Assembly: GCA_025403435.1 (NCBI GenBank)
Contig: CM046333.1
Location: 35,113,521 to 35,177,520, forward strand
Origin: Artocarpus heterophyllus
Lineage: Eukaryota; Streptophyta; Magnoliopsida; Rosales; Moraceae
Length of the DNA: 64,000 nt
Direction of reading: 5' to 3'
Below, one piece after another: positions 1-64,000 of this stretch (its first letter is position 1; every line of letters starts with the position of its first letter). The notes beneath the pieces are model-generated. The model made no database searches. It was not told where the DNA came from and saw only the letters and a program-made list of their open reading frames with translations. Position numbers and translations under genes: made by a program.

Positions 1-451
1 AACCTCACGGGTTGGAGGATGGAAGCTGGAGATTTATACGTTATGAGAAAAATTACAGAAAATGTAATTTTAAAATAGATATAGGACCAGAAAATTATGG
101 ATTTTGTGGTCGAATGACCTTGATCTTTTGATAATCATGATGCACGTAGAATGAAAATGAACCCTATTTTCGAGAATAGTATTCATTGGTAGAATGCTAC
201 ACCATTAAATAACTGAAAATTGCCCTCAGATGTTGAAAGATTAGAGTTGCGCAGCAGAAATGTAGTGTATAATTTAAAGGAATATGTTAATAACATGATA
301 AAAATTGTTAAAGTTCTAAGATGGAGGCTTAGTTTTTAGTAAGAAAGTAATGATGCAATAAAGCATATTAAGAACGGAAAAGTGATAAGGGAGATGAACT
401 ACCCAGGAAGGTTTTAATTTTCGAGGACGAAAATTTTTAAGGAGGGTAGAT
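1..451 (+). mobile_element. 3' internal end of a Ty3/gypsy LTR element with polypurine tract
   Basis: No reading frame of note is present. The stretch ends with the motif TTTTCGAGGACGAAAATTTT (about 418-437) followed by the purine tract AAGGAGGGTAGA, directly before an LTR starting TGTAACACCC. A block of this kind just before the polypurine tract is typical of plant Ty3/gypsy chromoviruses (Tekay/Del type). The same block recurs before the 3' LTR at 38914. Gag-pol would lie to the left of the window. Confidence 0.7.
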
Positions 452-2441
452 TGTAACACCCAAGCATTTTTAACATATTAAAAATGCAATAAGTTAAGGA
501 TTACGTAAGACAAAAATACAGTTTAAGAAAAAATACTATATAATAATACATGAAATTATACAATATTAAAATAATACAGTGTAAAAAAGTACACTGATAA
601 AGTTATTTAGTATGAAAATTATACTGTAAAAGTAATACGGTGTAAGAATTGAACTGTTTAAATTAAAGCAGTATAGGAATAATACCGTTTAGAGAATATG
701 GATGAATAAGGAATGTTGTAACAGTATAGAAAATATACCAACAGTATAAGAAAAATATTGTCTGTATAAATTTAGACTATACAAAGTCAGATAATATTAG
801 CATTACATTATGTGATGGATGTGAATAAATATTGGAGGTTATGGAACTTCATAATTGTATGAAAAAGAATACCGACAATATAGGAAAAATACAATCAGTA
901 TAAACTTAGATTGTATAAAAAGTTTAATGGGACACCTTGAAAGTTTTGATTAGACCACAACATCCACTAATGTGGCCCAATCACATTCGACGACCCAGAA
1001 GAACCAAATTGATTACCAAGGTGACTCGTCACCTTTTTATTTAAAAAAAAGGAAAGAAAAGAAAAGAAAAAGGAAAAAATGGTGAATTTATTCTTGATAT
1101 AAGAGACCATTTGTTCCCCACGGTGGAAGAAAAAAAAGGAGAGTGAAACATGAAAAAGGAAAGGAAGGAAAGAAAGAAAGAAAGGAAAAGAAATAAATAA
1201 AGGAAGGAAGAAAAAAAGCTCTATTTTCTCCCCCTCCATGAGAGTTTCTTCAAGAAATTTTGATGAATTTTAACCTCCAAAATCATGCCTTGAACAAAAG
1301 TCAAGGGCATGGAGGGAGATTTGAGAGTTTCAAGGTAAAAATCCAAGTTTTACCTATTGTGTTTAAGGGATTTTATTCATGATTTGGGTGAGATTTCTAT
1401 GGGGTTGCTACGAATGTTGTTAAAGGTTTTGAGAAGGTTTTCAAGCATTCCATAGGAGGAGCTAAAGCTTGAAAGTCTTTAGGAAAAAATTCTAGTCTTA
1501 TGAGCTTTGATAAAGTTTATGTTTTATATGCATACCAAGTGTTTGATAAATGTTTTGGACTATGGTACGTAACATGAATATTAAGGCATGGTTGTTTTAT
1601 GTTATATGTTGATGGTGATGATGATGGAAAGAAGAAAGTAAGGGTTTTGGTGAAATTTCAAAAGGGACTAAATTGCAAAGAAAAGTGTATTCTCGCCGAA
1701 TTTGAAAATCAACCAAAAAGTCCCCCTAAACGTTGGAATTTCAAGAAAGTTAAAACATGAAAGTTGTAGAATGCATCGAGACTGTTAGGATTATTGGAAC
1801 AGTTTTCTAAAATTCTGCCTGGTTTAGAAGTTATGAATTTTACGATATTTTGGGTACAAAATTTCAAGAAATGAAAACGTTATGAAACGTTTGGAATTCA
1901 ACCATGGTGCTTTTGTAAGTTTTATTCCTTGAGAAAAACTGAACATTATGGTATAAATTGGTCATTTTTTGTTCCGGGGCAAAAATGTAAATATTTTTGT
2001 ATTTAGGGCCAAAACTGTAAAATCATGTGAAAACTGAGTTTTTCACCAAGAAATGTAGAATTCTTACACTTCTGTAGGTAGTGTGTAATTAAGGATGCTA
2101 AGTTTTAAAAGATTCAAAATTTAGTCAGAGAAAAGAATGAAAGAAAAACGTTAGGGGCAAAATGGTCATTCTATGAAAATGGCCAAAACGGACCCAAAAC
2201 GTCCGATGTCGGAAAACGTTCCTTAGTGGGAATTTTTTTGTAATATTTAGGTAATGGAACAGTATAAAGTTACAAAATGAATGAAAAACCCATTAGGTGT
2301 AAAATCATCACTTTTAAGAAAACGGCTAGAACGGGATCGAGCACTCCAATTTAGCATAACGTTCTTAGACAAAAAATGTTCTATAACACATTAGGTAATG
2401 ACACCGTCATGTGAGATGAGAGATTTAATAAGGGATGTTTA

Positions 2442-2650
2442 AGTAAACGAGAGGTAACCCGATGGGTTACAAAGTTAAGTAAAGAAAAAGGTAACTCGAT
2501 GGGTTACAGAGATAAGTAAAAAGAGTGATAACCTGATAGGTTACAGAGTTAAGTAAAAGGTACAGTAACCTGATAGGTTACAAAGTAAAAAGCAACGGGA
2601 TACAAAGTAAAAAGAAGGGTAAACTGATAGTATACTAAGTTAAGTAAAAA
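2442..2650. repeat. Degenerate tandem repeat, about 37 bp unit, ~5-6 copies, inside the LTR
   Basis: Successive units have the form AGTAAA...GGTAAC(C/T)(C/T)GATGGGTTACA. The core GTAACC...GGTTAC is itself an inverted repeat, so each unit could form a small hairpin. Later units are progressively degraded. Confidence 0.7.
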
Positions 2651-3539
2651 GGAATGAATATTTAAGGTTTAAGTTAAATTATTAATCAAGTGGATTAATA
2701 ATAAAGAAAGTTAACTAATAAGTCGGTTGTCATTTGATTAGGACACAAAAGCCGGCTAATGAAAGGAAAAGGAACAGAATAGGGAACGCTAAAGGGTTAT
2801 TCAGGTAAGTTTCAAACCCCATCTACAGCATAAAGTAAATAGTTTTCAAATACTTATATATATGTTTGCAATTGTTATACAAGTTGTTTTTAAAGTATGT
2901 TTGCATTTGCTATGCAAAATGTTTTAAAATTTAAATCAAGATTTGCAATGTACTTACAACTACTATGTTTAAAGCATGATTGCATTTAATATGCATAAAG
3001 TTTTAAAGATTAAGTAAAAGTTTGCAATGGATTTACAATAATTATGTTTAAAATATGTTTTGCATTATGTCAATGCATAATTTTTTACAGCTTAAGTTAT
3101 AAGTTTATTGATTGCATTTGTTATGCAATAAATTTTAAAGAGAACAATTATGATTTGTAAATGTGTTTACATATAATATGATTGCATTTGGTATGCTCAC
3201 TAAGGTTAAAAAGAAGATAAACTAAAGTATCGTACCAGCCTCTTTATTGTGAGGTACACAAACAAAGTTAAAGTTTGACCTCCTAGATGTGAGATACATG
3301 ACTTTGGTGTTTGATGGTCTCAAGTCTTCCACAAGGGAAGCATTATGTTTATGATCTCATGATTAATAATGTTGGTACGAACAATAAAGTAAGATAAGGA
3401 ACAAAGATATAAAGTTAAAGTAAGAAAAGAATGTTCATAAGACGCTCATAAATGAAAGTTCATAATTGAGCATAAATGGAATCATGCATTCAGATTTTGC
3501 TTGAATTCCCTTTTATGAAATATTTATATGTTATGTTAT

Positions 3540-3800
3540 GAAGAACATCTTGAGAAATGTTTTACGTTTAATGTTTATGAAAAACATTTTCAAAAAGTTT
3601 ATGAAGGACGTTTTAAGAAAAAAGTTCAAGAAATATTTTGCAAAAAATGTTTATTTGCAAAAAATGTTTATGCAAAACGTTTCAAAAATATTTTATGAAA
3701 AACGTTTATGAAAAACCTTTTTAGAAATGTTTATGAAAAACGTTTAGAAAAAGCATTTTAAGAAAAAGATGTTTATGAGAAAAGTTTTTAAAGCATGTTT
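3540..3800. repeat. Degenerate repeat of ATGAAAAACGTTT-like units inside the LTR
   Basis: Roughly 20-25 bp units built on TTTATGAAAAACGTTT and variants recur about ten times with changing spacers. This looks like slippage-generated sequence inside the LTR. No coding potential is seen. Confidence 0.5.
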
Positions 3801-4346
3801 TAATTGTTTGTGAGTTTGTGTTTGAACTTACTGAGTGAAAACTTATAAAAAGTTCCTTCATGCTGTTAGTAGTCCTACAGGTGACCAATAGGACTTATTT
3901 AAGGAGCTTGGTGCTACGGAGGGCAGATGCAAAGATTTGGTTATGGATACCACTACGGTATGTTTCCGCTGTTTTAAAGAAATGTTTTATATTATTTGAT
4001 ATAATGTTTTCAAAGTTTTAAGAAAATCGAAGTTTTAAGAAATGTTTTTAAAGTTTTACAGTGTATTTACAAAATGTTTTATTTACTTATAAAGTTAAGT
4101 TTTAATTAATGATTCAATAAGTGTTTCTTAATAAGTTTTAAGAAACTATTTGAAATGGTTTTAAAGTCAAGTATTGAGCAATATCTCAACTTAAAATTGT
4201 GATAGAAGTCGCAACAATGTTTATGAACATTTTAAAGGATGTTAAAAAAAAATTTCCAGTAATTTCTTATTAAGTAAGTAAGATTACTGTTTAAGTAATA
4301 ATGTTTTAAATAAGTAAAGTGACTACCTAAAAAAAGGGTCATCACA

Positions 4347-4419
4347 TGCATAACACTGAAACAAAAATTACTCAAACTCTGGATACGCCAAAACAGAAAG
4401 AGAGGTTCTAAATCCATGA
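4347..4419 (+). pseudogene. Purine permease C-terminal tail, broken duplicate copy
   Basis: These 73 bases match the last codons of the intact purine-permease gene (46705-46778), including the region of its stop codon, with many substitutions. The rest of the gene is absent because a Ty3/gypsy LTR abuts it at 4346. Either the retroelement inserted into the last exon of a duplicated gene, with the remainder beyond the left edge, or the duplicate was already truncated. It cannot encode a transporter. Confidence 0.75.
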
Positions 4420-5199
4420 GAGTTTGATACAGATTACTATTATACTTAGTGGCATGTGTAGCCGCGAAAAAAAAGAAAGGGAAAAAATGCAAATTCCACG
4501 GGCAGTCGTGCTCAAACTAATTTCCCTTTCAATAAGGAAAAAGAATGATTAATAATTGGATATGATAAGTTTTTATTTGCATGGTACAATTAGGAAGAGG
4601 GTCCCCTTCTTTTTCAATCTCCTGAAAATAATAAATAGATGCTTTGGAGCTACATGGTGCTTGTTTGCAGTAACAATGAATTATTACAACCGCAATTTGT
4701 TTGCAGTAACAATGAAAAGCGGAGTTTTATTATTAGGAGATTTCTATGGTAGATATCTGTTCTTTAACAGTCAGAACGACGTGCGCCACCAATGGGGGAA
4801 TAGCCACCGATGACCCTCATTACTGTTATACCTTTCGTCCTTTTCTGCTGTGAAACTTGACATATGCCTTGCTAGACGAGCCAATTTCCTAATTCGTTTG
4901 GAGGCTAAGAACCTTGAGCCTAATTTTGTTTTGGCCCTATCAAATTGGAAGAAATATCAAATGAATTATGCGAAACAAAAAGTATCACATGCAAGTGTTT
5001 ACAAGTAAATTTATCTTCCAACCAAAATGAGGAAGGTATGGTATTGTAGAACGGATTCAAAATGAATAAATAAATAAACAAATAAAAGCGGCTTGTAGAT
5101 ATTGTGCCAAGTGCAATGTTCACGTAGGTAACGAAAATCAGGTAGACGAGATTAAGCTACTAATTTAGTAGTTTACTGCTGAATGGAACTTTAACAAGA

Positions 5200-6321
5200 G
5201 AATTTTTTTTGTTTAATAAAAAACAAAGATTTCATTGAATCACAGGAACGAAATGACCAAAGAGGAAGGACAAGGGGTCCTTAAAGAAACCAAAAAAAAC
5301 AAAAAAAAAAACTAAAGAAAAAAACAACAAAGAAACAAACAAAAAACCAAAAAAAAAAATAAAGAAAACAGAAACATTTAAATCAAAAACAAAACCATAA
5401 CTAAAAAGAACAAAGAGCACTCTAATCTCTCAAAACTACATTCCAATCCCTCAATGAATCAGAAAAGGAAAACCCCTGAAAGTCTTTAGACATAGATGCC
5501 CAGATGGTGTCTCTATATATGGCTATCTTCAAAATCTGCTAGCTCTATGCATCTTCATTATCATCAAAGATTCGTTTATTACTTTCAATCCACATTGCCC
5601 AAGTGACGGAGTGAATAAACCATGTTCCACAGAATCTTTCTACACTTATTCCTATCGACTATAAAGTTGCCCCTAATTAAATCATCAATGTTTTGAGGGA
5701 CAACCCATATGAGCCCAAAATAGGCAAATGTTGCTAGCGAAAGAACAGTAAAGAAAAATTTGATCAGGGGTTTCATAATGTTCCCCACATAAAACACACC
5801 AACCCCGGAGAGAGATAAAGATAAGGCTTTCTTCTTTGGAACATATCTCGAGTGTTTCAGTTTACCAAGACCAAGTAACCAACTGAAAACTTTAATTTTA
5901 CTTGGAACCAAAGATTTTCAGATAAATTCATGAAAAGGAACAGAAGAAAGGGAAGAAGATTGGTCGTCAATAAGGAATTTGAAAAAAGATTTTGCAAGAG
6001 AAGAGACCGGATTTCTCCGACTCCTAAACCCACCTGTCAAAAGAGAACGAACACACCCGTACCTCATCCAAAACGGCTAATAAAGCTTGCACCTCCCCTA
6101 ACTTCCTCTCGCTAGGATTTCTAATACAATGGAGATTCAAAGAAATGGTGTTGTTCAGATCAGGAGAATAAAAAGAAGAAATTGGAGCACTGTGTAATGA
6201 TGAATTTCTAAACAAACAAGGAAACCTACTAGAAAAGTCTACGCCTCCCACCCACACATCTTCCCAAAATCTCACTCCCCTCCCTTCTCCCACTCTCAAC
6301 TTGGCATGAACTTCAAAATCG
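5200..6321 (-). pseudogene. LINE (L1-type) reverse-transcriptase 3' fragment, copy A
   Basis: Read on the minus strand, the translated pieces are VGEGRGVRFWEDVWVGG (about 6298-6240) and VPSKIKVFSWLLGLGKL (about 5908-5858). They match the post-RT region and the zf-RVT region usual at the C-terminus of plant L1-type ORF2 proteins. The cysteines expected in the zf-RVT finger are partly lost and the frame is broken. The 3' end is marked by an A-run (T-run on the plus strand near 5202-5209). RT and endonuclease are absent here. It is dead. Confidence 0.7.
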
Positions 6322-6905
6322 TCGTGTAAAATTACACCTACTATGACAGTTTTTAGTAAAAAACCGTCGTAAAAGGTCCCACATCACTAACACAACGGTT
6401 TTCATATTTTCAGGCATACTTTTGGTATTTTTACCTCTCCTTACTATGATCGGTATTTGAAAAGATGTAATTTTTTTTAAAAAAAAATAGAACATCAGTG
6501 ATGATGAGAACAAATATATGCATAATGACATCTTAGCTAGTTAACGTCACACAACTCCAAGTCTGTTTGTTCTTGGTCCACGACATGCAAGGAAATAACA
6601 AAAGTCATATTTAACAACATAGGAAACATGTCGTAAAAAGTCTTTTACGATACTAGTCTAAATGTCGTCTATACGAGGTATCGTAAAATCTTCAAGGCTT
6701 TGACGACATTCATTTAGATGTTGTCTCAAATGCGTTCTACAACATCTCCTACTTGTCGTTTAAAACTAATATTACAACACCATATGAGATGTCATTTATT
6801 CTTTCTACGATACTCACTTAGATGTCGTTAAAATATTTTAACGATGTTCCATAAATTGTCATTAAAAGATATATTGACTTCGACGAGCCAATGCAATTTT
6901 AGATT
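6322..6905. repeat. CACTA-type subterminal repeat region
   Basis: Short motifs such as CCGTCGTAAAA, ACGATACT and AGATGTCGTT recur in both orientations. This is the pattern of transposase-binding subterminal repeats of plant CACTA (En/Spm) elements, and similar motifs fill 14735-15366. No terminal CACTA sequence could be found at this side, so the boundary is only where homology to copy B of the duplication ends. Confidence 0.5.
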
Positions 6906-7300
6906 CATAATAATTAAATTCAAACCACATCAATCAATCTGTAATTAAAATCTAGTATGGGACCATATAATGTCAAATACGATGTATTTATTGAGCTCAC
7001 AATTATCGCTTGAATATGTAGACAAATATTAGATTTAAGTAAATGTATAAATCCTATACACAAGTTTAAACAGTAAGTAGGATTGTAAAAACACAATATT
7101 CTTGTTGTGAAAGGAAATGCAACGAGCCCTATATACAAGTTTGAACAGTAATCAAGCTTGTCAAGAACAACAATCTTGTAGCCGAGATAGCAAAGCATGG
7201 GTTCATCAAGTATATGCCATGCAATGAAGCTAGTAGACCTATCAAAACAAAAAAAATAAAAGCAAATGCAATTACCAAAAAGTTAGATAACACAACTTTT

Positions 7301-7541
7301 AAAGAGTATGACAACTCCAAATGCTAGAGATATAGAAGTAAATCCAAAGCACCAAATGAGTTGGACAACCTGACTCTATCCTTATTTACATTCAAAACAC
7401 CTATAAATCTTTATAGCAATAAAATTCATAGGAGGCAGCATAACAACTTAGACAATCATTTTCTAAACAACACTGGAAAGAAGTTTCTGCAAGTTTCTAG
7501 TTGGCAAGCAAGATGCTAACACTTTCACAAAGCCCAAAACA
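7301..7541. repeat. Direct repeat, copy 1 (partner 8260-8491)
   Basis: About 240 bp starting AAAGAGTATGA and ending AGCCCAAAACA recurs at 8260-8491 in the same orientation, with scattered substitutions and small indels. Confidence 0.8.
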
Positions 7542-8259
7542 ATCTGAAATTGATGGAAAATTTCAAAAAACTCCAAGAAACATATCATTTACTGAGAACA
7601 ACTAGCTGAGTATTGCCCAACATCAACATCAACATAACAAATCATAAAATAAGAAATAAGAGGTGTCTGATGAAGTCAATGCCTAAACCATTGGAGGGGG
7701 AAAAAATTCCTTATTCCCCAGTCCTAATTTGATGTTACAAACTAATGTCCTAACTGCATTTTAACATCACGAGCAATCCAGTTTTACTACATTATGAGTT
7801 GTGTCAAAAAAACTATTCTCAACAAACAAACTTCACAGGCAAAGTGCTGCAACTATTTTGTTCCTGCACTGTCTTCATTGTTAATAATACTTTTATTTCA
7901 GCTCATCCTAGAAATAAGAGAAAATTTATGTTCTTTTATCTATTCATTGCACTTAATCATACAGGTATAAAATCAAAACTTTCAACCGGTGCTTTCATTG
8001 TCTCAACAATCTTATCGTTTCCTAATTTTCTTTCCAAGAATGGCGTTATTCAATAGGATTAACCCTCAGAAGTTCAAACCAGAAGATGATAGCTTATGCG
8101 AAACAGAGATGCATGGTTTTCAGAGAGTATAACAAATACTAGCAGGATATAATTCCATACCAATTATCCAAATTTTGTAAACAAGAACAAAAGGAGCAAG
8201 TGAAATCTGCTGACCTGGGACAAAATTGGTATTGATGCTCTAGAGAGAATAGCTGGTTC

Positions 8260-8491
8260 AAAGAGTATGATAACTCTAAATCCTAGAGAAATAGAAGTCA
8301 ATCCAAAGCACCAAATGAGTTGGACAACCTGACTCTATCCCTGTTTACATTCAAATCACCTAAAAATCTCTAGAGGAATAAAATTCATATTAGGCAACAT
8401 AACAACTTGGACAATCATTTTCTAAACAACGAAGTTTTTGCAAGTCTCTAGCTGGCAAGCAAAATGCTAACACCTTCACAAAGCCCAAAAC
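8260..8491. repeat. Direct repeat, copy 2 (partner 7301-7541)
   Basis: Second copy of the ~240 bp repeat, starting 959 bp downstream of the first. It lacks about ten bases present in the first copy near ACACTGGAAAG. Confidence 0.8.
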
Positions 8492-8778
8492 AGCCTGCTA
8501 AAAAAATGCACACCAACAAGCTTCTTAGTATTAGAAACATAATCAGAGAAACAGTTACTTTTACCCAAAAACTATATAATTCAATCTTATACCAAAAAAA
8601 TGTAAAGGGTTAAAGAAAAAGTTGGCTATATCAAGAAATTCAACACTACTCCAATTTATGCTTCATCGATTTCACTCAAAAGTATGGATAATAAATAATC
8701 ATCACCAACGATAAAAATCACGACTTTTGAAACAAGTTTTTAAGCCAAGTTAAAAATAGAATTTTACCTTAAATTCTT

Positions 8779-11047
8779 TTAATCAAATTTGACGTATCGG
8801 TGTGGCCAAGCAACTGTATTTTCGAATGCATCATCTAGGGTGAAATGCTCACGCGAACATCGATAAAGTTGAACATCATGCACTAGAACTTGTCGAATCC
8901 AAACTTTATAACAATCTGGCCCAAGCATTGCACGACGTACATGTGACGTGGGGTCTTTTGAGGCAACTTTTGCCTTTGCTACCACTTCCCTGTTGCAGTC
9001 CAATTCAACAAATCACAGTAGCCATTTTTCTGATTGTTCTTATCTATCACATTTGCACCTTCTACCACATTCATGTAACTGGAATATAAACCTGATTATT
9101 ACCTAAGTAAGAAGTGAAACCTAAGTCCATGCCTTGAAAGTGAGTACTAAACAGCACAAGCTTTTTGTCTGATCAGATTATACTATGTAACAGTTTGATT
9201 AAATTCATCATTGGTTTCCAGTAAATGGAAGAAATCATATTAGGATGAGTTTGAATTGAGTTTTTTTATATATAAATTTTTTTATGAGAACCTGAAAAAT
9301 CGTTATATTGTACTTACATTAATGCTTGACCTATAGAATTAAAAATAAAGGTATGTTATCAGCCAATACTGTCACTTTGTACTATACTTACATTTAACAT
9401 TAATGATTGATCTCTTTTTAAAAAGTCTGTTGAAAAATCGTTATCAAGTTTGCGGGGCCGAATATCCACTTTGTAATGCAAACCCACACAAACATAAAAG
9501 AACAAAACAAGTAAAATAAAAGCAAAGCAAAGGTTTACAAAGGGGCATCACAGTTGATAAATATTCTAATATTAGACTGCACAAAAAGACTAAGAGCCTC
9601 CAACTTTGCTTTGGACACACAACTTCATGACAAAACCAACATCTTCATAGTTTACGCTATTTCCTTTAGCACCTATTTAACGTTTAATGTCTTTTCCTGA
9701 GTTTGAAATTTAAAGACTATAGCAAAAGCCACTTTATATGTACAACCGTACCACATTAAACTATTAACGAAAAGGTTTACTTAGTTTGCCCCGCTTTCGT
9801 TTATAATTCCACTTAGTAACTTAATATTACCAACTCTATTAAGTCACTCTTCTTTATTTTATTTTATTTATTTATTTTTCTCTTTGGCCAACATAGGTTG
9901 GCTTTTGTAAGTAACTATTACAGACAAGAAATAAATTATTTGGGAATTGCAGAAGCCAACTTAAATAATATATTACATGATAAGACCCTTATCATATGAA
10001 TAATGAAGATCCTTACAAAACTTTTCTCTACAAAGCACATGAATAATGATGCTCAAGGAATGCACATGTTTGTCCTTATATGATTGCTTTGGAAATAATG
10101 ATGATCCCAAAGACAAGCAATCACAAACTTGGACATCAAGATAAACTAAAGTTTATGATACATAAGAGCGATTAAAGCGATACACTATCAATTATAATGG
10201 TTAGAGAGCTTAGAACTTACGATGCTATCATCAACAGCTTGATTAATGAATATTCCATTCTTCCGCTTGTGTTCCTCAATCCAAAGTTGAACCCTAGGAA
10301 TAGATTCCACACCTTTTGCTTCTTTCTATTAAAAGTAGTAAATTAGAAAAATATAGGTTCATGTTAATTGTATTAAACTGCACTTTATTTTCTTTATCTT
10401 CAAAAAAAAAAGAAACATATACATATCTTACCAATTCTTGTGCTAAGCACGCATATCCCTTCCAACTCGATGTGAGTGGGTGACTAAGGCTTGCCCTCGC
10501 TTTTCTCATTTTTCTCACTTTTTTCCTACAAAAACATGTTGTGAAAAGTCATTATATTGATTAAAAAAATCCCTAGACATTTACTGTCATATTAGGAAAC
10601 ATTTTAGAAAAGATAAAATAAAAGAAAATGTAAAGTGATCATTTTTTTATCTATAAGAAGTGTTTTATATCTTTAGTATATTATGGTTATAATATCATGT
10701 GTCACTTATTTTATGGGTTGTAACATAATGGCAATCATATTAATCTGCTATCCTTGAGACTCCATGTCGAAATCCCTCATCACCTTGCTGCACAAATTAA
10801 GGCAAATCATGAACCGAAGAATATTTTACAACAGAAAATTAGAAAACATGAACTGTGATATTCCAAAAACAGCTACGAAATCTAACTATAAGTAACCCCC
10901 TAATCCAAATGGTAAAGAAATCATAGACACTTACTGTCTATTCATTTGACAAGCGAACCTTCACAAATTCATCCCATTCATTTTGCTCCACTTCACTACG
11001 CTTAAGCATAGCAATACGCTGACTCACGTTGGATCCTTTCTCAACAA
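8779..11047 (-). pseudogene. Degraded CACTA TnpA-like (Ptta/En/Spm-type) transposase gene
   Basis: Four minus-strand exons can be pieced together. The segment ~11047-10935 reads ...EVEQNEWDEFVKVRLS and ends at a GTAAGT donor, but has an in-frame TAG just before it. Exon 10525-10432 reads KARASLSHPLTSSWKGYACL (acceptor TTTGTAG, donor GTAAGA). Exon 10325-10221 reads IPRVQLWIEEHKRKNGIFIN (acceptor TTAATAG, donor GTAAGT) and joins the previous exon in frame. The last exon, 8989-8779, contains LGPDCYKV and AFENTVAWP and ends in TAA. The first three pieces fit the plant Ptta/En/Spm transposase family (Pfam PF03004). The last resembles the C-terminal domain DUF8039 found in the same type of protein. 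The N-terminus was not found. The premature stop suggests it is inactive, unless splicing differs. Confidence 0.5.
9005..10220. other. AT-rich non-coding stretch, probable intron of the transposase relic
   Basis: It lies between two minus-strand exons of the transposase-like gene. No open frame of interest is seen. The left border has a plausible acceptor (TTGGACTGCAACAG on the minus strand). Confidence 0.4.
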
Positions 11048-11059
11048 CTTTTCTTATTT

Positions 11060-13490
11060 TAATGGATAACCCAGATTTCCAATTTCGCCACAATTTTCAC
11101 AATAGAATTAGTGTTTTTGGAATATTTATGAGAGAATAAAATAAACAAATCTTCTGGGGCAGTCGTGCTTGCCCGCACCACATTGCTGGCAGCAGCCGCG
11201 GACCTGCTGTTGTCCTCTCCTCCTAGCTTCATATAAGCTTTCAGGCCAAACAAATACTGAGCACATGAAAAAAGAAATCAATTAAGAACAAAGAGAAAAT
11301 GGCATCAACAAAGATCAAATTCTCCATGACCCAAATTGATTGCACCCATACCAAAGGTGGACTTTGTTTAGACTCTTTAATGATACGTCCAAGTGATTTT
11401 AAAGAGAGGTTAAAGCACTTTTAGATTGCATTTGACCTTGGCAGAGATAGGATTTTAGAATGTTGTATTTTATAGAGATGTAGTCTATAATCCGGAGGAA
11501 CTGGTATTAAAGTAGTTCTCTGTGGCCCATGTAATTAAATCTTCATGTCTATATGTTTATTCATTTTATTTCCTTTAGTTCTCCAGTTTTCAAGGTTGTG
11601 TGCCTCCTCTTATGGGGTTTTCGAAATAACTGATATTTTTATTAATAATAATAATAATAATATGCTATCTTTCCTTTGTTTTTCTACTTCCTCCTAGGGG
11701 CATTGAAAAGTTATGGGTTTGCGTGGCATCGATGTGTAGAAACAGTTTTTTTCTTTTCTGAATACGGTAAACTAATTGAACTCATTAAATATCCATGTTA
11801 TCTATTGTATGTTATATTCCATAAAAAAATGTTAATACCAATATTATATTTAACAAAAAAAGTAAAAATAACATATTTAATATAATATTTTCTTTTTTTT
11901 TCTCTAATATATATTGCTAGTTCAGTTATTATATACATTTTTTCATCATAAATCTTTAGGTTGAATCTTGTTAAAAGCACATATCACAATCCAAAATCCT
12001 AGAGTGAAATGACTAAAAAATTGAGCATTATGAATCAACTAAATATTATAGTTTACTATATATGAAGTAATTTACTACAGAAGAAAGTTACAAAATAAAA
12101 TATTATAATTTAAAATCAAGTAAAAACCAGTAGAACAAAATGTAGTAGGAGGAAAAAAAAAATTGAATGTGTGAGTTTTCACCACTTTAAGAATTGAATG
12201 TGTATGGAGGTTCTCAAATTGTATTTGAATTCATCAACATTAACCAAGAAAAGACGTTAGTTTGAACAAGAATGGTACCTTAGTGTAAAAAAAAAAAACA
12301 CCACTCACACTAAAAGCATTCTGCCCTCCCATTACCTTATTGACCTAAAGGATCATACATTTGCCTCTTTCTTAAATATGAACCCTTGTAGTCATTAAAA
12401 AATCAATATAAACACTTATATGAATATATATATATATATATATATCTGAGAGTGTTACATATATATATATATCTGAGAGTGTTACATATATATATATGCA
12501 TTTATAAGCATATACATGTATACATACCCAGAAAGGCATATATATCTTCAATATTTCTTCACATTTTGATGAGAATTTGGATCTCATATTGCAGCCACGT
12601 GGAGGAAGGGGATAAAGGTGTTTGACATAGTTATACATGTATTTTGGTTTGTTACTCATCTATATATGAGAGAGATTAAAAAAAATTGGTGTATAACTAA
12701 TAATAAAACTTATCTTCTAGATGATAATGTCATTATAAGGGGTGTTATATATATTGTTGACGACACAAGTTAGATAAAGGTCATTCTAATTAGGCCATAC
12801 AATTTATTGAAAGGAAGTAAAGGGTGACCAATTCAGTTAGGTTGCAACCTACCACAATAAATGGGGTTTGGAAAATTTTGGAGGGCTGATATCTTACACA
12901 CAATAAGTTTCGTCATCATTTGCAAAATATTTTGCAGTTTTTGGGGCCAGACATTAAATAATTACAGAGGTCATTGTAGCTTTATCATGAGTTGTTAAAT
13001 GTTGTATTTGCACTATATATATGATATATGATCTGTCAAGAACATGCCCTCCATTTGCTTTTTGGCATGAAAACCTTGATGAGCATGCAAGTGTACAACG
13101 TGCAATTTCTCTTGTACTTAGTTTTCATATTTAAGATAGGGTTTAAAATTAGTAATTCTTTCTTATATTGTCTTTGAATCGCAGCAAAAAAAAAAAGAAA
13201 AGAAAAAACACCACTTACACTAAAAGCAGAGAGTATCTATATGTAATAGGGAAGAGTAATGATCAAAACAGATGAAAATTTGAAATCAAGCAGCTGAAAT
13301 AGAAAGAAAATAAAAATTAATTACAGAATACAGTGAAATTGAGAAATCACTCAATCGCACAAGCAAACAAATTTAATTTCGAGTCAAAATATAAGGAACA
13401 CGAAATCAAACAGTTGAAATGGAAAGAAAATTCAAAATTCTAACTATTGAAGCTAGAGAAATTGAAGCTTACACGATCACTTGGAAGGAG
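11060..13490. other. AT-rich non-coding stretch with microsatellites
   Basis: No gene is supported. A minus-strand open segment (11253-11059) has no recognisable family. An (AT)n tract with a duplicated TATCTGAGAGTGTTACATA unit lies at 12420-12497. AATAAT repeats lie at about 11640-11660. Confidence 0.5.
12420..12497. repeat. (TA)n microsatellite with duplicated CTGAGAGTGTTACA unit
   Basis: TA-dinucleotide runs alternate with two identical CTGAGAGTGTTACA inserts, giving a compound tandem repeat. Confidence 0.8.
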
Positions 13491-14480
13491 CTCCTCCTCG
13501 TCGTCAACTAGCTAGAGGTTCTGCTCTTCGGCTGTGATCGACAATGGAGAATTAGGTTTCTGATGAACAGCAAAAAAGCAAAATCGAAATGAAGAGAAGG
13601 AATTTTGAGATCCAAGAGGCTTACCTTGAGGGAGATCCGTGCCGGAGATTGACGACGGAGATGGAGTAGCTCGACGTCCGAGATGGAGGAGTTGGTCGGC
13701 GATATAAGAGATCTCCAACATAAGAGCCAAATGACCTGATACTTTCGCCAAACCCACTCTCAAGCCAAACTTTTCCAAATTTTTCTATTTAAAAAAAAAA
13801 AAAAAAAAGCCTCGCTTTCCTACTCTTTACCTCCAGCTTTCTGAGCAACCAAACAGACGCCTCAGATCAGATGGAAAAACCAGAGCAAACGAAAGGAGAA
13901 TGGCCGCGTCCGTACCTCAATGACCGAGCGAGCGAGCGACAACCAAAAAAAAAAACGACGGTCTCCCTCTTGGCCTAGGCAAAGCCAAACAAAACAATGC
14001 GGAAACCAGGAGGGGCTATTCCGCCATCCTTGATCTGCGAAGCGCCGAAGAATCTAGAAACTTCTTCGTTCTTCTTCTTCTTCGTCGTCGTCGTTGTCTG
14101 GTTTTTGGTCTTCGTCTTTTGGTGGCCTCCTTGGAGTTTCGTAAAAGCTTTTCGTAAGGGAGAAAGGAAAAGACAGAGAGAGAGAGTGAAAGAGAGAGAA
14201 AGAGAAGAGAGAGAAAAGACGAAGAAAATGGGGAATTTGAAAGCCAGCGGTTTGGAGGGTGGTGAGGAAGTGGCGTCCAGCGACTTATTATATACCGTCC
14301 ACCTGGCGATCCCGCCTCTCCTTTTTCAAAGTTCCGAATTCTCAAGTCCTCTTCTCTCTTATTTACGTCATTGCCCACCCTCATTTTGCTCCTTCTTCTT
14401 TTTTTAATTTTTTTTGTTTTTAATGGGACCCACGGATTCTTTGGAGAATTCTTGAGGGGAAGAAACAAGAGAAGAAATTA
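13491..14480 (-). promoter_or_regulatory. Possible 5' leader exons and promoter of a minus-strand transcription unit
   Basis: This stretch is richer in GC and GA/CT tracts than its neighbours. On the minus strand there is a good donor (CCCTCAAG then GTAAGCC, near 13625) and a plausible acceptor (TCGATCACAG, near 13538), so it could be the spliced leader of the transposase-like gene to its left. The open frame 13778-13512 begins at TTG, not ATG, so I do not call a protein. Splice signals were judged by eye only. Confidence 0.3.
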
Positions 14481-14734
14481 CTACAGGGTAGGTTTCACTT
14501 TGGATTTTTTGAGACTTTGTTTGGAATTTGAATTTACGCAGCTCTTTGAAGTAGGTATCCTTTTAAAATTAAAATTGCATTAAAATACATTTTTCAGGGA
14601 AAAAAATTACATTAAAATTAAAAAAAAAGGGAGAGAGAAAAAAATGAAGACAAACATAGTCTAATTTCAAACCTGACTTTTTTATCCTTTTTTCTGTTAG
14701 AAGAATAAGTTAATTACGACATAAAAATAGAAAC

Positions 14735-15366
14735 ATAACAAACTATAAAGACGACGTATATTTGGCATTAATTGTTAAATATTTTCACAACATACAATAC
14801 AATGTCGTGTAAAACAACAAAGACGGCATACGTTTGGTGTCATCGTTAAATAATTTCACGACATACGATGCAATATCGTTAAAAAAATTATTTTAACGAC
14901 ACTAAGCTATTATTGTTAAAAGGCTTTCACGCATACGATACAATGTTGTATAAAACGAACAAAGATGACATACGTTTGGTGTCACTGTTAAATAATTTCA
15001 CATCATACGATGCAATATTGTTAAAAAAATTATATTAACGACACTAAGCTATTGTCGTTAAAAGGCTTCAACGACATACAATACAATGTCGTATAAAAAC
15101 AACAAAGACAACATACGTTTGGTGTCGTTGTTAAATAATTTCCCAACATACGATGCAATGTCGTTAAAAAATTATTTTAACAACACTAAATTATTGTCGT
15201 TAAAAGGAGAGCATTAGTATGACATCTTTTTGAATATCGTTAATTATTGTTTCAAATATTATTAACGATATTGTTGTTGAAGATGTTATTATATGTACTT
15301 TTCAACTACATTTAAAAACTACATGTCGTAAATAATATGTCGTTAAATGTAGTTTTTCTTGTAGTG
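14735..15366. mobile_element. CACTA element terminus with ~143 bp subterminal tandem repeats
   Basis: Three units of ~143 bp (starting near 14815, 14958 and 15100), preceded by a partial unit, each carry AACAAAGA(C/T)GGCATACG, ACGACATACGATGCAAT and TTAACGACACTAAGC. The block ends with TTTTTCTTGTAGTG at 15353-15366, the reverse complement of the CACTACAAGAAAAA terminus typical of plant CACTA transposons. The following TAC may be the 3-bp target duplication. The opposite end was not identified. It could be near 6322, which would enclose the transposase relic. Confidence 0.65.
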
Positions 15367-16642
15367 TACAGATCATATTCGAAATAAGATTCCGAAAATC
15401 TAATAAAATTCTATATACACAAATATGTATATATATTGTTGTTATCTGGCCCCATCATCATCATCATCATCATCATATAATTTTTTTGAAAATAAAAATT
15501 ACTGAAAACGAAGGAGGTCTAATTAATAGAAAGGCTGGAAAAAAAAAAAAAAGGTGACAACGGCAACAAAGACGGTTATATACAACAATATTGGTAAGTG
15601 CCAATTGCAAGGCAGACGTTGGACAAAGAGAAAGAGTGTAGTCGTTAATTTCAGAATAAAATGGCACGATGTTGCAAAAATATCACACCAACGACGACAA
15701 TTTCATCGCCTAAAGCTTATTTCTTGCTGGAATCTTCTTTTTATTTATGGATGAGTCACATCTAAAATTATAAAATCAACAATGTTATATCGTTCCTATA
15801 AGGTTTTAGTGAAATTACAGACAACTTTAAAAAATAACTATAATAAATTGAAAAGAGATGCAGCAACATAAGTGGCAACATGTGTCATCGCTACGAGGTG
15901 ACTTGTAACAACGACTTTGTAACGTTCTTAAAAAGCCAATTTGTTGTAATATGTGCAAGGATACTTTGTAGAAATTATTGAAGAGGGATTTTAATTGTGC
16001 AACATTTATAAGATCAATGATTTAAGTGTATGTGAGTAACAAGTGAAAAAGAAAAAATAAAATAAAATCTTTGTTGAATTAGAAAGAATGTGCCTATCTT
16101 ACATGTTGTAGAAAAATGGTTTGTCACAAATCATTTTCTCTTGATAAAACGAAAGGGACAAGCACCATTTATCATTCTTTTTTCAGGGATAGTATTTTTA
16201 CCCATGTGTATGGTATTTGTAGGTGCCTATCCTGAATAAGGCGGAAATAAGGATACTGTATAACGATGGAGGTGGATATGGGGTTAAAATTAATCCTTGA
16301 GTCACAGAGGGAAGGAGGGGAAAGGGTGGGAGAAGCCTCCTCGCCTCTACTCCTAACCCGATTATATGTTCTTTTATTTTTATTTATTTTTTACATGTAT
16401 ATATATATATATATATTTATGTTTGTACATACATATTTATACATGTATTTGTGTATATATTTATACATATAAAGATAATATATTAAATTATAAGAAAAAG
16501 AAAAAATAGAAACTGACTTTGGAAAGAATGATCAAGTAATAGAGTTAAGCTGTGAAAGGAAGGTAAAAAATAATGAACTTAATATTTTTATTGTTTTGGT
16601 TTATTTTACATAGTTTTTAGATTGATGAGTTTAGATTTTATT
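15367..16642. other. Intergenic stretch, nothing recognised
   Basis: Contains a (CAT)n-type microsatellite at about 15450-15476 and AT-rich sequence, with a TA/TG repeat near 16395-16450. No gene or element ends were recognised. Confidence 0.5.
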
Positions 16643-18802
16643 CATTACTAAAGTTTGTTTGTTTCACGACGGTTTAAATCGTCGTGAAAAACTTACACAA
16701 AAGTTAAAAAGCTATTATGCAATTGTCTGTTATGGTATAGAAATGAAGCTTGCACGGCAGTTTTTTACTATCGTGTAAGGTAGTTTAAGCCCAAGTTTGG
16801 CGTGATTGGAGCTCATCTTATACGACATTTTTTAACAGAAACCGTTGTGTAAGCTATAATTTTCCACGATGGTTTTTACCCAAAAAAATCGTAAAAAATT
16901 GGTCAAAAAAAAAAAAAAAAAAAAAAGACACCAAATTTTTAATTTCCCACAGGATGACCAATCCCGTTTCTTATCCATTAATCTAAGGCCCTATTTACAA
17001 AATCATATATTTATATTTACTACCCAAAAACACATAAACCTATTTAAATAGTTTACTCACTCAATTTTAACTTGAAGTAAATCATCACCGGTGTAAAATT
17101 AATTTCTTGCAATCTCGACCATACTATTATTCGTAAAAAATATATCCCGCATATAATGTAAAACAAAATAACCACATTTAATGTTACTGAGTTGTCTTTG
17201 ACACTTATAGGATTTATAAACCAATTTACCGCCCTGTCGATGTGTTATACCATCTTCTTTTGCAATTTTCCAATCACTGAGGGCTCTAAAGATTTGTCAA
17301 AAAAATGATATAAAATATATTTTTAATCTTAATTTACAATAAAAAAACTGCACTTACCAACTAGTAACTTTCATAAAATCTTGGCGCGATCTATTTCCAA
17401 GGGGTAAAAAACTTAGCCCTCCAATGATCCAACAAGTGCTAACATCCAATGTTCCACAATATTGTATGGTGTTAAGAATGCTTTTCTTCTCGGTGCTTGG
17501 TCTAAAAAGACTAAAAGAGCTGTGACATGCTCTCTAACATCATCTTCATCTCTACCCATTACAACATTTGAGATAACAGTTGGAGATGTGAAGCCAAATC
17601 AATTAGATCTGTTTCCATGTTCAAATTGTTCCACCAAACGACTATAATAAAATCAATGCACAAGCTAATTTTCAATAACAATATAAGCCCACTTGATTTA
17701 AAAGAGTAAGAAATAATGATTGATCTGTTACCTAAGGTATACCATTATACAACTAACTATAATTTTGTCAAATATGAGCACATAATAAACATCTTTGTAT
17801 GTCAGATAGATAGGCATGTCATCTCCAGTGATTGATCTCCATATCAAGTACTGAATCGTCGATCCATAAATCCACAAACTAATCATATTAATTGATCTAC
17901 AATTTATTTATATATATCAATAAATTTCAATATAAATTATTATACTCATAAATTCATAAAATAACATAAAATCCAATTAATAATATAGAAAAATATGATT
18001 TAACTACAAACTTATAAAGGGTAGCGACGGGGTAAGGTGATGATGGGATGGGGTGGAAACGGATAGGGGTTTTTGGATGTTCGGCTATTTTTTTCGAGGG
18101 ACTTTTTGTGTTCTGCATTTGTTGTATTCGTGCTGGAGGGAGGATTATAACATTGCTTTACACGATGGTTTCCTGAAGAAAAAAAAAAACCTGTCGTGTA
18201 AGCTAGTCACAAATCACTAAGGCTCACACGACGGTTTTCTAAAGAAACCGTCATGTAAGATACAAAAATGAGCTGTTTCATTCAAAGCAAGCTTACACAC
18301 ACTTTCCAACAATAAGATGTTATTTACTAACATTAAAATTTAAAAATATGTTATTTGATACAATTTCCCTTATTGTTATTATATTACTATAATTAAATAT
18401 TAATATTAGTATAAACATTAATGATATCATGGTAACATTAATATTATACTATTATATATTTCTATTATTATTGTTAATACTATTTGTATTGAATTATAAT
18501 TTTATATTAATATGATATTTAAATTATATTATACAATAATATTAATACTATTATTTAACAATGGTGTATTTGTTTATACGACAGTTTCTTACAAAAACTA
18601 TCATATAAACTAGCCACGATAGTTTTTAACTAGAACCGCCGTATAAAGTCCAATTTCATTAAAAAAATCATTGTGAAAACAGGAGTTTTTATGACGATTT
18701 TTGTATTTTTTGTTGACCTCCATATTTTTTTACCTATTTAATACGACGGTTTTTAAAAACGTTGTAAAACAAACGTCATGTAATAAACAATTTCTACTAG
18801 TG
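16643..18802. mobile_element. Complete short CACTA element with ATT target duplication
   Basis: The right end reads TTTCTACTAGTG, so its inverted start is CACTAGTAGAAATTGTTTAT. The left end reads CATTACTAAAGTTTGTTTGT and aligns to it over roughly 30 bases with several mismatches. Both flanks are ATT (16640-16642 and 18803-18805), matching the 3-bp duplication of CACTA elements. Inside each end are hairpin-forming repeats of the form CACGACGGTTT...AAACCGTCGTG. The only coding trace inside is an Ulp1-like protease relic. No transposase was seen, so it is non-autonomous. Confidence 0.75.
17070..17900 (-). pseudogene. Ulp1/SENP-like C48 cysteine protease relic inside a CACTA element
   Basis: Read on the minus strand, pieces in changing frames give PYNIVEHWMLALV (about 17475-17437), with the His-Trp of the C48 catalytic domain, and then KCQRQLSNIKCGYFVLHYMR (about 17212-17153), with the catalytic Cys context CGYFV. 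A further piece, IYGSTIQYLIWRSI (near 17875-17834), precedes them and looks like the N-terminal part of the same domain. A stop follows the His segment, so it is broken or needs introns. Ulp1-type domains process SUMO precursors and conjugates in host cells and are often carried by plant transposons. No SUMO-protease activity is expected from this copy. Confidence 0.6.
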
Positions 18803-19185
18803 ATTTATGATTTGTTTTTATAAGACATAAGTGATTATGTAGCTAAATTTTACAACTAACATAGTATAACTCGCTTCGAGTTTGCCAATGTTACAGCACA
18901 ACAAAAACTCTTAATGGGTAAATAGATAAGGTATCGATAAGGATTCACCAAACCTGACCCTGCCCTATATGAGGGCCAAAAGAGTAGTAGAATATAGGGG
19001 TGTGAAAAGCATCACCATCCCTGTTCCGTCCCGTAACCATCCTTGCTCTTTTTATATATGTGTGTATTATTCATTAAATCTATCCATATATAAAGTTGTT
19101 TTTCTTAGGCGAAAAAGTTGTTGTACTTATACATCCGATCAATAGTGGATTAGTGAGCATTGACAAATCTGAGATGACTAACCGT

Positions 19186-19305
19186 GGGCCCGTTTGGTTC
19201 GAGTATTTGAATAGAGTATTTAAATGAAGATTTAAATTTTTGTGAGAGAAAATACTGTAGCAAAATGATTCGAACCGTGATTCGAATATCGAAACAAACG
19301 GGCCC
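19186..19305. mobile_element. 120-bp MITE with GGGCCCGTTTGG terminal inverted repeats
   Basis: The element starts GGGCCCGTTTGGTTCGA and ends TCGAAACAAACGGGCCC, an inverted repeat of 17 bases with one mismatch. A second inner inverted pair (TTCGAGTATT against AATATCGAA) makes the whole unit a long hairpin. No clear target duplication was seen. GGGCCCGTTTGG-type ends occur in plant MITEs, but I cannot assign the superfamily. Confidence 0.65.
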
Positions 19306-19866
19306 GTTATATATGATTAATTACTTGCCACTTTTAATTCTTTTTAATTTTTCATTTTATTTTTAAAACTACAATGTGTCTTTGAATTTAAGAGGATTAT
19401 TGAAATTTTATCCATAGTACACTTCATAAATACTAAAAAATTGAAACAACATATTATCCTTCAACGGTTGAGGAAAAAACATTTTATAGATTTAAAAAAA
19501 CATAAAAAATGACCCTTAAGCAAAACATCGAATCTTAAAAAAGATATCAAGTTTTATGTTTTTTAAATACTATAAATTTTTTCAAGAAAAAAAAAAATTT
19601 TCAAAAACAAAGTAGTAGCTCAAGGTATTTTTATTTTTTTCATTTTTGTTTATAAAATATGCTAGGAATAAGATCTAAGTTTTTCAAATTTAACACGATA
19701 TATTTAAGTTTCTAAAAATAAAATAATTAAAATTAATTAAGTCTGTTTGTCGCCTAATCCCGGCACTCGTAATTATTATTATCTTTTAGAAATTAGTGCA
19801 GAACTTTTCAAAGTTCGTCTCATGGGTGTAATATTCATTGGCTTGCTCAACGGTGTGGAATCGGGC

Positions 19867-20060
19867 ACGTAAAGAACCCAACAACTTCTCGCCGACCAGT
19901 CAACAAAGTTGCTTGTTTAAGGATAACGGATAAAGAACGTAAAGAACCCAACAACTTCTCAAAGTTGCTTATTCAAGGATAACGGATAAATAACGTAAAG
20001 AACCCAGCAACCCCTTGCCTCCCAGTCAACAAAGTTGCTTATTTAAGGATACCGGATAAA
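19867..20060. repeat. Tandem repeat, about 70 bp unit, three copies
   Basis: Each unit starts ACGTAAAGAACCCA(A/G)CAAC and ends AAGGATA(A/C)CGGATAAA. The middle copy lacks an internal segment of about 16 bases. No coding sense is seen. Confidence 0.85.
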
Positions 20061-20940
20061 GATAATAACAGAAAGATAACTTTATTCAACTAAAACAAGC
20101 ATTACAACTATATATTTTAGAAAAGATATTAAAATTAAAATACAAATGATATCTAATAATCATATTTACAATCATTAATATATATTTATATAGAAAGGAG
20201 AATAAGGTTGCACTTTTTTGTTCTTCGACATCAATCTAATGGTTCTCATTACTCAAATTTTCTTTAACTCCAATCATAATGGTCAAGATTTATCCATATG
20301 GTTTTTGTGAGAGAACACACCCCATACTTTAATCTCAGGAAACCCTCCTATTTTATGTTTTGTACTTCAAGCAGAAGTACAAATATCAATAAAAACAATA
20401 CACTTCTTATCAAGCTTAAATAAAGATTCAAGATGAAAGCTAGCTTGTACAAATACTTTTACAGCAAATGTGTTAAACAAATGAAGGAGAAATTAACTAG
20501 CTACTTAAAAAAATAAAAAGACTTATTGCTCGCTTGTTTTCTTTTTAAAAAATTGTATTTTTAAATTGTCCATTAATATATTATTTTCTAAACTCAATTT
20601 TTAATAAAATTTTGAAAATAATTTTTTAATATGTTAACCATCTCACTTTTAATTTGTTTTTGGTATTTAATATTATAAAAGATTCTTTTATTCTTAATTA
20701 AAAATTATTAAAAAAACTAAAGTACTAAATGCAGTAGGCACAATCCAAACTAGTAATATATAAAAAGGAGAATAGAATTAAATAAGTTTTATACTTCAAC
20801 CTTGGCTTACATTAATCAATTCCCGTTCTACTTTAAATGTAATGGTGATGATTTTTTTCATATGGCTCATGTAAGCTCTCACACCTCATGCCTCCATTTT
20901 TACTTCAACCTATTTGCATATGCTTTTTGTTTTTTATTAT

Positions 20941-22123
20941 ACTAGTTGAAAAATACGCGCGGAGCACGTGTATATTCATCATGTTAACAAAAAATAAAAA
21001 AATTCAAAAGGAAAAACAAAAAAATATGAAAAAAGAATAAGACTATGAAATAAACAAATATGCATAGAAAAAGACAAAAATGACAAAAATAAGAGAACAG
21101 AGAAAGAAGGAAAAGTTAAAAATAATAATAATAAAGATAAAAAACCTGAGAAATAAAAAAAAAGTGCGAGAAAGAGAATCCTAAGAAAATCCGTTTAGGA
21201 GTAGAGAGATGTAAACATAATTTTAAAAGATCTCCCAAACATAAATAAAGAGGGGAAAAAATAAAAAGTCTTCTGATCTCCATTTTACCATTAGAAAAGA
21301 ACTATGCATCATGCTCATCCAAAAAGAAAAAAAGTTCATAGACGGGGATACAATAAGAAAGTTTTCAATTGGATCATTTCAAAAGAAAACAAATGCTGAC
21401 CTCATCCACTGCAAGAAGAAACCAGTAAAAAAACTTGGAAAGAAACCGCTTTAAACAGGAGAACAAGAAACAACGAAACATTCCTTAAAAATGCATTCTC
21501 TCTTAGAGTACATGTAAGATATTGTAAAGATTTTGTTACTTCAACTATTTTCACTTACTTTTTTGTTTTATCATAATTTTATATAAGAAAAACCTTTTCA
21601 TATCTCTTAGCCACTACATACAAGAAGTGCTTAACTTCATCTTATTTATTTATTTTTCTTTATACAATAGAGAATATGGCCCTTTCTTAAAGGTAAAAAT
21701 AGATATAATTATTATTTTTCAATCATAAAACTAATAGTATTTAAATAATATTTGTAGGTATGAGGTATATAAAATATATGTATAATTAAATCACTTGTTA
21801 AGATTTAATGGTTATTGATTCTTTTTTAACATTTTGATAATCATACAATTTATTTTAGAAAAAAGTTATAATACGTTTGCTTAATTTAAAAAACTATAGA
21901 TTGGTTATATTTTACCATGTTTACGCATCTATAGGATATGAAAATTATATACATGTTTATGTTTATGCTTATATTTTTATAGAGGAAAAAATAGAAAAGG
22001 AAATAATTATTTCTACCGAAACATTATTAATAATTATGCTTTATAATTTTATGTGAAATGTAAAATAATAATAATAAAAAGTTATTAACGGGGACATGCC
22101 TGAGGCGCGTCTTTCATGCTAGT
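20941..22123. mobile_element. Element bounded by two outward-facing Helitron-like 3' ends
   Basis: The right end reads GACATGCCTGAGGCGCGTC, an imperfect 8-bp-stem hairpin, then TTTCATG and CTAG followed by T. That is the arrangement of a Helitron 3' terminus. The left end, reverse-complemented, reads ACACGTGCTCCGCGCGTAT, then TTTTCAA and CTAGT, the same arrangement facing the other way. The interior (~1.1 kb) is AT-rich with no helicase. This may be two Helitron relics, or one element with inverted ends. Confidence 0.45.
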
Positions 22124-25100
22124 TATATATAGAAAGGAGCAATGATCAAATGGTTCAGATGTATCAATTCTTTTTTATTTTAAATGCAATGATCAAGATT
22201 GTTCCAATTGTTATTATAAAGCTTTTAGACAATAAACTTTTTTGTATACTGCTAATATAAATATACAGGCCACTATATAAAATAGGGACAAATTAATTTC
22301 ATTTTGTTTCTTTGGCCTTTCACACTACAGAATTTATTTTGTTAAAAAATATATATGACATGTAACTATTATTTTTCATTAAAAAAATCCAATACTGTTT
22401 AAACAATATTTGCAGTACTAGCTATAGAATAAAATACCATAAAGGAAAATAAAAAACTAAATCACCGTATATTTATTTTAAAAATAAAGAAAATATCTAA
22501 GGAACATATACAGCGGTAAAAGTTCATTAAAGAAACTTCTTATCTTCGTTAAAAAATATATATTTTTTGCTTAGAAAACATTAAAAAGTAACTAAAATGA
22601 AAAAGATGTACATCTATTAACTATTTTTTACTAAAATTAATTCTTCTAATAGAAATTTTGTAGTTTCATCAATATACTCATTAAAATCTTCGAAATTTGA
22701 GGTTACAAATCATCTGACAAGAAACCACATAAACACCCAGAAATAATAAACTTAAACAGGTTATACAACCATCTTCAAAAAAAAAAAATATAAATTACCA
22801 TCTTCAAAAAATAAAAATAAAAATAAAATAAAAACAAGTTTCTACTGCCATATTAAGAAATTAGGGCTAGTCTTAAATCCGTCACCCTTTGTAATCTGAC
22901 AGTGTGGTGGAGGCATGAGTTGGCCAGATGTGATGGAGGTATTGTTAAGGCAGTGTTGGTTTTAGATTGATTAGGTTAGGGAGTTAAATTGGTAGGCAAT
23001 AATCAATTATAGAAAGGAGTAAAGATGCAGCCTTTACTTGAATAAAGAACCAAGAAAGCAAATAAAATATGTTCTTAATCCTTTATTAATGACAAAGTAC
23101 ATAAAGCACAAATATAGTAATTAGAAGCACATCAATATGGAACTTTATCTACTTAAACAAGTAACCACTATATATTTATTTAAGAAATGATCACAAAAAA
23201 TATAATTAGGAAATACTAAAATATAAACATTTATTTATTTTTTTTAATAAAGCAAACCAACTCTTATCCAAACATTAACAAAAATAAATTGGAAAAAAAA
23301 CCCACAAATCCTCTGCTTCTCACATCTCCCATTTCCTATGTTTTCCGTTCACATTTTACGTTCCTCGCTAAAAACCATTTTTTTCTATTTCTTCTTTTAT
23401 TATTTTTATCATTATCATATGAAATTCTAAACGCCATAAATTTCAAACCAAAAAATAAAAGATAAAAAAAGTTTCTAAAAAATATTTTTTTTAATAAAAT
23501 GGTACCGGTGGCAGACGGTTGTGGCAGTAGAGGTACCTTTGGCGAGTGTTTCTTGCTATCATTGAACACCCAATTTTCTAGAATCTGAAACCAAAAAAAA
23601 AAAAAAAAAGTCTTCGAAGAAGCTGAGAACAAGGAGGCAGAAGAGGAAGAGGAGTTACTTCTTCTACCCATTAAAGAAAAGCAAACAGCTACGTCTTTGG
23701 ATGGCGGCTCAGCATTGTCGTCTTCTTCGACAGTGGAGCTTCCTTAGAGTCTAAACGTCATATTAAATTTGTATTTCTTGTTATTCTCTTTACAGTATTG
23801 TAATATTGCTGTTTTTATTTGTGTTTTGTTAATTACATTTTTGCAGTATTCTAATATTGTTCTCTTTGCAGTATTGTAATATTTCTGTTGTTATTTCTAT
23901 TTTATGAATTATATTTTTGTAGTATTATAATATTGTTATTGTTATTTCTGTTTTATTAATAATATTATTCCAGTTTTTGTTCATTATTTTATGTTAACTT
24001 TATAATAAAACTCTCATGTAACAGTTACAATTAGTGTTGGGACCAGATACAATATCAGACTAAAGACGCATATCATGGCATAACGCTAGAGGCTAGAGCA
24101 AGATTATAGCACCTTTATGAGTAGAGATGATTGTACATTTTTCTTCTTTTTTTTTTCCTACCTTTCTTCCATCTTTGAGAGTGCTTGTAGTTCACAATAA
24201 AGCTCTCACCTTTTTTCTTTTACTTTCAGTGATCTACATCATTGTATCATGAGACTTAACTTTATTTTTGATTTTTCATCGTGATCTGTTCGTTGGGTTC
24301 ATGATTCTCTTTTTATGTGTTGTTTTGTATTTTTTTTTATATATTTTTAAGAAGTACGAGCTTTATCATTGAAAAGATAGACTAGCAAATGCAACAAGAG
24401 TAGGCTTGTTGTCCTATATTCTAGACGAAAAGAGGTCTATTCCTCCCAAAAAGCTGTTCTAATCTCTGTCTCGTGCGCAAGGACTAGCCATGTTTTTGAT
24501 TGGTAGACTCTTACTAAGCCTTGTTTAGAGGCGTTGAAAAGTATTAATGAAAAAATTAAAATAAAAACTCATTATACAACAAACATGAAACCCCCATGTT
24601 GGGACGCAGGCTGCCGTGTATGCCTTCGAAGTGCCAACAATTTAACCATCGACTATCTTTTTCGGCCAACATGATTGTTGAAAAACACCATTAAAGGAAG
24701 TAGATATAAAATTAAAAGAATCATTCTCAATGCGATAATGCCCGTCAATATGTGAAAGCAAAAGGGCAACCCATTCAACAAGCTGCAATCTCAACAATCA
24801 ACGTATGTTAATATAAGGGACATAAGTTACTATAAGGGTTTGAGCGTCTTTTCCTTGCCATCACAAGTGAGTTTGTGCTCAAATCTTAGTGGTTTGCTTC
24901 TGAACATGTTCGCGCTATTAATTTTAGACTGATTTATTTACTTATTTTTTTTAAGGTAACAAGCGTTTTGGACCATAATTAATTCTCCTTGGCTGACTGA
25001 AAGTTCATAGATGTTCTAGCAAATACTTGCCCTACTACTACGATTATGATGTTTGTAAATTATTCACATATACACAAACAATAAAATAGAGGCCACGTTT

Positions 25101-25200
25101 CAAAATTTACCGCCAAGTTCAGTTTCAATATGCGTCTTATTTTCTGTGAAATTTGTCTTCTTAACCCTTGTTTCTATTTTATCTTTTAAAGTTACTTTCA
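22124..25200. other. Intergenic AT-rich stretch
   Basis: No gene is supported. A degenerate repeat of GCAGTATTGTAATATT-like units runs from about 23795 to 23990. A minus-strand open frame at 23671-23336 is low-complexity and matches no family I know. Confidence 0.5.
23795..23990. repeat. Degenerate repeat of GCAGTATTGTAATATTG units
   Basis: Four or so units of GCAGTATT(G/C)TAATATTG, spaced by T-rich sequence and partly palindromic (AATATT), recur over about 200 bases. Confidence 0.55.
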
Positions 25201-25373
25201 TTTAAAAAATATGCAGCTTGGTATTGCATCTGGATTTGATCTTGTATTTTTCAAAACCAATACTAAGGTGGGCTCTAACGTTGAGAGATCAATTGTTCAT
25301 GAGTATATTGACATATGTCGTCGCTGAAAGATGCAATACTTTCTCGATCCCAATTTCCCCTCCGGGATCTTCT

Positions 25374-25640
25374 TTTTTGTTGCTTTCCCCTCTCTCTGTA
25401 AGGAACAGACTCTCACTTCCCACCCCAAAAGCTCTCTCTGTCTGAAATTTTTTTTGGAAAAACGATTCCGAATTGACTTCGTTGGCCGCGAGCTCCGCCG
25501 GTTCTTCTTTGTTGCAGGTATTTTGCTTTCCCCTCTGTCTCGTGAACTCTCTCTCACTCCACACCCCCAAAGCTCTCTCTAAATTTTTTTTGGAAAAAGG
25601 ATTCCGAATTGACTTCGTCGGCCGCGAGCTCCATCGGCTC
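25374..25640. repeat. Tandem duplication, about 130 bp, two copies in a CT-rich leader-like region
   Basis: Two adjacent copies share TTTCCCCTCT, CCCCAAAAGCTCTCTCT (or a one-base variant), AAATTTTTTTTGGAAAAA and ATTCCGAATTGACTTCGT, followed by GGCCGCGAGCTCC. They differ by scattered substitutions and small indels. The region is more GC-rich than its surroundings and looks like a plant 5' leader, but no coding exon follows nearby. Confidence 0.8.
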
Positions 25641-25739
25641 TTCTTCGTCGGACGGATTGTCGCCGTCGCCGCACCGGATTGTCGCCCTCTGCCGACTGCC
25701 GCCCTTTGCTGTAAGTTTTTTTTTTGGCTATAGTTTCAG

Positions 25740-27917
25740 CATCTTTGTAGGCTTCAAGGAATAAGACCTTCAAGGATGATTTGTGTTAACTTGGAGGGAC
25801 GTTATTTACTTAATTGTCTTAGTTTTACATAAGTTTTCTTTCTGTTTGTCTACCTGGGATTTTTTTTCCTTAGCAGTTTTTTCTTTTAGAGGATTTTAGC
25901 AAAATCTGAATCCAATCTAATCTAAGTATACCCTCTTAAACCCAAATTTACTTCATTTAGTTAAAGAACACCCTAATGACTTCAACACTTAATCCTAGAC
26001 ATAAGAATGTTAATACAAGCACCAAAGCAGTAACCAAAACATAGGTACATACTCTAGTCCCCCTAAACTTACAAACAAAGCACACAAACTAACTTGAATC
26101 AATGAATCCAAAACCAACCGACAAAACTTTTAACTGATCCATGTTTCGAAAGGCCATTGACTTGGTCGGAGACTCAACCACACCTCGAATTCAGAGCGAA
26201 TTAACCACAAAATAATAATAAGTACTAATCTTACTCATTATGTTGAAAAGAAAAAGAAAGTCTTTAAAAACAATGTGGGCTACATGTTTTTGTCTTGGTT
26301 GATGATTTTCGGCCTTTTTTATTTCAGTCACTTGTCAATTATGATAATGAACAAAGGATATATTATTACAGTGATAAACACCTCCCTATACCTTACTTGT
26401 AACAACATGTTCATTATGATAATGATTTCTTCATTCTTTATGGTACTAACCTTTTTCATTATGACAATTGGCTTTTATATATATTGCTGATGTATACTTT
26501 TTCTTTGAAATGTATTGTGTGAAAATGATTTTACGACTCCTTTATGATAAAGATGGTATCATTATGGTGATGACTAAATCGAAATATTTCACAATGGTAA
26601 TAGCTTCTTCGTTGTAATAGCGGACGTATATAAAGATGGTTGATTACTCATTGTTAACGTTCAGTTTTCCTTTAAAAATAGTGCAAAAACACGGAAAAAA
26701 TAACGTTAGAGATCTTTGATATAAGCAAGTGTTATCCTTTGGTTCCATGATTTTAAACTGATAATATCCAAAATCTGATACAGATTAATTTGCATCTAGT
26801 TGTTGGACTTGTGGAAGCTAGATCTTTGATATAAACAAGTGTTATCCTTTGGTTCCATGATTTTAAACTGATAATATCCAAAAACTGGTACAGATTAATT
26901 TGCATCTAGTTGTTGGACTTGTGGAAGCTAGAGATGATTTATAATAGGGCATAGAGTTTTTTTTCCCTCACTTGTTTGACTTAGTCTAGGAATAATTTCT
27001 TGCCAATATAATTGAACTTCAATCATGTAGCGTGAATATATTAAACTGTTTATATTTAGGCAAATAATAACAAGGCTCGAATCCATATACAACAGTCTTG
27101 GTCATAAGAGACGTTGGAAGGTTTGTACATAATTTGCTCTTAATTGTTCATGTTCTACGTTTGTAGTACTTCAATTGCAGAGGATTTTTGATATTGATTA
27201 TTCTACTCCAGTTACAAGTAATTACAAATGTTAGTATATCAAAACGTTCACTTTTTGCCCATAGACTTGATCAAAGTAATAAAATTTGAAGTTCTGGATA
27301 GTTGTTTTAGAATAGCCAAAAGGTACCCTGCATTCACCTGGAAGTTGTGCTTGCTACATATTTGGTAAATGTACTATTGATGAATGGCATTTTTAAGTCT
27401 TTGTTTAAGTTCATATTAACTGTTTTAACATCTATTTCGATTCAATAATCAGAATGTGTTTATCCCTTGGTTCCATGATTTTAAACTAATAATGTGCAAT
27501 AATAGACATATGACATATGGAAAAAGAGTGTAGTTTTCTTTTGGTAAGATTGATTTTGTAGTTATAATTGGCATGGGATTCAATTAACGATAAACAATTC
27601 TTCATTTTACTATCGTAGATGGAACTATTGCTGTGAGCCTGCGTTTATACTATGAAGCCTCTTTATGTTTCAATCCTGCAACTTTGAACTATCCAAAACC
27701 TCAAGATGATTATGTGATTCTTGCTAATATGTGAGACATAAAACATCCAAATGCAGACGATGCATTTAAACTGGCATGTTTGATGATCCAAGTTTAATTG
27801 CCATGCATTTTGCTTAGTTTGTATTATGTAACTAAATTTATCCAAATTTATTTACTAGAAAATTTTACTTATTAATGAGTTAGTATTACATTTGACAATA
27901 GAATTGAAAACATCAAA
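25740..27917. other. Non-coding stretch upstream of the CACTA transposase relic
   Basis: No protein is recognised. It may contain the 5' part of the CACTA element that starts coding at 27918, but no CACTA terminus was found. It holds a precise 110-bp tandem duplication and a third partial copy near 27459-27500. Confidence 0.45.
26711..26930. repeat. Exact-length 110-bp tandem duplication
   Basis: Copy 1 is 26711-26820 and copy 2 is 26821-26930. Both start GATCTTTGATATAA and end GTGGAAGCTA, with about three substitutions between them. A partial, more diverged third copy (TTGGTTCCATGATTTTAAAC) lies near 27466. The near identity points to a recent event. Confidence 0.9.
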
Positions 27918-30900
27918 ATGATAATTGATAAGAGTTGGATTTTAGAAAATGATCGTTTTTCGAACCGATACTAAAATGGTGCAATAGCATTTTTGGAAAG
28001 AGCATAAAACTACATGAATGAGGACGGAGAAGTTAGTTGCCCATGCATTAATTGTTTGAATGCAGCAATGCAAACATTACCAGTAGTTGGAGCTCATATA
28101 ATTGACAAGGGATTTAGTCAAACATATACTATGTGGATATACCATGGAGAATCTTATAACACACACATTTATGGTGATGAAACACATGAACAATCTACTG
28201 ACAACATGCGAAACGTCTTAGATGATGTAGTGGGGGCCAATAATCATGTTGAACCAGAAGGGTCAAGTCCAACCGAAGAATTCCAGTTGGGGCAGTTTGA
28301 AGAATTTTGTGCTAAGCTTGAGGCAGAGTTGAATCCTGGATGCGAAAGCTTTTCATCTCTGGGTTTTTTTTTTAATAAAAGTGATGCATTTAAATGTGCT
28401 TCACAGATGGACCAACAAATCTTTTGACTCTTTGCTAAAGCTTTTAAAGGATGCATTACCAGAAGGGAACAATATTCCTGCTTCACACTATAAGGCCAAG
28501 ATGAAGTTACGCAAGTTAGGTTTAGCTGATGAGACATTCATGTATGCAAGTATGATTGTGCTTTATTTTGGAAAGAATATGCTGATCGAAACACTTGTCC
28601 AATATATGGTGAGAGTCGATGGGTGAATCCGAATGTGAAGGGAAAGAAAGTGCCTCATAAAGTATTCAGATATTTCCCTTTAAAGGAATGGTTGAAGCGT
28701 TTGTATGCGTCAAGGCATGCTACAAGAGATATGAGATGGCATGTAAATGGTCGATCTATGCAAGGAGTTCTGCAACATCCGGTAAATGGAGAGGCTTGGA
28801 AGGCTTGGAAGGCATTTGATTGTAGGTATCCTGATTTTGCTTCTGAAGTAAGAAATGTTCGTTTTGGTTTAGCGGTTGATGGGTTTAGTCCGTTTGGAAA
28901 TATGAGTCAACCTTACAATATGTGGCCAGTTAACTTGTCAACATACAATCTACTTCCATCGCTTTGTACAAAGGAACCATACTGGATGTTGACTTTGTTG
29001 ATTCCGGGACCTAATGCTTCTGCAAAGGATATGGATGTGTTTTTTAGACCAGTTGTAGAAGAGTTGAAAGAGCTTTCGGAGCATGGATTGGTAATTCATG
29101 ATGCCTATGATAATACATCATTTAGGATGCGTGCTGCATTATTATGGACTATCAATGATTTTCCTACGAGAAGTAGTTTGTCAGGTTTGAGTGGCCAGGG
29201 ATACAATGCATGTCCAACGTGCAACATGCATACTCCTTCTAAGCGTTTAAAGAGTAAGACATGTTATACAAGCCATCGGCGATTCTTTCTAACTTCAAAT
29301 AGGACGAGGAGAGACAAACAATTTGATGAGGAGAGACTAAAATATTAAATCAGTTAGAACGTGTATGAAGTAGACTACCAGGCAAGCACATTTATTTTGG
29401 TGGGAAAAAACATAGGCGAGAGAACCCTACGAGCTGAACTAAACAAAAAAAGAGTATATTCTTTGAATTGGAATATTGATCAGATTTGTTGCTAAAACAA
29501 AACTTAAATGTCATGCATATTGAGAAGAACATTTGTGATAGCTTGTTGGGCACAATATTGAATATTGATGGGAAGTCAAAGGACACAAACAAGACAAGAA
29601 TGGATCTGGCCGACATGAAAATAAGCGATGAATTGCATCTTTATAAGGATGGGGATCGATGGATGAAACCTCATGCAGACTACACTCTAACTCCTATAGA
29701 GCAGAAACAATTTGGTGCCTTTATTAAATCTGTAAAGTTTCCTGATGGGTTTGTGGCAAATTTAAAAAAGAACACCGATACTGATGGCAAGATCTCTGGA
29801 CCTAAATCACACGATTGTCATGTGATCATGCAACATCTATTACCAGTCGGTATTCATCTATTTTTGAAAAAAGAGATCACTTATACAATTGTTGAACTTT
29901 GTTATTTCTTTCAACAAATTTGTTCTAGAACCTTAAAGATATCTGATTTAGAGAAAGCTGAAAACCAAATTGTCATAATATTATGCAAGTTGGAAAGAAT
30001 ATCTCCGCCTGTATTTTTCGATATCATGGTTCGCCTGGCTTTGCATTTGTCGAAAGAAGGCATGCAAGGGGGTCCTGTTCATACAAGGTAGATGTACCCC
30101 TTCGAGTGGTATATTGGGTCACTTAAGCAGTATGTTAGAAACCAAGCACGACCAAAAGAGTCAATTGCAGAGGCTTATGTTGTGAATGAGGCTTTGACTT
30201 TCTGTTCACGATACTTTCATGGTAACGAAGTTAAGTTCAATCAGCCTGAAAGGAACCTGCCTGATCCTAATTCTGCTTCAAAGAAAAACTTATTGGTCTT
30301 CCAATCATAATGCTGACCAATGGGAAAGATTGTAGCAACTTAATTAGATGAGCAATTAAGGAAGAAGGCTGAGTGGTATATTTTAAAGAATTGCCCAGAA
30401 ATCCGAAGATACATAGAGTAAGTTTAGCTCTTTAATTGTTAACTTTCTAGTACATAATATAACATAATTTTTATGAGACCCATTTCATGTATAGGGAACA
30501 CAAGAGTGAGCTTGAAATTACTTGTAGAAGAAACTTGACTAAGGTTCAGATTGATGAGTTTCCAGCGTGGTTTTACAAAAAGGTAAAAAATTATTTTATT
30601 TTTACCTTTTTAGGGAAAAAAATCATATTTAAAGATTTAATAACAATAATAGATTTCTCATTGTAGGTGTACAATTTACAAAAAAATCCTTCACCTGAGG
30701 CCACTGATGAATTGCTTGCCTTGGCGTCTGGTCCTAATGACACTGTACTATCTTACTTCGCTTGTGTGGTAAATAGGGTCAAGTTTGTGTGCAACAATCG
30801 TGATGTTCAGCAAAAAACACAAAACAGTGAGATTTGTGTACTGGGTGTTGATGACAACACATATTACGGTCGGCTAGAAGATGTATTGATACTCCGATAT

Positions 30901-31506
30901 GTGAATGATTGCTCAGTTGTGTTGTTTAGGTGTAAATGGTATGACGCTGATCCAAGAAAGAAAAGTATCTTACATAATAAAAACTTAAAAAGTGTATTTG
31001 TCAATGCCGAGGCTTATAAAGATGATCCTTTTATATTATCATCACAAGCAAAACAAGTGTTTTATCTAGAAGATTAGCTTAATGGCCCTAATTGGAAAGC
31101 GGTCCAACAATTTGGTCATCGACGTGTATGGGATCTTCCTGACACCAAACATGAAGATTCTAGTTCAGTTGAGGTGTTACAAAATGCTTTCTCAAATTTT
31201 GAACTGGTAGTTGAGCTACCCAATTTGGAGTCAACAATATTTAGAAGAAATGATACTGATCCTAATGTCGTTGAGAATGCAACATTAATCAAAGTAGGTC
31301 ATGAAACTGATGCCATTGAGGTTGGCTTGGAGGTGGATGATACTTTACTAGAGTATGACGATGATACAAGCATAGAAAATGAAGATAAAGACGATGATAT
31401 TAGTTTTGAACAATCTAACAACGAGAGTAGTAGTACTTGTAAATTTAACTTGTTTCCATCAGTACTAGTTCTCAATGAACTTCGTTTTATATATTATTCT
31501 TTTTAA
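27918..31506 (+). pseudogene. CACTA (En/Spm) Tnp2-like transposase, degraded
   Basis: Domains appear in the expected order. A transposase-associated domain starts at an ATG at 27918 (MIIDKSWILENDRF, later CPCINCLN). The Tnp2 catalytic domain spans about 28381-29350, with RWTNKSFDSLLKLLKDALP, then GLAVDGFSPFGN around the probable first acidic catalytic residue, and QGYNACPTC. A DUF4218-like part covers 29486-30310 (LNVMHIEKNICDSLLGT), and a DUF4216-like part covers 30667-31077 (VFRCKWYD-type motif, here VLFRCKWYDAD). In the intact family this protein cuts and joins the element ends. Two stops near 27972-28010, at least two frameshifts between 28380 and 28640, and a stop at 30089 show it is dead. 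A likely intron lies around 30420-30666 (ends TTGTAG). Confidence 0.85.
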
Positions 31507-31550
31507 TAAATACTATCTGAATAACTTGTTGTTATCAATAGGCAATCGTA

Positions 31551-33115
31551 ATGACTGGATCCGTTGCTACATGTGCTGGATTTTCTGAAGGTGCAGAACT
31601 TCCACCGGGGCCAAGAAGACTTCCAACAGATTATGAGTTAGGTATGACTGAATACAATATGTCTTCTATCAAATGTATTATAACTTTTATATAAAATCTA
31701 ACACTCTTGCGTTGTCTTTTTTTTTTAGTCCTTGCCGCCGGTAAGAAAGTTTGTGGATGCACAAAGAATAAGGATGTCCACAAGATTGTTGATGCTAGTA
31801 AAAGAAAACTTTCGATATTCCTAGACACTCAAGGAAAGGCATATAAAGGCTTAGGGGACAATGTAGCTCGTTTAAGTAATTGTATAAGTTAGGCGGTGTG
31901 ATCCAAAATTCCTCCATATTATGATAGTTGGAAGAAGGTTCTTGTAGTATACAAAGATCAAATTTTACCTCAAACACAGGTAATAATATTTCACATTTAT
32001 TTATAATATATTATTTTAGCGACCTTGTATTAATTGTGGTATTTATAATGAAATTACAAGATCTTTTTTATTTTGATTTGACTCTTATATCGGCGGTATC
32101 AATAGATCGTAATGCACAAGACATATATAAGGAAATGGAAAAATGACCTTCATGAATACTTCAAGCAATTGTTGGGGAGGGGGGTGCGGGGGCGCAAAAA
32201 AATGTAGTTAATGTGAAGAAGCAACGTCCCGACAATGTACGAACCCAAGCAGATTGGGAGGTTGCTTGTGATTGCTTTTGCAACAAAGCTTTTTAAGTTT
32301 AAAGTTATAAACTCTATTTTTGATGATCACTACATATATCAATATAACCTATTAATTTTAATAATTCATCTTTGTAATAGAAAAGGTCGGCGACAAATAA
32401 AAGAAACAAAGCAAACGTGAAGCAGCCAAGTCGTCATAGAATGCAATCGTATGCTAATTTGAGATATCAAAAGGTAGTAAATAAAAATTTATTAAACTAT
32501 GTTTCATTTTTCCTTTAAGATATGTATTGTTCTAATACAAGTCTAACACAAGTTTATCTCCTTTATAGAGAAATCCTGAGACCGGTGAGTTGCTTTCAAT
32601 TTTGAAAAATTGGTATTGGTGTCAGTGTCATCAATATTCAAATGACAGATGGGTTAATGACGCTGCAGAGGCTAGATATGTAAGTCATATAACATATTAA
32701 GTTTTAGTTATGAAATTTTGAGTTGGATTGTAATTTACTTTGTTAAATGGAATGTGCAGAATGAAATGCTTTAAATGCATACTCAACAAACCTAAGCTGC
32801 TGTTGCATCTTCTTCTGCTTCTAGTTCGGGCACATGTTAGATAACACATCTCATGAATGAAGAAGAGCAGTGAATGTGCTTGGATCGCACAGAGGGCATA
32901 GGAAAGGAGTGCGCTCGAGGATGAGAAAAGACATCTTTGCAGTAGCTACTCTTGAGGAGGCTCGTTCACAACAACCATAACTCCCTCCACAAGTACAACA
33001 ATGGATGGAGGAACAATCTCAGTATAACACGCAACAAAGTCAATACCAAAATCAAATGACGGCTATAATCAAATGTTTACTACCGGATTTAGATTTGCTA
33101 ATGCCTCCCCTGCTC
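31551..33115 (+). pseudogene. CACTA TnpA-like (Ptta/En/Spm) protein, 5' part, interrupted by an LTR element
   Basis: An ATG at 31551 opens MTGSVATCAGFSEGAELPPG, a start typical of TnpA-like proteins. Later pieces are KVCGCTKNKDVHKIVDASKR, YYDSWKKV and then QRPDNVRTQADWEVACDCF (about 32220-32275), which fits the plant transposase family PF03004. A final section reads MRKDIFAVATLEEARSQQP near 32920-32980. Several stops and a frameshift interrupt it, and introns are probable at 31640-31730 and 31980-32110. The proline-rich C-terminus is split at 33120 by an LTR element and resumes at 41317. In intact elements TnpA binds the subterminal repeats and works with Tnp2. Confidence 0.75.
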
Positions 33116-33120
33116 CACCA
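33116..33120. repeat. Target-site duplication CACCA, left copy
   Basis: The five bases before the 5' LTR are CACCA and are repeated exactly after the 3' LTR at 41312-41316. This fits LTR-element integration and fixes both ends of the element. Confidence 0.95.
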
Positions 33121-34553
33121 TGTGACACCCGTTATTCTCCTAAGGGTATTAAGGTAATTAGATTAATTACCTAGTATATATATAAAAAAAATCAGAAAAT
33201 CTCTCAAATTCCACTCCGATGAAAATCATCCGGTACCAACTGCACGCGAATCGAGGCGATTCAAACAGCAGTATCGGAGTCCAGAATGACGTTTTCAAGA
33301 ATGTATGATCTCTAGGAAGCATTCCTAGCCATTCATAGTCGCTCGAGGAGCACTACAGAGGATGCTTCGTAGATACAGCGAGATACAACTGGATCTGTTT
33401 TGCTTGGAGTTCAAGATCAAGGGAGTATGGAGCTAACGTTAATTGATTCCAGGATTAAGAGACTGTTGATAAGCTTGAAAGGTAGGGATTCTATTACTCA
33501 TTTTTGTGAGGTTTTTATAGAATTAAAATTGATTGTTTTGCCGCAATATATATATATCTATGTTGAACTGATATTATATGAGTATCACATATGAAACTAT
33601 GACATGGACTCGTCTTGTATTGTACGGCGAGGAACATAATGAATTGACACATGTTATAAATTGAGAAGCATGGTTAGGAAAACTGACTCTATTAATAATG
33701 ATTTAATATAGAGAAATGGTGAGACATGAAGAGGGCGGCGGTTACGTCCTTGGACATGAATACCCAAAAAGGTAAAATAGGAGGAAGGTGATGACGCTTC
33801 CTTGGGTTGAAAGTCCCAGAACACACTGTACAGGAATTGATTTGGTGAGGACTCGGGGCTTGATGTCCCCTCACCGGAACACCCTTGGAATGTTTATAGG
33901 GTGATCAAGTGCGCCCATTTGGGTTTCGATGAGTTGAGTGATACTCAATTTAACATGGATACCTAGGAACAATGATGATTGGTAATATTTGTATAAATGT
34001 GTAATTATGACACTTGGTAATGATTAACTACGGTATCCATAAGATGTGATCATAATAAACCTCATAATCTGGAATATGATGTGACTTACTAACCATGCAG
34101 ATTTTAATGTGGTAATGATAAAAACCTAAAGGTGAGTAATGGCTTTCTCTACTGAGCATAGTGTCGCTCATTCCCTTATGTTTATATCTTTTCAGGACTC
34201 ACTAAGTGTGAGGTGGCTACGAGAAATATAGTTGAGGAAGTGATGTAACTATATTACATTGGGACTGCTTCAATCGTTGAGAATGTTCTTCATGATAATG
34301 TAAGCATCAATTGTTACTTTCTATGACTGTATTACAATGTGTTGAAGGTTAAAATGATGATGACAACAGTTTATATTATTAAATTTAAGGTGCTACATTA
34401 AAACTGTGGTTTATTTGTCGTTTATATTTTTATTTTTGAGTTGAGAGTTTTCATTTAAGTCCCGGGCAAATTTTATTTTTAAGGTTTTACTTTTATTATT
34501 TATTTTTATTTTATCTCATTAAAAACTGTTAACCCCCATATAGGGGCGTTACA
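33121..34553 (+). repeat. 5' LTR (1,433 bp, with an internal deletion)
   Basis: Starts TGTGACACCCGTTATTCTCC and ends CATATAGGGGCGTTACA. Against the 3' LTR I count by eye about six substitutions over the shared ~1.43 kb. It lacks about 965 bp present in the 3' LTR: here AAAATCTCTCA joins directly to AATTCCACTCC near 33206. Confidence 0.9.
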
Positions 34554-34560
34554 GAATTTT

Positions 34561-34572
34561 TGGTATCAGAGC
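34561..34572 (+). other. Primer-binding site (initiator tRNA-Met)
   Basis: TGGTATCAGAGC lies seven bases downstream of the 5' LTR. It is complementary to the 3' end of plant initiator tRNA-Met, the usual primer for reverse transcription of plant LTR elements. Confidence 0.9.
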
Positions 34573-36142
34573 CTAGGTTCGGTTAACCTAGGGAGTGTAG
34601 CACCACTTTAAAAAAATATATTTTTGAGATGGTTTTGAAGCTGAATTTTCATTGTCATCATCAAAATGAACCTTCACATTGATTTATACAGTCTAGGAGG
34701 ATGTAACATGGAAAGGCCATAGAATGAAATACTAATGGTTATATGAGTACAATAATTATATAGAAGGAAAGTATTAATAGTTATGAGGGAATGATAATTA
34801 TATGGAATGAATTTATAAGTAGATTGTTTATGAGAGATTCGTATAATATTTGGATCTATAAGCATATCTAATTCGTATAAACGATGAGAAATTCGTGTAG
34901 ATACGAGAATTTAAGAGCCTTTTGTCTCGTGAAAAATAATAAAAAAATATAAGGCTTGATTTATTGATTTTAAAGTTTGGCATAGATATGCCAAATTTTT
35001 CCTAATTGATTCAAACCTAAGTAATGATTATGTGTGGATTCGATGGAGCACATAAGTATCAATATCTTTTCTTAAAAGTTCTATTTATTTGAGGAATATG
35101 ATATAAGTTGGGAATCATGGTATTGAATCTTGAGAGAGATAAATGTTAGACTTTTGGTCTGTTGAGACTGTGTAAAGTCTAGAATGCATGAATCTCAAAA
35201 ATTGGAATATTTTGTTACATACATTGTATTTAAGTGTATCAGTGAATCTTTATATATAGATGCAATAGAAAAATGATCAATAGGAGTTTCCTTAAGTAAA
35301 TCATAATACTTAAGGCACTTATAATAATTTTGGATAATTACGATAAAATGTTTAAGTTTTAGATGTTTAGATGTGAATCTTTTGGTTACCTACGGTTTTG
35401 TTATATGAGGAAATTCGATATTGTATAAGTAGAATTGTGGGGATTGTAGATGTTCTTAAGTAGTAACATCAAGTGTCTTTGTTCATTGATATGGTCTACG
35501 TTGAAAGACGTAAATCGTATTGATTTCAAGGTTAGTCACATTCTAAACCCTTGGTAGCATGATGATGAATCCATTGATAGATGTTGAGTATTAGGAATAA
35601 CATATGGGTGTATGCATTGTTCAATAAGGTTTTGATTAAAACAAAATTATTTGAGTTGCTGGATCATTCAGGAAGATCCTTGTTGTCGTTAAATTAGATT
35701 TGTTGTTCATAATTAACTTTATCTATAGTGGGCTTTAAATTGGGTTTAAGATTTATACAAATTGGTTTTCAATTTTATGTTTGTTATTTAACTCGTTCTA
35801 AATGTGTTAAGGCCCGAAACAACTTGACCATTTTCAACTTAGAACATTTGGGCCTAGTTCAAATCTTAAATCAGTTTGATTCACACTGTCTCTCCCACGT
35901 GGTTTCTATACGTGTCATATACAGTGGTTTAATTATTGTTTACATATACGTTTACTGTGCGTAAGACCTTATTTCTCCGAGTTCACTTTTTCTCTCTTAA
36001 TTTGTTATTTTCTCTCTAAATCGCAAATCCTCTTCTTTTTCATTAAAAATTCTTCTTTTCCTCTAAAAGAAGAAGGAATTCTAGGATTCTGCAATTTACT
36101 ATCTTAATTTTTCCTTTCTATTTACTCTTCTTTCATCTCATC
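34573..36142 (+). other. Leader region of the LTR element, no ORF
   Basis: About 1.6 kb of AT-rich DNA conserved in the second family member (60057-61657), apart from a ~30-base indel near 35660. The last 150 bases before the first ORF are CT-rich and resemble a plant 5' leader. A promoter for the downstream ORFs may lie here, but no element can be named. Confidence 0.5.
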
Positions 36143-36664
36143 ATGGACCCAAAGTACCAACACATGAGAAAGTATTTCCCATCACTCTCCCAAAAGATTC
36201 TCAGAAAGAAATATAAGGCTCGAATTACTCGGTTGTGGATTCTTATGCGTTTTGGCATCCCTTGTGATGTGAGAATGTTAATAGAGGGGAAAATCCGTCC
36301 GAGTGACTTTAGTCAAGATGTCGGTTTACCAGGAACAGGTACCAGTCGTAGTGCAATGAAAAGAAGAGCTCGTGCCATCGTGGTCACTTGTAACAAATGT
36401 GGAAGACAAAATTGTAACGGTAAATGTACTTCACCTGATTATATGTCAACGAATAGAGAGGATAAAATAAGGTTTTGTAGGGATGGACTTTCAAAGGAGA
36501 ACTTGGATAGCATCCATCCTCCTCTCCACGGTCACCCTAGTGGATATGTTCAAGGAGCTATTTTTAAACTCTGGCCCAAATTTTATGCAGAAAGACAACG
36601 CCTCAGGAATATGGTATTTTTAGATCCTGTTTGCCAAGCCATAAGAAAACTGGATGGGGAATAA
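36143..36664 (+). CDS. Basic, cysteine-rich 173-aa protein; putative nucleic-acid binder carried by the LTR element
   Basis: Intact ATG-to-TAA ORF without introns. The N-terminal 35 residues are strongly basic (KKYKARITRLW at 22-32). A short basic run, KRRARA (73-78), stands directly before a four-cysteine cluster, CNKCGRQNCNGKC (83-95, spacing C-x2-C-x4-C-x3-C), which could bind zinc. A conserved C-terminus follows. No signal peptide or membrane segment is seen. A basic run followed by a Cys cluster and then a short acidic/hydrophobic tail resembles the cysteine-rich nucleic-acid-binding proteins of some plant flexiviruses (carlavirus type). That is a resemblance judged by eye, not an assignment, and a divergent Gag knuckle is an alternative. 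A 168/173-identical copy lies at 61658-62179, and the nucleotide differences are mostly silent, suggesting a maintained protein. Confidence 0.7.
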   Translation: MDPKYQHMRKYFPSLSQKILRKKYKARITRLWILMRFGIPCDVRMLIEGKIRPSDFSQDVGLPGTGTSRSAMKRRARAIVVTCNKCGRQNCNGKCTSPDYMSTNREDKIRFCRDGLSKENLDSIHPPLHGHPSGYVQGAIFKLWPKFYAERQRLRNMVFLDPVCQAIRKLDGE

Positions 36665-37307
36665 GTCATCGCTCTATAAAGGTTATTTAGTCTTTGCTTA
36701 TTTGAAGCAGTTTTAGCTGATGTTCAACAGTTTGTGTTTTTCTTTTACTCAGAATATTTGCTTTTGTGTTTGAAATAATTGTGATTATTAGATTGATACA
36801 GTAAGTGTTAATATCTTATTTAATTTATGATTTTCTTAAATATATATATAATAAAATATATTATCTTATCAGACACGTTACATACGGTACAGTAATATGT
36901 TTGAATTTTGAAAAGCTTATCCAGATATTTCAAGATTTGTGTCTCAAATTTCAAAAGTTCTACAGTATTTGTCGTTTATATTAAATTTCTAGACTTGGTG
37001 TATATTTGTCAAAAAGTCTACAGTTGTGTCAAGAGGGTCTTCTGTCAAATTGTTCTCAATTGTCAAAAGTTATACAATTAGAGTCTAATCTTTTTCAAAA
37101 AGTGAATCAGATTTTCTGTAAACTATCAATCACCTTATCTTACTTTCTTATCCGCACAAGATTTTGTTTAAATCTTTGGATTACCTTTTCATTACCTACT
37201 CGTCTATCTCTTTAGCCCTTTTTGTATATTTCTCATCTTTAAAATCTCATGTAGAACCCGAAGTCTAAGTGGAGCAGATATTAAGCAACCACTTCTATAA
37301 ACCAAAT
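36665..37307 (+). other. Spacer between the two element ORFs
   Basis: AT-rich, conserved in the second copy (62180-62822). A frame without ATG (37006-37215) stays open in both copies, with one residue change between them. I do not call it a gene, because neither copy has a start codon. Confidence 0.45.
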
Positions 37308-37958
37308 ATGTCTACCTCCCAGTCCACGAAGAAAATAAAGAATGTCTGTGTCTTTTGTGGTTCCAGCCTTGGAAAAGATAAAGCTTATTTAGAAGCTGCA
37401 AATCACTTAGGGCAAGTCCTAGCACACAAGAAGATTAACATAATCTATGGGGGTGGTAGTATAAAAATGATGGAAAATATGGCACTAGCAGCTAGGTCTA
37501 GCGACGCTACTGATGTAAGAATTTGGCCTCATATTCCAGTTGAAGGAAACCTTTGTAAGGAAGCCATAGGTAAGGGAGAAGGAGTCAGGAGTATCCCTAG
37601 AAATTTTAAAGACATAATCTATAATTCTGATGCTTTTATAGCATTACCTGGTGGTCTAGGTACTCTTGAGGAAATATTCGTAGTTGCTTGTGGGCAATTA
37701 TTGGGCTTTTATTCCAAACCTTTGGGACTGCTGAATGTAAATGGTTTTTATGACGGTCTTTTGAAATTTCTAGATTACGCTGTGGAAGAAAACATCACTA
37801 CAGAATCGGAGAGACAAATCTTTGTTACTGCTTCAACAGCTGAGGAATTGATAGATAAAATGCAAATCATACATCCAGAATCTGACACTGCAACATCCAA
37901 GCTTGAATGGGAAAGGGAAAGCCGGGAGCGGCCAATTGATTTGAATCTCCATCTGTAA
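37308..37958 (+). CDS. LOG-type cytokinin riboside 5'-monophosphate phosphoribohydrolase homologue, intronless, within the LTR element
   Basis: The first ATG is at 37308; the frame upstream of it is open but has only GTG. The product is 216 residues, the usual LOG length. It has the Rossmann-like start VCVFCGSSLGKDKAY (13-27), the glycine-rich YGGGS (47-51) and the signature PGGLGTLEE (114-122), the PGGxGTxxE motif shared by LOG proteins and wrongly named lysine decarboxylases. LOG enzymes release active cytokinin base from its riboside monophosphate in the cytosol. Host LOG genes have several introns and this copy has none, which suggests capture through RNA. Odd points: the segment after the glycine loop is KMMENMA rather than the usual glycine-containing loop, and the conserved Arg-Lys pair upstream of SDAF (107-110) appears replaced (RNFKD). 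Activity is therefore uncertain, although the frame is intact. Confidence 0.85.
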   Translation: MSTSQSTKKIKNVCVFCGSSLGKDKAYLEAANHLGQVLAHKKINIIYGGGSIKMMENMALAARSSDATDVRIWPHIPVEGNLCKEAIGKGEGVRSIPRNFKDIIYNSDAFIALPGGLGTLEEIFVVACGQLLGFYSKPLGLLNVNGFYDGLLKFLDYAVEENITTESERQIFVTASTAEELIDKMQIIHPESDTATSKLEWERESRERPIDLNLHL

Positions 37959-38899
37959 TCTTTTTGTTTAATCTTTGGCATGTAGGCATGTGTGTCTGTA
38001 TTTTGTGTGTTACGAATAACCGTTTGCCTTATATTCTGTGTTTCTTGTGGTACGTTGTTGTTAAATCTTTTAGATTCATTGAGCCTAATGCCGGGATGGC
38101 TGGATACGGAGTACTTGATGCTCTCGAAACGCATCCTTCTTAAGGTCCGATCTTTTGTTTATCGATGTTTTTGTATCCTCTAAGCATGCATGATATGGAT
38201 AGCTGGTATACGGAGTGCCTTGTACTCTCGAAACGTATCCGTATTATGTTTGTAATGTGTAATATTCTGTTAATATTATGTGGAAGTACCAGAGTCAGTT
38301 ATGGGGATATTCCATATGAAATATGAGTATATTATTTGGATTGAATGTTTGTGTCATGAGGATAGCTGTTTAATGAAAAATATGTCGGGTTTGTCTGCAA
38401 CTCTGAGATTTCGTTTAATATCTCTATGAATAAGTTTAATGTATGGTTTTGAATAGAAGTGTTTGTGATATATGTTTTATGATTATGTTTTAGTTTATTA
38501 GTTGAGGTATGAAATCAAATATATTAGACTTTTCCTTACTTAAAAAGGAAAAGGAACCTAAAGATGAAATATATAAAATTTCTCTAGCAATCTCCTTAAA
38601 TGTGATTGTAAATCACAGTCCATGGACAATGAAGGACTGAAATCATGGTATGGTAAATATGTATGCCTGATCAGATTCTTAGACTATTATACGGTGTTAT
38701 AAGTTGAAACTTGTCAGAAATACTCTCATTGAGGGATTTAGGAGTAAGATTTATTATGCAAGTAAATAAGCGGAGATACGATGACTTAAATTTGGAGGAC
38801 AAACAACATTAACGGTTTAGACTCGGAATTGGAATCATAATGGAATTAAAATTTTTACTAGTATTGCTAGAATTGAAATTTCGAGGACGAAATTTCTTT
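37959..38899 (+). other. 3' non-coding part of the LTR element interior
   Basis: AT-rich, no ORF. It ends in TTTCGAGGACGAAATTTC and the polypurine tract. It is conserved in the second copy as far as the window reaches. Confidence 0.6.
38100..38241. repeat. Pair of ~37-bp direct repeats downstream of the LOG ORF
   Basis: TGGATACGGAGTACTTGATG then CTCTCGAAACGCATCC (38100-38136), and GGTATACGGAGTGCCTTGTA then CTCTCGAAACGTATCC (38203-38240). Both are retained in the second element copy near 63615-63760. They lie in the 3' untranslated part and their function is unknown. Confidence 0.75.
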
Positions 38900-38911
38900 A
38901 AGGGGGGTAGA
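38900..38911 (+). other. Polypurine tract of the LTR element
   Basis: AAGGGGGGTAGA immediately before the 3' LTR, the expected primer for plus-strand synthesis. Confidence 0.85.
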
Positions 38912-38913
38912 GC

Positions 38914-41311
38914 TGTGACACCCGTTATTCTCCTAAGGGTATTAAGGTAATTAGATTAATTACCTAGTATATATATAAAAAAAATCAGAAAATCTCTCAT
39001 AATTCGAAACTCTCTCTCTCTCTACTTTCTCTCTCTAAAAAAATTCTCTCTCTCTCCTCAAAGATCGTTTGAGACTTCGGCATCCGTTTTCGACACCTCC
39101 CGCACCAATGGAAAGCTCTCGACGAGCTGAGTCCAACGAGGTGCCGCGCCGCCCAAAACGCCGCCGGAGGAGACCACACGCGCCGCCCAAAGTGGCGGCA
39201 AAACCCATTTCTTTCCGACGAGATATCTTCGCCGTCCGACGTCCGATCGACGTGATTCTTGTTCCTACACGACCACCGTGATGAGAGGAACAAAACCCAC
39301 CCTTGGTGGCAGCTCAACAACCGCCGGATTGCTCTGCCCTCCTATTGCCGCCGTGCACCGCCGCCCCCATGGTGGAACTCCGCCTTGCCGGAGGAGGTGA
39401 CTGACACCACCCCTCCCAATGAGTTCAGAGGATCAAGGGGAGTAAAACCCCTCGATCAATTGCACGGAAGGAGCCGGTTTCGCCGGAGAACGGCCAACGC
39501 CGCCGTCAACCGCCGCGGGAGCCTCCGTTTTGGCTCTTCCCAGCCACGTTTCTTCAAATTGGATGAGGGGAAATGCTCATAGGAGGATGGGTAGCAAAAG
39601 CCCTCAGCCAATTTCAGGTTTCCATCGTCGGAGAATCAAGATCGGAGCTCATCCATTTCTACCGACGTTGTACTTCACGACCCGCTATGTTAGAGGCAGA
39701 ATTGGGTGAAATTGACCCCGCCATTGGACTCAGAAGGGTCGATTTAGGGGGGGTAGGCCCGAGCCCAGCTGCCAACAGACCCCGATTGACGCCGGTGAAC
39801 GACGGTCAAAGTCGGTCAACACCGGTCAACGGTGGTCAACGCCGGTCAACGGCCAGCCAAAGGCCAAATTGGGATTTTGTGATCCGGACCTCCGATCGAA
39901 GATCCGAGACCGCCTCCTGACTCATTTCGATGCTCTGGATGCAATGGTGACCTCCATTTGAGCAAATTCCACTCCGATGAAAATCATCCGGTACCAACTA
40001 CACGCGAATCGAGGCGATTCAAACAGCAGTATCGGAGTCCATAATGACGTTTTCAAGAATGTATGATCTCCAGGAAGCATTCCTAGCCATTCATAGTCGC
40101 TCGAGGAGCACTACAGAGGATGCTTCGTAGATACAGCGAGATACAACTGGATCTGTTTTGCTTGGAGTTCAAGATCAAGGGAGTATGGAGCTAACGTTAA
40201 TTGATTCCAGGATTAAGAGACTGTTGATAAGCTTGAAAGGTAGGGATTCTATTACTCATTTTTGTGAGGTTTTTATAGAATTAAAATTGATTGTTTTGCC
40301 GCAATATATATATATCTATGTTGAACTGATATTATATGAGTATCACATATGAAACTATGACATGGACTCGTCTTGTATTGTACGGCGAGGAACATAATGA
40401 ATTGACACATGTTATAAATTGAGAAGCATGGTTAGGAAAACTGACTCTATTAATAATGATTTAATATAGAGAAATGGTGAGACATGAAGAGGGCGGCGGT
40501 TACGTCCTTGGGCATGAATACCCAAAAAGGTAAAATAGGGGGAAGGTGATGACGCTTCCTTGGGTTGAAAGTCCCAGAACACACTGTACAGGAATTGATT
40601 TGGTGAGGACTCGGGGCTTGATGTCCCCTCACCGGAACACCCTTGGAATGTTTATAGGGTGATCAAGTGCGCCCATTTGGGTTTCGATGAGTTGAGTGAT
40701 ACTCAATTTAACATGGATACCTAGGAACAATGATGATTGGTAATATTTGTATAAATGTGTAATTATGACACTTGGTAATGATTAACTACGGTATCCATAA
40801 GATGTGATCATAATAAACCTCATAATCTGGAATATGATGTGACTTACTAACCATGCAGATTTTAATGTGGTAATGATAAAAACCTAAAGGTGAGTAATGG
40901 CTTTCTCTACTGAGCATAGTGTCGCTCATTCCCTTATGTTTATATCTTTTCAGGACTCACTAAGTGTGAGGTGGCTACGAGAAATATAGTTGAGGAAGTG
41001 ATGTAACTATATTACATTGGGACTGCTTCAATCGTTGAGAATGTTCTTCATGATAATGTAAGCATCAATTGTTACTTTCTGTGACTGTATTACAATGTGT
41101 TGAAGGTTAAAATGATGATGACAACAGTTTATATTATTAAATTTAAGGTGCTACATTAAAACTGTGGTTTATTTGTCGTTTATATTTTTATTTTTGAGTT
41201 GAGAGTTTTCATTTAAGTCCCGGGCAAATTTTATTTTTAAGGTTTTACTTTTATTATTTATTTTTATTTTATCTCATTAAAAACTGTTAACCCCCATATA
41301 GGGGCGTTACA
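38914..41311 (+). repeat. 3' LTR (2,398 bp, full form)
   Basis: Starts TGTGACACCCGTTATTCTCC and ends CATATAGGGGCGTTACA. It contains a segment of ~965 bp (about 39000-39964) missing from the 5' LTR. That segment has CT-rich microsatellite (39011-39060), then GC-rich sequence with long but unconvincing open frames (39069-39920), and a cluster of GGTCAA motifs. Apart from the missing segment the two LTRs are almost identical. Confidence 0.9.
39804..39849 (+). promoter_or_regulatory. Cluster of five GGTCAA (W-box core, reverse) motifs in the 3' LTR
   Basis: GGTCAA occurs five times in 46 bases within an 11-bp-like tandem unit CGGTCAACRCC. Its complement TTGACC is a W-box, the binding site of WRKY transcription factors in stress and defence responses. 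The cluster lies in the LTR segment missing from the 5' LTR. Whether it drives transcription is not known. Confidence 0.5.
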
Positions 41312-41316
41312 CACCA
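41312..41316. repeat. Target-site duplication CACCA, right copy
   Basis: Identical to 33116-33120. The host frame resumes immediately as a proline codon run (CACCACCTCCG). Confidence 0.95.
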
Positions 41317-41409
41317 CCACCTCCGTCTGTTATGTCTTCCTATCCACCTCAAGAAGAAAACAATGACGATGACGATGACGATGATGAAACCGCTAATTTA
41401 GGAGATTAG
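41317..41409 (+). pseudogene. CACTA TnpA-like protein, 3' part
   Basis: Continuation of the coding sequence split at 33120: a proline-rich stretch, then PPQEENNDDDDDDDDETANL and GD, ending in TAG at 41409. Proline-rich followed by acidic tails are common at the end of CACTA TnpA-like proteins. Confidence 0.75.
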
Positions 41410-41599
41410 TTTGTACTTTTATGATTTACGCTTACTTGTTGACTTAACATATAAACTTATTGTCTATATAGTTTTATTTTGTTTATATCCAATTTTATTA
41501 GTTATTAGTACAATGAGACATGAAATGTCTGATGAATTGGCAGTTATTTGCTTCTAGGTTTATTATGGCTGGGAATGAAAATTTAAAACAATTTAAAAA

Positions 41600-42094
41600 A
41601 AAAACACAGACGACAATTGTCGTTGCTAAAACTCTGAAAGTTAGTTTTAGCGACGACAGTTGTCGTCATTGAAACATACTTCAACTACAACTTTTGTTGT
41701 CACGGAAACTAAATTTCAGCCACGACTTTGTCGTCAGTATACCTATTCAGCAACAATAAATGTCGTCTCCAAATAAGAACATCAACGATACATTATCGTA
41801 GCTAAATGTGTATAGCGACAACATTTGTTGCCTCTAAATGTATACAGCGACGATAGTTGTCGTCGTTGAATTTAGAACCAATTTTGAAAAATTTTAAATT
41901 TTGTTCTTAATCGGCAATGACAAAGTCGTCGCTAATTTTTGCGGCAATAAAATGTCATCACTAAATGTCTTTTGCCACAACTTATTAGCGACGACATTTT
42001 GCGACGGCAGTGTCGTCACTGTATAGTATTAGCTATGACTATTTTGGTTTTAGTGACGACAATTGTCAGCCCTAAATTATTTTTTTCTTGTAGT
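41600..42094. mobile_element. 3' subterminal repeats and terminus of the large CACTA element
   Basis: Ten or more motifs of the form GCGACGACA(A/G)TTGTCGTC, many palindromic, fill this stretch as expected for transposase-binding subterminal repeats. It ends TTTTTTCTTGTAGT at 42094, the inverted form of an ACTACAAGAAAAAA terminus with the outermost base changed from G to C. It closes the element whose genes start at 27918. The other terminus was not found. Confidence 0.7.
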
Positions 42095-44081
42095 CACTCT
42101 CCCTCTTTCATCCTTCTGGTGACCTAAATCTACACGTCGCTGCCACTATAGATCGTCATTGTCCCCGTCATTGTCCCAATCACAAGCTGATCATCACGTC
42201 CGTCTAGAACAAACATTGCTGAAGGGAGATCGTCATCGCTTACTCGTCACGATTATGATCCAACGAAGTCGAATCCACAGCGACGACAGAGATTTCAAGA
42301 TTGCGTTTGCCGCCAAATCCCATTGCCCTGTTTCTCACTCTTTTCTCTCACTTCCCCTCTATCTCCCTCTCCTCTCTCATTGTTTCTTTCCTTTTCTCTC
42401 TCTTGTGACAGTGGATTTGGAGTTAGATCTCGTAAACGCTACGACGGACAATAATAGACAATCGACGACATGATAGGCGAGACGACAAGCTTCATTCTTT
42501 AATCTCAATGATGCTATGATGCTGCAACAGGCTTCAATCTCAGTGATGATGTGGCACTAGCGATGGGCTATGATCTTGGGGATGCTTTGACGGGCGATAG
42601 GCTCTGTTTTCCTTCAATCTCGGGCTCTCGGTAACCTTACGACAGGTAACGACGACATTGACGACCGACAATAGACATTGACAGCGATGATAGGTGTAGG
42701 TCTATCACATGACAGAGAGAAAAGGAAGAGAAAAAAAGGGTTTTTGTTATTTTGTCTAAAAATCGGGACATATGGTAGGTTGGAAATGTCCCGCGGGGAC
42801 ATGTTGAAATGTCCCAATGGGACATGTGGGAGGTTGAAACTATCTCGTTGAGACATGTAGAAGTGTCCCAATAGACATTTAGGAGGTTTTTAGAATGTCC
42901 CGTTAGGACATGTAAAAATATCTCACCATGACATGTTGAAATATCCCAATGGGACATGTATGAGGTTTTCAGAATGTCTTATTAGGACATGTGAAACCAA
43001 TAATCCCTTAATCTATTTTGTGGGATTTCAAGTTGTGGTATAAGAACTTTCTACATTTTGTGGTGTAAATAAAATTTTGAGTTTAAAAAATGACATTTAT
43101 GGTAATATCCCCAATAATTTACGGGTTTATCAATAATAAACTATCAATAAATCAATGATAAACCAGTTAAATTATTGGTTTATCTTTAATTAATCACCCT
43201 AACCAACTATACTTTCATTTAAAAAAGATTTGTCATTAATTAAAAAAGGTGGGACGGTCCAATTCATTCTGTTTTTTTTTTTTTTTTTTTGAGTAAAAGA
43301 ATTTTGAATTTTTTGGAAAGAATCGATGATTGATTAAATTTTAATTTTTTTTTGAAAGACTAAATTTTTATTTGACTAAAACGAACTTGTAGTCCCACGT
43401 GCATAAAAGAGATAAGGGATCAATTTTAAAAATACATCTTATGTGACTTTTTTTTTTTTGATTTTAGACTTTTATGAAAAGTTGGAAACATATAAGTTCA
43501 TGAGAAGACAAATATACTTATGTTAAGTGTTGTAGGTTAAGGATAGATGAATATATATATTATTCAAGAAATTTTAACCTTTTTAACTATGAAAACTAAT
43601 ATAAGTCTAATAAAGAAAAAAATAAAAAATAAAAAAATTACATGTTTTAATTTTTAATGTAATAAATAACATATTTTTTCAAAATATTTAAGTAAATAAT
43701 ATTTTTTAAAATTATGTACTTTTTTTAAATACTTAGAATTTTTTTTGTTTTTTATTATCGTATTGTTGCTTTGTATTTCTCTTTAAGTCATTCTATACAA
43801 TAATAAAATTTGTTTTAATCTAAGTTAATTATTTACTATTTTTTGTTCCATTTATTTAATTATGGCCTATTTCCCCGTTCCTTCGGAAAAATAATGGAAA
43901 AGTCGTAAAGAAGTAGGATACTTGTAATCTCGAACTCCGTTGTTGATTATTAATTATCATTCCTTATTTATTTACAATTATTAATTATTAAAGAAATAGG
44001 ACAATTACATACCCTCACGCCAAGCAGCGAAGCCAAAAAGCTGGCGAATTCTTGTCCATTGAAGTCACGATCTCCCAAGTG
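42095..44081. other. Intergenic region upstream of the purine permease gene
   Basis: No gene is supported. It includes a palindromic repeat array at 42767-42996 and AT-rich sequence with long T- and A-runs. Open frames at 42159-42473 and 42614-42957 are repeat-derived. Confidence 0.5.
42767..42996. repeat. Array of palindromic AATGTCCC...GGGACATG units
   Basis: About eight units of TGTCCCRNNGGGACATG (for example ATGTCCCAATGGGACATG) and degraded versions are separated by 8-20 bases such as GGAGGTT. Each unit is a near-perfect inverted repeat. Confidence 0.8.
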
Positions 44082-44146
44082 GTCTCCCACATAGAGGAGC
44101 TTTAAAGTATAAAAGTCGTCTCCTACATAGAGGAGCTTTAAAATAT
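44082..44146 (+). promoter_or_regulatory. Core promoter of the purine permease gene within a 36-bp tandem duplication
   Basis: GTCTCC(C/T)ACATAGAGGAGC followed by TTTAAA is present twice with a 36-bp period. The first copy contains TATAAAAG at 44108-44115, about 100 bases before the ATG, a plausible TATA box giving a leader of roughly 70 bases. Confidence 0.5.
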
Positions 44147-44216
44147 ATATATCGGCATTCACCAAAAAAAATATATATATATATATCGTTATCCTCAATC
44201 TTTTTCCCAAAAAAAA

Positions 44217-45347
44217 ATGGCAGAAGAAGATCAAACTCGCAGCAGTACTGCCAGCAGCGGTAGCACCGCTGCCGCCGACGAAAGTAGACAGAAAAAGGCC
44301 CTCCTCGTACTGAACTGCATCCTCCTGACGATCGGGAACTGCGGGGGCCCACTCATCATGCGCCTCTACTTCCTCAACGGAGGCAAGCGCGTCTGGCTCT
44401 CCAGCTTTCTCGAGACCGGCGGCTGGCCCATCATCCTCCTCCCTTTAACCTTCTCATACTACCGCCGCCGCCGCCGTCACTCTGCCATCTCCGCCACCGC
44501 CGCAGCTCCAAAATTTTTTCAAATAAAACCGTTCCTCTTCTTCGCCTTTGCCTTCATCGGCGTCGTCACCGGCTTCGACAACTACCTCTACGCCTACGGC
44601 GTGGCCCGCCTTCCCGTCTCCACCTCCTCCCTCATCATCGCGGGCCAGCTGGCCTTCACGGCCTTCTTCGCCTACTTTCTCGTCAAGCAGAAGTTCACGT
44701 CGTATTCAGTAAACGCCGTCGTACTGCTGATTGTCGGAGGAGCCGTGTTGGCGCTCCACTCGAGCGGGGACAGGCCCAAGGGGGAGAGCAGCAAGGAGTA
44801 CGTGTTGGGGTTCGTGATGACGGTGGCGGCGGCGATGCTGTACGGGTTCCTCCTGCCGTTGATGGAGCTGGTGTACAAGAAGGCGAAGCAGAGGATAACT
44901 TACTCCCTCGTGTTGGAGATTCAGATGGTCCTGTCCTTCTTCGCCACTGCTTTCTGCACCATTGGGATGATTGTTGACAATGATTTCAAGGTTCGTTTTG
45001 GTTTTTTCTTATTTTTGTCTTCATATTTGTTGATAATAAAGTCAGTCGCTATTGTTTCTTTATATATTTCAAACTTATACATCTATGCACCCTTTTTTAG
45101 GGTGTTAAGTGCAGTGGTTAAAGCTACTTATAAAAGTTTTATATTATTTTTAACTAAAATATTAATTAAGATGAGCTTTGTCAAACAAATTTTTTATAAA
45201 AAAAAAGGTCAATTACAGCTGTTTTCTCCTCGTCTGATTCTCATCTTAGGATTCGGTTTCTCACCTTTATTGTCCTCACTCTTCTCTTAGTTAGTGGGAC
45301 CACATTAACGAAACTTTATTCTAGAACTAGTTCACACTAATGTTGTG

Positions 45348-45385
<38 letters not shown>

Positions 45386-45788
45386 TGTCTTTCTTAGCAT
45401 CATTATTAATCGCTACATGGGATTATTACCATATGTTGATTACAATGATAGGACCTAGATTTTATTTATTGAGGACAAATGTAATTTTTTCCTCTTATTA
45501 TCAATAGTTTTTGCCAAAATTTACCACCGATAGAGAATAGCTGTTTTAATAGTCAAGATTTATTGTGAACATAATGCTGTATCATCTATTGAAAAATTAC
45601 ATACCAAACAGTTAACATATTAATTTAATGACTAAAACAAATCTTCTCCTATGGTTAAAAATTATAAAATTCCTTTATTTTATTATTTTCAGTTCGGGTA
45701 ATAAAAGATTCTTTTAGCTGTTGTATTTTTGTGCGAGCAATGCAACACAATATTGCTCCCACTTCAAGTTTTCTTTTAAAGGAAAGCT

Positions 45789-45828
<40 letters not shown>

Positions 45829-46778
45829 TCTTCCTTGTCGTTTTCTTAGGACTTGAGAGGCGCAAGGGGCCAACCGGCCCAATAATTCCATGAGAACAAA
45901 TTCGAAAAGAAATGATTGGACTGCAGGGTAAAGTTCACGAGTCTTTTTAATTTTGTCTTTGAAGCTTATTCTAAACGTGTTGGACTTTTTAGAGAAAACG
46001 TGAGAATTTAGACAGTAACCGGTGCTTTCAACTATTCTATCATCTGTGTGTGAGTATATAAAAATGTGTTATATTTTATGTTTTGATTTTTTATCTTTTA
46101 AAAATATCTGTCACTTGACCATAAAAAATTCAAAAAATATATAGTTTGTTTGAAAACTAAATTAAAACTTGAAATTAAAGCTTAATCGTAATAACGTTTT
46201 ATATTATAGAATATATTTATTTTATATTGTAACGTATGAAAGCTACACACGGTTAAAACTTTAAAGTAAACACTTGATTTCAAAGCCCACTAACAAAATT
46301 TAAAACAAGCTAATATTCAATTTGATCAATGATGATATGGTTTAATTCTTATGCCTTAATAAACCAGTTTTTTTTTTTAAAAAAAAAAATTTTGCAGGCT
46401 ATTCCAAGAGAAGCAAAGAACTTTGAGCTAGGAGAAACCAAGTACTATGTGGTGCTTGTGTGGAGTGCAATAATCTGGCAAGGTTTCTTCTTGGGAGCAA
46501 TAGGAGTCATTTTCTGTGCCTCATCTTTGCTGTCAGGAATTATGATTGCCGTTCTTCTATCGGTGACTGAAATCCTGGCTGTTATTTTCTACAAAGAGAA
46601 TTTTAAAGCTGAGAAAGGTGTCTCCCTTGTACTCTCTTTCTGGGGCTTTGTCTCCTACTTTTATGGTGAGATCAAACAAAACAACAAGAACAAGAAGACG
46701 CAGCTGCATAACCCAGAAACAGAAATTACTCAAATTGAGAATACCCCCAAACCAGAGAGAGAGGTTCCAAATCCATGA
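44217..46778 (+). CDS. Purine permease (PUP family) transporter, two exons
   Basis: Exon 1 is 44217-44990 (258 codons, donor AAG then GTTCGT). Exon 2 is 46398-46778 (acceptor TTTTGCAG) and continues in frame for 126 residues, giving a 384-residue protein, normal for the family. The intron is 1,407 bp and contains a TA microsatellite and a 39-base A-run. The protein is mostly hydrophobic, with about ten predicted membrane segments. Family hallmarks are [20 protein letters not shown] and [20 protein letters not shown] in exon 1, and [19 protein letters not shown] and [13 protein letters not shown] in exon 2. PUP proteins of the drug/metabolite transporter superfamily are proton-coupled importers of adenine, cytokinins and related compounds at the plasma membrane. 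The substrate here cannot be told. The frame is intact and GC content is high, especially in exon 1, as for a functional host gene. Confidence 0.9.
44991..46397 (+). other. Intron of the purine permease gene
   Basis: Begins GTTCGT and ends TTTTGCAG. It contains a (TA)n tract (~45349-45379) and a long A-run (~45796-45835). Reading frame from exon 1 runs on into it for about 100 codons, which is not coding evidence because family homology stops at the donor and resumes at exon 2. Confidence 0.85.
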
Positions 46779-48641
46779 GAACAAAATTAGATACAGATTA
46801 CTATTATACTTAGTGGCATCTGTAGATGCAAAAAAAGAAAGGGAAAATATGCAAATTCCACAGGTATTCATGCTCAAACTAATTTTCTTTTCAATTAGGA
46901 AAAAAATAATTAATAATTGGATATGGTCAGTTTTTATTTGCATGGTACCATTAGGAAGAGGGTTCCTCCTCTTTTTCAATCTCCTGAAAATAATGAATAG
47001 ATGCTTTGAAGCTATGTGGTGCTTGTTTGCAGTAACAATGAATTATTATAAGTGCAATTTGTTTGCAGTAACAATGAAAAGTGGAGTTTTATTATTAGAA
47101 GATTTCTATGGTAGATATCTGTTTCTTTAACAGTCAGATCAACGTGCACCACTAATGGGGGAATAGCCACCAAAAACCCTTATTACTGTTATACCTTTCG
47201 TCCTTTTCTGCTGTGAAACTTAACATATACCTTGCTAAACCATACGAGCCAATTTCCCAATTTGTTTTAGAGGTTAAGAACCTTGAGCCTAATTTAGTTT
47301 TGGCCCTATTAAATTGGAAGAAATATCACATGAATTATGCAAAACAAAAAGGATCACATGCAATTGTTTACAAGTAAATTTATCTACCCACCAAAATGAG
47401 GAAGGTATGGTATTGTAGAAGGGACTCAAAATGAATAAATAAATAAAAACGGCTTGTAGATAATGTGCCAAGTGCAATGTTCACCGTAGGTAACGAAAAT
47501 CAGGCAGAGGAGATTAAGCTACTAATTTAGTAGCTTACTGCTGAATGGAACTTTACCGAGAGAATTTGTTTTTTTTTTTTAATAAGAAACAAAGATTTCA
47601 TTGAATCACAGAACGAAATGACCAAAGAGGAAGGAGAACGAACCCTTAAAGAAACAAAAAAACTAAAAAAAAAAAAAACAAACAAAAAAAAAACTATAGA
47701 AAACAGAAACATTTAAAACAAAAACAAAACCGCAACTAAAAAGAACAAGGAGCACTCTAATCTGTCAAAAACTACATTCCAATCCCTCAAAGAATCAGAA
47801 AAGGAAAACCCATGAAAGTCTTAGACGTAGATGCCCAAATAGTGGTTTTCCAAATCTGCCAGCCCCATGCATCTTCAGTATCAAAGATTCGTTTATTACT
47901 TTCAATCCACATTGCCGAAGTGACGGAGTGAATAACCACTTTCAACAGAATCTTTCTTCGCTTATTCCTATCGACCATAAAGTTGCCCCTAATTAAATCA
48001 TCAATGTTTGTTTTGAGGGACAACCCATATGAAACCAAAATAGGCCAAATGTTGCCAGCGAAAGAACAGTAAAGAAAAATTTGATCAGGGGTTTCATAAT
48101 GCTCCCCACATAAAACACATCAAACCCGGAGAGAGATAAAGGTAAGGCTTTCTTCTTTGCAATATATCTCGAGTGTTTCAGTTTACCAAGACCAAGTAAC
48201 CTACTGAAAACTTTAATTTTACTTGGAACCAAAGATTTACAGATAAATTTATGAAAAGGAACAGGAGAAAGGGAAGAAGATTGGTCATCAATAAGGAATT
48301 TGAAAAAAGATTTTGCAAGAGAAGAGACTGGATTTCTCCAACTCCTAGACCCACCTGTCTAAAGAGAACGAACACACCCGTACCTCATCCAGAACGGCTA
48401 ATAAAGCTAGCACCTCCCCTAACTTCCTCTCGCTAGGATTCTAATACAATGGAGATTCTAAGAAATGGTGTTGTTCAGATCAAGAGAATAAAAAGAAGAA
48501 ATTGGAGCATTGTGTGATGATGAATTTCTAAACAAACAAGGAAACCTACTAGCAAAGCCTACCCCTCCCACCCACACATCTTCCTTAAATCTCACTCCCC
48601 TCCCTTCTCCCACTCTCAACTTGGCATGAACTTCAAAATCG
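46705..48641. repeat. Segmental duplication, copy B (partner 4347-6321)
   Basis: Collinear with 4347-6321, covering the permease C-terminal codons, its 3' flank and the LINE fragment. Copy B is the one attached to the intact gene, so it is likely the source. Confidence 0.85.
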
Positions 48642-49240
48642 ATATAAAGAGGTTGAATAGCTTTCCAAGGCACTGGCGGAGGGAGGAGGTGGTGGGTGGG
48701 GGCACACCCCTACTCAATTTTTAGAATTTAAATTTTTTAAAAAAATTAAAAATATAATCTTATTCGGTAACAAATATTATAATTATAACCTCTTAAATAA
48801 TTAAAAAACATTATTACACCCTTATTTTATAAAAAAAATTATAACAATATTCTCACATAACAATAACAATATATATTTATGCATTTTTTTCTTAATATAT
48901 TACCTTTATTTTTTTTTTTATAATGCGTCCACCGAATAAAAGTTCTAACTCTGTCACTGTTTTAAGGGCATCTATGTGTCACCCTCGAAACTTCACCCGA
49001 CCTCCAATCCCCAAAAGAAGCGCCGTACTTACTTTTAATCACGCTATGCCAAAAAGGGCCCATGCTCTCTAGAAAATCTCCACAACCATTTTGAGGGAAA
49101 AGCCTTGTTTTTTTATCACAACATTACCTATCCCCAAACCTCCTTTCTCTAGGTCTGCGCACTTCCGCCCAAGCAACCAAATGATCGGCATACACATCAT
49201 CACTACCTCCCCATAGGAAATCGCACATCATTTTTTTCAA
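47567..49240 (-). pseudogene. LINE (L1-type) ORF2 C-terminal fragment, copy B
   Basis: On the minus strand, starting near 49240, the pieces VLKKMMCDFLWGG, VYADHLVAWAEVRRPRE and GGLGIGN match the C-terminal third of plant L1-type reverse transcriptases. They are followed by KAIQPLYIDFEVHAKLRVGE and VPSKIKVFSRLLGLGKL of the zf-RVT region. Frames shift repeatedly. An A-rich 3' end lies at about 47567-47580. The RT catalytic part and the endonuclease are missing. A hAT-like MITE interrupts it at 48671-48959. Confidence 0.7.
48671..48959. mobile_element. hAT-like MITE inside the LINE fragment
   Basis: 289 bp starting CACTGGCGGAGGG and ending CTCTGTCACTG, an imperfect terminal inverted repeat of about 11 bases. 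Flanks TTCCAAGG (48663-48670) and TTTTAAGG (48960-48967) look like a mutated 8-bp target duplication, the length of hAT elements. The LINE reading resumes after it. Confidence 0.6.
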
Positions 49241-50537
49241 TACACACCGCTACACTCTGGTATACGGCAAATTGACATATAGTAAATTGGCAAGGAAGGT
49301 TCCATTTTCCTGCATGTTGCAAATTTGCAATAGAAGATACCACTTGGGAAAAAGGCTGACATGAATTTCTTAAGCTTTCTAAGTGGTTTCTACGTTCTTG
49401 TGAAGTTGTATCGCCCATTAGAGAGACTGAATAAACCAAAAGAAAAAAAGATTTCTCCATCTTTGTCTAAACGAAATTGGCCCCAGAATACATCATATGA
49501 TGCCTAAAATCCCTTACAATTATCAACTCACTATAAATTTCCGGCATTATTGCCCTGCCTGAAAAGTCAATAAGCTCCAAAAGAAAAAGAAAAATGCTTC
49601 CGGAACAAATTCCTCCAAACGTTGTTTGACCTCTCAAATGCAACTATACAAGCACTTCTTTAAGTAGCTATTATCTGACAAAACTTGGCTAAAAGCAACA
49701 GTTCCGAGAAATAGACCCTGTAAATCTCGACGATGGTATCAACGCACATTCAACAGACTGTTTTTACTCAGCAAATTGTTGGAGCATGCCACCTTAGCAG
49801 TTGAGGCCAACTGAAAAATCTTTCCATAGCATGAAACTGAAGATAGTGAGTTTGTGTGCATGTGAGGGGAAAAAACTCTCCTACGAACCCAACCAAACTA
49901 ATACCTTAATTAACTCAGAGGATGGATTATTATGGTAATGCAAGGATAATGCATTCTATACTTTTACGTGACACATGTCTAGGCATGATTATGGTAACGT
50001 AAGGATCTCAAATTCTATATTAAAAACCGATCAACGTTGCCACTTTTATGCCAGAGAATAAAATACCGCCAATAAATTAAAAGCAAGAGGGGGACAATTA
50101 ACGGTTGTGAAAGAGAATCGATACCTTGCGTCACTGGAACTACAAAGAATGACGAGTGAAGCGAAATCTTTCTATCATCGACCATTGCCCCAAGAAGTTA
50201 TGTTGTCTATAATGCTAAGGGAAATGGCCAAGTTTATTTAAACTACAACTTTTACAAATGATGATTTATAGTTCAAGCTTGGGCCTGCCAAGCGGGCCCC
50301 AGAGATTTCTAGATAAGTCTTTAAAAAATAAAAATTTTCAAAAAGCAGAAACAAAAGTAAGTTTACCAAGCATGCTTCCTGGAAACATCACTTTCTTGGT
50401 TCCAAATATATATATTTTTAATATGGTGCCAAAAAGGCCTTAATTAGCTAGAAACTAATAAAAACGTGCACGCCTGTTTATCTTTCAGACCAAATCGCAC
50501 CATAAAGGATCCAAAAAAAAAGAAGAAAATCTAAGCA
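49241..50537. other. Intergenic stretch, nothing recognised
   Basis: No gene or element ends could be supported. The sequence is of mixed composition, without long frames beyond short shadows. Confidence 0.5.
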
Positions 50538-53352
50538 TCAAATTACCCCATCTAAACAACATATCTTCTTAAGTTTGCACACCAAGTTCTCTTCACCCGG
50601 TACTTCAAAACTTTGTGGCTGTTTCATGTAGATCTCCTCCTCCAAATCACTATGGAGAAAAGCTATATTGACATCCAACTGTTCCAAGAACAAGTCCTCA
50701 TTTGCCATTAGTACAAGTACCATCCTGATCATGGTTAGCTTCACCACAGGAGAAAAAATCTCGTTAAATTCGATGCACTCTTTTTGCTGAAAGCCTTTTA
50801 CCACCAGCCTTGTCTTATACTTTTTGCTGCTATCACTTTCGTCTTTAATCCGGTATGCCCACTTGTTGTGCAAGGCCTTTTTGTCCTGTGGCAACTTTGT
50901 CAATTGTCATGTCTGATTGGACATTAAGGAATCCATCTCATCCCTCATGGCTAACTCCCACTTGACTGAATCTTCAGCCTCCACGGCTTTATTATAGCTC
51001 TCTGGCTCACCTCTGTTGGTCAACAAGATGTAATGCAGAGAAGGAGAGTATCTCTGCGGCGGTCTGATGGTCCTGCTAGACCTCTGACTAGTGTGGCATG
51101 AGTCCTCTGGTTTCCTTTTGGAGCTATGTCTTCTTAGTTTTCAACATCTGGATTTTGCACCTCCACTTCAGGAAGATCCTTCAATGGAATCACCTCAGGC
51201 TTCTTGTCTTCAGAACCTGAACCCCTAGAGTCAGTGTTGTCTCTGTCCTTGTATAAAACACCTTCATTGAAGATCACATCCTTGCTCCTAATAATCTTCC
51301 GATTTTGGTCATCCTAAAGACGATAACCAAACTCAAGTCCACCATACCCAACTAGAAAACACTTCTTTGACTTGGCATCAAGTTTACTTCTAGCAGCAGG
51401 ATCAATGTGAACATAGAAAACACACCCAAACACTCTCAAGTAAGAGATATCAACCTTTTTACGGCTCCAGACTTCTTCTGGTAGCTCAAACTTCAGTGGT
51501 GTGGATGGACTTCTGTTGATTAGATGAGTGGCTGTATTAATTGCCTTAGCCCAAAACGTCTTTAGCAACCCTACATGCAATCTCATGCTTCTGGCACGCT
51601 CGTTTAAAATCCTGTTTATCCTCTCAGCTACCCCATTCTATTGTGGTTTCCTTGGAATGGTTTTTTTCATCTTTATTCCATTCTCAGCATAGTACCGCCT
51701 GAAGTCATTATCTAAATATTCTCCCCCATTGTCAGACTGCAAGCATTTCACCTTCAAATCTGTCTCATTCTCCACCATGGCTTTCCTTCTCTTGAAAGCA
51801 TCAAAGAGATCAGATTTGTTTTTCAAAAAGTAAACCCATACCTTCATGCTTGAGTTATCTAGAAACGTCACATAGTAATTTGTGCCACTAAGGAAAGTCA
51901 CCGACGCAGGCCCCCATACATCAGTGTAAACTAGCTCCAATTTCATAGACTTAGGCTCTCTACCTATTGTTGAGAAAGTAACTCTCTTCTGTTTCTCAAA
52001 GATGTAGGCTTCACACAAACTGTGATCAACAGTTTTCAAACCTGGCAGTTTTCATTTACAGTGAAGCACCTTCATTCGCTTCTCACTCATTTGACCGAGC
52101 CTATAATGCCATAGCTCAATATTGACAGCAGAATCAACAACTGTTATGGTATCTCTGCAACTAGAGTTCATGTAGAGAGTTCTAGCCTTGCATCCCCAAG
52201 CAACAACTATCGCTTCTTTAGTGACTTTCCAACCTCCACAATTGAAGGTCACTTTAAGTCCTTCGCCATCCAGTTGCCCCACCAAAATCAAGTTGCGCAT
52301 TAGTTTAAGAACATGTCTCACCTTATGAATCTTACACATAGACCCATTAGGCATTTTTAAACTGACATCTCTAATGCTAACAATATCCAAAGGTTCTCCA
52401 TCAGCAAGATAAACCTTACCATAATTTCCAGCAACATAATTCTCCATGGCGGTGTGCAGTGGTGTGGAATGATGCTCCTGAATCTATCACCCACAAATCA
52501 AAAGAACTGTCAATAGACAAGATTAAGGCATCCTGTTGCTCTTCAGTGGCGGCGTTAGCTACATCATTATTCTTGTCTTCGTTCTTCCTTGGAGCCCTGC
52601 AGTTCTTCTTCAAGTGGCCAGTCTTCCTAGAATTCCAACACTCCATAGTTCTACCGTTCTTCGACTTACTTCTCTCATTCCTCGACTTGCCTCTCTTGCC
52701 ATTATCCCTATTGGAATGCCTCTCAAGTTTCCTGCCTCTATTATCAACATTAAGGGCCGAGTTCGACGTTGAGGCTTCACCTGAGTCTTTCCTGCAAACT
52801 TCTTCCGCAAGAATAGAGTTTTTGACATCAACAAACTTCAGTTTTGCATTCCCAAGCGAATTTGTAATGGCCACCCTCATGGGTTCCCAACTATTCAGTA
52901 AGGAGGCCAAGAGGATTAGGGCATTGATCGCATCATCGAATTTAATCTCTACCGAGACCGATTGGTTCAGGAAGGTGTTGAAACTGTTTAGATGCTTTAC
53001 TACCGAGGCACCATCAGGCATCTTTAAATTAAAGAGCTTCTTCATGAGATTACCTTGTTGTTGGCTGAGAGCTTCTCATACATCTCTGACAAAGCTTTCA
53101 TCATCCCAGTTGTAGTATTCTCCTTCGCAACGTTGTGGGCCACGTTCTTTGACAAGGTCAAACGGATCACACCTAGCACCTGTCTATCAAGGAGATTCCA
53201 CTCCTCATCCTTCATGCCTTCAGGCTTATTATCCAAGGACAAGTGCAGTTTTCTGTTGTAGAGGTAGTCTTCTACTTACATCCTCCAATAGGAAAAATCC
53301 AAACCATCGAATTTGATGATACCTGCTGTCGAACCTTCTTCTCCCATCATCG
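50538..53352 (-). pseudogene. Ty1/copia gag-pol polyprotein, degraded and 3'-truncated
   Basis: Read on the minus strand, the Gag part starts near 53352 (MMGEEGSTAGIIKFDGLDFS). It contains a damaged zinc knuckle, CWNSRKTGHLKKNC, at about 52640-52600. Next come the protease motif WVIDSGASFHTT, the pre-integrase LWHYRLGQMSEKRM, the integrase core with VYTDVWGP and LQSDNGGEY (51640-52040), and the start of reverse transcriptase with KTRLVVKGFQQKE and EQLDVNIAFLHSDLEEEIYM (50903-50538). Domain order (integrase before RT) is that of copia elements. Several frameshifts and stops are present. The RT core with its catalytic aspartates, RNase H and the 3' LTR are missing at 50537. It is an inactive relic. 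Confidence 0.85.
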
Positions 53353-53370
53353 TTCTTGATCAAAACCTCT

Positions 53371-53382
53371 GCTTTGATACCA
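53371..53382 (-). other. Primer-binding site of the copia element
   Basis: GCTTTGATACCA on the plus strand, i.e. TGGTATCAAAGC in the direction of the element, complementary to the end of an initiator tRNA-Met. It lies two bases from the LTR end at 53385. Confidence 0.8.
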
Positions 53383-53384
53383 CT

Positions 53385-54140
53385 TGTTGGAGAATTAGAC
53401 GACTCCTAATTCTAAGGATCGCAAAAACGAATAATTGCAGAAAATAAATTGAAGAAGAGAAGAAAAGAGAGACACCAAATTTTATACAAGTTCGTCCAAA
53501 TTTGAGACTACGTCCTGTTTCTGCCACTTGCAGATTCCACTATGATGAAGGAGATTACAGATTACAAGAGAAGTTTCTCACACACTCTTCTCACACACTC
53601 TCAAACTGTGCTTACAAAAACTCTCTTCTTTTGAGTACCCTGTGGGAATTTTTCTCTCTCAATGATGGAGCTCTCAAGAATTATGTCTCACACAAAATAA
53701 TGCCACTCTCAATGTCACACACACTCAACCCTAGCCATCTTATGTCTATTTATACACCAAAGAAGAAAAAAATAGCAACTAATGAGAAACCCTAGCAGTT
53801 TCTCATTTTTGGGGCGTTTGAGTTCGACTCTAACTCAAAATTTTGTAACAAACCAGACTCCGGACGCCGCGGCCCTAGTTTGCTCTCGGACGGGCGCCTC
53901 GACCCTCGTTTGGGCGCCGCGGCTCTGGTTTGGGTGCCGCGGCCCTTCTTTTGGGTGCAGTGGCCCTAGGCCACTGCCTCCTCTTTTTTTTCTCTTCTTT
54001 CTCCTTTGCTAGGTTGATTTGGCTCCACATTGCAACATAAAGAATATTGTACTATTTTGGTTCACATTTTAAACCATGATTCAAACCTTTTTCCAGTGTT
54101 TTCTCTCAAAAAAGAGAATTGTATTTCTGTTCCAACCTAT
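53385..54140 (-). repeat. 5' LTR of the copia element (outer end uncertain)
   Basis: The inner end reads TGTTGGAGAATTAG on the plus strand, next to the primer site. A TATA box, GTATAAATAG, lies on the minus strand at 53747-53756, in the right place for a promoter inside the LTR. The outer end is probably near TTCCAAC at about 54140, but without the other LTR it cannot be fixed. A GC-rich repeat (GGGCGCCGCGGC-type, ~53855-53980) lies in the part upstream of the TATA box. Confidence 0.65.
53855..53980. repeat. GC-rich tandem repeat within the copia LTR
   Basis: Four to five units of about 25-28 bp built on TTTGGGCGCCGCGGC and CCCTNGTTTGGGTGCC. It is strikingly GC-rich for this AT-rich window. 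Confidence 0.7.
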
Positions 54141-55603
54141 GACCAAGCCGGCCACATATTTAAACAACAATACATTACAGATCTTACATATTGAAGCAAG
54201 CATCAGGAACATGCGCACTGTTATGCAAATAAAACCTCACCAATTTTCTTGACTAGAGCTGTTGTCTCAATGATTTATTTCCTCCTCTGCGAATTCCTCT
54301 AAAATTGCCCGTTGCCGCTCATTTAATTCACTGGAGATGTAATAAAAGAAACCAAATTTGTCGTGAACAGCAGAAATTTTTGTGAACAATATATTATAAA
54401 AGTTGAGACGATAAAACAAAACTGTGAACAAAGTTGATTCGGAACCTACGATAAAATAAATTAGTATGTATCGTTAAGTCATGCATGCAGAGGAGTAACA
54501 GTCGGACCTTTGTAAAGCTGATATTACAGTTCACATGAACAATTGCAAATAGTGTTTGCACCAGCGTTACAGCATCAACATGACATCAACAATAAAAGAA
54601 AAAAAAAAACATTCATGTAAGTGGACATGAAGAATAAGAAACGGAAAGAAAAGAAAAAAAAAAGTTTCTTAATTTTAACCTTGGGCCTCCATGTGTCTGC
54701 CGTTACCCCAGGGTTGATCCAGATTTAATGTGGGGGAGCTCCATTTAGGTCCATGAAACCTTGGTCTTATTCGTTAATCTCCAGATCTGGCGGTCCAGAT
54801 TTCTCCTTTGGTCCCACCAGCTGCCCTACATATCCCTTCAGATTAACCCTTGCACTCTCATCTGAAGGTCCAGATCGCGGCTTATTGGTCCTCCTAAGCT
54901 CTGCGTCACACCAGATTTTGAACCAAATTTACGTACCGAGCGGCTTGGAATCCAGAGGATGAAAAGGAAAGAAAAAAAATATTAAAAAAACTAAAAACTT
55001 ACCTGCCCATTGACAAATTTAGAACGAATTTCGTCCAATTGCTCTCAATCCTTGCCTATAAAGGCTCCCTTCGACGCTTGTAAAATTCATCCAACATTTC
55101 CTCTAAGGCTCTGCCTCAAGAAATGTTATGCGACCAGTGTAAGTCCGCAGAGCTTTTGCACAAGTTCGCATCTCTCTTAGACTGTATTTATATTTATGTT
55201 GTGTAATATTTAAATAAATACAAATAATGTTTTGTTTTAAAAATATTTTTTTATGTTTATTTTATTAATATCTTTTTAAATTATATTTTTTGTGGTAAAA
55301 AGGTGAAACTCGACAAAATTAATTAAGTTAATTTTAATTATGTGAGTGGAAATAATGCTAAAATTATTTTGAAATATAGTTAATATTTGTTTTAAATATT
55401 TTTCTTGTTATAATGATGAATTTGATTTATCGTAGATATAAACTGGTATGAGTAATGCTTAAAAGGTCTTTGATTAGTCGTTGATAGATAATGACACGAT
55501 AAATATTTAAGATTCGTTAATAAGTTAAAATGTTATAATAAATATATGCCGACATGGACTGGCATATTGAATGCTTGGTGTTATTGATTTATTGTAGATA
55601 GAG
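54141..55603. other. Intergenic stretch, nothing recognised
   Basis: No supported gene. The open frame 54753-54962 is short, lacks family features and is not called. Confidence 0.5.
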
Positions 55604-55608
55604 GATGG
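55604..55608. repeat. Target-site duplication GATGG (left)
   Basis: GATGG before the solo LTR is matched by GATGA at 57640-57644, four of five bases. Confidence 0.7.
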
Positions 55609-57639
55609 TGTTGGAAAAATAGTGCGCAGCGGAATTTTAAAAATTTTACATCAGAGTAATTTTCAAAACACAAGTTTGACATGCTATATGCATAAATTAA
55701 CCAGATCTTACTAACTTTTGTGTGCCGAAGAACTCTCGCAAAACGTGAAGAGAAGTAACGTTTCATAAGAGCCTCAACCAACTGGTCTTCTTTGCTATTC
55801 TCTTTCCACGACCGGAGTGAGTGTGGGCTCACACGTACAACTCTTCCACCGGTGACTCTCCTTCCAACCAATCGAGAGAACCCAAAGTAAGTGTTCGTGA
55901 TTTGTGAACAAAAGCTCTCAGGGAGTTTTTCAGATTCTCATTAGCAGAGTATCTCTCTTAATCTCTCAATTGATCTAAGTACCTTGTGAGAATCACTCCC
56001 TATTTATAGAGGTTGGTCTTAGGGTCAGTCCTCATCAGATTAGATCTCAAAATTCAGATCAAAATCAAATTCAGATCAATATCTGATAAGATCCGTATGG
56101 AAACGCGTGATCTTATCCTTCACTGATCGGCAGGCCGAACCACCTGATCGACAGGCCGAACAGGTCCCATCGGTAGGCCAAACAGTTCCATCGGTAGGCC
56201 GAACTGTCGAATAAAAAATCTCGCTAATCTTTTATTTTCTACCCTAGATTCTATAAGATAAAATCTCAGTTTTAATTCAAATAACCCCATAGAGAAGTTA
56301 TCTGATTAAAACAACTTTATCTAGATAATCTCTAAGAAAATAAATCAATTCCCAATAATTCTACAAGTTTATCTTGATCTAATTTATTCAAAATTAAATC
56401 AACCGATAAACATACAAGAATTATCTGATCTCAATAATTCAACAAGTTTATCTTGAATTAATTTATTACAAAATTAATTCAACCGATAAACAGACATAAA
56501 TTATTTAATTCTTTCAAATTTTAACCAATCTGATAAATTCGACATAAGTCACAAATTATTGGAAAAATACGCCGTGTCGTTACAGGATGTTGTGAGCTAA
56601 CAAAGGGGACCAAATGGACCTATATAGTTCAAGCTCCCGATAATTATGACACCCAATATCCTAGATATACATTTCATAATTATCAACTCCAACGCTACTC
56701 CACTAAAAGCTCAGAGCTGCACTCTAGAACTTCATAGAATTACGAAGCTCGTATAGCTAAGTCTCCATGACATATCATAGTTTATCGTATCCCCATATCA
56801 TAATCCATAATCGGCTTAAGGACAAGTTCTGTCTTACCTTCCCGATTATTTTTATCTCACGTTCCTTTATCTCACCATTAGAAAACTTACCATCCAAAGA
56901 CAATATATCATTCGGTTACACCTATGTATCCAAATGGTTGAGCGCTTTAGTTTTTCAATTACAAGATAACGCATATAAGAGGATATCATTACTCCTAAAG
57001 AGGAGCTATGGATTCTATATCTATTTATAACAGGTCTACGCTATCAAGAGTTATGCCTCTAATGTACCGACATGTATACCACTATTAAGATGTAGGTGTC
57101 ACCCTTTGGTACATTAAAAGACACAAGCCAAGACAACGGGCCCACTATTCATCTCAGGATTTAGATACAACACAAATGATTGTCTAAAGTGAATCGATTT
57201 GCCAAGACAGAATTATTAATCCAAATCAATTCACTTTATGTCTCGATCCAACACATCGTCACTTATGACAACGTGCCAATGTTTCTATTCACAGAGTCCA
57301 CCTCCGATGGTCAAGATAAACCATATCCCAAGAGAGATATAGACAACATAACAATCTTTGCATGAATAAAGCACCCAACTTTATTCCCTCGATTGCGGAT
57401 CATATGATTTAGACCATCACCTTAAGAATCGTGTCTTCCGCATAATCCATCCATCATATGCCCAATTCTTAAAGTTTAGACCGATAGTCTCAGACTGTTG
57501 TTTGCTTAACATACATTCAACAAATATGAACATAAAAAGGACAAGATTTGGTATATAAATAATGAATAAATTCTTTATTGATAAAAATATCTCAAAAAAC
57601 TTATTACATTTTTACTCTTTAGGGCATACATGTCTAACA
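55609..57639 (-). mobile_element. Solo LTR, about 2.0 kb, minus orientation
   Basis: Starts TGTTGGAAAAATAGTGCGCA and ends GGCATACATGTCTAACA, so on the minus strand it begins TGTTAGACATGTATGCC and ends in ...CCAACA. Flanks are GATGG and GATGA. No internal region adjoins either side, so this is a solo LTR left by recombination. The start and end resemble Ty1/copia LTRs. An AATAAAG polyadenylation-like signal lies on the minus strand at ~57573. Open frames inside (56767-57030, 57180-57365) are not genes. Confidence 0.75.
56124..56211. repeat. Four-copy ~22-bp tandem repeat in the solo LTR
   Basis: Units of ATCGG(C/T)AGGCC(G/A)AAC followed by 6-8 variable bases. In the minus-strand element this lies in its downstream half. 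Confidence 0.8.
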
Positions 57640-57644
57640 GATGA

Positions 57645-58072
57645 CACAGTGTATACGTAGACCTTATTATAAATAATAAACGGAAAGTTAAAATGAACCT
57701 TAATAAATTAGATAGAGTGATCTTCTAACTACAACACCTTTATTATTATTATTGTTTCTCGTTATTAATTCATTCATTTTGTTTTGCAACTCAAAAATAC
57801 CGCTGAACTCTTGCCGTAAAATTGTGTAAATATTTATTTTTAATTTAAATGTGTATAAACTTAACTATTTAAGGTGAAAGTCTTCCCCGTGGATTTGACC
57901 TCAGACTCACCAAGATTTTATTACATAGACAACCTTATACTTGAGGTTAAATTAGACTCAACTTTCAAGAGCGAACATGTATCCAATCACATAATCTTGT
58001 TCTATAACCATTATGAACTATAAGCCTATAAACCAATACATCCCATTTTCTTTCCTTCTTCTATTTCACACC
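57645..58072. other. Short intergenic stretch
   Basis: AT-rich, no features seen. It separates the solo LTR from the second LOG-carrying element. Confidence 0.6.
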
Positions 58073-60037
58073 TGTGACACCCGTTATTCTCCTAACGGGT
58101 ATTGAGGTAATTAAATTAATTTTTAATGTATAAAAAAAAAATTGCTTCATTTAAATTTATTTTATAATATTTATTTTATCTATTTTTAAGTTTTCTAAAA
58201 TTCTCCTATATTTATTTAGTATGATTACTAAAAAGCCTTAGAACTTCTAATAAATCTCAAAAATGTCATATTGGCATTATGTGTGTTAAAGTCTTTAGAT
58301 GAGACATAAGGATATCTTTTTCAACTACTCTTGACCCTCATTTTCTTTATTTCCTCCGTGACATGCTTCAACATGTCTCCTCTATAATTGTTTCTATCAC
58401 TTCTCTTCAAAGACTTCATCTTTTCTTCCTTTCTCTTCCACGGTTCCCACACTCTTCTTCTTATTTCTTTGCTGAAGCAAAATACTTAGAGAACTTCTTC
58501 AAGGCAGCCATAAAAATCAGCCACCATCACCTCCATTTGAGCAAGAATTTCAGTCATACCGAACTAAAGGAACCTGTTTTGAAGCCATTTCAAGCTTCCA
58601 ACTAACCATAATCCGAGGTTAGAATCTTATGAACAAATTTAGTCTTTCATTTATAAATTTTCTTTTATACTAAAGGATTATTCAAATTTGCGTTCTTAAA
58701 CCTAAGTATATGTTTGTTGCTATTTTGGAGCATATGTATGAAGTCTAAGTGTATATGCTCTAGACAGAAAATTTATATTGTTAAACTTTATAATACCTCT
58801 ATGGGCAGTGGTTTTTTCTTGAAATTCTAAGATTAAATTAAAACAAATTTTATGAATGTAGTTGTATGTTGTGCTTTAGTTTTAATTGTCCTTATGCACG
58901 CCTTAGGATCAAGGGAGTATGGAGCTAACGTTAATTGATTCCAGGATTAAGAGACTGTTGATAAGCTTAAAAGGTAGGGATTCTATTACTCATCTTTTGT
59001 GAGGTTTTTATAGAATTAAAATTGATTGTTTTGCCGCAATATATATATATTTATGTTGAACTGATATTATATGATTATCACATATGAAACTATGACATGG
59101 ACTCGTCTTGTATTGTACGGCGAGGAACATAATGAATTGACACATGTTATAAATTGAGAAGCATGGTTAGGAAAACTAACTCTATTGATAATGATTCAAT
59201 ATAGAGAAATTGTGAGACATGAAGAGGGCGACGGTTACGTCCTTGGGCATGAATACCCTAAAAGGTAAAATAGGGGGAAGGCGATGACGCTTCCTTGGGT
59301 TGAAAGTCCCAGAACACACTGTACAGGAATTGATTTGGTGAGGACTCGGGGCTTGATGTCCCCTCACCGGAACACCCTTGGAATGTTTATGGGGTGATCA
59401 AGTGCGCCAATTTGGGTTTCGATGAGTTGAGTGATACTCAATTTAACATGGATACCTAGGAACAATGATGATTGGTAATATTTGTATAAATGTGTAATTA
59501 TGACACTTGGTAATGATTAACTACGGTATCCATAAGATGTGATCATAATAAACCTCATAATCTGAAATATGATGTGACTTACTAACCATGCAGATTTTAA
59601 TGTGGTAATGATAGAGGTGAGTAATGGCTTTCTCTACTGAGCATAGTGTTGCTCATTCCCTTTTGTTTATATCTTTTCAGGACTCACTAAGTGTGAGGTG
59701 GCTACGAGAAATATAGTTGAGGAAGTGATGTAACTATATTACATTGGGACTGCTTCAATCGTTGAGAATGTTCTTCATGATAATGTAAGCATCAATTGTT
59801 ACTTTCTGTGACTGTATTATAATGTGTTGAGGGTTAAAATGATGATGACAACAGTTTATATTATTAAATTTAAGGTGCTACATTAAACTGTGGTTTAATT
59901 GTCGTTTATATTTTTATTTTTGAGTTGAGAGTTTTCATTTAAGTCCCGGGCAAATTTTATTTTTAAGGTTTTACTTTTATTATTTATTTTTATTTTATCT
60001 CATTAAAAACTGTTAACCCCCATATAGGGGCGTTACA
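58073..60037 (+). repeat. 5' LTR of the second element, variant form (1,965 bp)
   Basis: The first ~50 bases (TGTGACACCCGTTATTCTCC onwards) and everything from GATCAAGGGAGTATGG at 58907 match the LTRs of the first element. The part between (58124-58906) is unrelated over most of its length, apart from a short shared CCTCCATTTGAGCAA. The LTR family therefore has at least two alternative upstream halves. Confidence 0.85.
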
Positions 60038-60044
60038 GAATTTT

Positions 60045-60056
60045 TGGTATCAGAGC
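60045..60056 (+). other. Primer-binding site of the second element
   Basis: TGGTATCAGAGC, seven bases after the LTR, identical in sequence and spacing to the first element. Confidence 0.9.
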
Positions 60057-61657
60057 CTAGGTTTGGTTAACCTAGGGAGTGTAGCACCACTTTAAAAAAA
60101 TATATTTTTGAGATGGTTTTGAAGCTGAATTTTCATTGTCATCATCAAAATGAACCTTCACATTGATTTATACAGTCTAGAAGGATGTAACATGGAAAGG
60201 CCATAGAATGAAAATATTAATAGTTATATGAGTACAATAATTATATAGAAGGAAAGTATTAATAGTTATGAGGGAATGATAATTATATGAAATGAGTTTA
60301 TAAGTAGAATGCTTATGAGAGATTCGTATAATATTAGGATCTATAAGCATATCTAATTCGTATAAACGATGAGAAATTCGTATAGATACGAGGATTTAAG
60401 AGCCTTTTGTCTCGTGAAAGACAATAAGAAATATAAGGCTTGATTTATTGATTTCAAAGTTTGGCATAGATATGCCAAATTTTTCGTAATTGATTCAAAC
60501 CTAAGTAATGATTATGTATGGATTCGATGGAGCACATAAGTGTCAATAACTTTTCTTGAAAGTTCTATTTATTTGAGGAATATGATATAAGTTGGGAATC
60601 ATGGTATTGAATCTTGAGAGAGATAAATGTTAGACTTTTGGTCTGTTGAGACTGTGTAAAGTCTAGAATGCATGAATCTCAAAATTGGAATATTTTGTTA
60701 CGTACATTGTATTTAAGTGTATCAGTGAATCTTTATATATAGATGCAATAGAAAAATGATCAATAGGAGTTTCCTTAAGTAAATCATAATACTTAAGGCA
60801 CTTATAATAATTTTGGATAATTACGATAAAATGTTTAAGTTTTAGATGTTTAGATGTGAATCTTTTGGTTACCTAAGGTTTTGTTATATGAGGAAATTAT
60901 ATATTGTATAAGTAGAATTGTGAGGATTGTAGATGTTCTTAAGTAGTAACATCAAGTGTCTTTGTTCGTTGATATGGTCTACGTTGAAAGACGTAAATCG
61001 TATTGATTTCAAGGTTAGTCACATTCTAAACCCTTGGTAGCAATGATGATGAATCCATTGATAGATGTTAAGTATTATGAATAACATATGGGTGTATGTA
61101 TTGTTCAATAAGGTTTTGATTAAAACAAAATTATTCGAGTTGCTGGAAGATTATGTTGTTATGAAATGATTTTAAATATCATTCAGGAAGATCCTTGTTG
61201 TCGTTAAATTAGATTTGTTGTTCATAATTAACTTTATCTATAGTGGGCTTTGAATTGGGTTTAAGATTCATATGAATTGGTTTTCAATTTTATGTTTGTT
61301 ATTTAACTTGTTCTAAATGTGTTAAGGCCCGAAACAACCTGACCATTTTCAACTTAGAACATTTGGGCCTAGTTCAAATCTTAAATCAGTTTGATTCACA
61401 CTGTCTCTCCCACGTGGTCTCTATACGTGTCATATACAGTGGTTTAATCATTGTTTACATATACGTTTACTGTACATAGGAGCTTATTTCTCCGAGTTCA
61501 CTTTTTCTCTCTTAATTTGTTATTTTCTCTCTAAATCGCAAATCCTCTTCTTTTTCATTAGAAATTCTTCTTTTTCTCTAAAAGAAGAAGGAATTCTAGG
61601 ATTCTGCAATTTACTATCTTAATTTTTTCTTTCTATTTACTCTTCTTTCATCTCATC
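60057..61657 (+). other. Leader region of the second element
   Basis: Collinear with 34573-36142. It differs by substitutions and an extra ~30 bases near 61147-61180. It is non-coding in both copies. Confidence 0.6.
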
Positions 61658-62179
61658 ATGGACCCAAAGTACCAACACCTGAGAAAGTATTTCCCATCAC
61701 TCTCCCAAAAGATTCTCAAAAAGAAATACAAGGCTAGAATTACTCGGTTGTGGATTCTTATGCGTTTTGGTATCCCTTGTGATGTGAGAATGTTAATAGA
61801 GGGGAAAATCCGTCCGAGTGACTTTAGTCAAGATGTCGGTTTACCAGGAACAGGTACCAGTCGTAGTGCAATGAAAAGAAGAGCTCGTGCCATCGTGGTC
61901 GCTTGTAACAAATGTGGAAGACAAAATTGTAACGGTAAATGTACTTCACCTGGTTATATGTCTACGAATAGAGAGGATAAAATAAGGTTTTGTAGGGATG
62001 GACTTTCAAAGGAGAACTTGGATAGCATCCATCCTCCTCTCCACGGTCACCCTAGTGGATATGTTCAAGGAGCTATTTTTAAACTCTGGCCTAAATTTTA
62101 TACAGAAAGACAACGCCTCAGGAATATGGTATTTCTAGATCCTGTTTGTCAAGCCATAAGAAAACTGGATGGGGAATAA
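61658..62179 (+). CDS. Basic, cysteine-rich 173-aa protein, second copy
   Basis: Intact ORF of the same length as 36143-36664, with five residue differences seen by eye (positions 8, 21, 82, 99 and 149). All four cysteines of the CNKCGRQNCNGKC cluster (83-95) and the KRRARA run before it are kept. Of about twelve nucleotide differences from the first copy, roughly seven are silent, more than expected for neutral change. Being open in an element whose LOG is broken, it may be the ORF that matters more for the element, or simply lucky. Its function is unknown; nucleic-acid binding is suggested only by the basic and Cys-rich segments. Confidence 0.7.
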   Translation: MDPKYQHLRKYFPSLSQKILKKKYKARITRLWILMRFGIPCDVRMLIEGKIRPSDFSQDVGLPGTGTSRSAMKRRARAIVVACNKCGRQNCNGKCTSPGYMSTNREDKIRFCRDGLSKENLDSIHPPLHGHPSGYVQGAIFKLWPKFYTERQRLRNMVFLDPVCQAIRKLDGE

Positions 62180-62822
62180 GTCTTCGCTCTATAAAGGTTA
62201 TTTAGTCTTTACTTATTTGAAGCAGTTTTAGCTGATGTTCAACAGTTTGTGTTTTTCTTTTACTCAGAATATTTGCTTTTGTGTTTGAAATAATTGTGAT
62301 TATTAGATTGATACAGTAAGTGTTAATATCTTATTTAATTTATGATTTTCTTAAATATATATATAATAAAATATATTATCTTATCAGACACGTTACATAC
62401 GGTACAGTAACATGTTTGAATTTTGAAAAACTTATCCAGATATTTCAAGAATTGTGTCTCAAATTTCAAAAGTTCTACAGTATTTGTCGTTTATATTAAA
62501 TTTCTAGACTTGGTGTATATTTGTCAAAAAGTCTACAGTTGTGCCATGAGGGTCTTCTGTCAAATTGTTCTCAATTGTCAAAAGTTATACAATTAGAGTC
62601 TAATCTTTTTCAAAAAGTGAATCAGATTTTCTGTAAACTATCAATCACCTTATCTTACTTTCTTATCCGCACAAGATTTTGTTTAAATCTTTGGATTACC
62701 TTTTCATTACCTACTCGTCTATCTCTTTAGCCCTTTTTGTATATTTCTCATCTTTAAAAACTCATGTAGAACCCGAAGTCTAAGTGGAGCAGACATTAAG
62801 CAACCACTTCTATAAACCAAAT
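62180..62822 (+). other. Spacer between the two ORFs in the second element
   Basis: Collinear with 36665-37307. The frame 62521-62730, without a start codon, is open here as in the first copy. Confidence 0.45.
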
Positions 62823-63474
62823 ATGTCTACCTCCCAGTCCACGAAGAAAATAAAGAATGTCTGTGTCTTTTGTGGTTCCAGCCTTGGAAAAGATAAAGCT
62901 TATTTAGAAGCTGCAAATCACTTAGGGCAAGTCCTAGCACGCAAGAAGATTAACATAATCTATGGGGGTGGTAGTATAAAAATGATGGTAAATATGGCAC
63001 TAGCAGCTAGGTCTAGCGACGCTACTGATGTAAGAATTTGGCCTCATATTCCAGTTGAAGGAAACCTTTGTAAGGAAGCCATAGGTAAGGGAGAAGGAGT
63101 CAGGAGTATCCCTAAAAAATTTTAAAGACATAATCTATAATTCTGATGCTTTTATAGCATTACCTGGTGGTCTAGGTACTCTTGAGGAAATATTTATAGT
63201 TGCTTGTGGGCAATTGTTGGGCTTTTATTCCAAACCTTTGGGACTGCTGAATGTAAATGGTTTTTATGACGGTCTTTTGAAATTTCTAGATTACGCTGTG
63301 GAAGAAAACATCACTACAGAATCGGAGAGACAAATCTTTGTCACTGCTTCAACAGCTGAGGAATTGATAGATAAAATGCAAATCATACATCCAGAATCCG
63401 ACACTGCAACATCCAAGCTTGAATGGGAAAGGGAAAGCCGGGAGCGGCCAATTGATTTGAATCTCCATCTGTAA
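62823..63474 (+). pseudogene. LOG-like ORF of the second element, frameshifted
   Basis: Same gene as 37308-37958. The frame opens at ATG 62823 and is broken near 63112-63118, where a run of six A replaces the AGAAA of the first copy (one extra base). A TAA follows at about 63123-63125, before the PGGxGTxxE motif. The remaining codons continue in another frame to 63474. Other differences are about three residue changes, with a similar number of silent ones. The product would be ~100 residues without the signature motif, so no enzyme is expected. Confidence 0.85.
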
Positions 63475-64000
63475 TCTTTTTGTTTTATCTTTGGCATGTA
63501 GGCATGTGTGTCCGTATTTCGTGTGTTACGAATAACCGTTTGCCTTGTATTCTGTGTTTTTTTGTGGTACGTCGTTGTTAAATCTTTTAGATTCATTGAG
63601 CCTAATGCCGGGATGGCTGGATACGGAGTACTTGATGCTCTCGAAACGCATCCTTCTTAAGGTCCGATCTTTTGTTTATCGATGTTTTTGTATCCTCTAA
63701 GCATGCATGATATGGATAGCTGGGTACGGAGTGCCTTGTACTCTCGAAACGTATCCGTATTATGTTTGTAATGTGAAATATTCTGTTAATATTATGTGGA
63801 AGTACCAGAGTCAGTTATGAGGATATTCCATATGAAATATGAGTATATTATTTGGATTGAATGTTTGTGTCATGAGGATAGCTGTTTAATGAAAAATATG
63901 TCGGGTATGTTTGCAACTCTGAGATTCCGTTTAATATCTCTATGAGTAAGTTTAACGTATGGTTTTGAATATAAGTGTTTGTGATATATGTTTTATGATT

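Follow-up and report, generated by a model that had tools for sequence, protein, structure and literature searches.

The window, that is, the whole stretch of 64,000 nucleotides of Artocarpus heterophyllus DNA analysed here, contains at 33121-41311 a recently inserted non-autonomous LTR retrotransposon, in which direct LTRs, a target-site duplication, a primer-binding site (PBS) and a polypurine tract (PPT) are all present. Identical copies of CACCA flank it on the left (33116-33120) and on the right (41312-41316). LTR-LTR alignment places the 5′ LTR at 33121-34553 and the 3′ LTR at 38914-41311, both on the plus strand; they show 6 mismatches over 1432 aligned bases, and a 965-base stretch of the 3′ LTR is absent from the 5′ LTR. 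Between them, on the same strand, lie a PBS, TGGTATCAGAGC (34561-34572), which we take to be of the initiator tRNA-Met (iMet) type, a non-coding leader with 34-45 stops per frame (34573-36142), ORF1 for an NABP-like protein of 173 aa (36143-36664), a spacer with TTGTCAAA repeats (36665-37307), ORF2 for a LOG-derived protein of 216 aa (37308-37958), a non-coding tail (37959-38882) and a PPT, GAGGACGAAATTTCTTTAAGGGGGG (38883-38907), presumably chromovirus-like. Both genes were delimited from the ORF list, with profile searches for ORF1 and profile and structure matches for ORF2. The iMet PBS, the GAGGACGAA..GGGGGG PPT and the TGTGACACCC..GTTACA ends all occur in the element, a combination that we assume to be the signature of Tekay-type chromoviruses. 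The complete LTR-element anatomy claimed in an earlier note on this DNA was thus found, as was a gene derived from LOG adjacent to one for a putative nucleic-acid-binding protein.

Apart from these two genes, no sense ORF in the interior (34554-38913) reaches 100 aa; one antisense ORF of 119 aa overlaps LOG. A tblastn of the interior, using two gag types and a protease taken from fetched loci as queries, gave no gag or protease match, and the NABP and LOG of another family did match in the same search. Within the reach of these queries and of the interior ORFs, the reported absence of retroviral proteins is borne out. The leader, spacer and tail have no stop-to-stop frame longer than 83 codons, an Rfam scan of 33100-41400 gave no match, no tRNA was found by a scan of the window, and a bacterial promoter scan, a method unsuited to plant DNA, showed no excess. 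About 200 bases at the leader end, from about 35940, look promoter-like with a CT-rich 5′ UTR, and the outline is similar in other NABP families. In the spacer, the window copy shares about 99% identity with three copies selected by LTR search; the TTGTCAAA repeats there, chosen after looking, are common to other families as well. A reading of these repeats as W-boxes was rejected, since GTCAA is without excess in most spacers.

A second copy lies further along the plus strand of the window, with a 5′ LTR whose 5′ part is unlike that of the first copy (58073-60037), a PBS (60045-60056), an intact NABP ORF 97% identical to the first (61658-62179) and a LOG frameshifted in an A-run near 63117 (62823-63474). 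Searches with each ORF were read as the best-scoring 150 matches, which are spread over many contigs; 149 of the 150 for each ORF are free of an internal stop. Each of the 15 fetched copies carries the two ORF sequences, always in the fixed order described earlier, and both frames are open at full length in 14, the remaining one having a stop in NABP. Some copies have identical LTRs and differing target duplications, and LTR mismatches number 0-2 in six of the 15 fetched loci, those with resolvable ends. The window element family therefore is not confined to the two copies first seen, nor is it a single accident, as the earlier note had foreseen; a single segmental duplication was rejected on account of the 150 scored matches per ORF over many contigs and the differing target duplications. 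It is large, young and recently active, with well over a hundred copies, and no self-copying enzymes were found in it. A search with the LTR, in which 40 of 516 candidates were scored and four loci fetched, found both genes in three of the four and an interrupted ORF1 in the other, and no autonomous partner with the same LTR.

ORF1 encodes a basic KRRAR patch followed by C-x2-C-x4-C-x3-C. Among 62 members of its family, 55 match Pfam Carla_C4 (best E 5.8e-8) and 53 match Viral_NABP (best E 1.1e-8) at E<=0.01. The window protein itself scores 16.4 bits for Viral_NABP (E 0.0093) against a Pfam cut-off of 23, and its match to Carla_C4 has an E of 0.24, with MCM_OB ranking between the two viral profiles (E 0.063). 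In ten relatives scanned, four exceed the gathering score for Viral_NABP and five that for Carla_C4; the NABP of locus L025 is above it for Carla_C4. On these profile matches, the ORF1 family resembles the NABP of carla/vitivirus-type RNA viruses, with the window's own protein matching weakly; the Cys-rich ORF of the earlier note thus encodes a putative nucleic-acid-binding protein of this family, and the window ORF1 alone stays below the Pfam cut-off. The alternative that ORF1 is a plain gag zinc knuckle was rejected, as profile searches gave no gag match.

The direction of this relationship has a competing reading, in which an old plant or retroelement NABP was acquired by betaflexiviruses, or a Cys-rich basic domain arose by convergence. 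A database search returned 855 relatives at E<=0.01, and all that carry a name in the 120 listed come from plants (Populus, Xanthoceras, Acer, Hibiscus, Rhamnella and Orobanche), which fits such an origin; so do the shortness of the profile-matched stretch (27-90 aa) and the structural comparison, in which the poor model of the window ORF1 (pTM 0.37) found no significant match to viral models by Foldseek, the top viral match, which is the weakest support for the viral likeness, being the 15 kDa protein of Cherry mottle leaf virus at a non-significant E of 0.11. E-values reaching 1e-8, for two Pfam families that are separate but match one region, argue against convergence, and we regard the reversed or convergent origin as decidedly unlikely. 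No NABP or LOG relatives were confirmed among IMG/VR viral contigs.

NABP and LOG occur together, as a pair, on two different element backbones within one genome. Between the best-150 lists of the two genes there are 89 same-strand pairs within 5 kb, 85 of them with a spacing of 1175-1257 nt. A second family, for which these pairs are counted, holds NABP and LOG in the order and spacing of the window element, together with gag (E 1.4e-21) and protease (E 9.2e-7), and an Asp-type PBS pattern was matched in three of five loci. From this PBS, gag and protease we take the second family to belong to the Athila lineage. No Athila reverse transcriptase was found in the five loci, where about 0.6 kb separates the protease and NABP frames, and relatives with reverse transcriptase may exist. 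The idea of a capture private to one element is thus not upheld, since a gag-protease element that differs in its primer site also has the pair. LOG and NABP database matches fell on contigs of exactly equal size nine times, six under 2 kb (chance mean 3.6), two at 2-20 kb (chance mean 0.385) and one being a whole chromosome, coincidences that are suggestive at best.

The presence of gag in the second family bears on a different role for ORF1, that of a nucleocapsid-like packaging or nuclear-export factor for element RNA rather than counter-defence. The basic patch and Cys motif would suit this role, NABP is retained there beside gag, and a protein of the C. elegans LTR element Cer1 is known to be required for RNA export. 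This reading still stands because the second-family gag gives only a sub-threshold zinc-knuckle match; the profiles matched, however, are those of viral NABPs rather than of retroviral nucleocapsid, and we consider it unlikely.

Whether the genes are maintained, as the earlier note had put it, was addressed by dN/dS. Between families the values are 0.13-0.28 for NABP and LOG, many of the underlying dS values being above 1 and so unreliable. A set made up of the window copy and three LTR-picked copies, a fourth being left out for its interrupted ORF1, gives 0.15 for NABP and 0.32 for LOG. Signs of maintenance are thus seen for both genes. Against its nearest sister families the window LOG gives 0.49-0.54, which points to weaker constraint on LOG between these close families, and those sisters give 0.55-0.72 among themselves. 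Raised dS in LOG codons 46-108 could reflect recombination rather than adaptive change. The higher LOG values and the youth of the insertions, with so few LTR mismatches, are what would be expected if the ORFs were inert and looked intact only through the youth of the copies. The low values between families and among the LTR-picked copies speak against this, as do NABP relatives that retain full-length frames down to about 40% identity, and inert ORFs appear highly improbable.

ORF2 matches PF03641 (E 6.1e-22) and has the LOG fold, with 2a33 the top PDB match both by sequence and by model. A host-type LOG query was swamped by intronless LOGs. The PGGxGTxxE motif is kept as PGGLGTLEE, Glu included. 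The catalytic Arg position, R99 of CgLOG, is occupied by N in the window subfamily: this region reads IPRNF/IPKNF in the window copy and in three LTR-picked copies. In the window copy an Arg is present one position before the expected site. The nucleotide-binding loop GGGSxGLMG reads GGGSIKMME/V in this subfamily, whereas sister loci retain GGGSLGLMG and the Arg position; the Arg is kept in L024-L026, L028, L030 and L032, with His in L027. The Lys of the RK pair is missing in all fetched loci with a printable motif. Compensating frameshifts behind the altered segment were rejected, there being no indel relative to L026.

Arg99 of the C. glutamicum LOG is a proposed catalytic residue, and Ala changes in the active site of that enzyme, S19A excepted, nearly abolish activity (PMC4979012). 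Because N stands at the catalytic Arg position and the loop is altered, cytokinin activation by the window copy is unlikely, and the window-subfamily LOG probably does not function as a cytokinin enzyme. PGGxGTxxE with its Glu is kept and an Arg lies one position early, and therefore the window LOG may have some activity. The frame of the "intact LOG-type cytokinin gene" is indeed intact, but its active site is changed. A functional cytokinin-activating LOG, maintained by the element and favouring division of the cells that express it, would agree with the profile match, the fold and the motifs of the sister loci; given the substituted Arg, the altered loop and the missing Lys, we hold it to be very unlikely.

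The C-terminus of ORF2, IDLNLHL, contains LxLxL, the definition of an EAR motif (PMC6479872). It lies inside a predicted flexible tail (residues 196-216, pLDDT <50) and recurs in 107 of the 120 listed LOG relatives (of 6475), compared with 0 of 23432 interior windows of sequence. The tail thus resembles an EAR (TOPLESS-recruiting) motif, as judged from its letters. The LOG of the second family ends in DWDLSL, without LxLxL.

The explanation that we prefer, and that we hold to be slightly on the probable side when taken whole, is an element, without gag-pol in the copies read, that is copied in trans, with host-acting NABP and LOG cargo, the pair spreading as a module. A chromovirus (Tekay-like) partner would copy the element, recognising its LTR, PBS and PPT, and the NABP-like and LOG-derived genes would each have a promoter of their own. 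The cargo would act on the host on the element's behalf: the NABP-like protein may bind nucleic acid and dampen RNA silencing or alter transcription, in the manner of the carlavirus cysteine-rich protein, which suppresses silencing (PMC10219291). The window-subfamily LOG would act without catalysing cytokinin release. It would probably be a binding protein, with a flexible LxLxL tail to which TOPLESS-type co-repressors could be recruited, and the NABP-LOG pair would move between LTR-element lineages. A wider and rather doubtful extension is that LTR elements of flowering plants possess a transferable counter-defence kit, a silencing-suppressing NABP with a catalytically dead TOPLESS-tailed LOG adaptor, which moves between lineages and fuels bursts of elements unable to copy themselves. 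Because one member of the pair is of viral type and potentially suppresses silencing, and because the pair shows signs of selection and is present on two backbones, experiments could ask whether retrotransposons use their own proteins against host silencing. The pair further links an RNA-virus gene with a large plant gene family, and its LOGs form a natural series, at one end catalytically plausible and at the other probably dead though still changing slowly.

Steinbauerova et al. reportedly described, in 2011, LOG/YgdH-bearing Ty3/gypsy elements of Citrus and Populus, which are said to be Athila-like, and this would fit the second family here. LOG inside Ty3/gypsy elements is thus already known, and the accessible portion of a later source likewise places a LOG-family domain in LTR retrotransposons, with consensuses found through reverse transcriptase and no NABP partner mentioned in that portion (PMC9289625). 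In the window family, in contrast, no gag-pol was found, the primer site is a different one and the LOG lacks the catalytic Arg. According to the same source, extra ORFs of plant LTR elements are mostly without known domains, and orchid Ty3/gypsy elements retain an m6A demethylase, a cargo enzyme with counterparts in flexiviruses, but as a single gene with demonstrated activity, found through reverse transcriptase (PMC9289625). In bdelloid rotifers extra ORF types also recur across LTR retroelements, one of them from RNA viruses; these are animal elements with gag and pol, their ORFs are env, GDSL esterase and exonuclease, and no fixed two-gene pair is described in the section available (PMC5408684). 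No report of the viral-type partner, of NABP-LOG pairing or of its occurrence on two backbones turned up in the open-access literature searched. The betaflexivirus NABP or cysteine-rich protein (Pfam PF05515, PF01623) has a KRRA(K/R) patch and then a Cys motif, as in the ORF1 family, most scanned members of which match these profiles; the ORF1 family differs in being retrotransposon-encoded, of high copy number and 173-197 aa long, with a conserved C-terminal half beyond the profile match. TR-GAG and LARD elements are non-autonomous LTR elements without pol; no pol was found here either, the loci read from the second family showing gag and protease alone, but the window and second families differ from them in carrying two conserved cargo genes.

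The element at 33121-41311 is a member of a young family. It is flanked on both sides by the five-base duplication CACCA and consists of a 5′ LTR (33121-34553), a primer site (TGGTATCAGAGC, starting at 34561), an interior, a polypurine tract (starting at 38883) and a 3′ LTR (38914-41311). Its initiator-methionine primer site and polypurine tract are characteristic of Tekay-like chromoviruses. Between the LTRs there are 6 mismatches in 1432 aligned bases (K 0.0042), giving an insertion age of about 0.16-0.30 million years under assumed rates of 1.3e-8 and 7e-9, and 965 bases of the 3′ LTR are missing from the 5′ LTR. Family LTRs have a common 3′ part, but their 5′ (U3) modules are of at least two kinds among copies (38997-39962 and 58146-58910 in the window). 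In the interior, two sense ORFs reach 100 aa or more, ORF1 (36143-36664) for a nucleic-acid-binding-protein (NABP)-like protein and ORF2 (37308-37958) for a LOG-derived protein, the latter overlain by an antisense ORF of 119 aa. The earlier note had reported no retroviral proteins; the interior did not match two gags and one protease from other loci, and leader, spacer and tail have no stop-to-stop frame longer than 83 codons.

A second copy begins at 58073 and continues past the window end, with an intact NABP ORF and a LOG frameshifted near 63117. The claim that this is a family and not a single accident stands. In the 985-Mb source genome, where the window lies at C7:35113521-35177520, there were 5814 first-look candidates with ORF1 and 6121 with ORF2; among the 150 best-scoring matches scored for each ORF, not a random sample, 149 had no internal stop in either case. 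The order leader-ORF1-spacer-ORF2-tail was present in all 15 loci fetched from these match lists, both frames being open over their full length in 14. A strict pattern resolved the target-site duplication (TSD) and both LTRs in six of the 15, the ends of the other nine lying outside the 10-kb stretch fetched or being missed by the pattern; the six have five different TSD sequences and LTR mismatches of 0/1970, 1/1975, 0/1965, 0/1968, 1/1975 and 2/1966. A query made up of just the LTR end and the primer site, with no ORF sequence, gave 516 candidates, of which 40 were scored; of four loci fetched (ranks 2, 3, 7 and 9 of the 40) three had both ORFs intact and one was interrupted in ORF1. Two fetched loci, L014 and L022, have LTR or internal pieces past the element ends; an upstream LOG-tail-LTR in L022 suggests a tandem with one common LTR.

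The NABP-LOG pair occupies two LTR-element backbones, unlike in primer site and polypurine tract. A database LOG with the ordinary RKAEM motif (P0125) gave 150 scored genome matches, each contiguous over 179-205 of 212 residues; these are intronless LOGs. In all five fetched loci of this type, NABP sequence lies upstream on the same strand, with an ORF of at least 120 aa in four. In one of them, L024, a TGGCGCCGTTACCGGGGAAG primer site and a gag ORF (E 5.6e-9) precede NABP and LOG; the Asp-type primer site of this gag-bearing family is characteristic of Athila-like elements. An NABP close to that of L024 (P0002) likewise gave 150 scored matches, many with stops. Between these two sets, each capped at 150 so that unpaired matches are uninformative, there were 89 same-strand NABP-LOG pairs no more than 5 kb apart, 85 having a spacing of 1175-1257 nt. 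Four further loci have gag and protease frames, about 0.6 kb, NABP and LOG in that order, the protease-NABP gap being too small for reverse transcriptase. In L025 (G000:C17:24136800-24146799) the pair has 76% and 75% DNA identity to that of the window; no LTR or primer site was recognised there, and a 274-bp direct repeat (81%) lies on both flanks. Database LOG and NABP matches P0074/P0150 (8723) and P0123/P0141 (4511) are on equal-sized contigs; each pair may come from a single contig of another species.

ORF2 matches PF03641 (E 6.1e-22) and the Arabidopsis LOG At2g37210 (2a33; 153.5 bits by sequence, E 2.9e-16 by model). Of the intact LOG-type cytokinin gene proposed in the earlier note, the open frame and LOG identity hold, whereas the catalytic Arg and Lys positions and the nucleotide loop are changed. 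In the LOG of C. glutamicum, Arg99 and Glu122 have been proposed as catalytic, adenine is bound by Met96, Lys100 and Glu121, and alanine changes, except S19A, nearly abolish activity (PMC4979012, excerpt). Aligned to 2a33, ORF2 keeps PGGLGTLEE, carries N in place of the Arg and F in place of the Lys, and reads GGGSIKMME for GGGSIGLMG. One position before that expected, ORF2 has an Arg and three copies picked by LTR have Lys; these copies otherwise agree with it (IPKNF, GGGSIKMMV). L026 and L028, which belong to related LTR families, keep TPERH, L026 also keeps GGGSLGLMG and L025 an Arg; in the gag-bearing family the motif reads MPERI in the three loci where it was displayed, and L027, another sister locus, has His at the catalytic Arg position. 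We predict that window-type ORF2 is not a normal cytokinin-releasing enzyme. The altered segment, codons 46-108, has 51-76% identity to L026 versus 80-93% elsewhere (15-codon DNA windows), with no indels, dN 0.48 and dS 0.62; because dS is raised, recombination with another LOG may have occurred here. In a LOG tree of 39 rows picked by hand, the branch leading to the window LOG is very long (1.55), and host-type proteins lie on one side of a 100/99 branch.

Of 6475 LOG relatives, 120 were listed; LxLxL occurs within the last 12 residues of 107 of these, and in none of their 23432 interior 12-residue windows (LDLSLRL in relatives, IDLNLHL in ORF2, whose modelled residues 196-216 have pLDDT <50). 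LxLxL is among the forms that the EAR repression motif takes (PMC6479872, excerpt). The tail is missing in six of seven relatives with RKAxM, and it is not universal among these LOGs because that of the gag-bearing family ends in DWDLSL, which does not fit the pattern. A 'motif 8' at the host LOG C-terminus has been published (PMC11593424, excerpt).

Between families, dN/dS (NG86), where dS was computable, was 0.14-0.24 for NABP and 0.13-0.28 for LOG, several dS values exceeding 1. The window LOG gave 0.49, 0.49 and 0.54 against L026, L027 and L028, and its NABP 0.12 and 0.18 against L026 and L027. Counter to our reading of these ratios, NABP gave 1.09 between L026 and L027, and LOG 0.55-0.72 among the three loci; we attribute these high values to drift of dead copies. 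Among family members, NABP and LOG gave 0.15 and 0.32 for the window and three LTR-picked open-frame copies, and 0.125 and 0.33 for 24 copies picked by protein score.

ORF1 alone matched Viral_NABP (E 0.0093) and Carla_C4 (E 0.24), both under curated cut-offs, and MCM_OB (E 0.063) in Pfam; its relatives match more strongly. A first protein search found 15 relatives, and a second, queried with their alignment, 855 at E<=0.01, the 120 listed including Hibiscus, Xanthoceras, Populus, Acer, Rhamnella and Orobanche. Scanned singly, 55 of 62 family members, ORF1 included, matched Carla_C4 and 53 Viral_NABP at E<=0.01 (best 5.8e-8 and 1.1e-8); in a detailed scan of 10 relatives, five and four, respectively, were above cut-off. 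The matched segment, of 27-90 residues, has a KRRA(K/R) patch and a Cys motif. ORF1 probably encodes an NABP-like protein. Its structure model is poor (pTM 0.37), and the best match among viral structures, the Cherry mottle leaf virus 15 kDa protein, was not significant (E 0.11). The cysteine-rich protein of the carlavirus potato virus M suppresses silencing both inside cells and from cell to cell (PMC10219291, excerpt).

Upstream of NABP, TATAAA...CTGTGCAT and a CT-rich stretch are common to L024, L025 and L030; the second part of this motif recurs, with a CT-rich stretch, at a similar place in the window (CTGTGCGT) and in L028 (CTGTGCAT). TTGTCAAA, a pattern picked after looking, is in all eight spacers tested; no more than 8 of 300 shuffles reached its count for seven of them, and 24 of 300 did so for L028. 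NABP and LOG perhaps have their own promoters. On both backbones TTGTCAAA(A)GT repeats lie 5′ of the LOG start (window 36949-37076; spacers of L024, L025, L026, L029 and L030), adjoining CTACAGT in some families. Spacer identity between the window copy and three LTR-picked copies is about 99%, higher than that of the ORFs.

Purine permease (PUNUT) gene pieces lie at 44217-46778, 3 kb from the element. Some purine permeases carry cytokinins; the proximity is probably coincidence. The window also contains a diverged direct duplication (4599-6321 and 46961-48641, about 42.3 kb apart, 87-96% in the pieces shown), CACTA-type transposon remains (28014-30091; Transposase_21 E 3.7e-72, DUF4218 E 3.6e-16) and, on the minus strand, Copia remains with gag and integrase pieces (51638-53045).

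Published work already describes LOG (YgdH) domains within Ty3/gypsy elements from Citrus and Populus (PMC9289625, excerpt, which cites Steinbauerova et al. 2011). Our searches of the open-access literature turned up no description of NABP-like ORFs in LTR elements, nor of the NABP-LOG pair. The exchange of extra ORFs between elements is itself a known process, described in rotifer retroelements (PMC5408684, excerpt).
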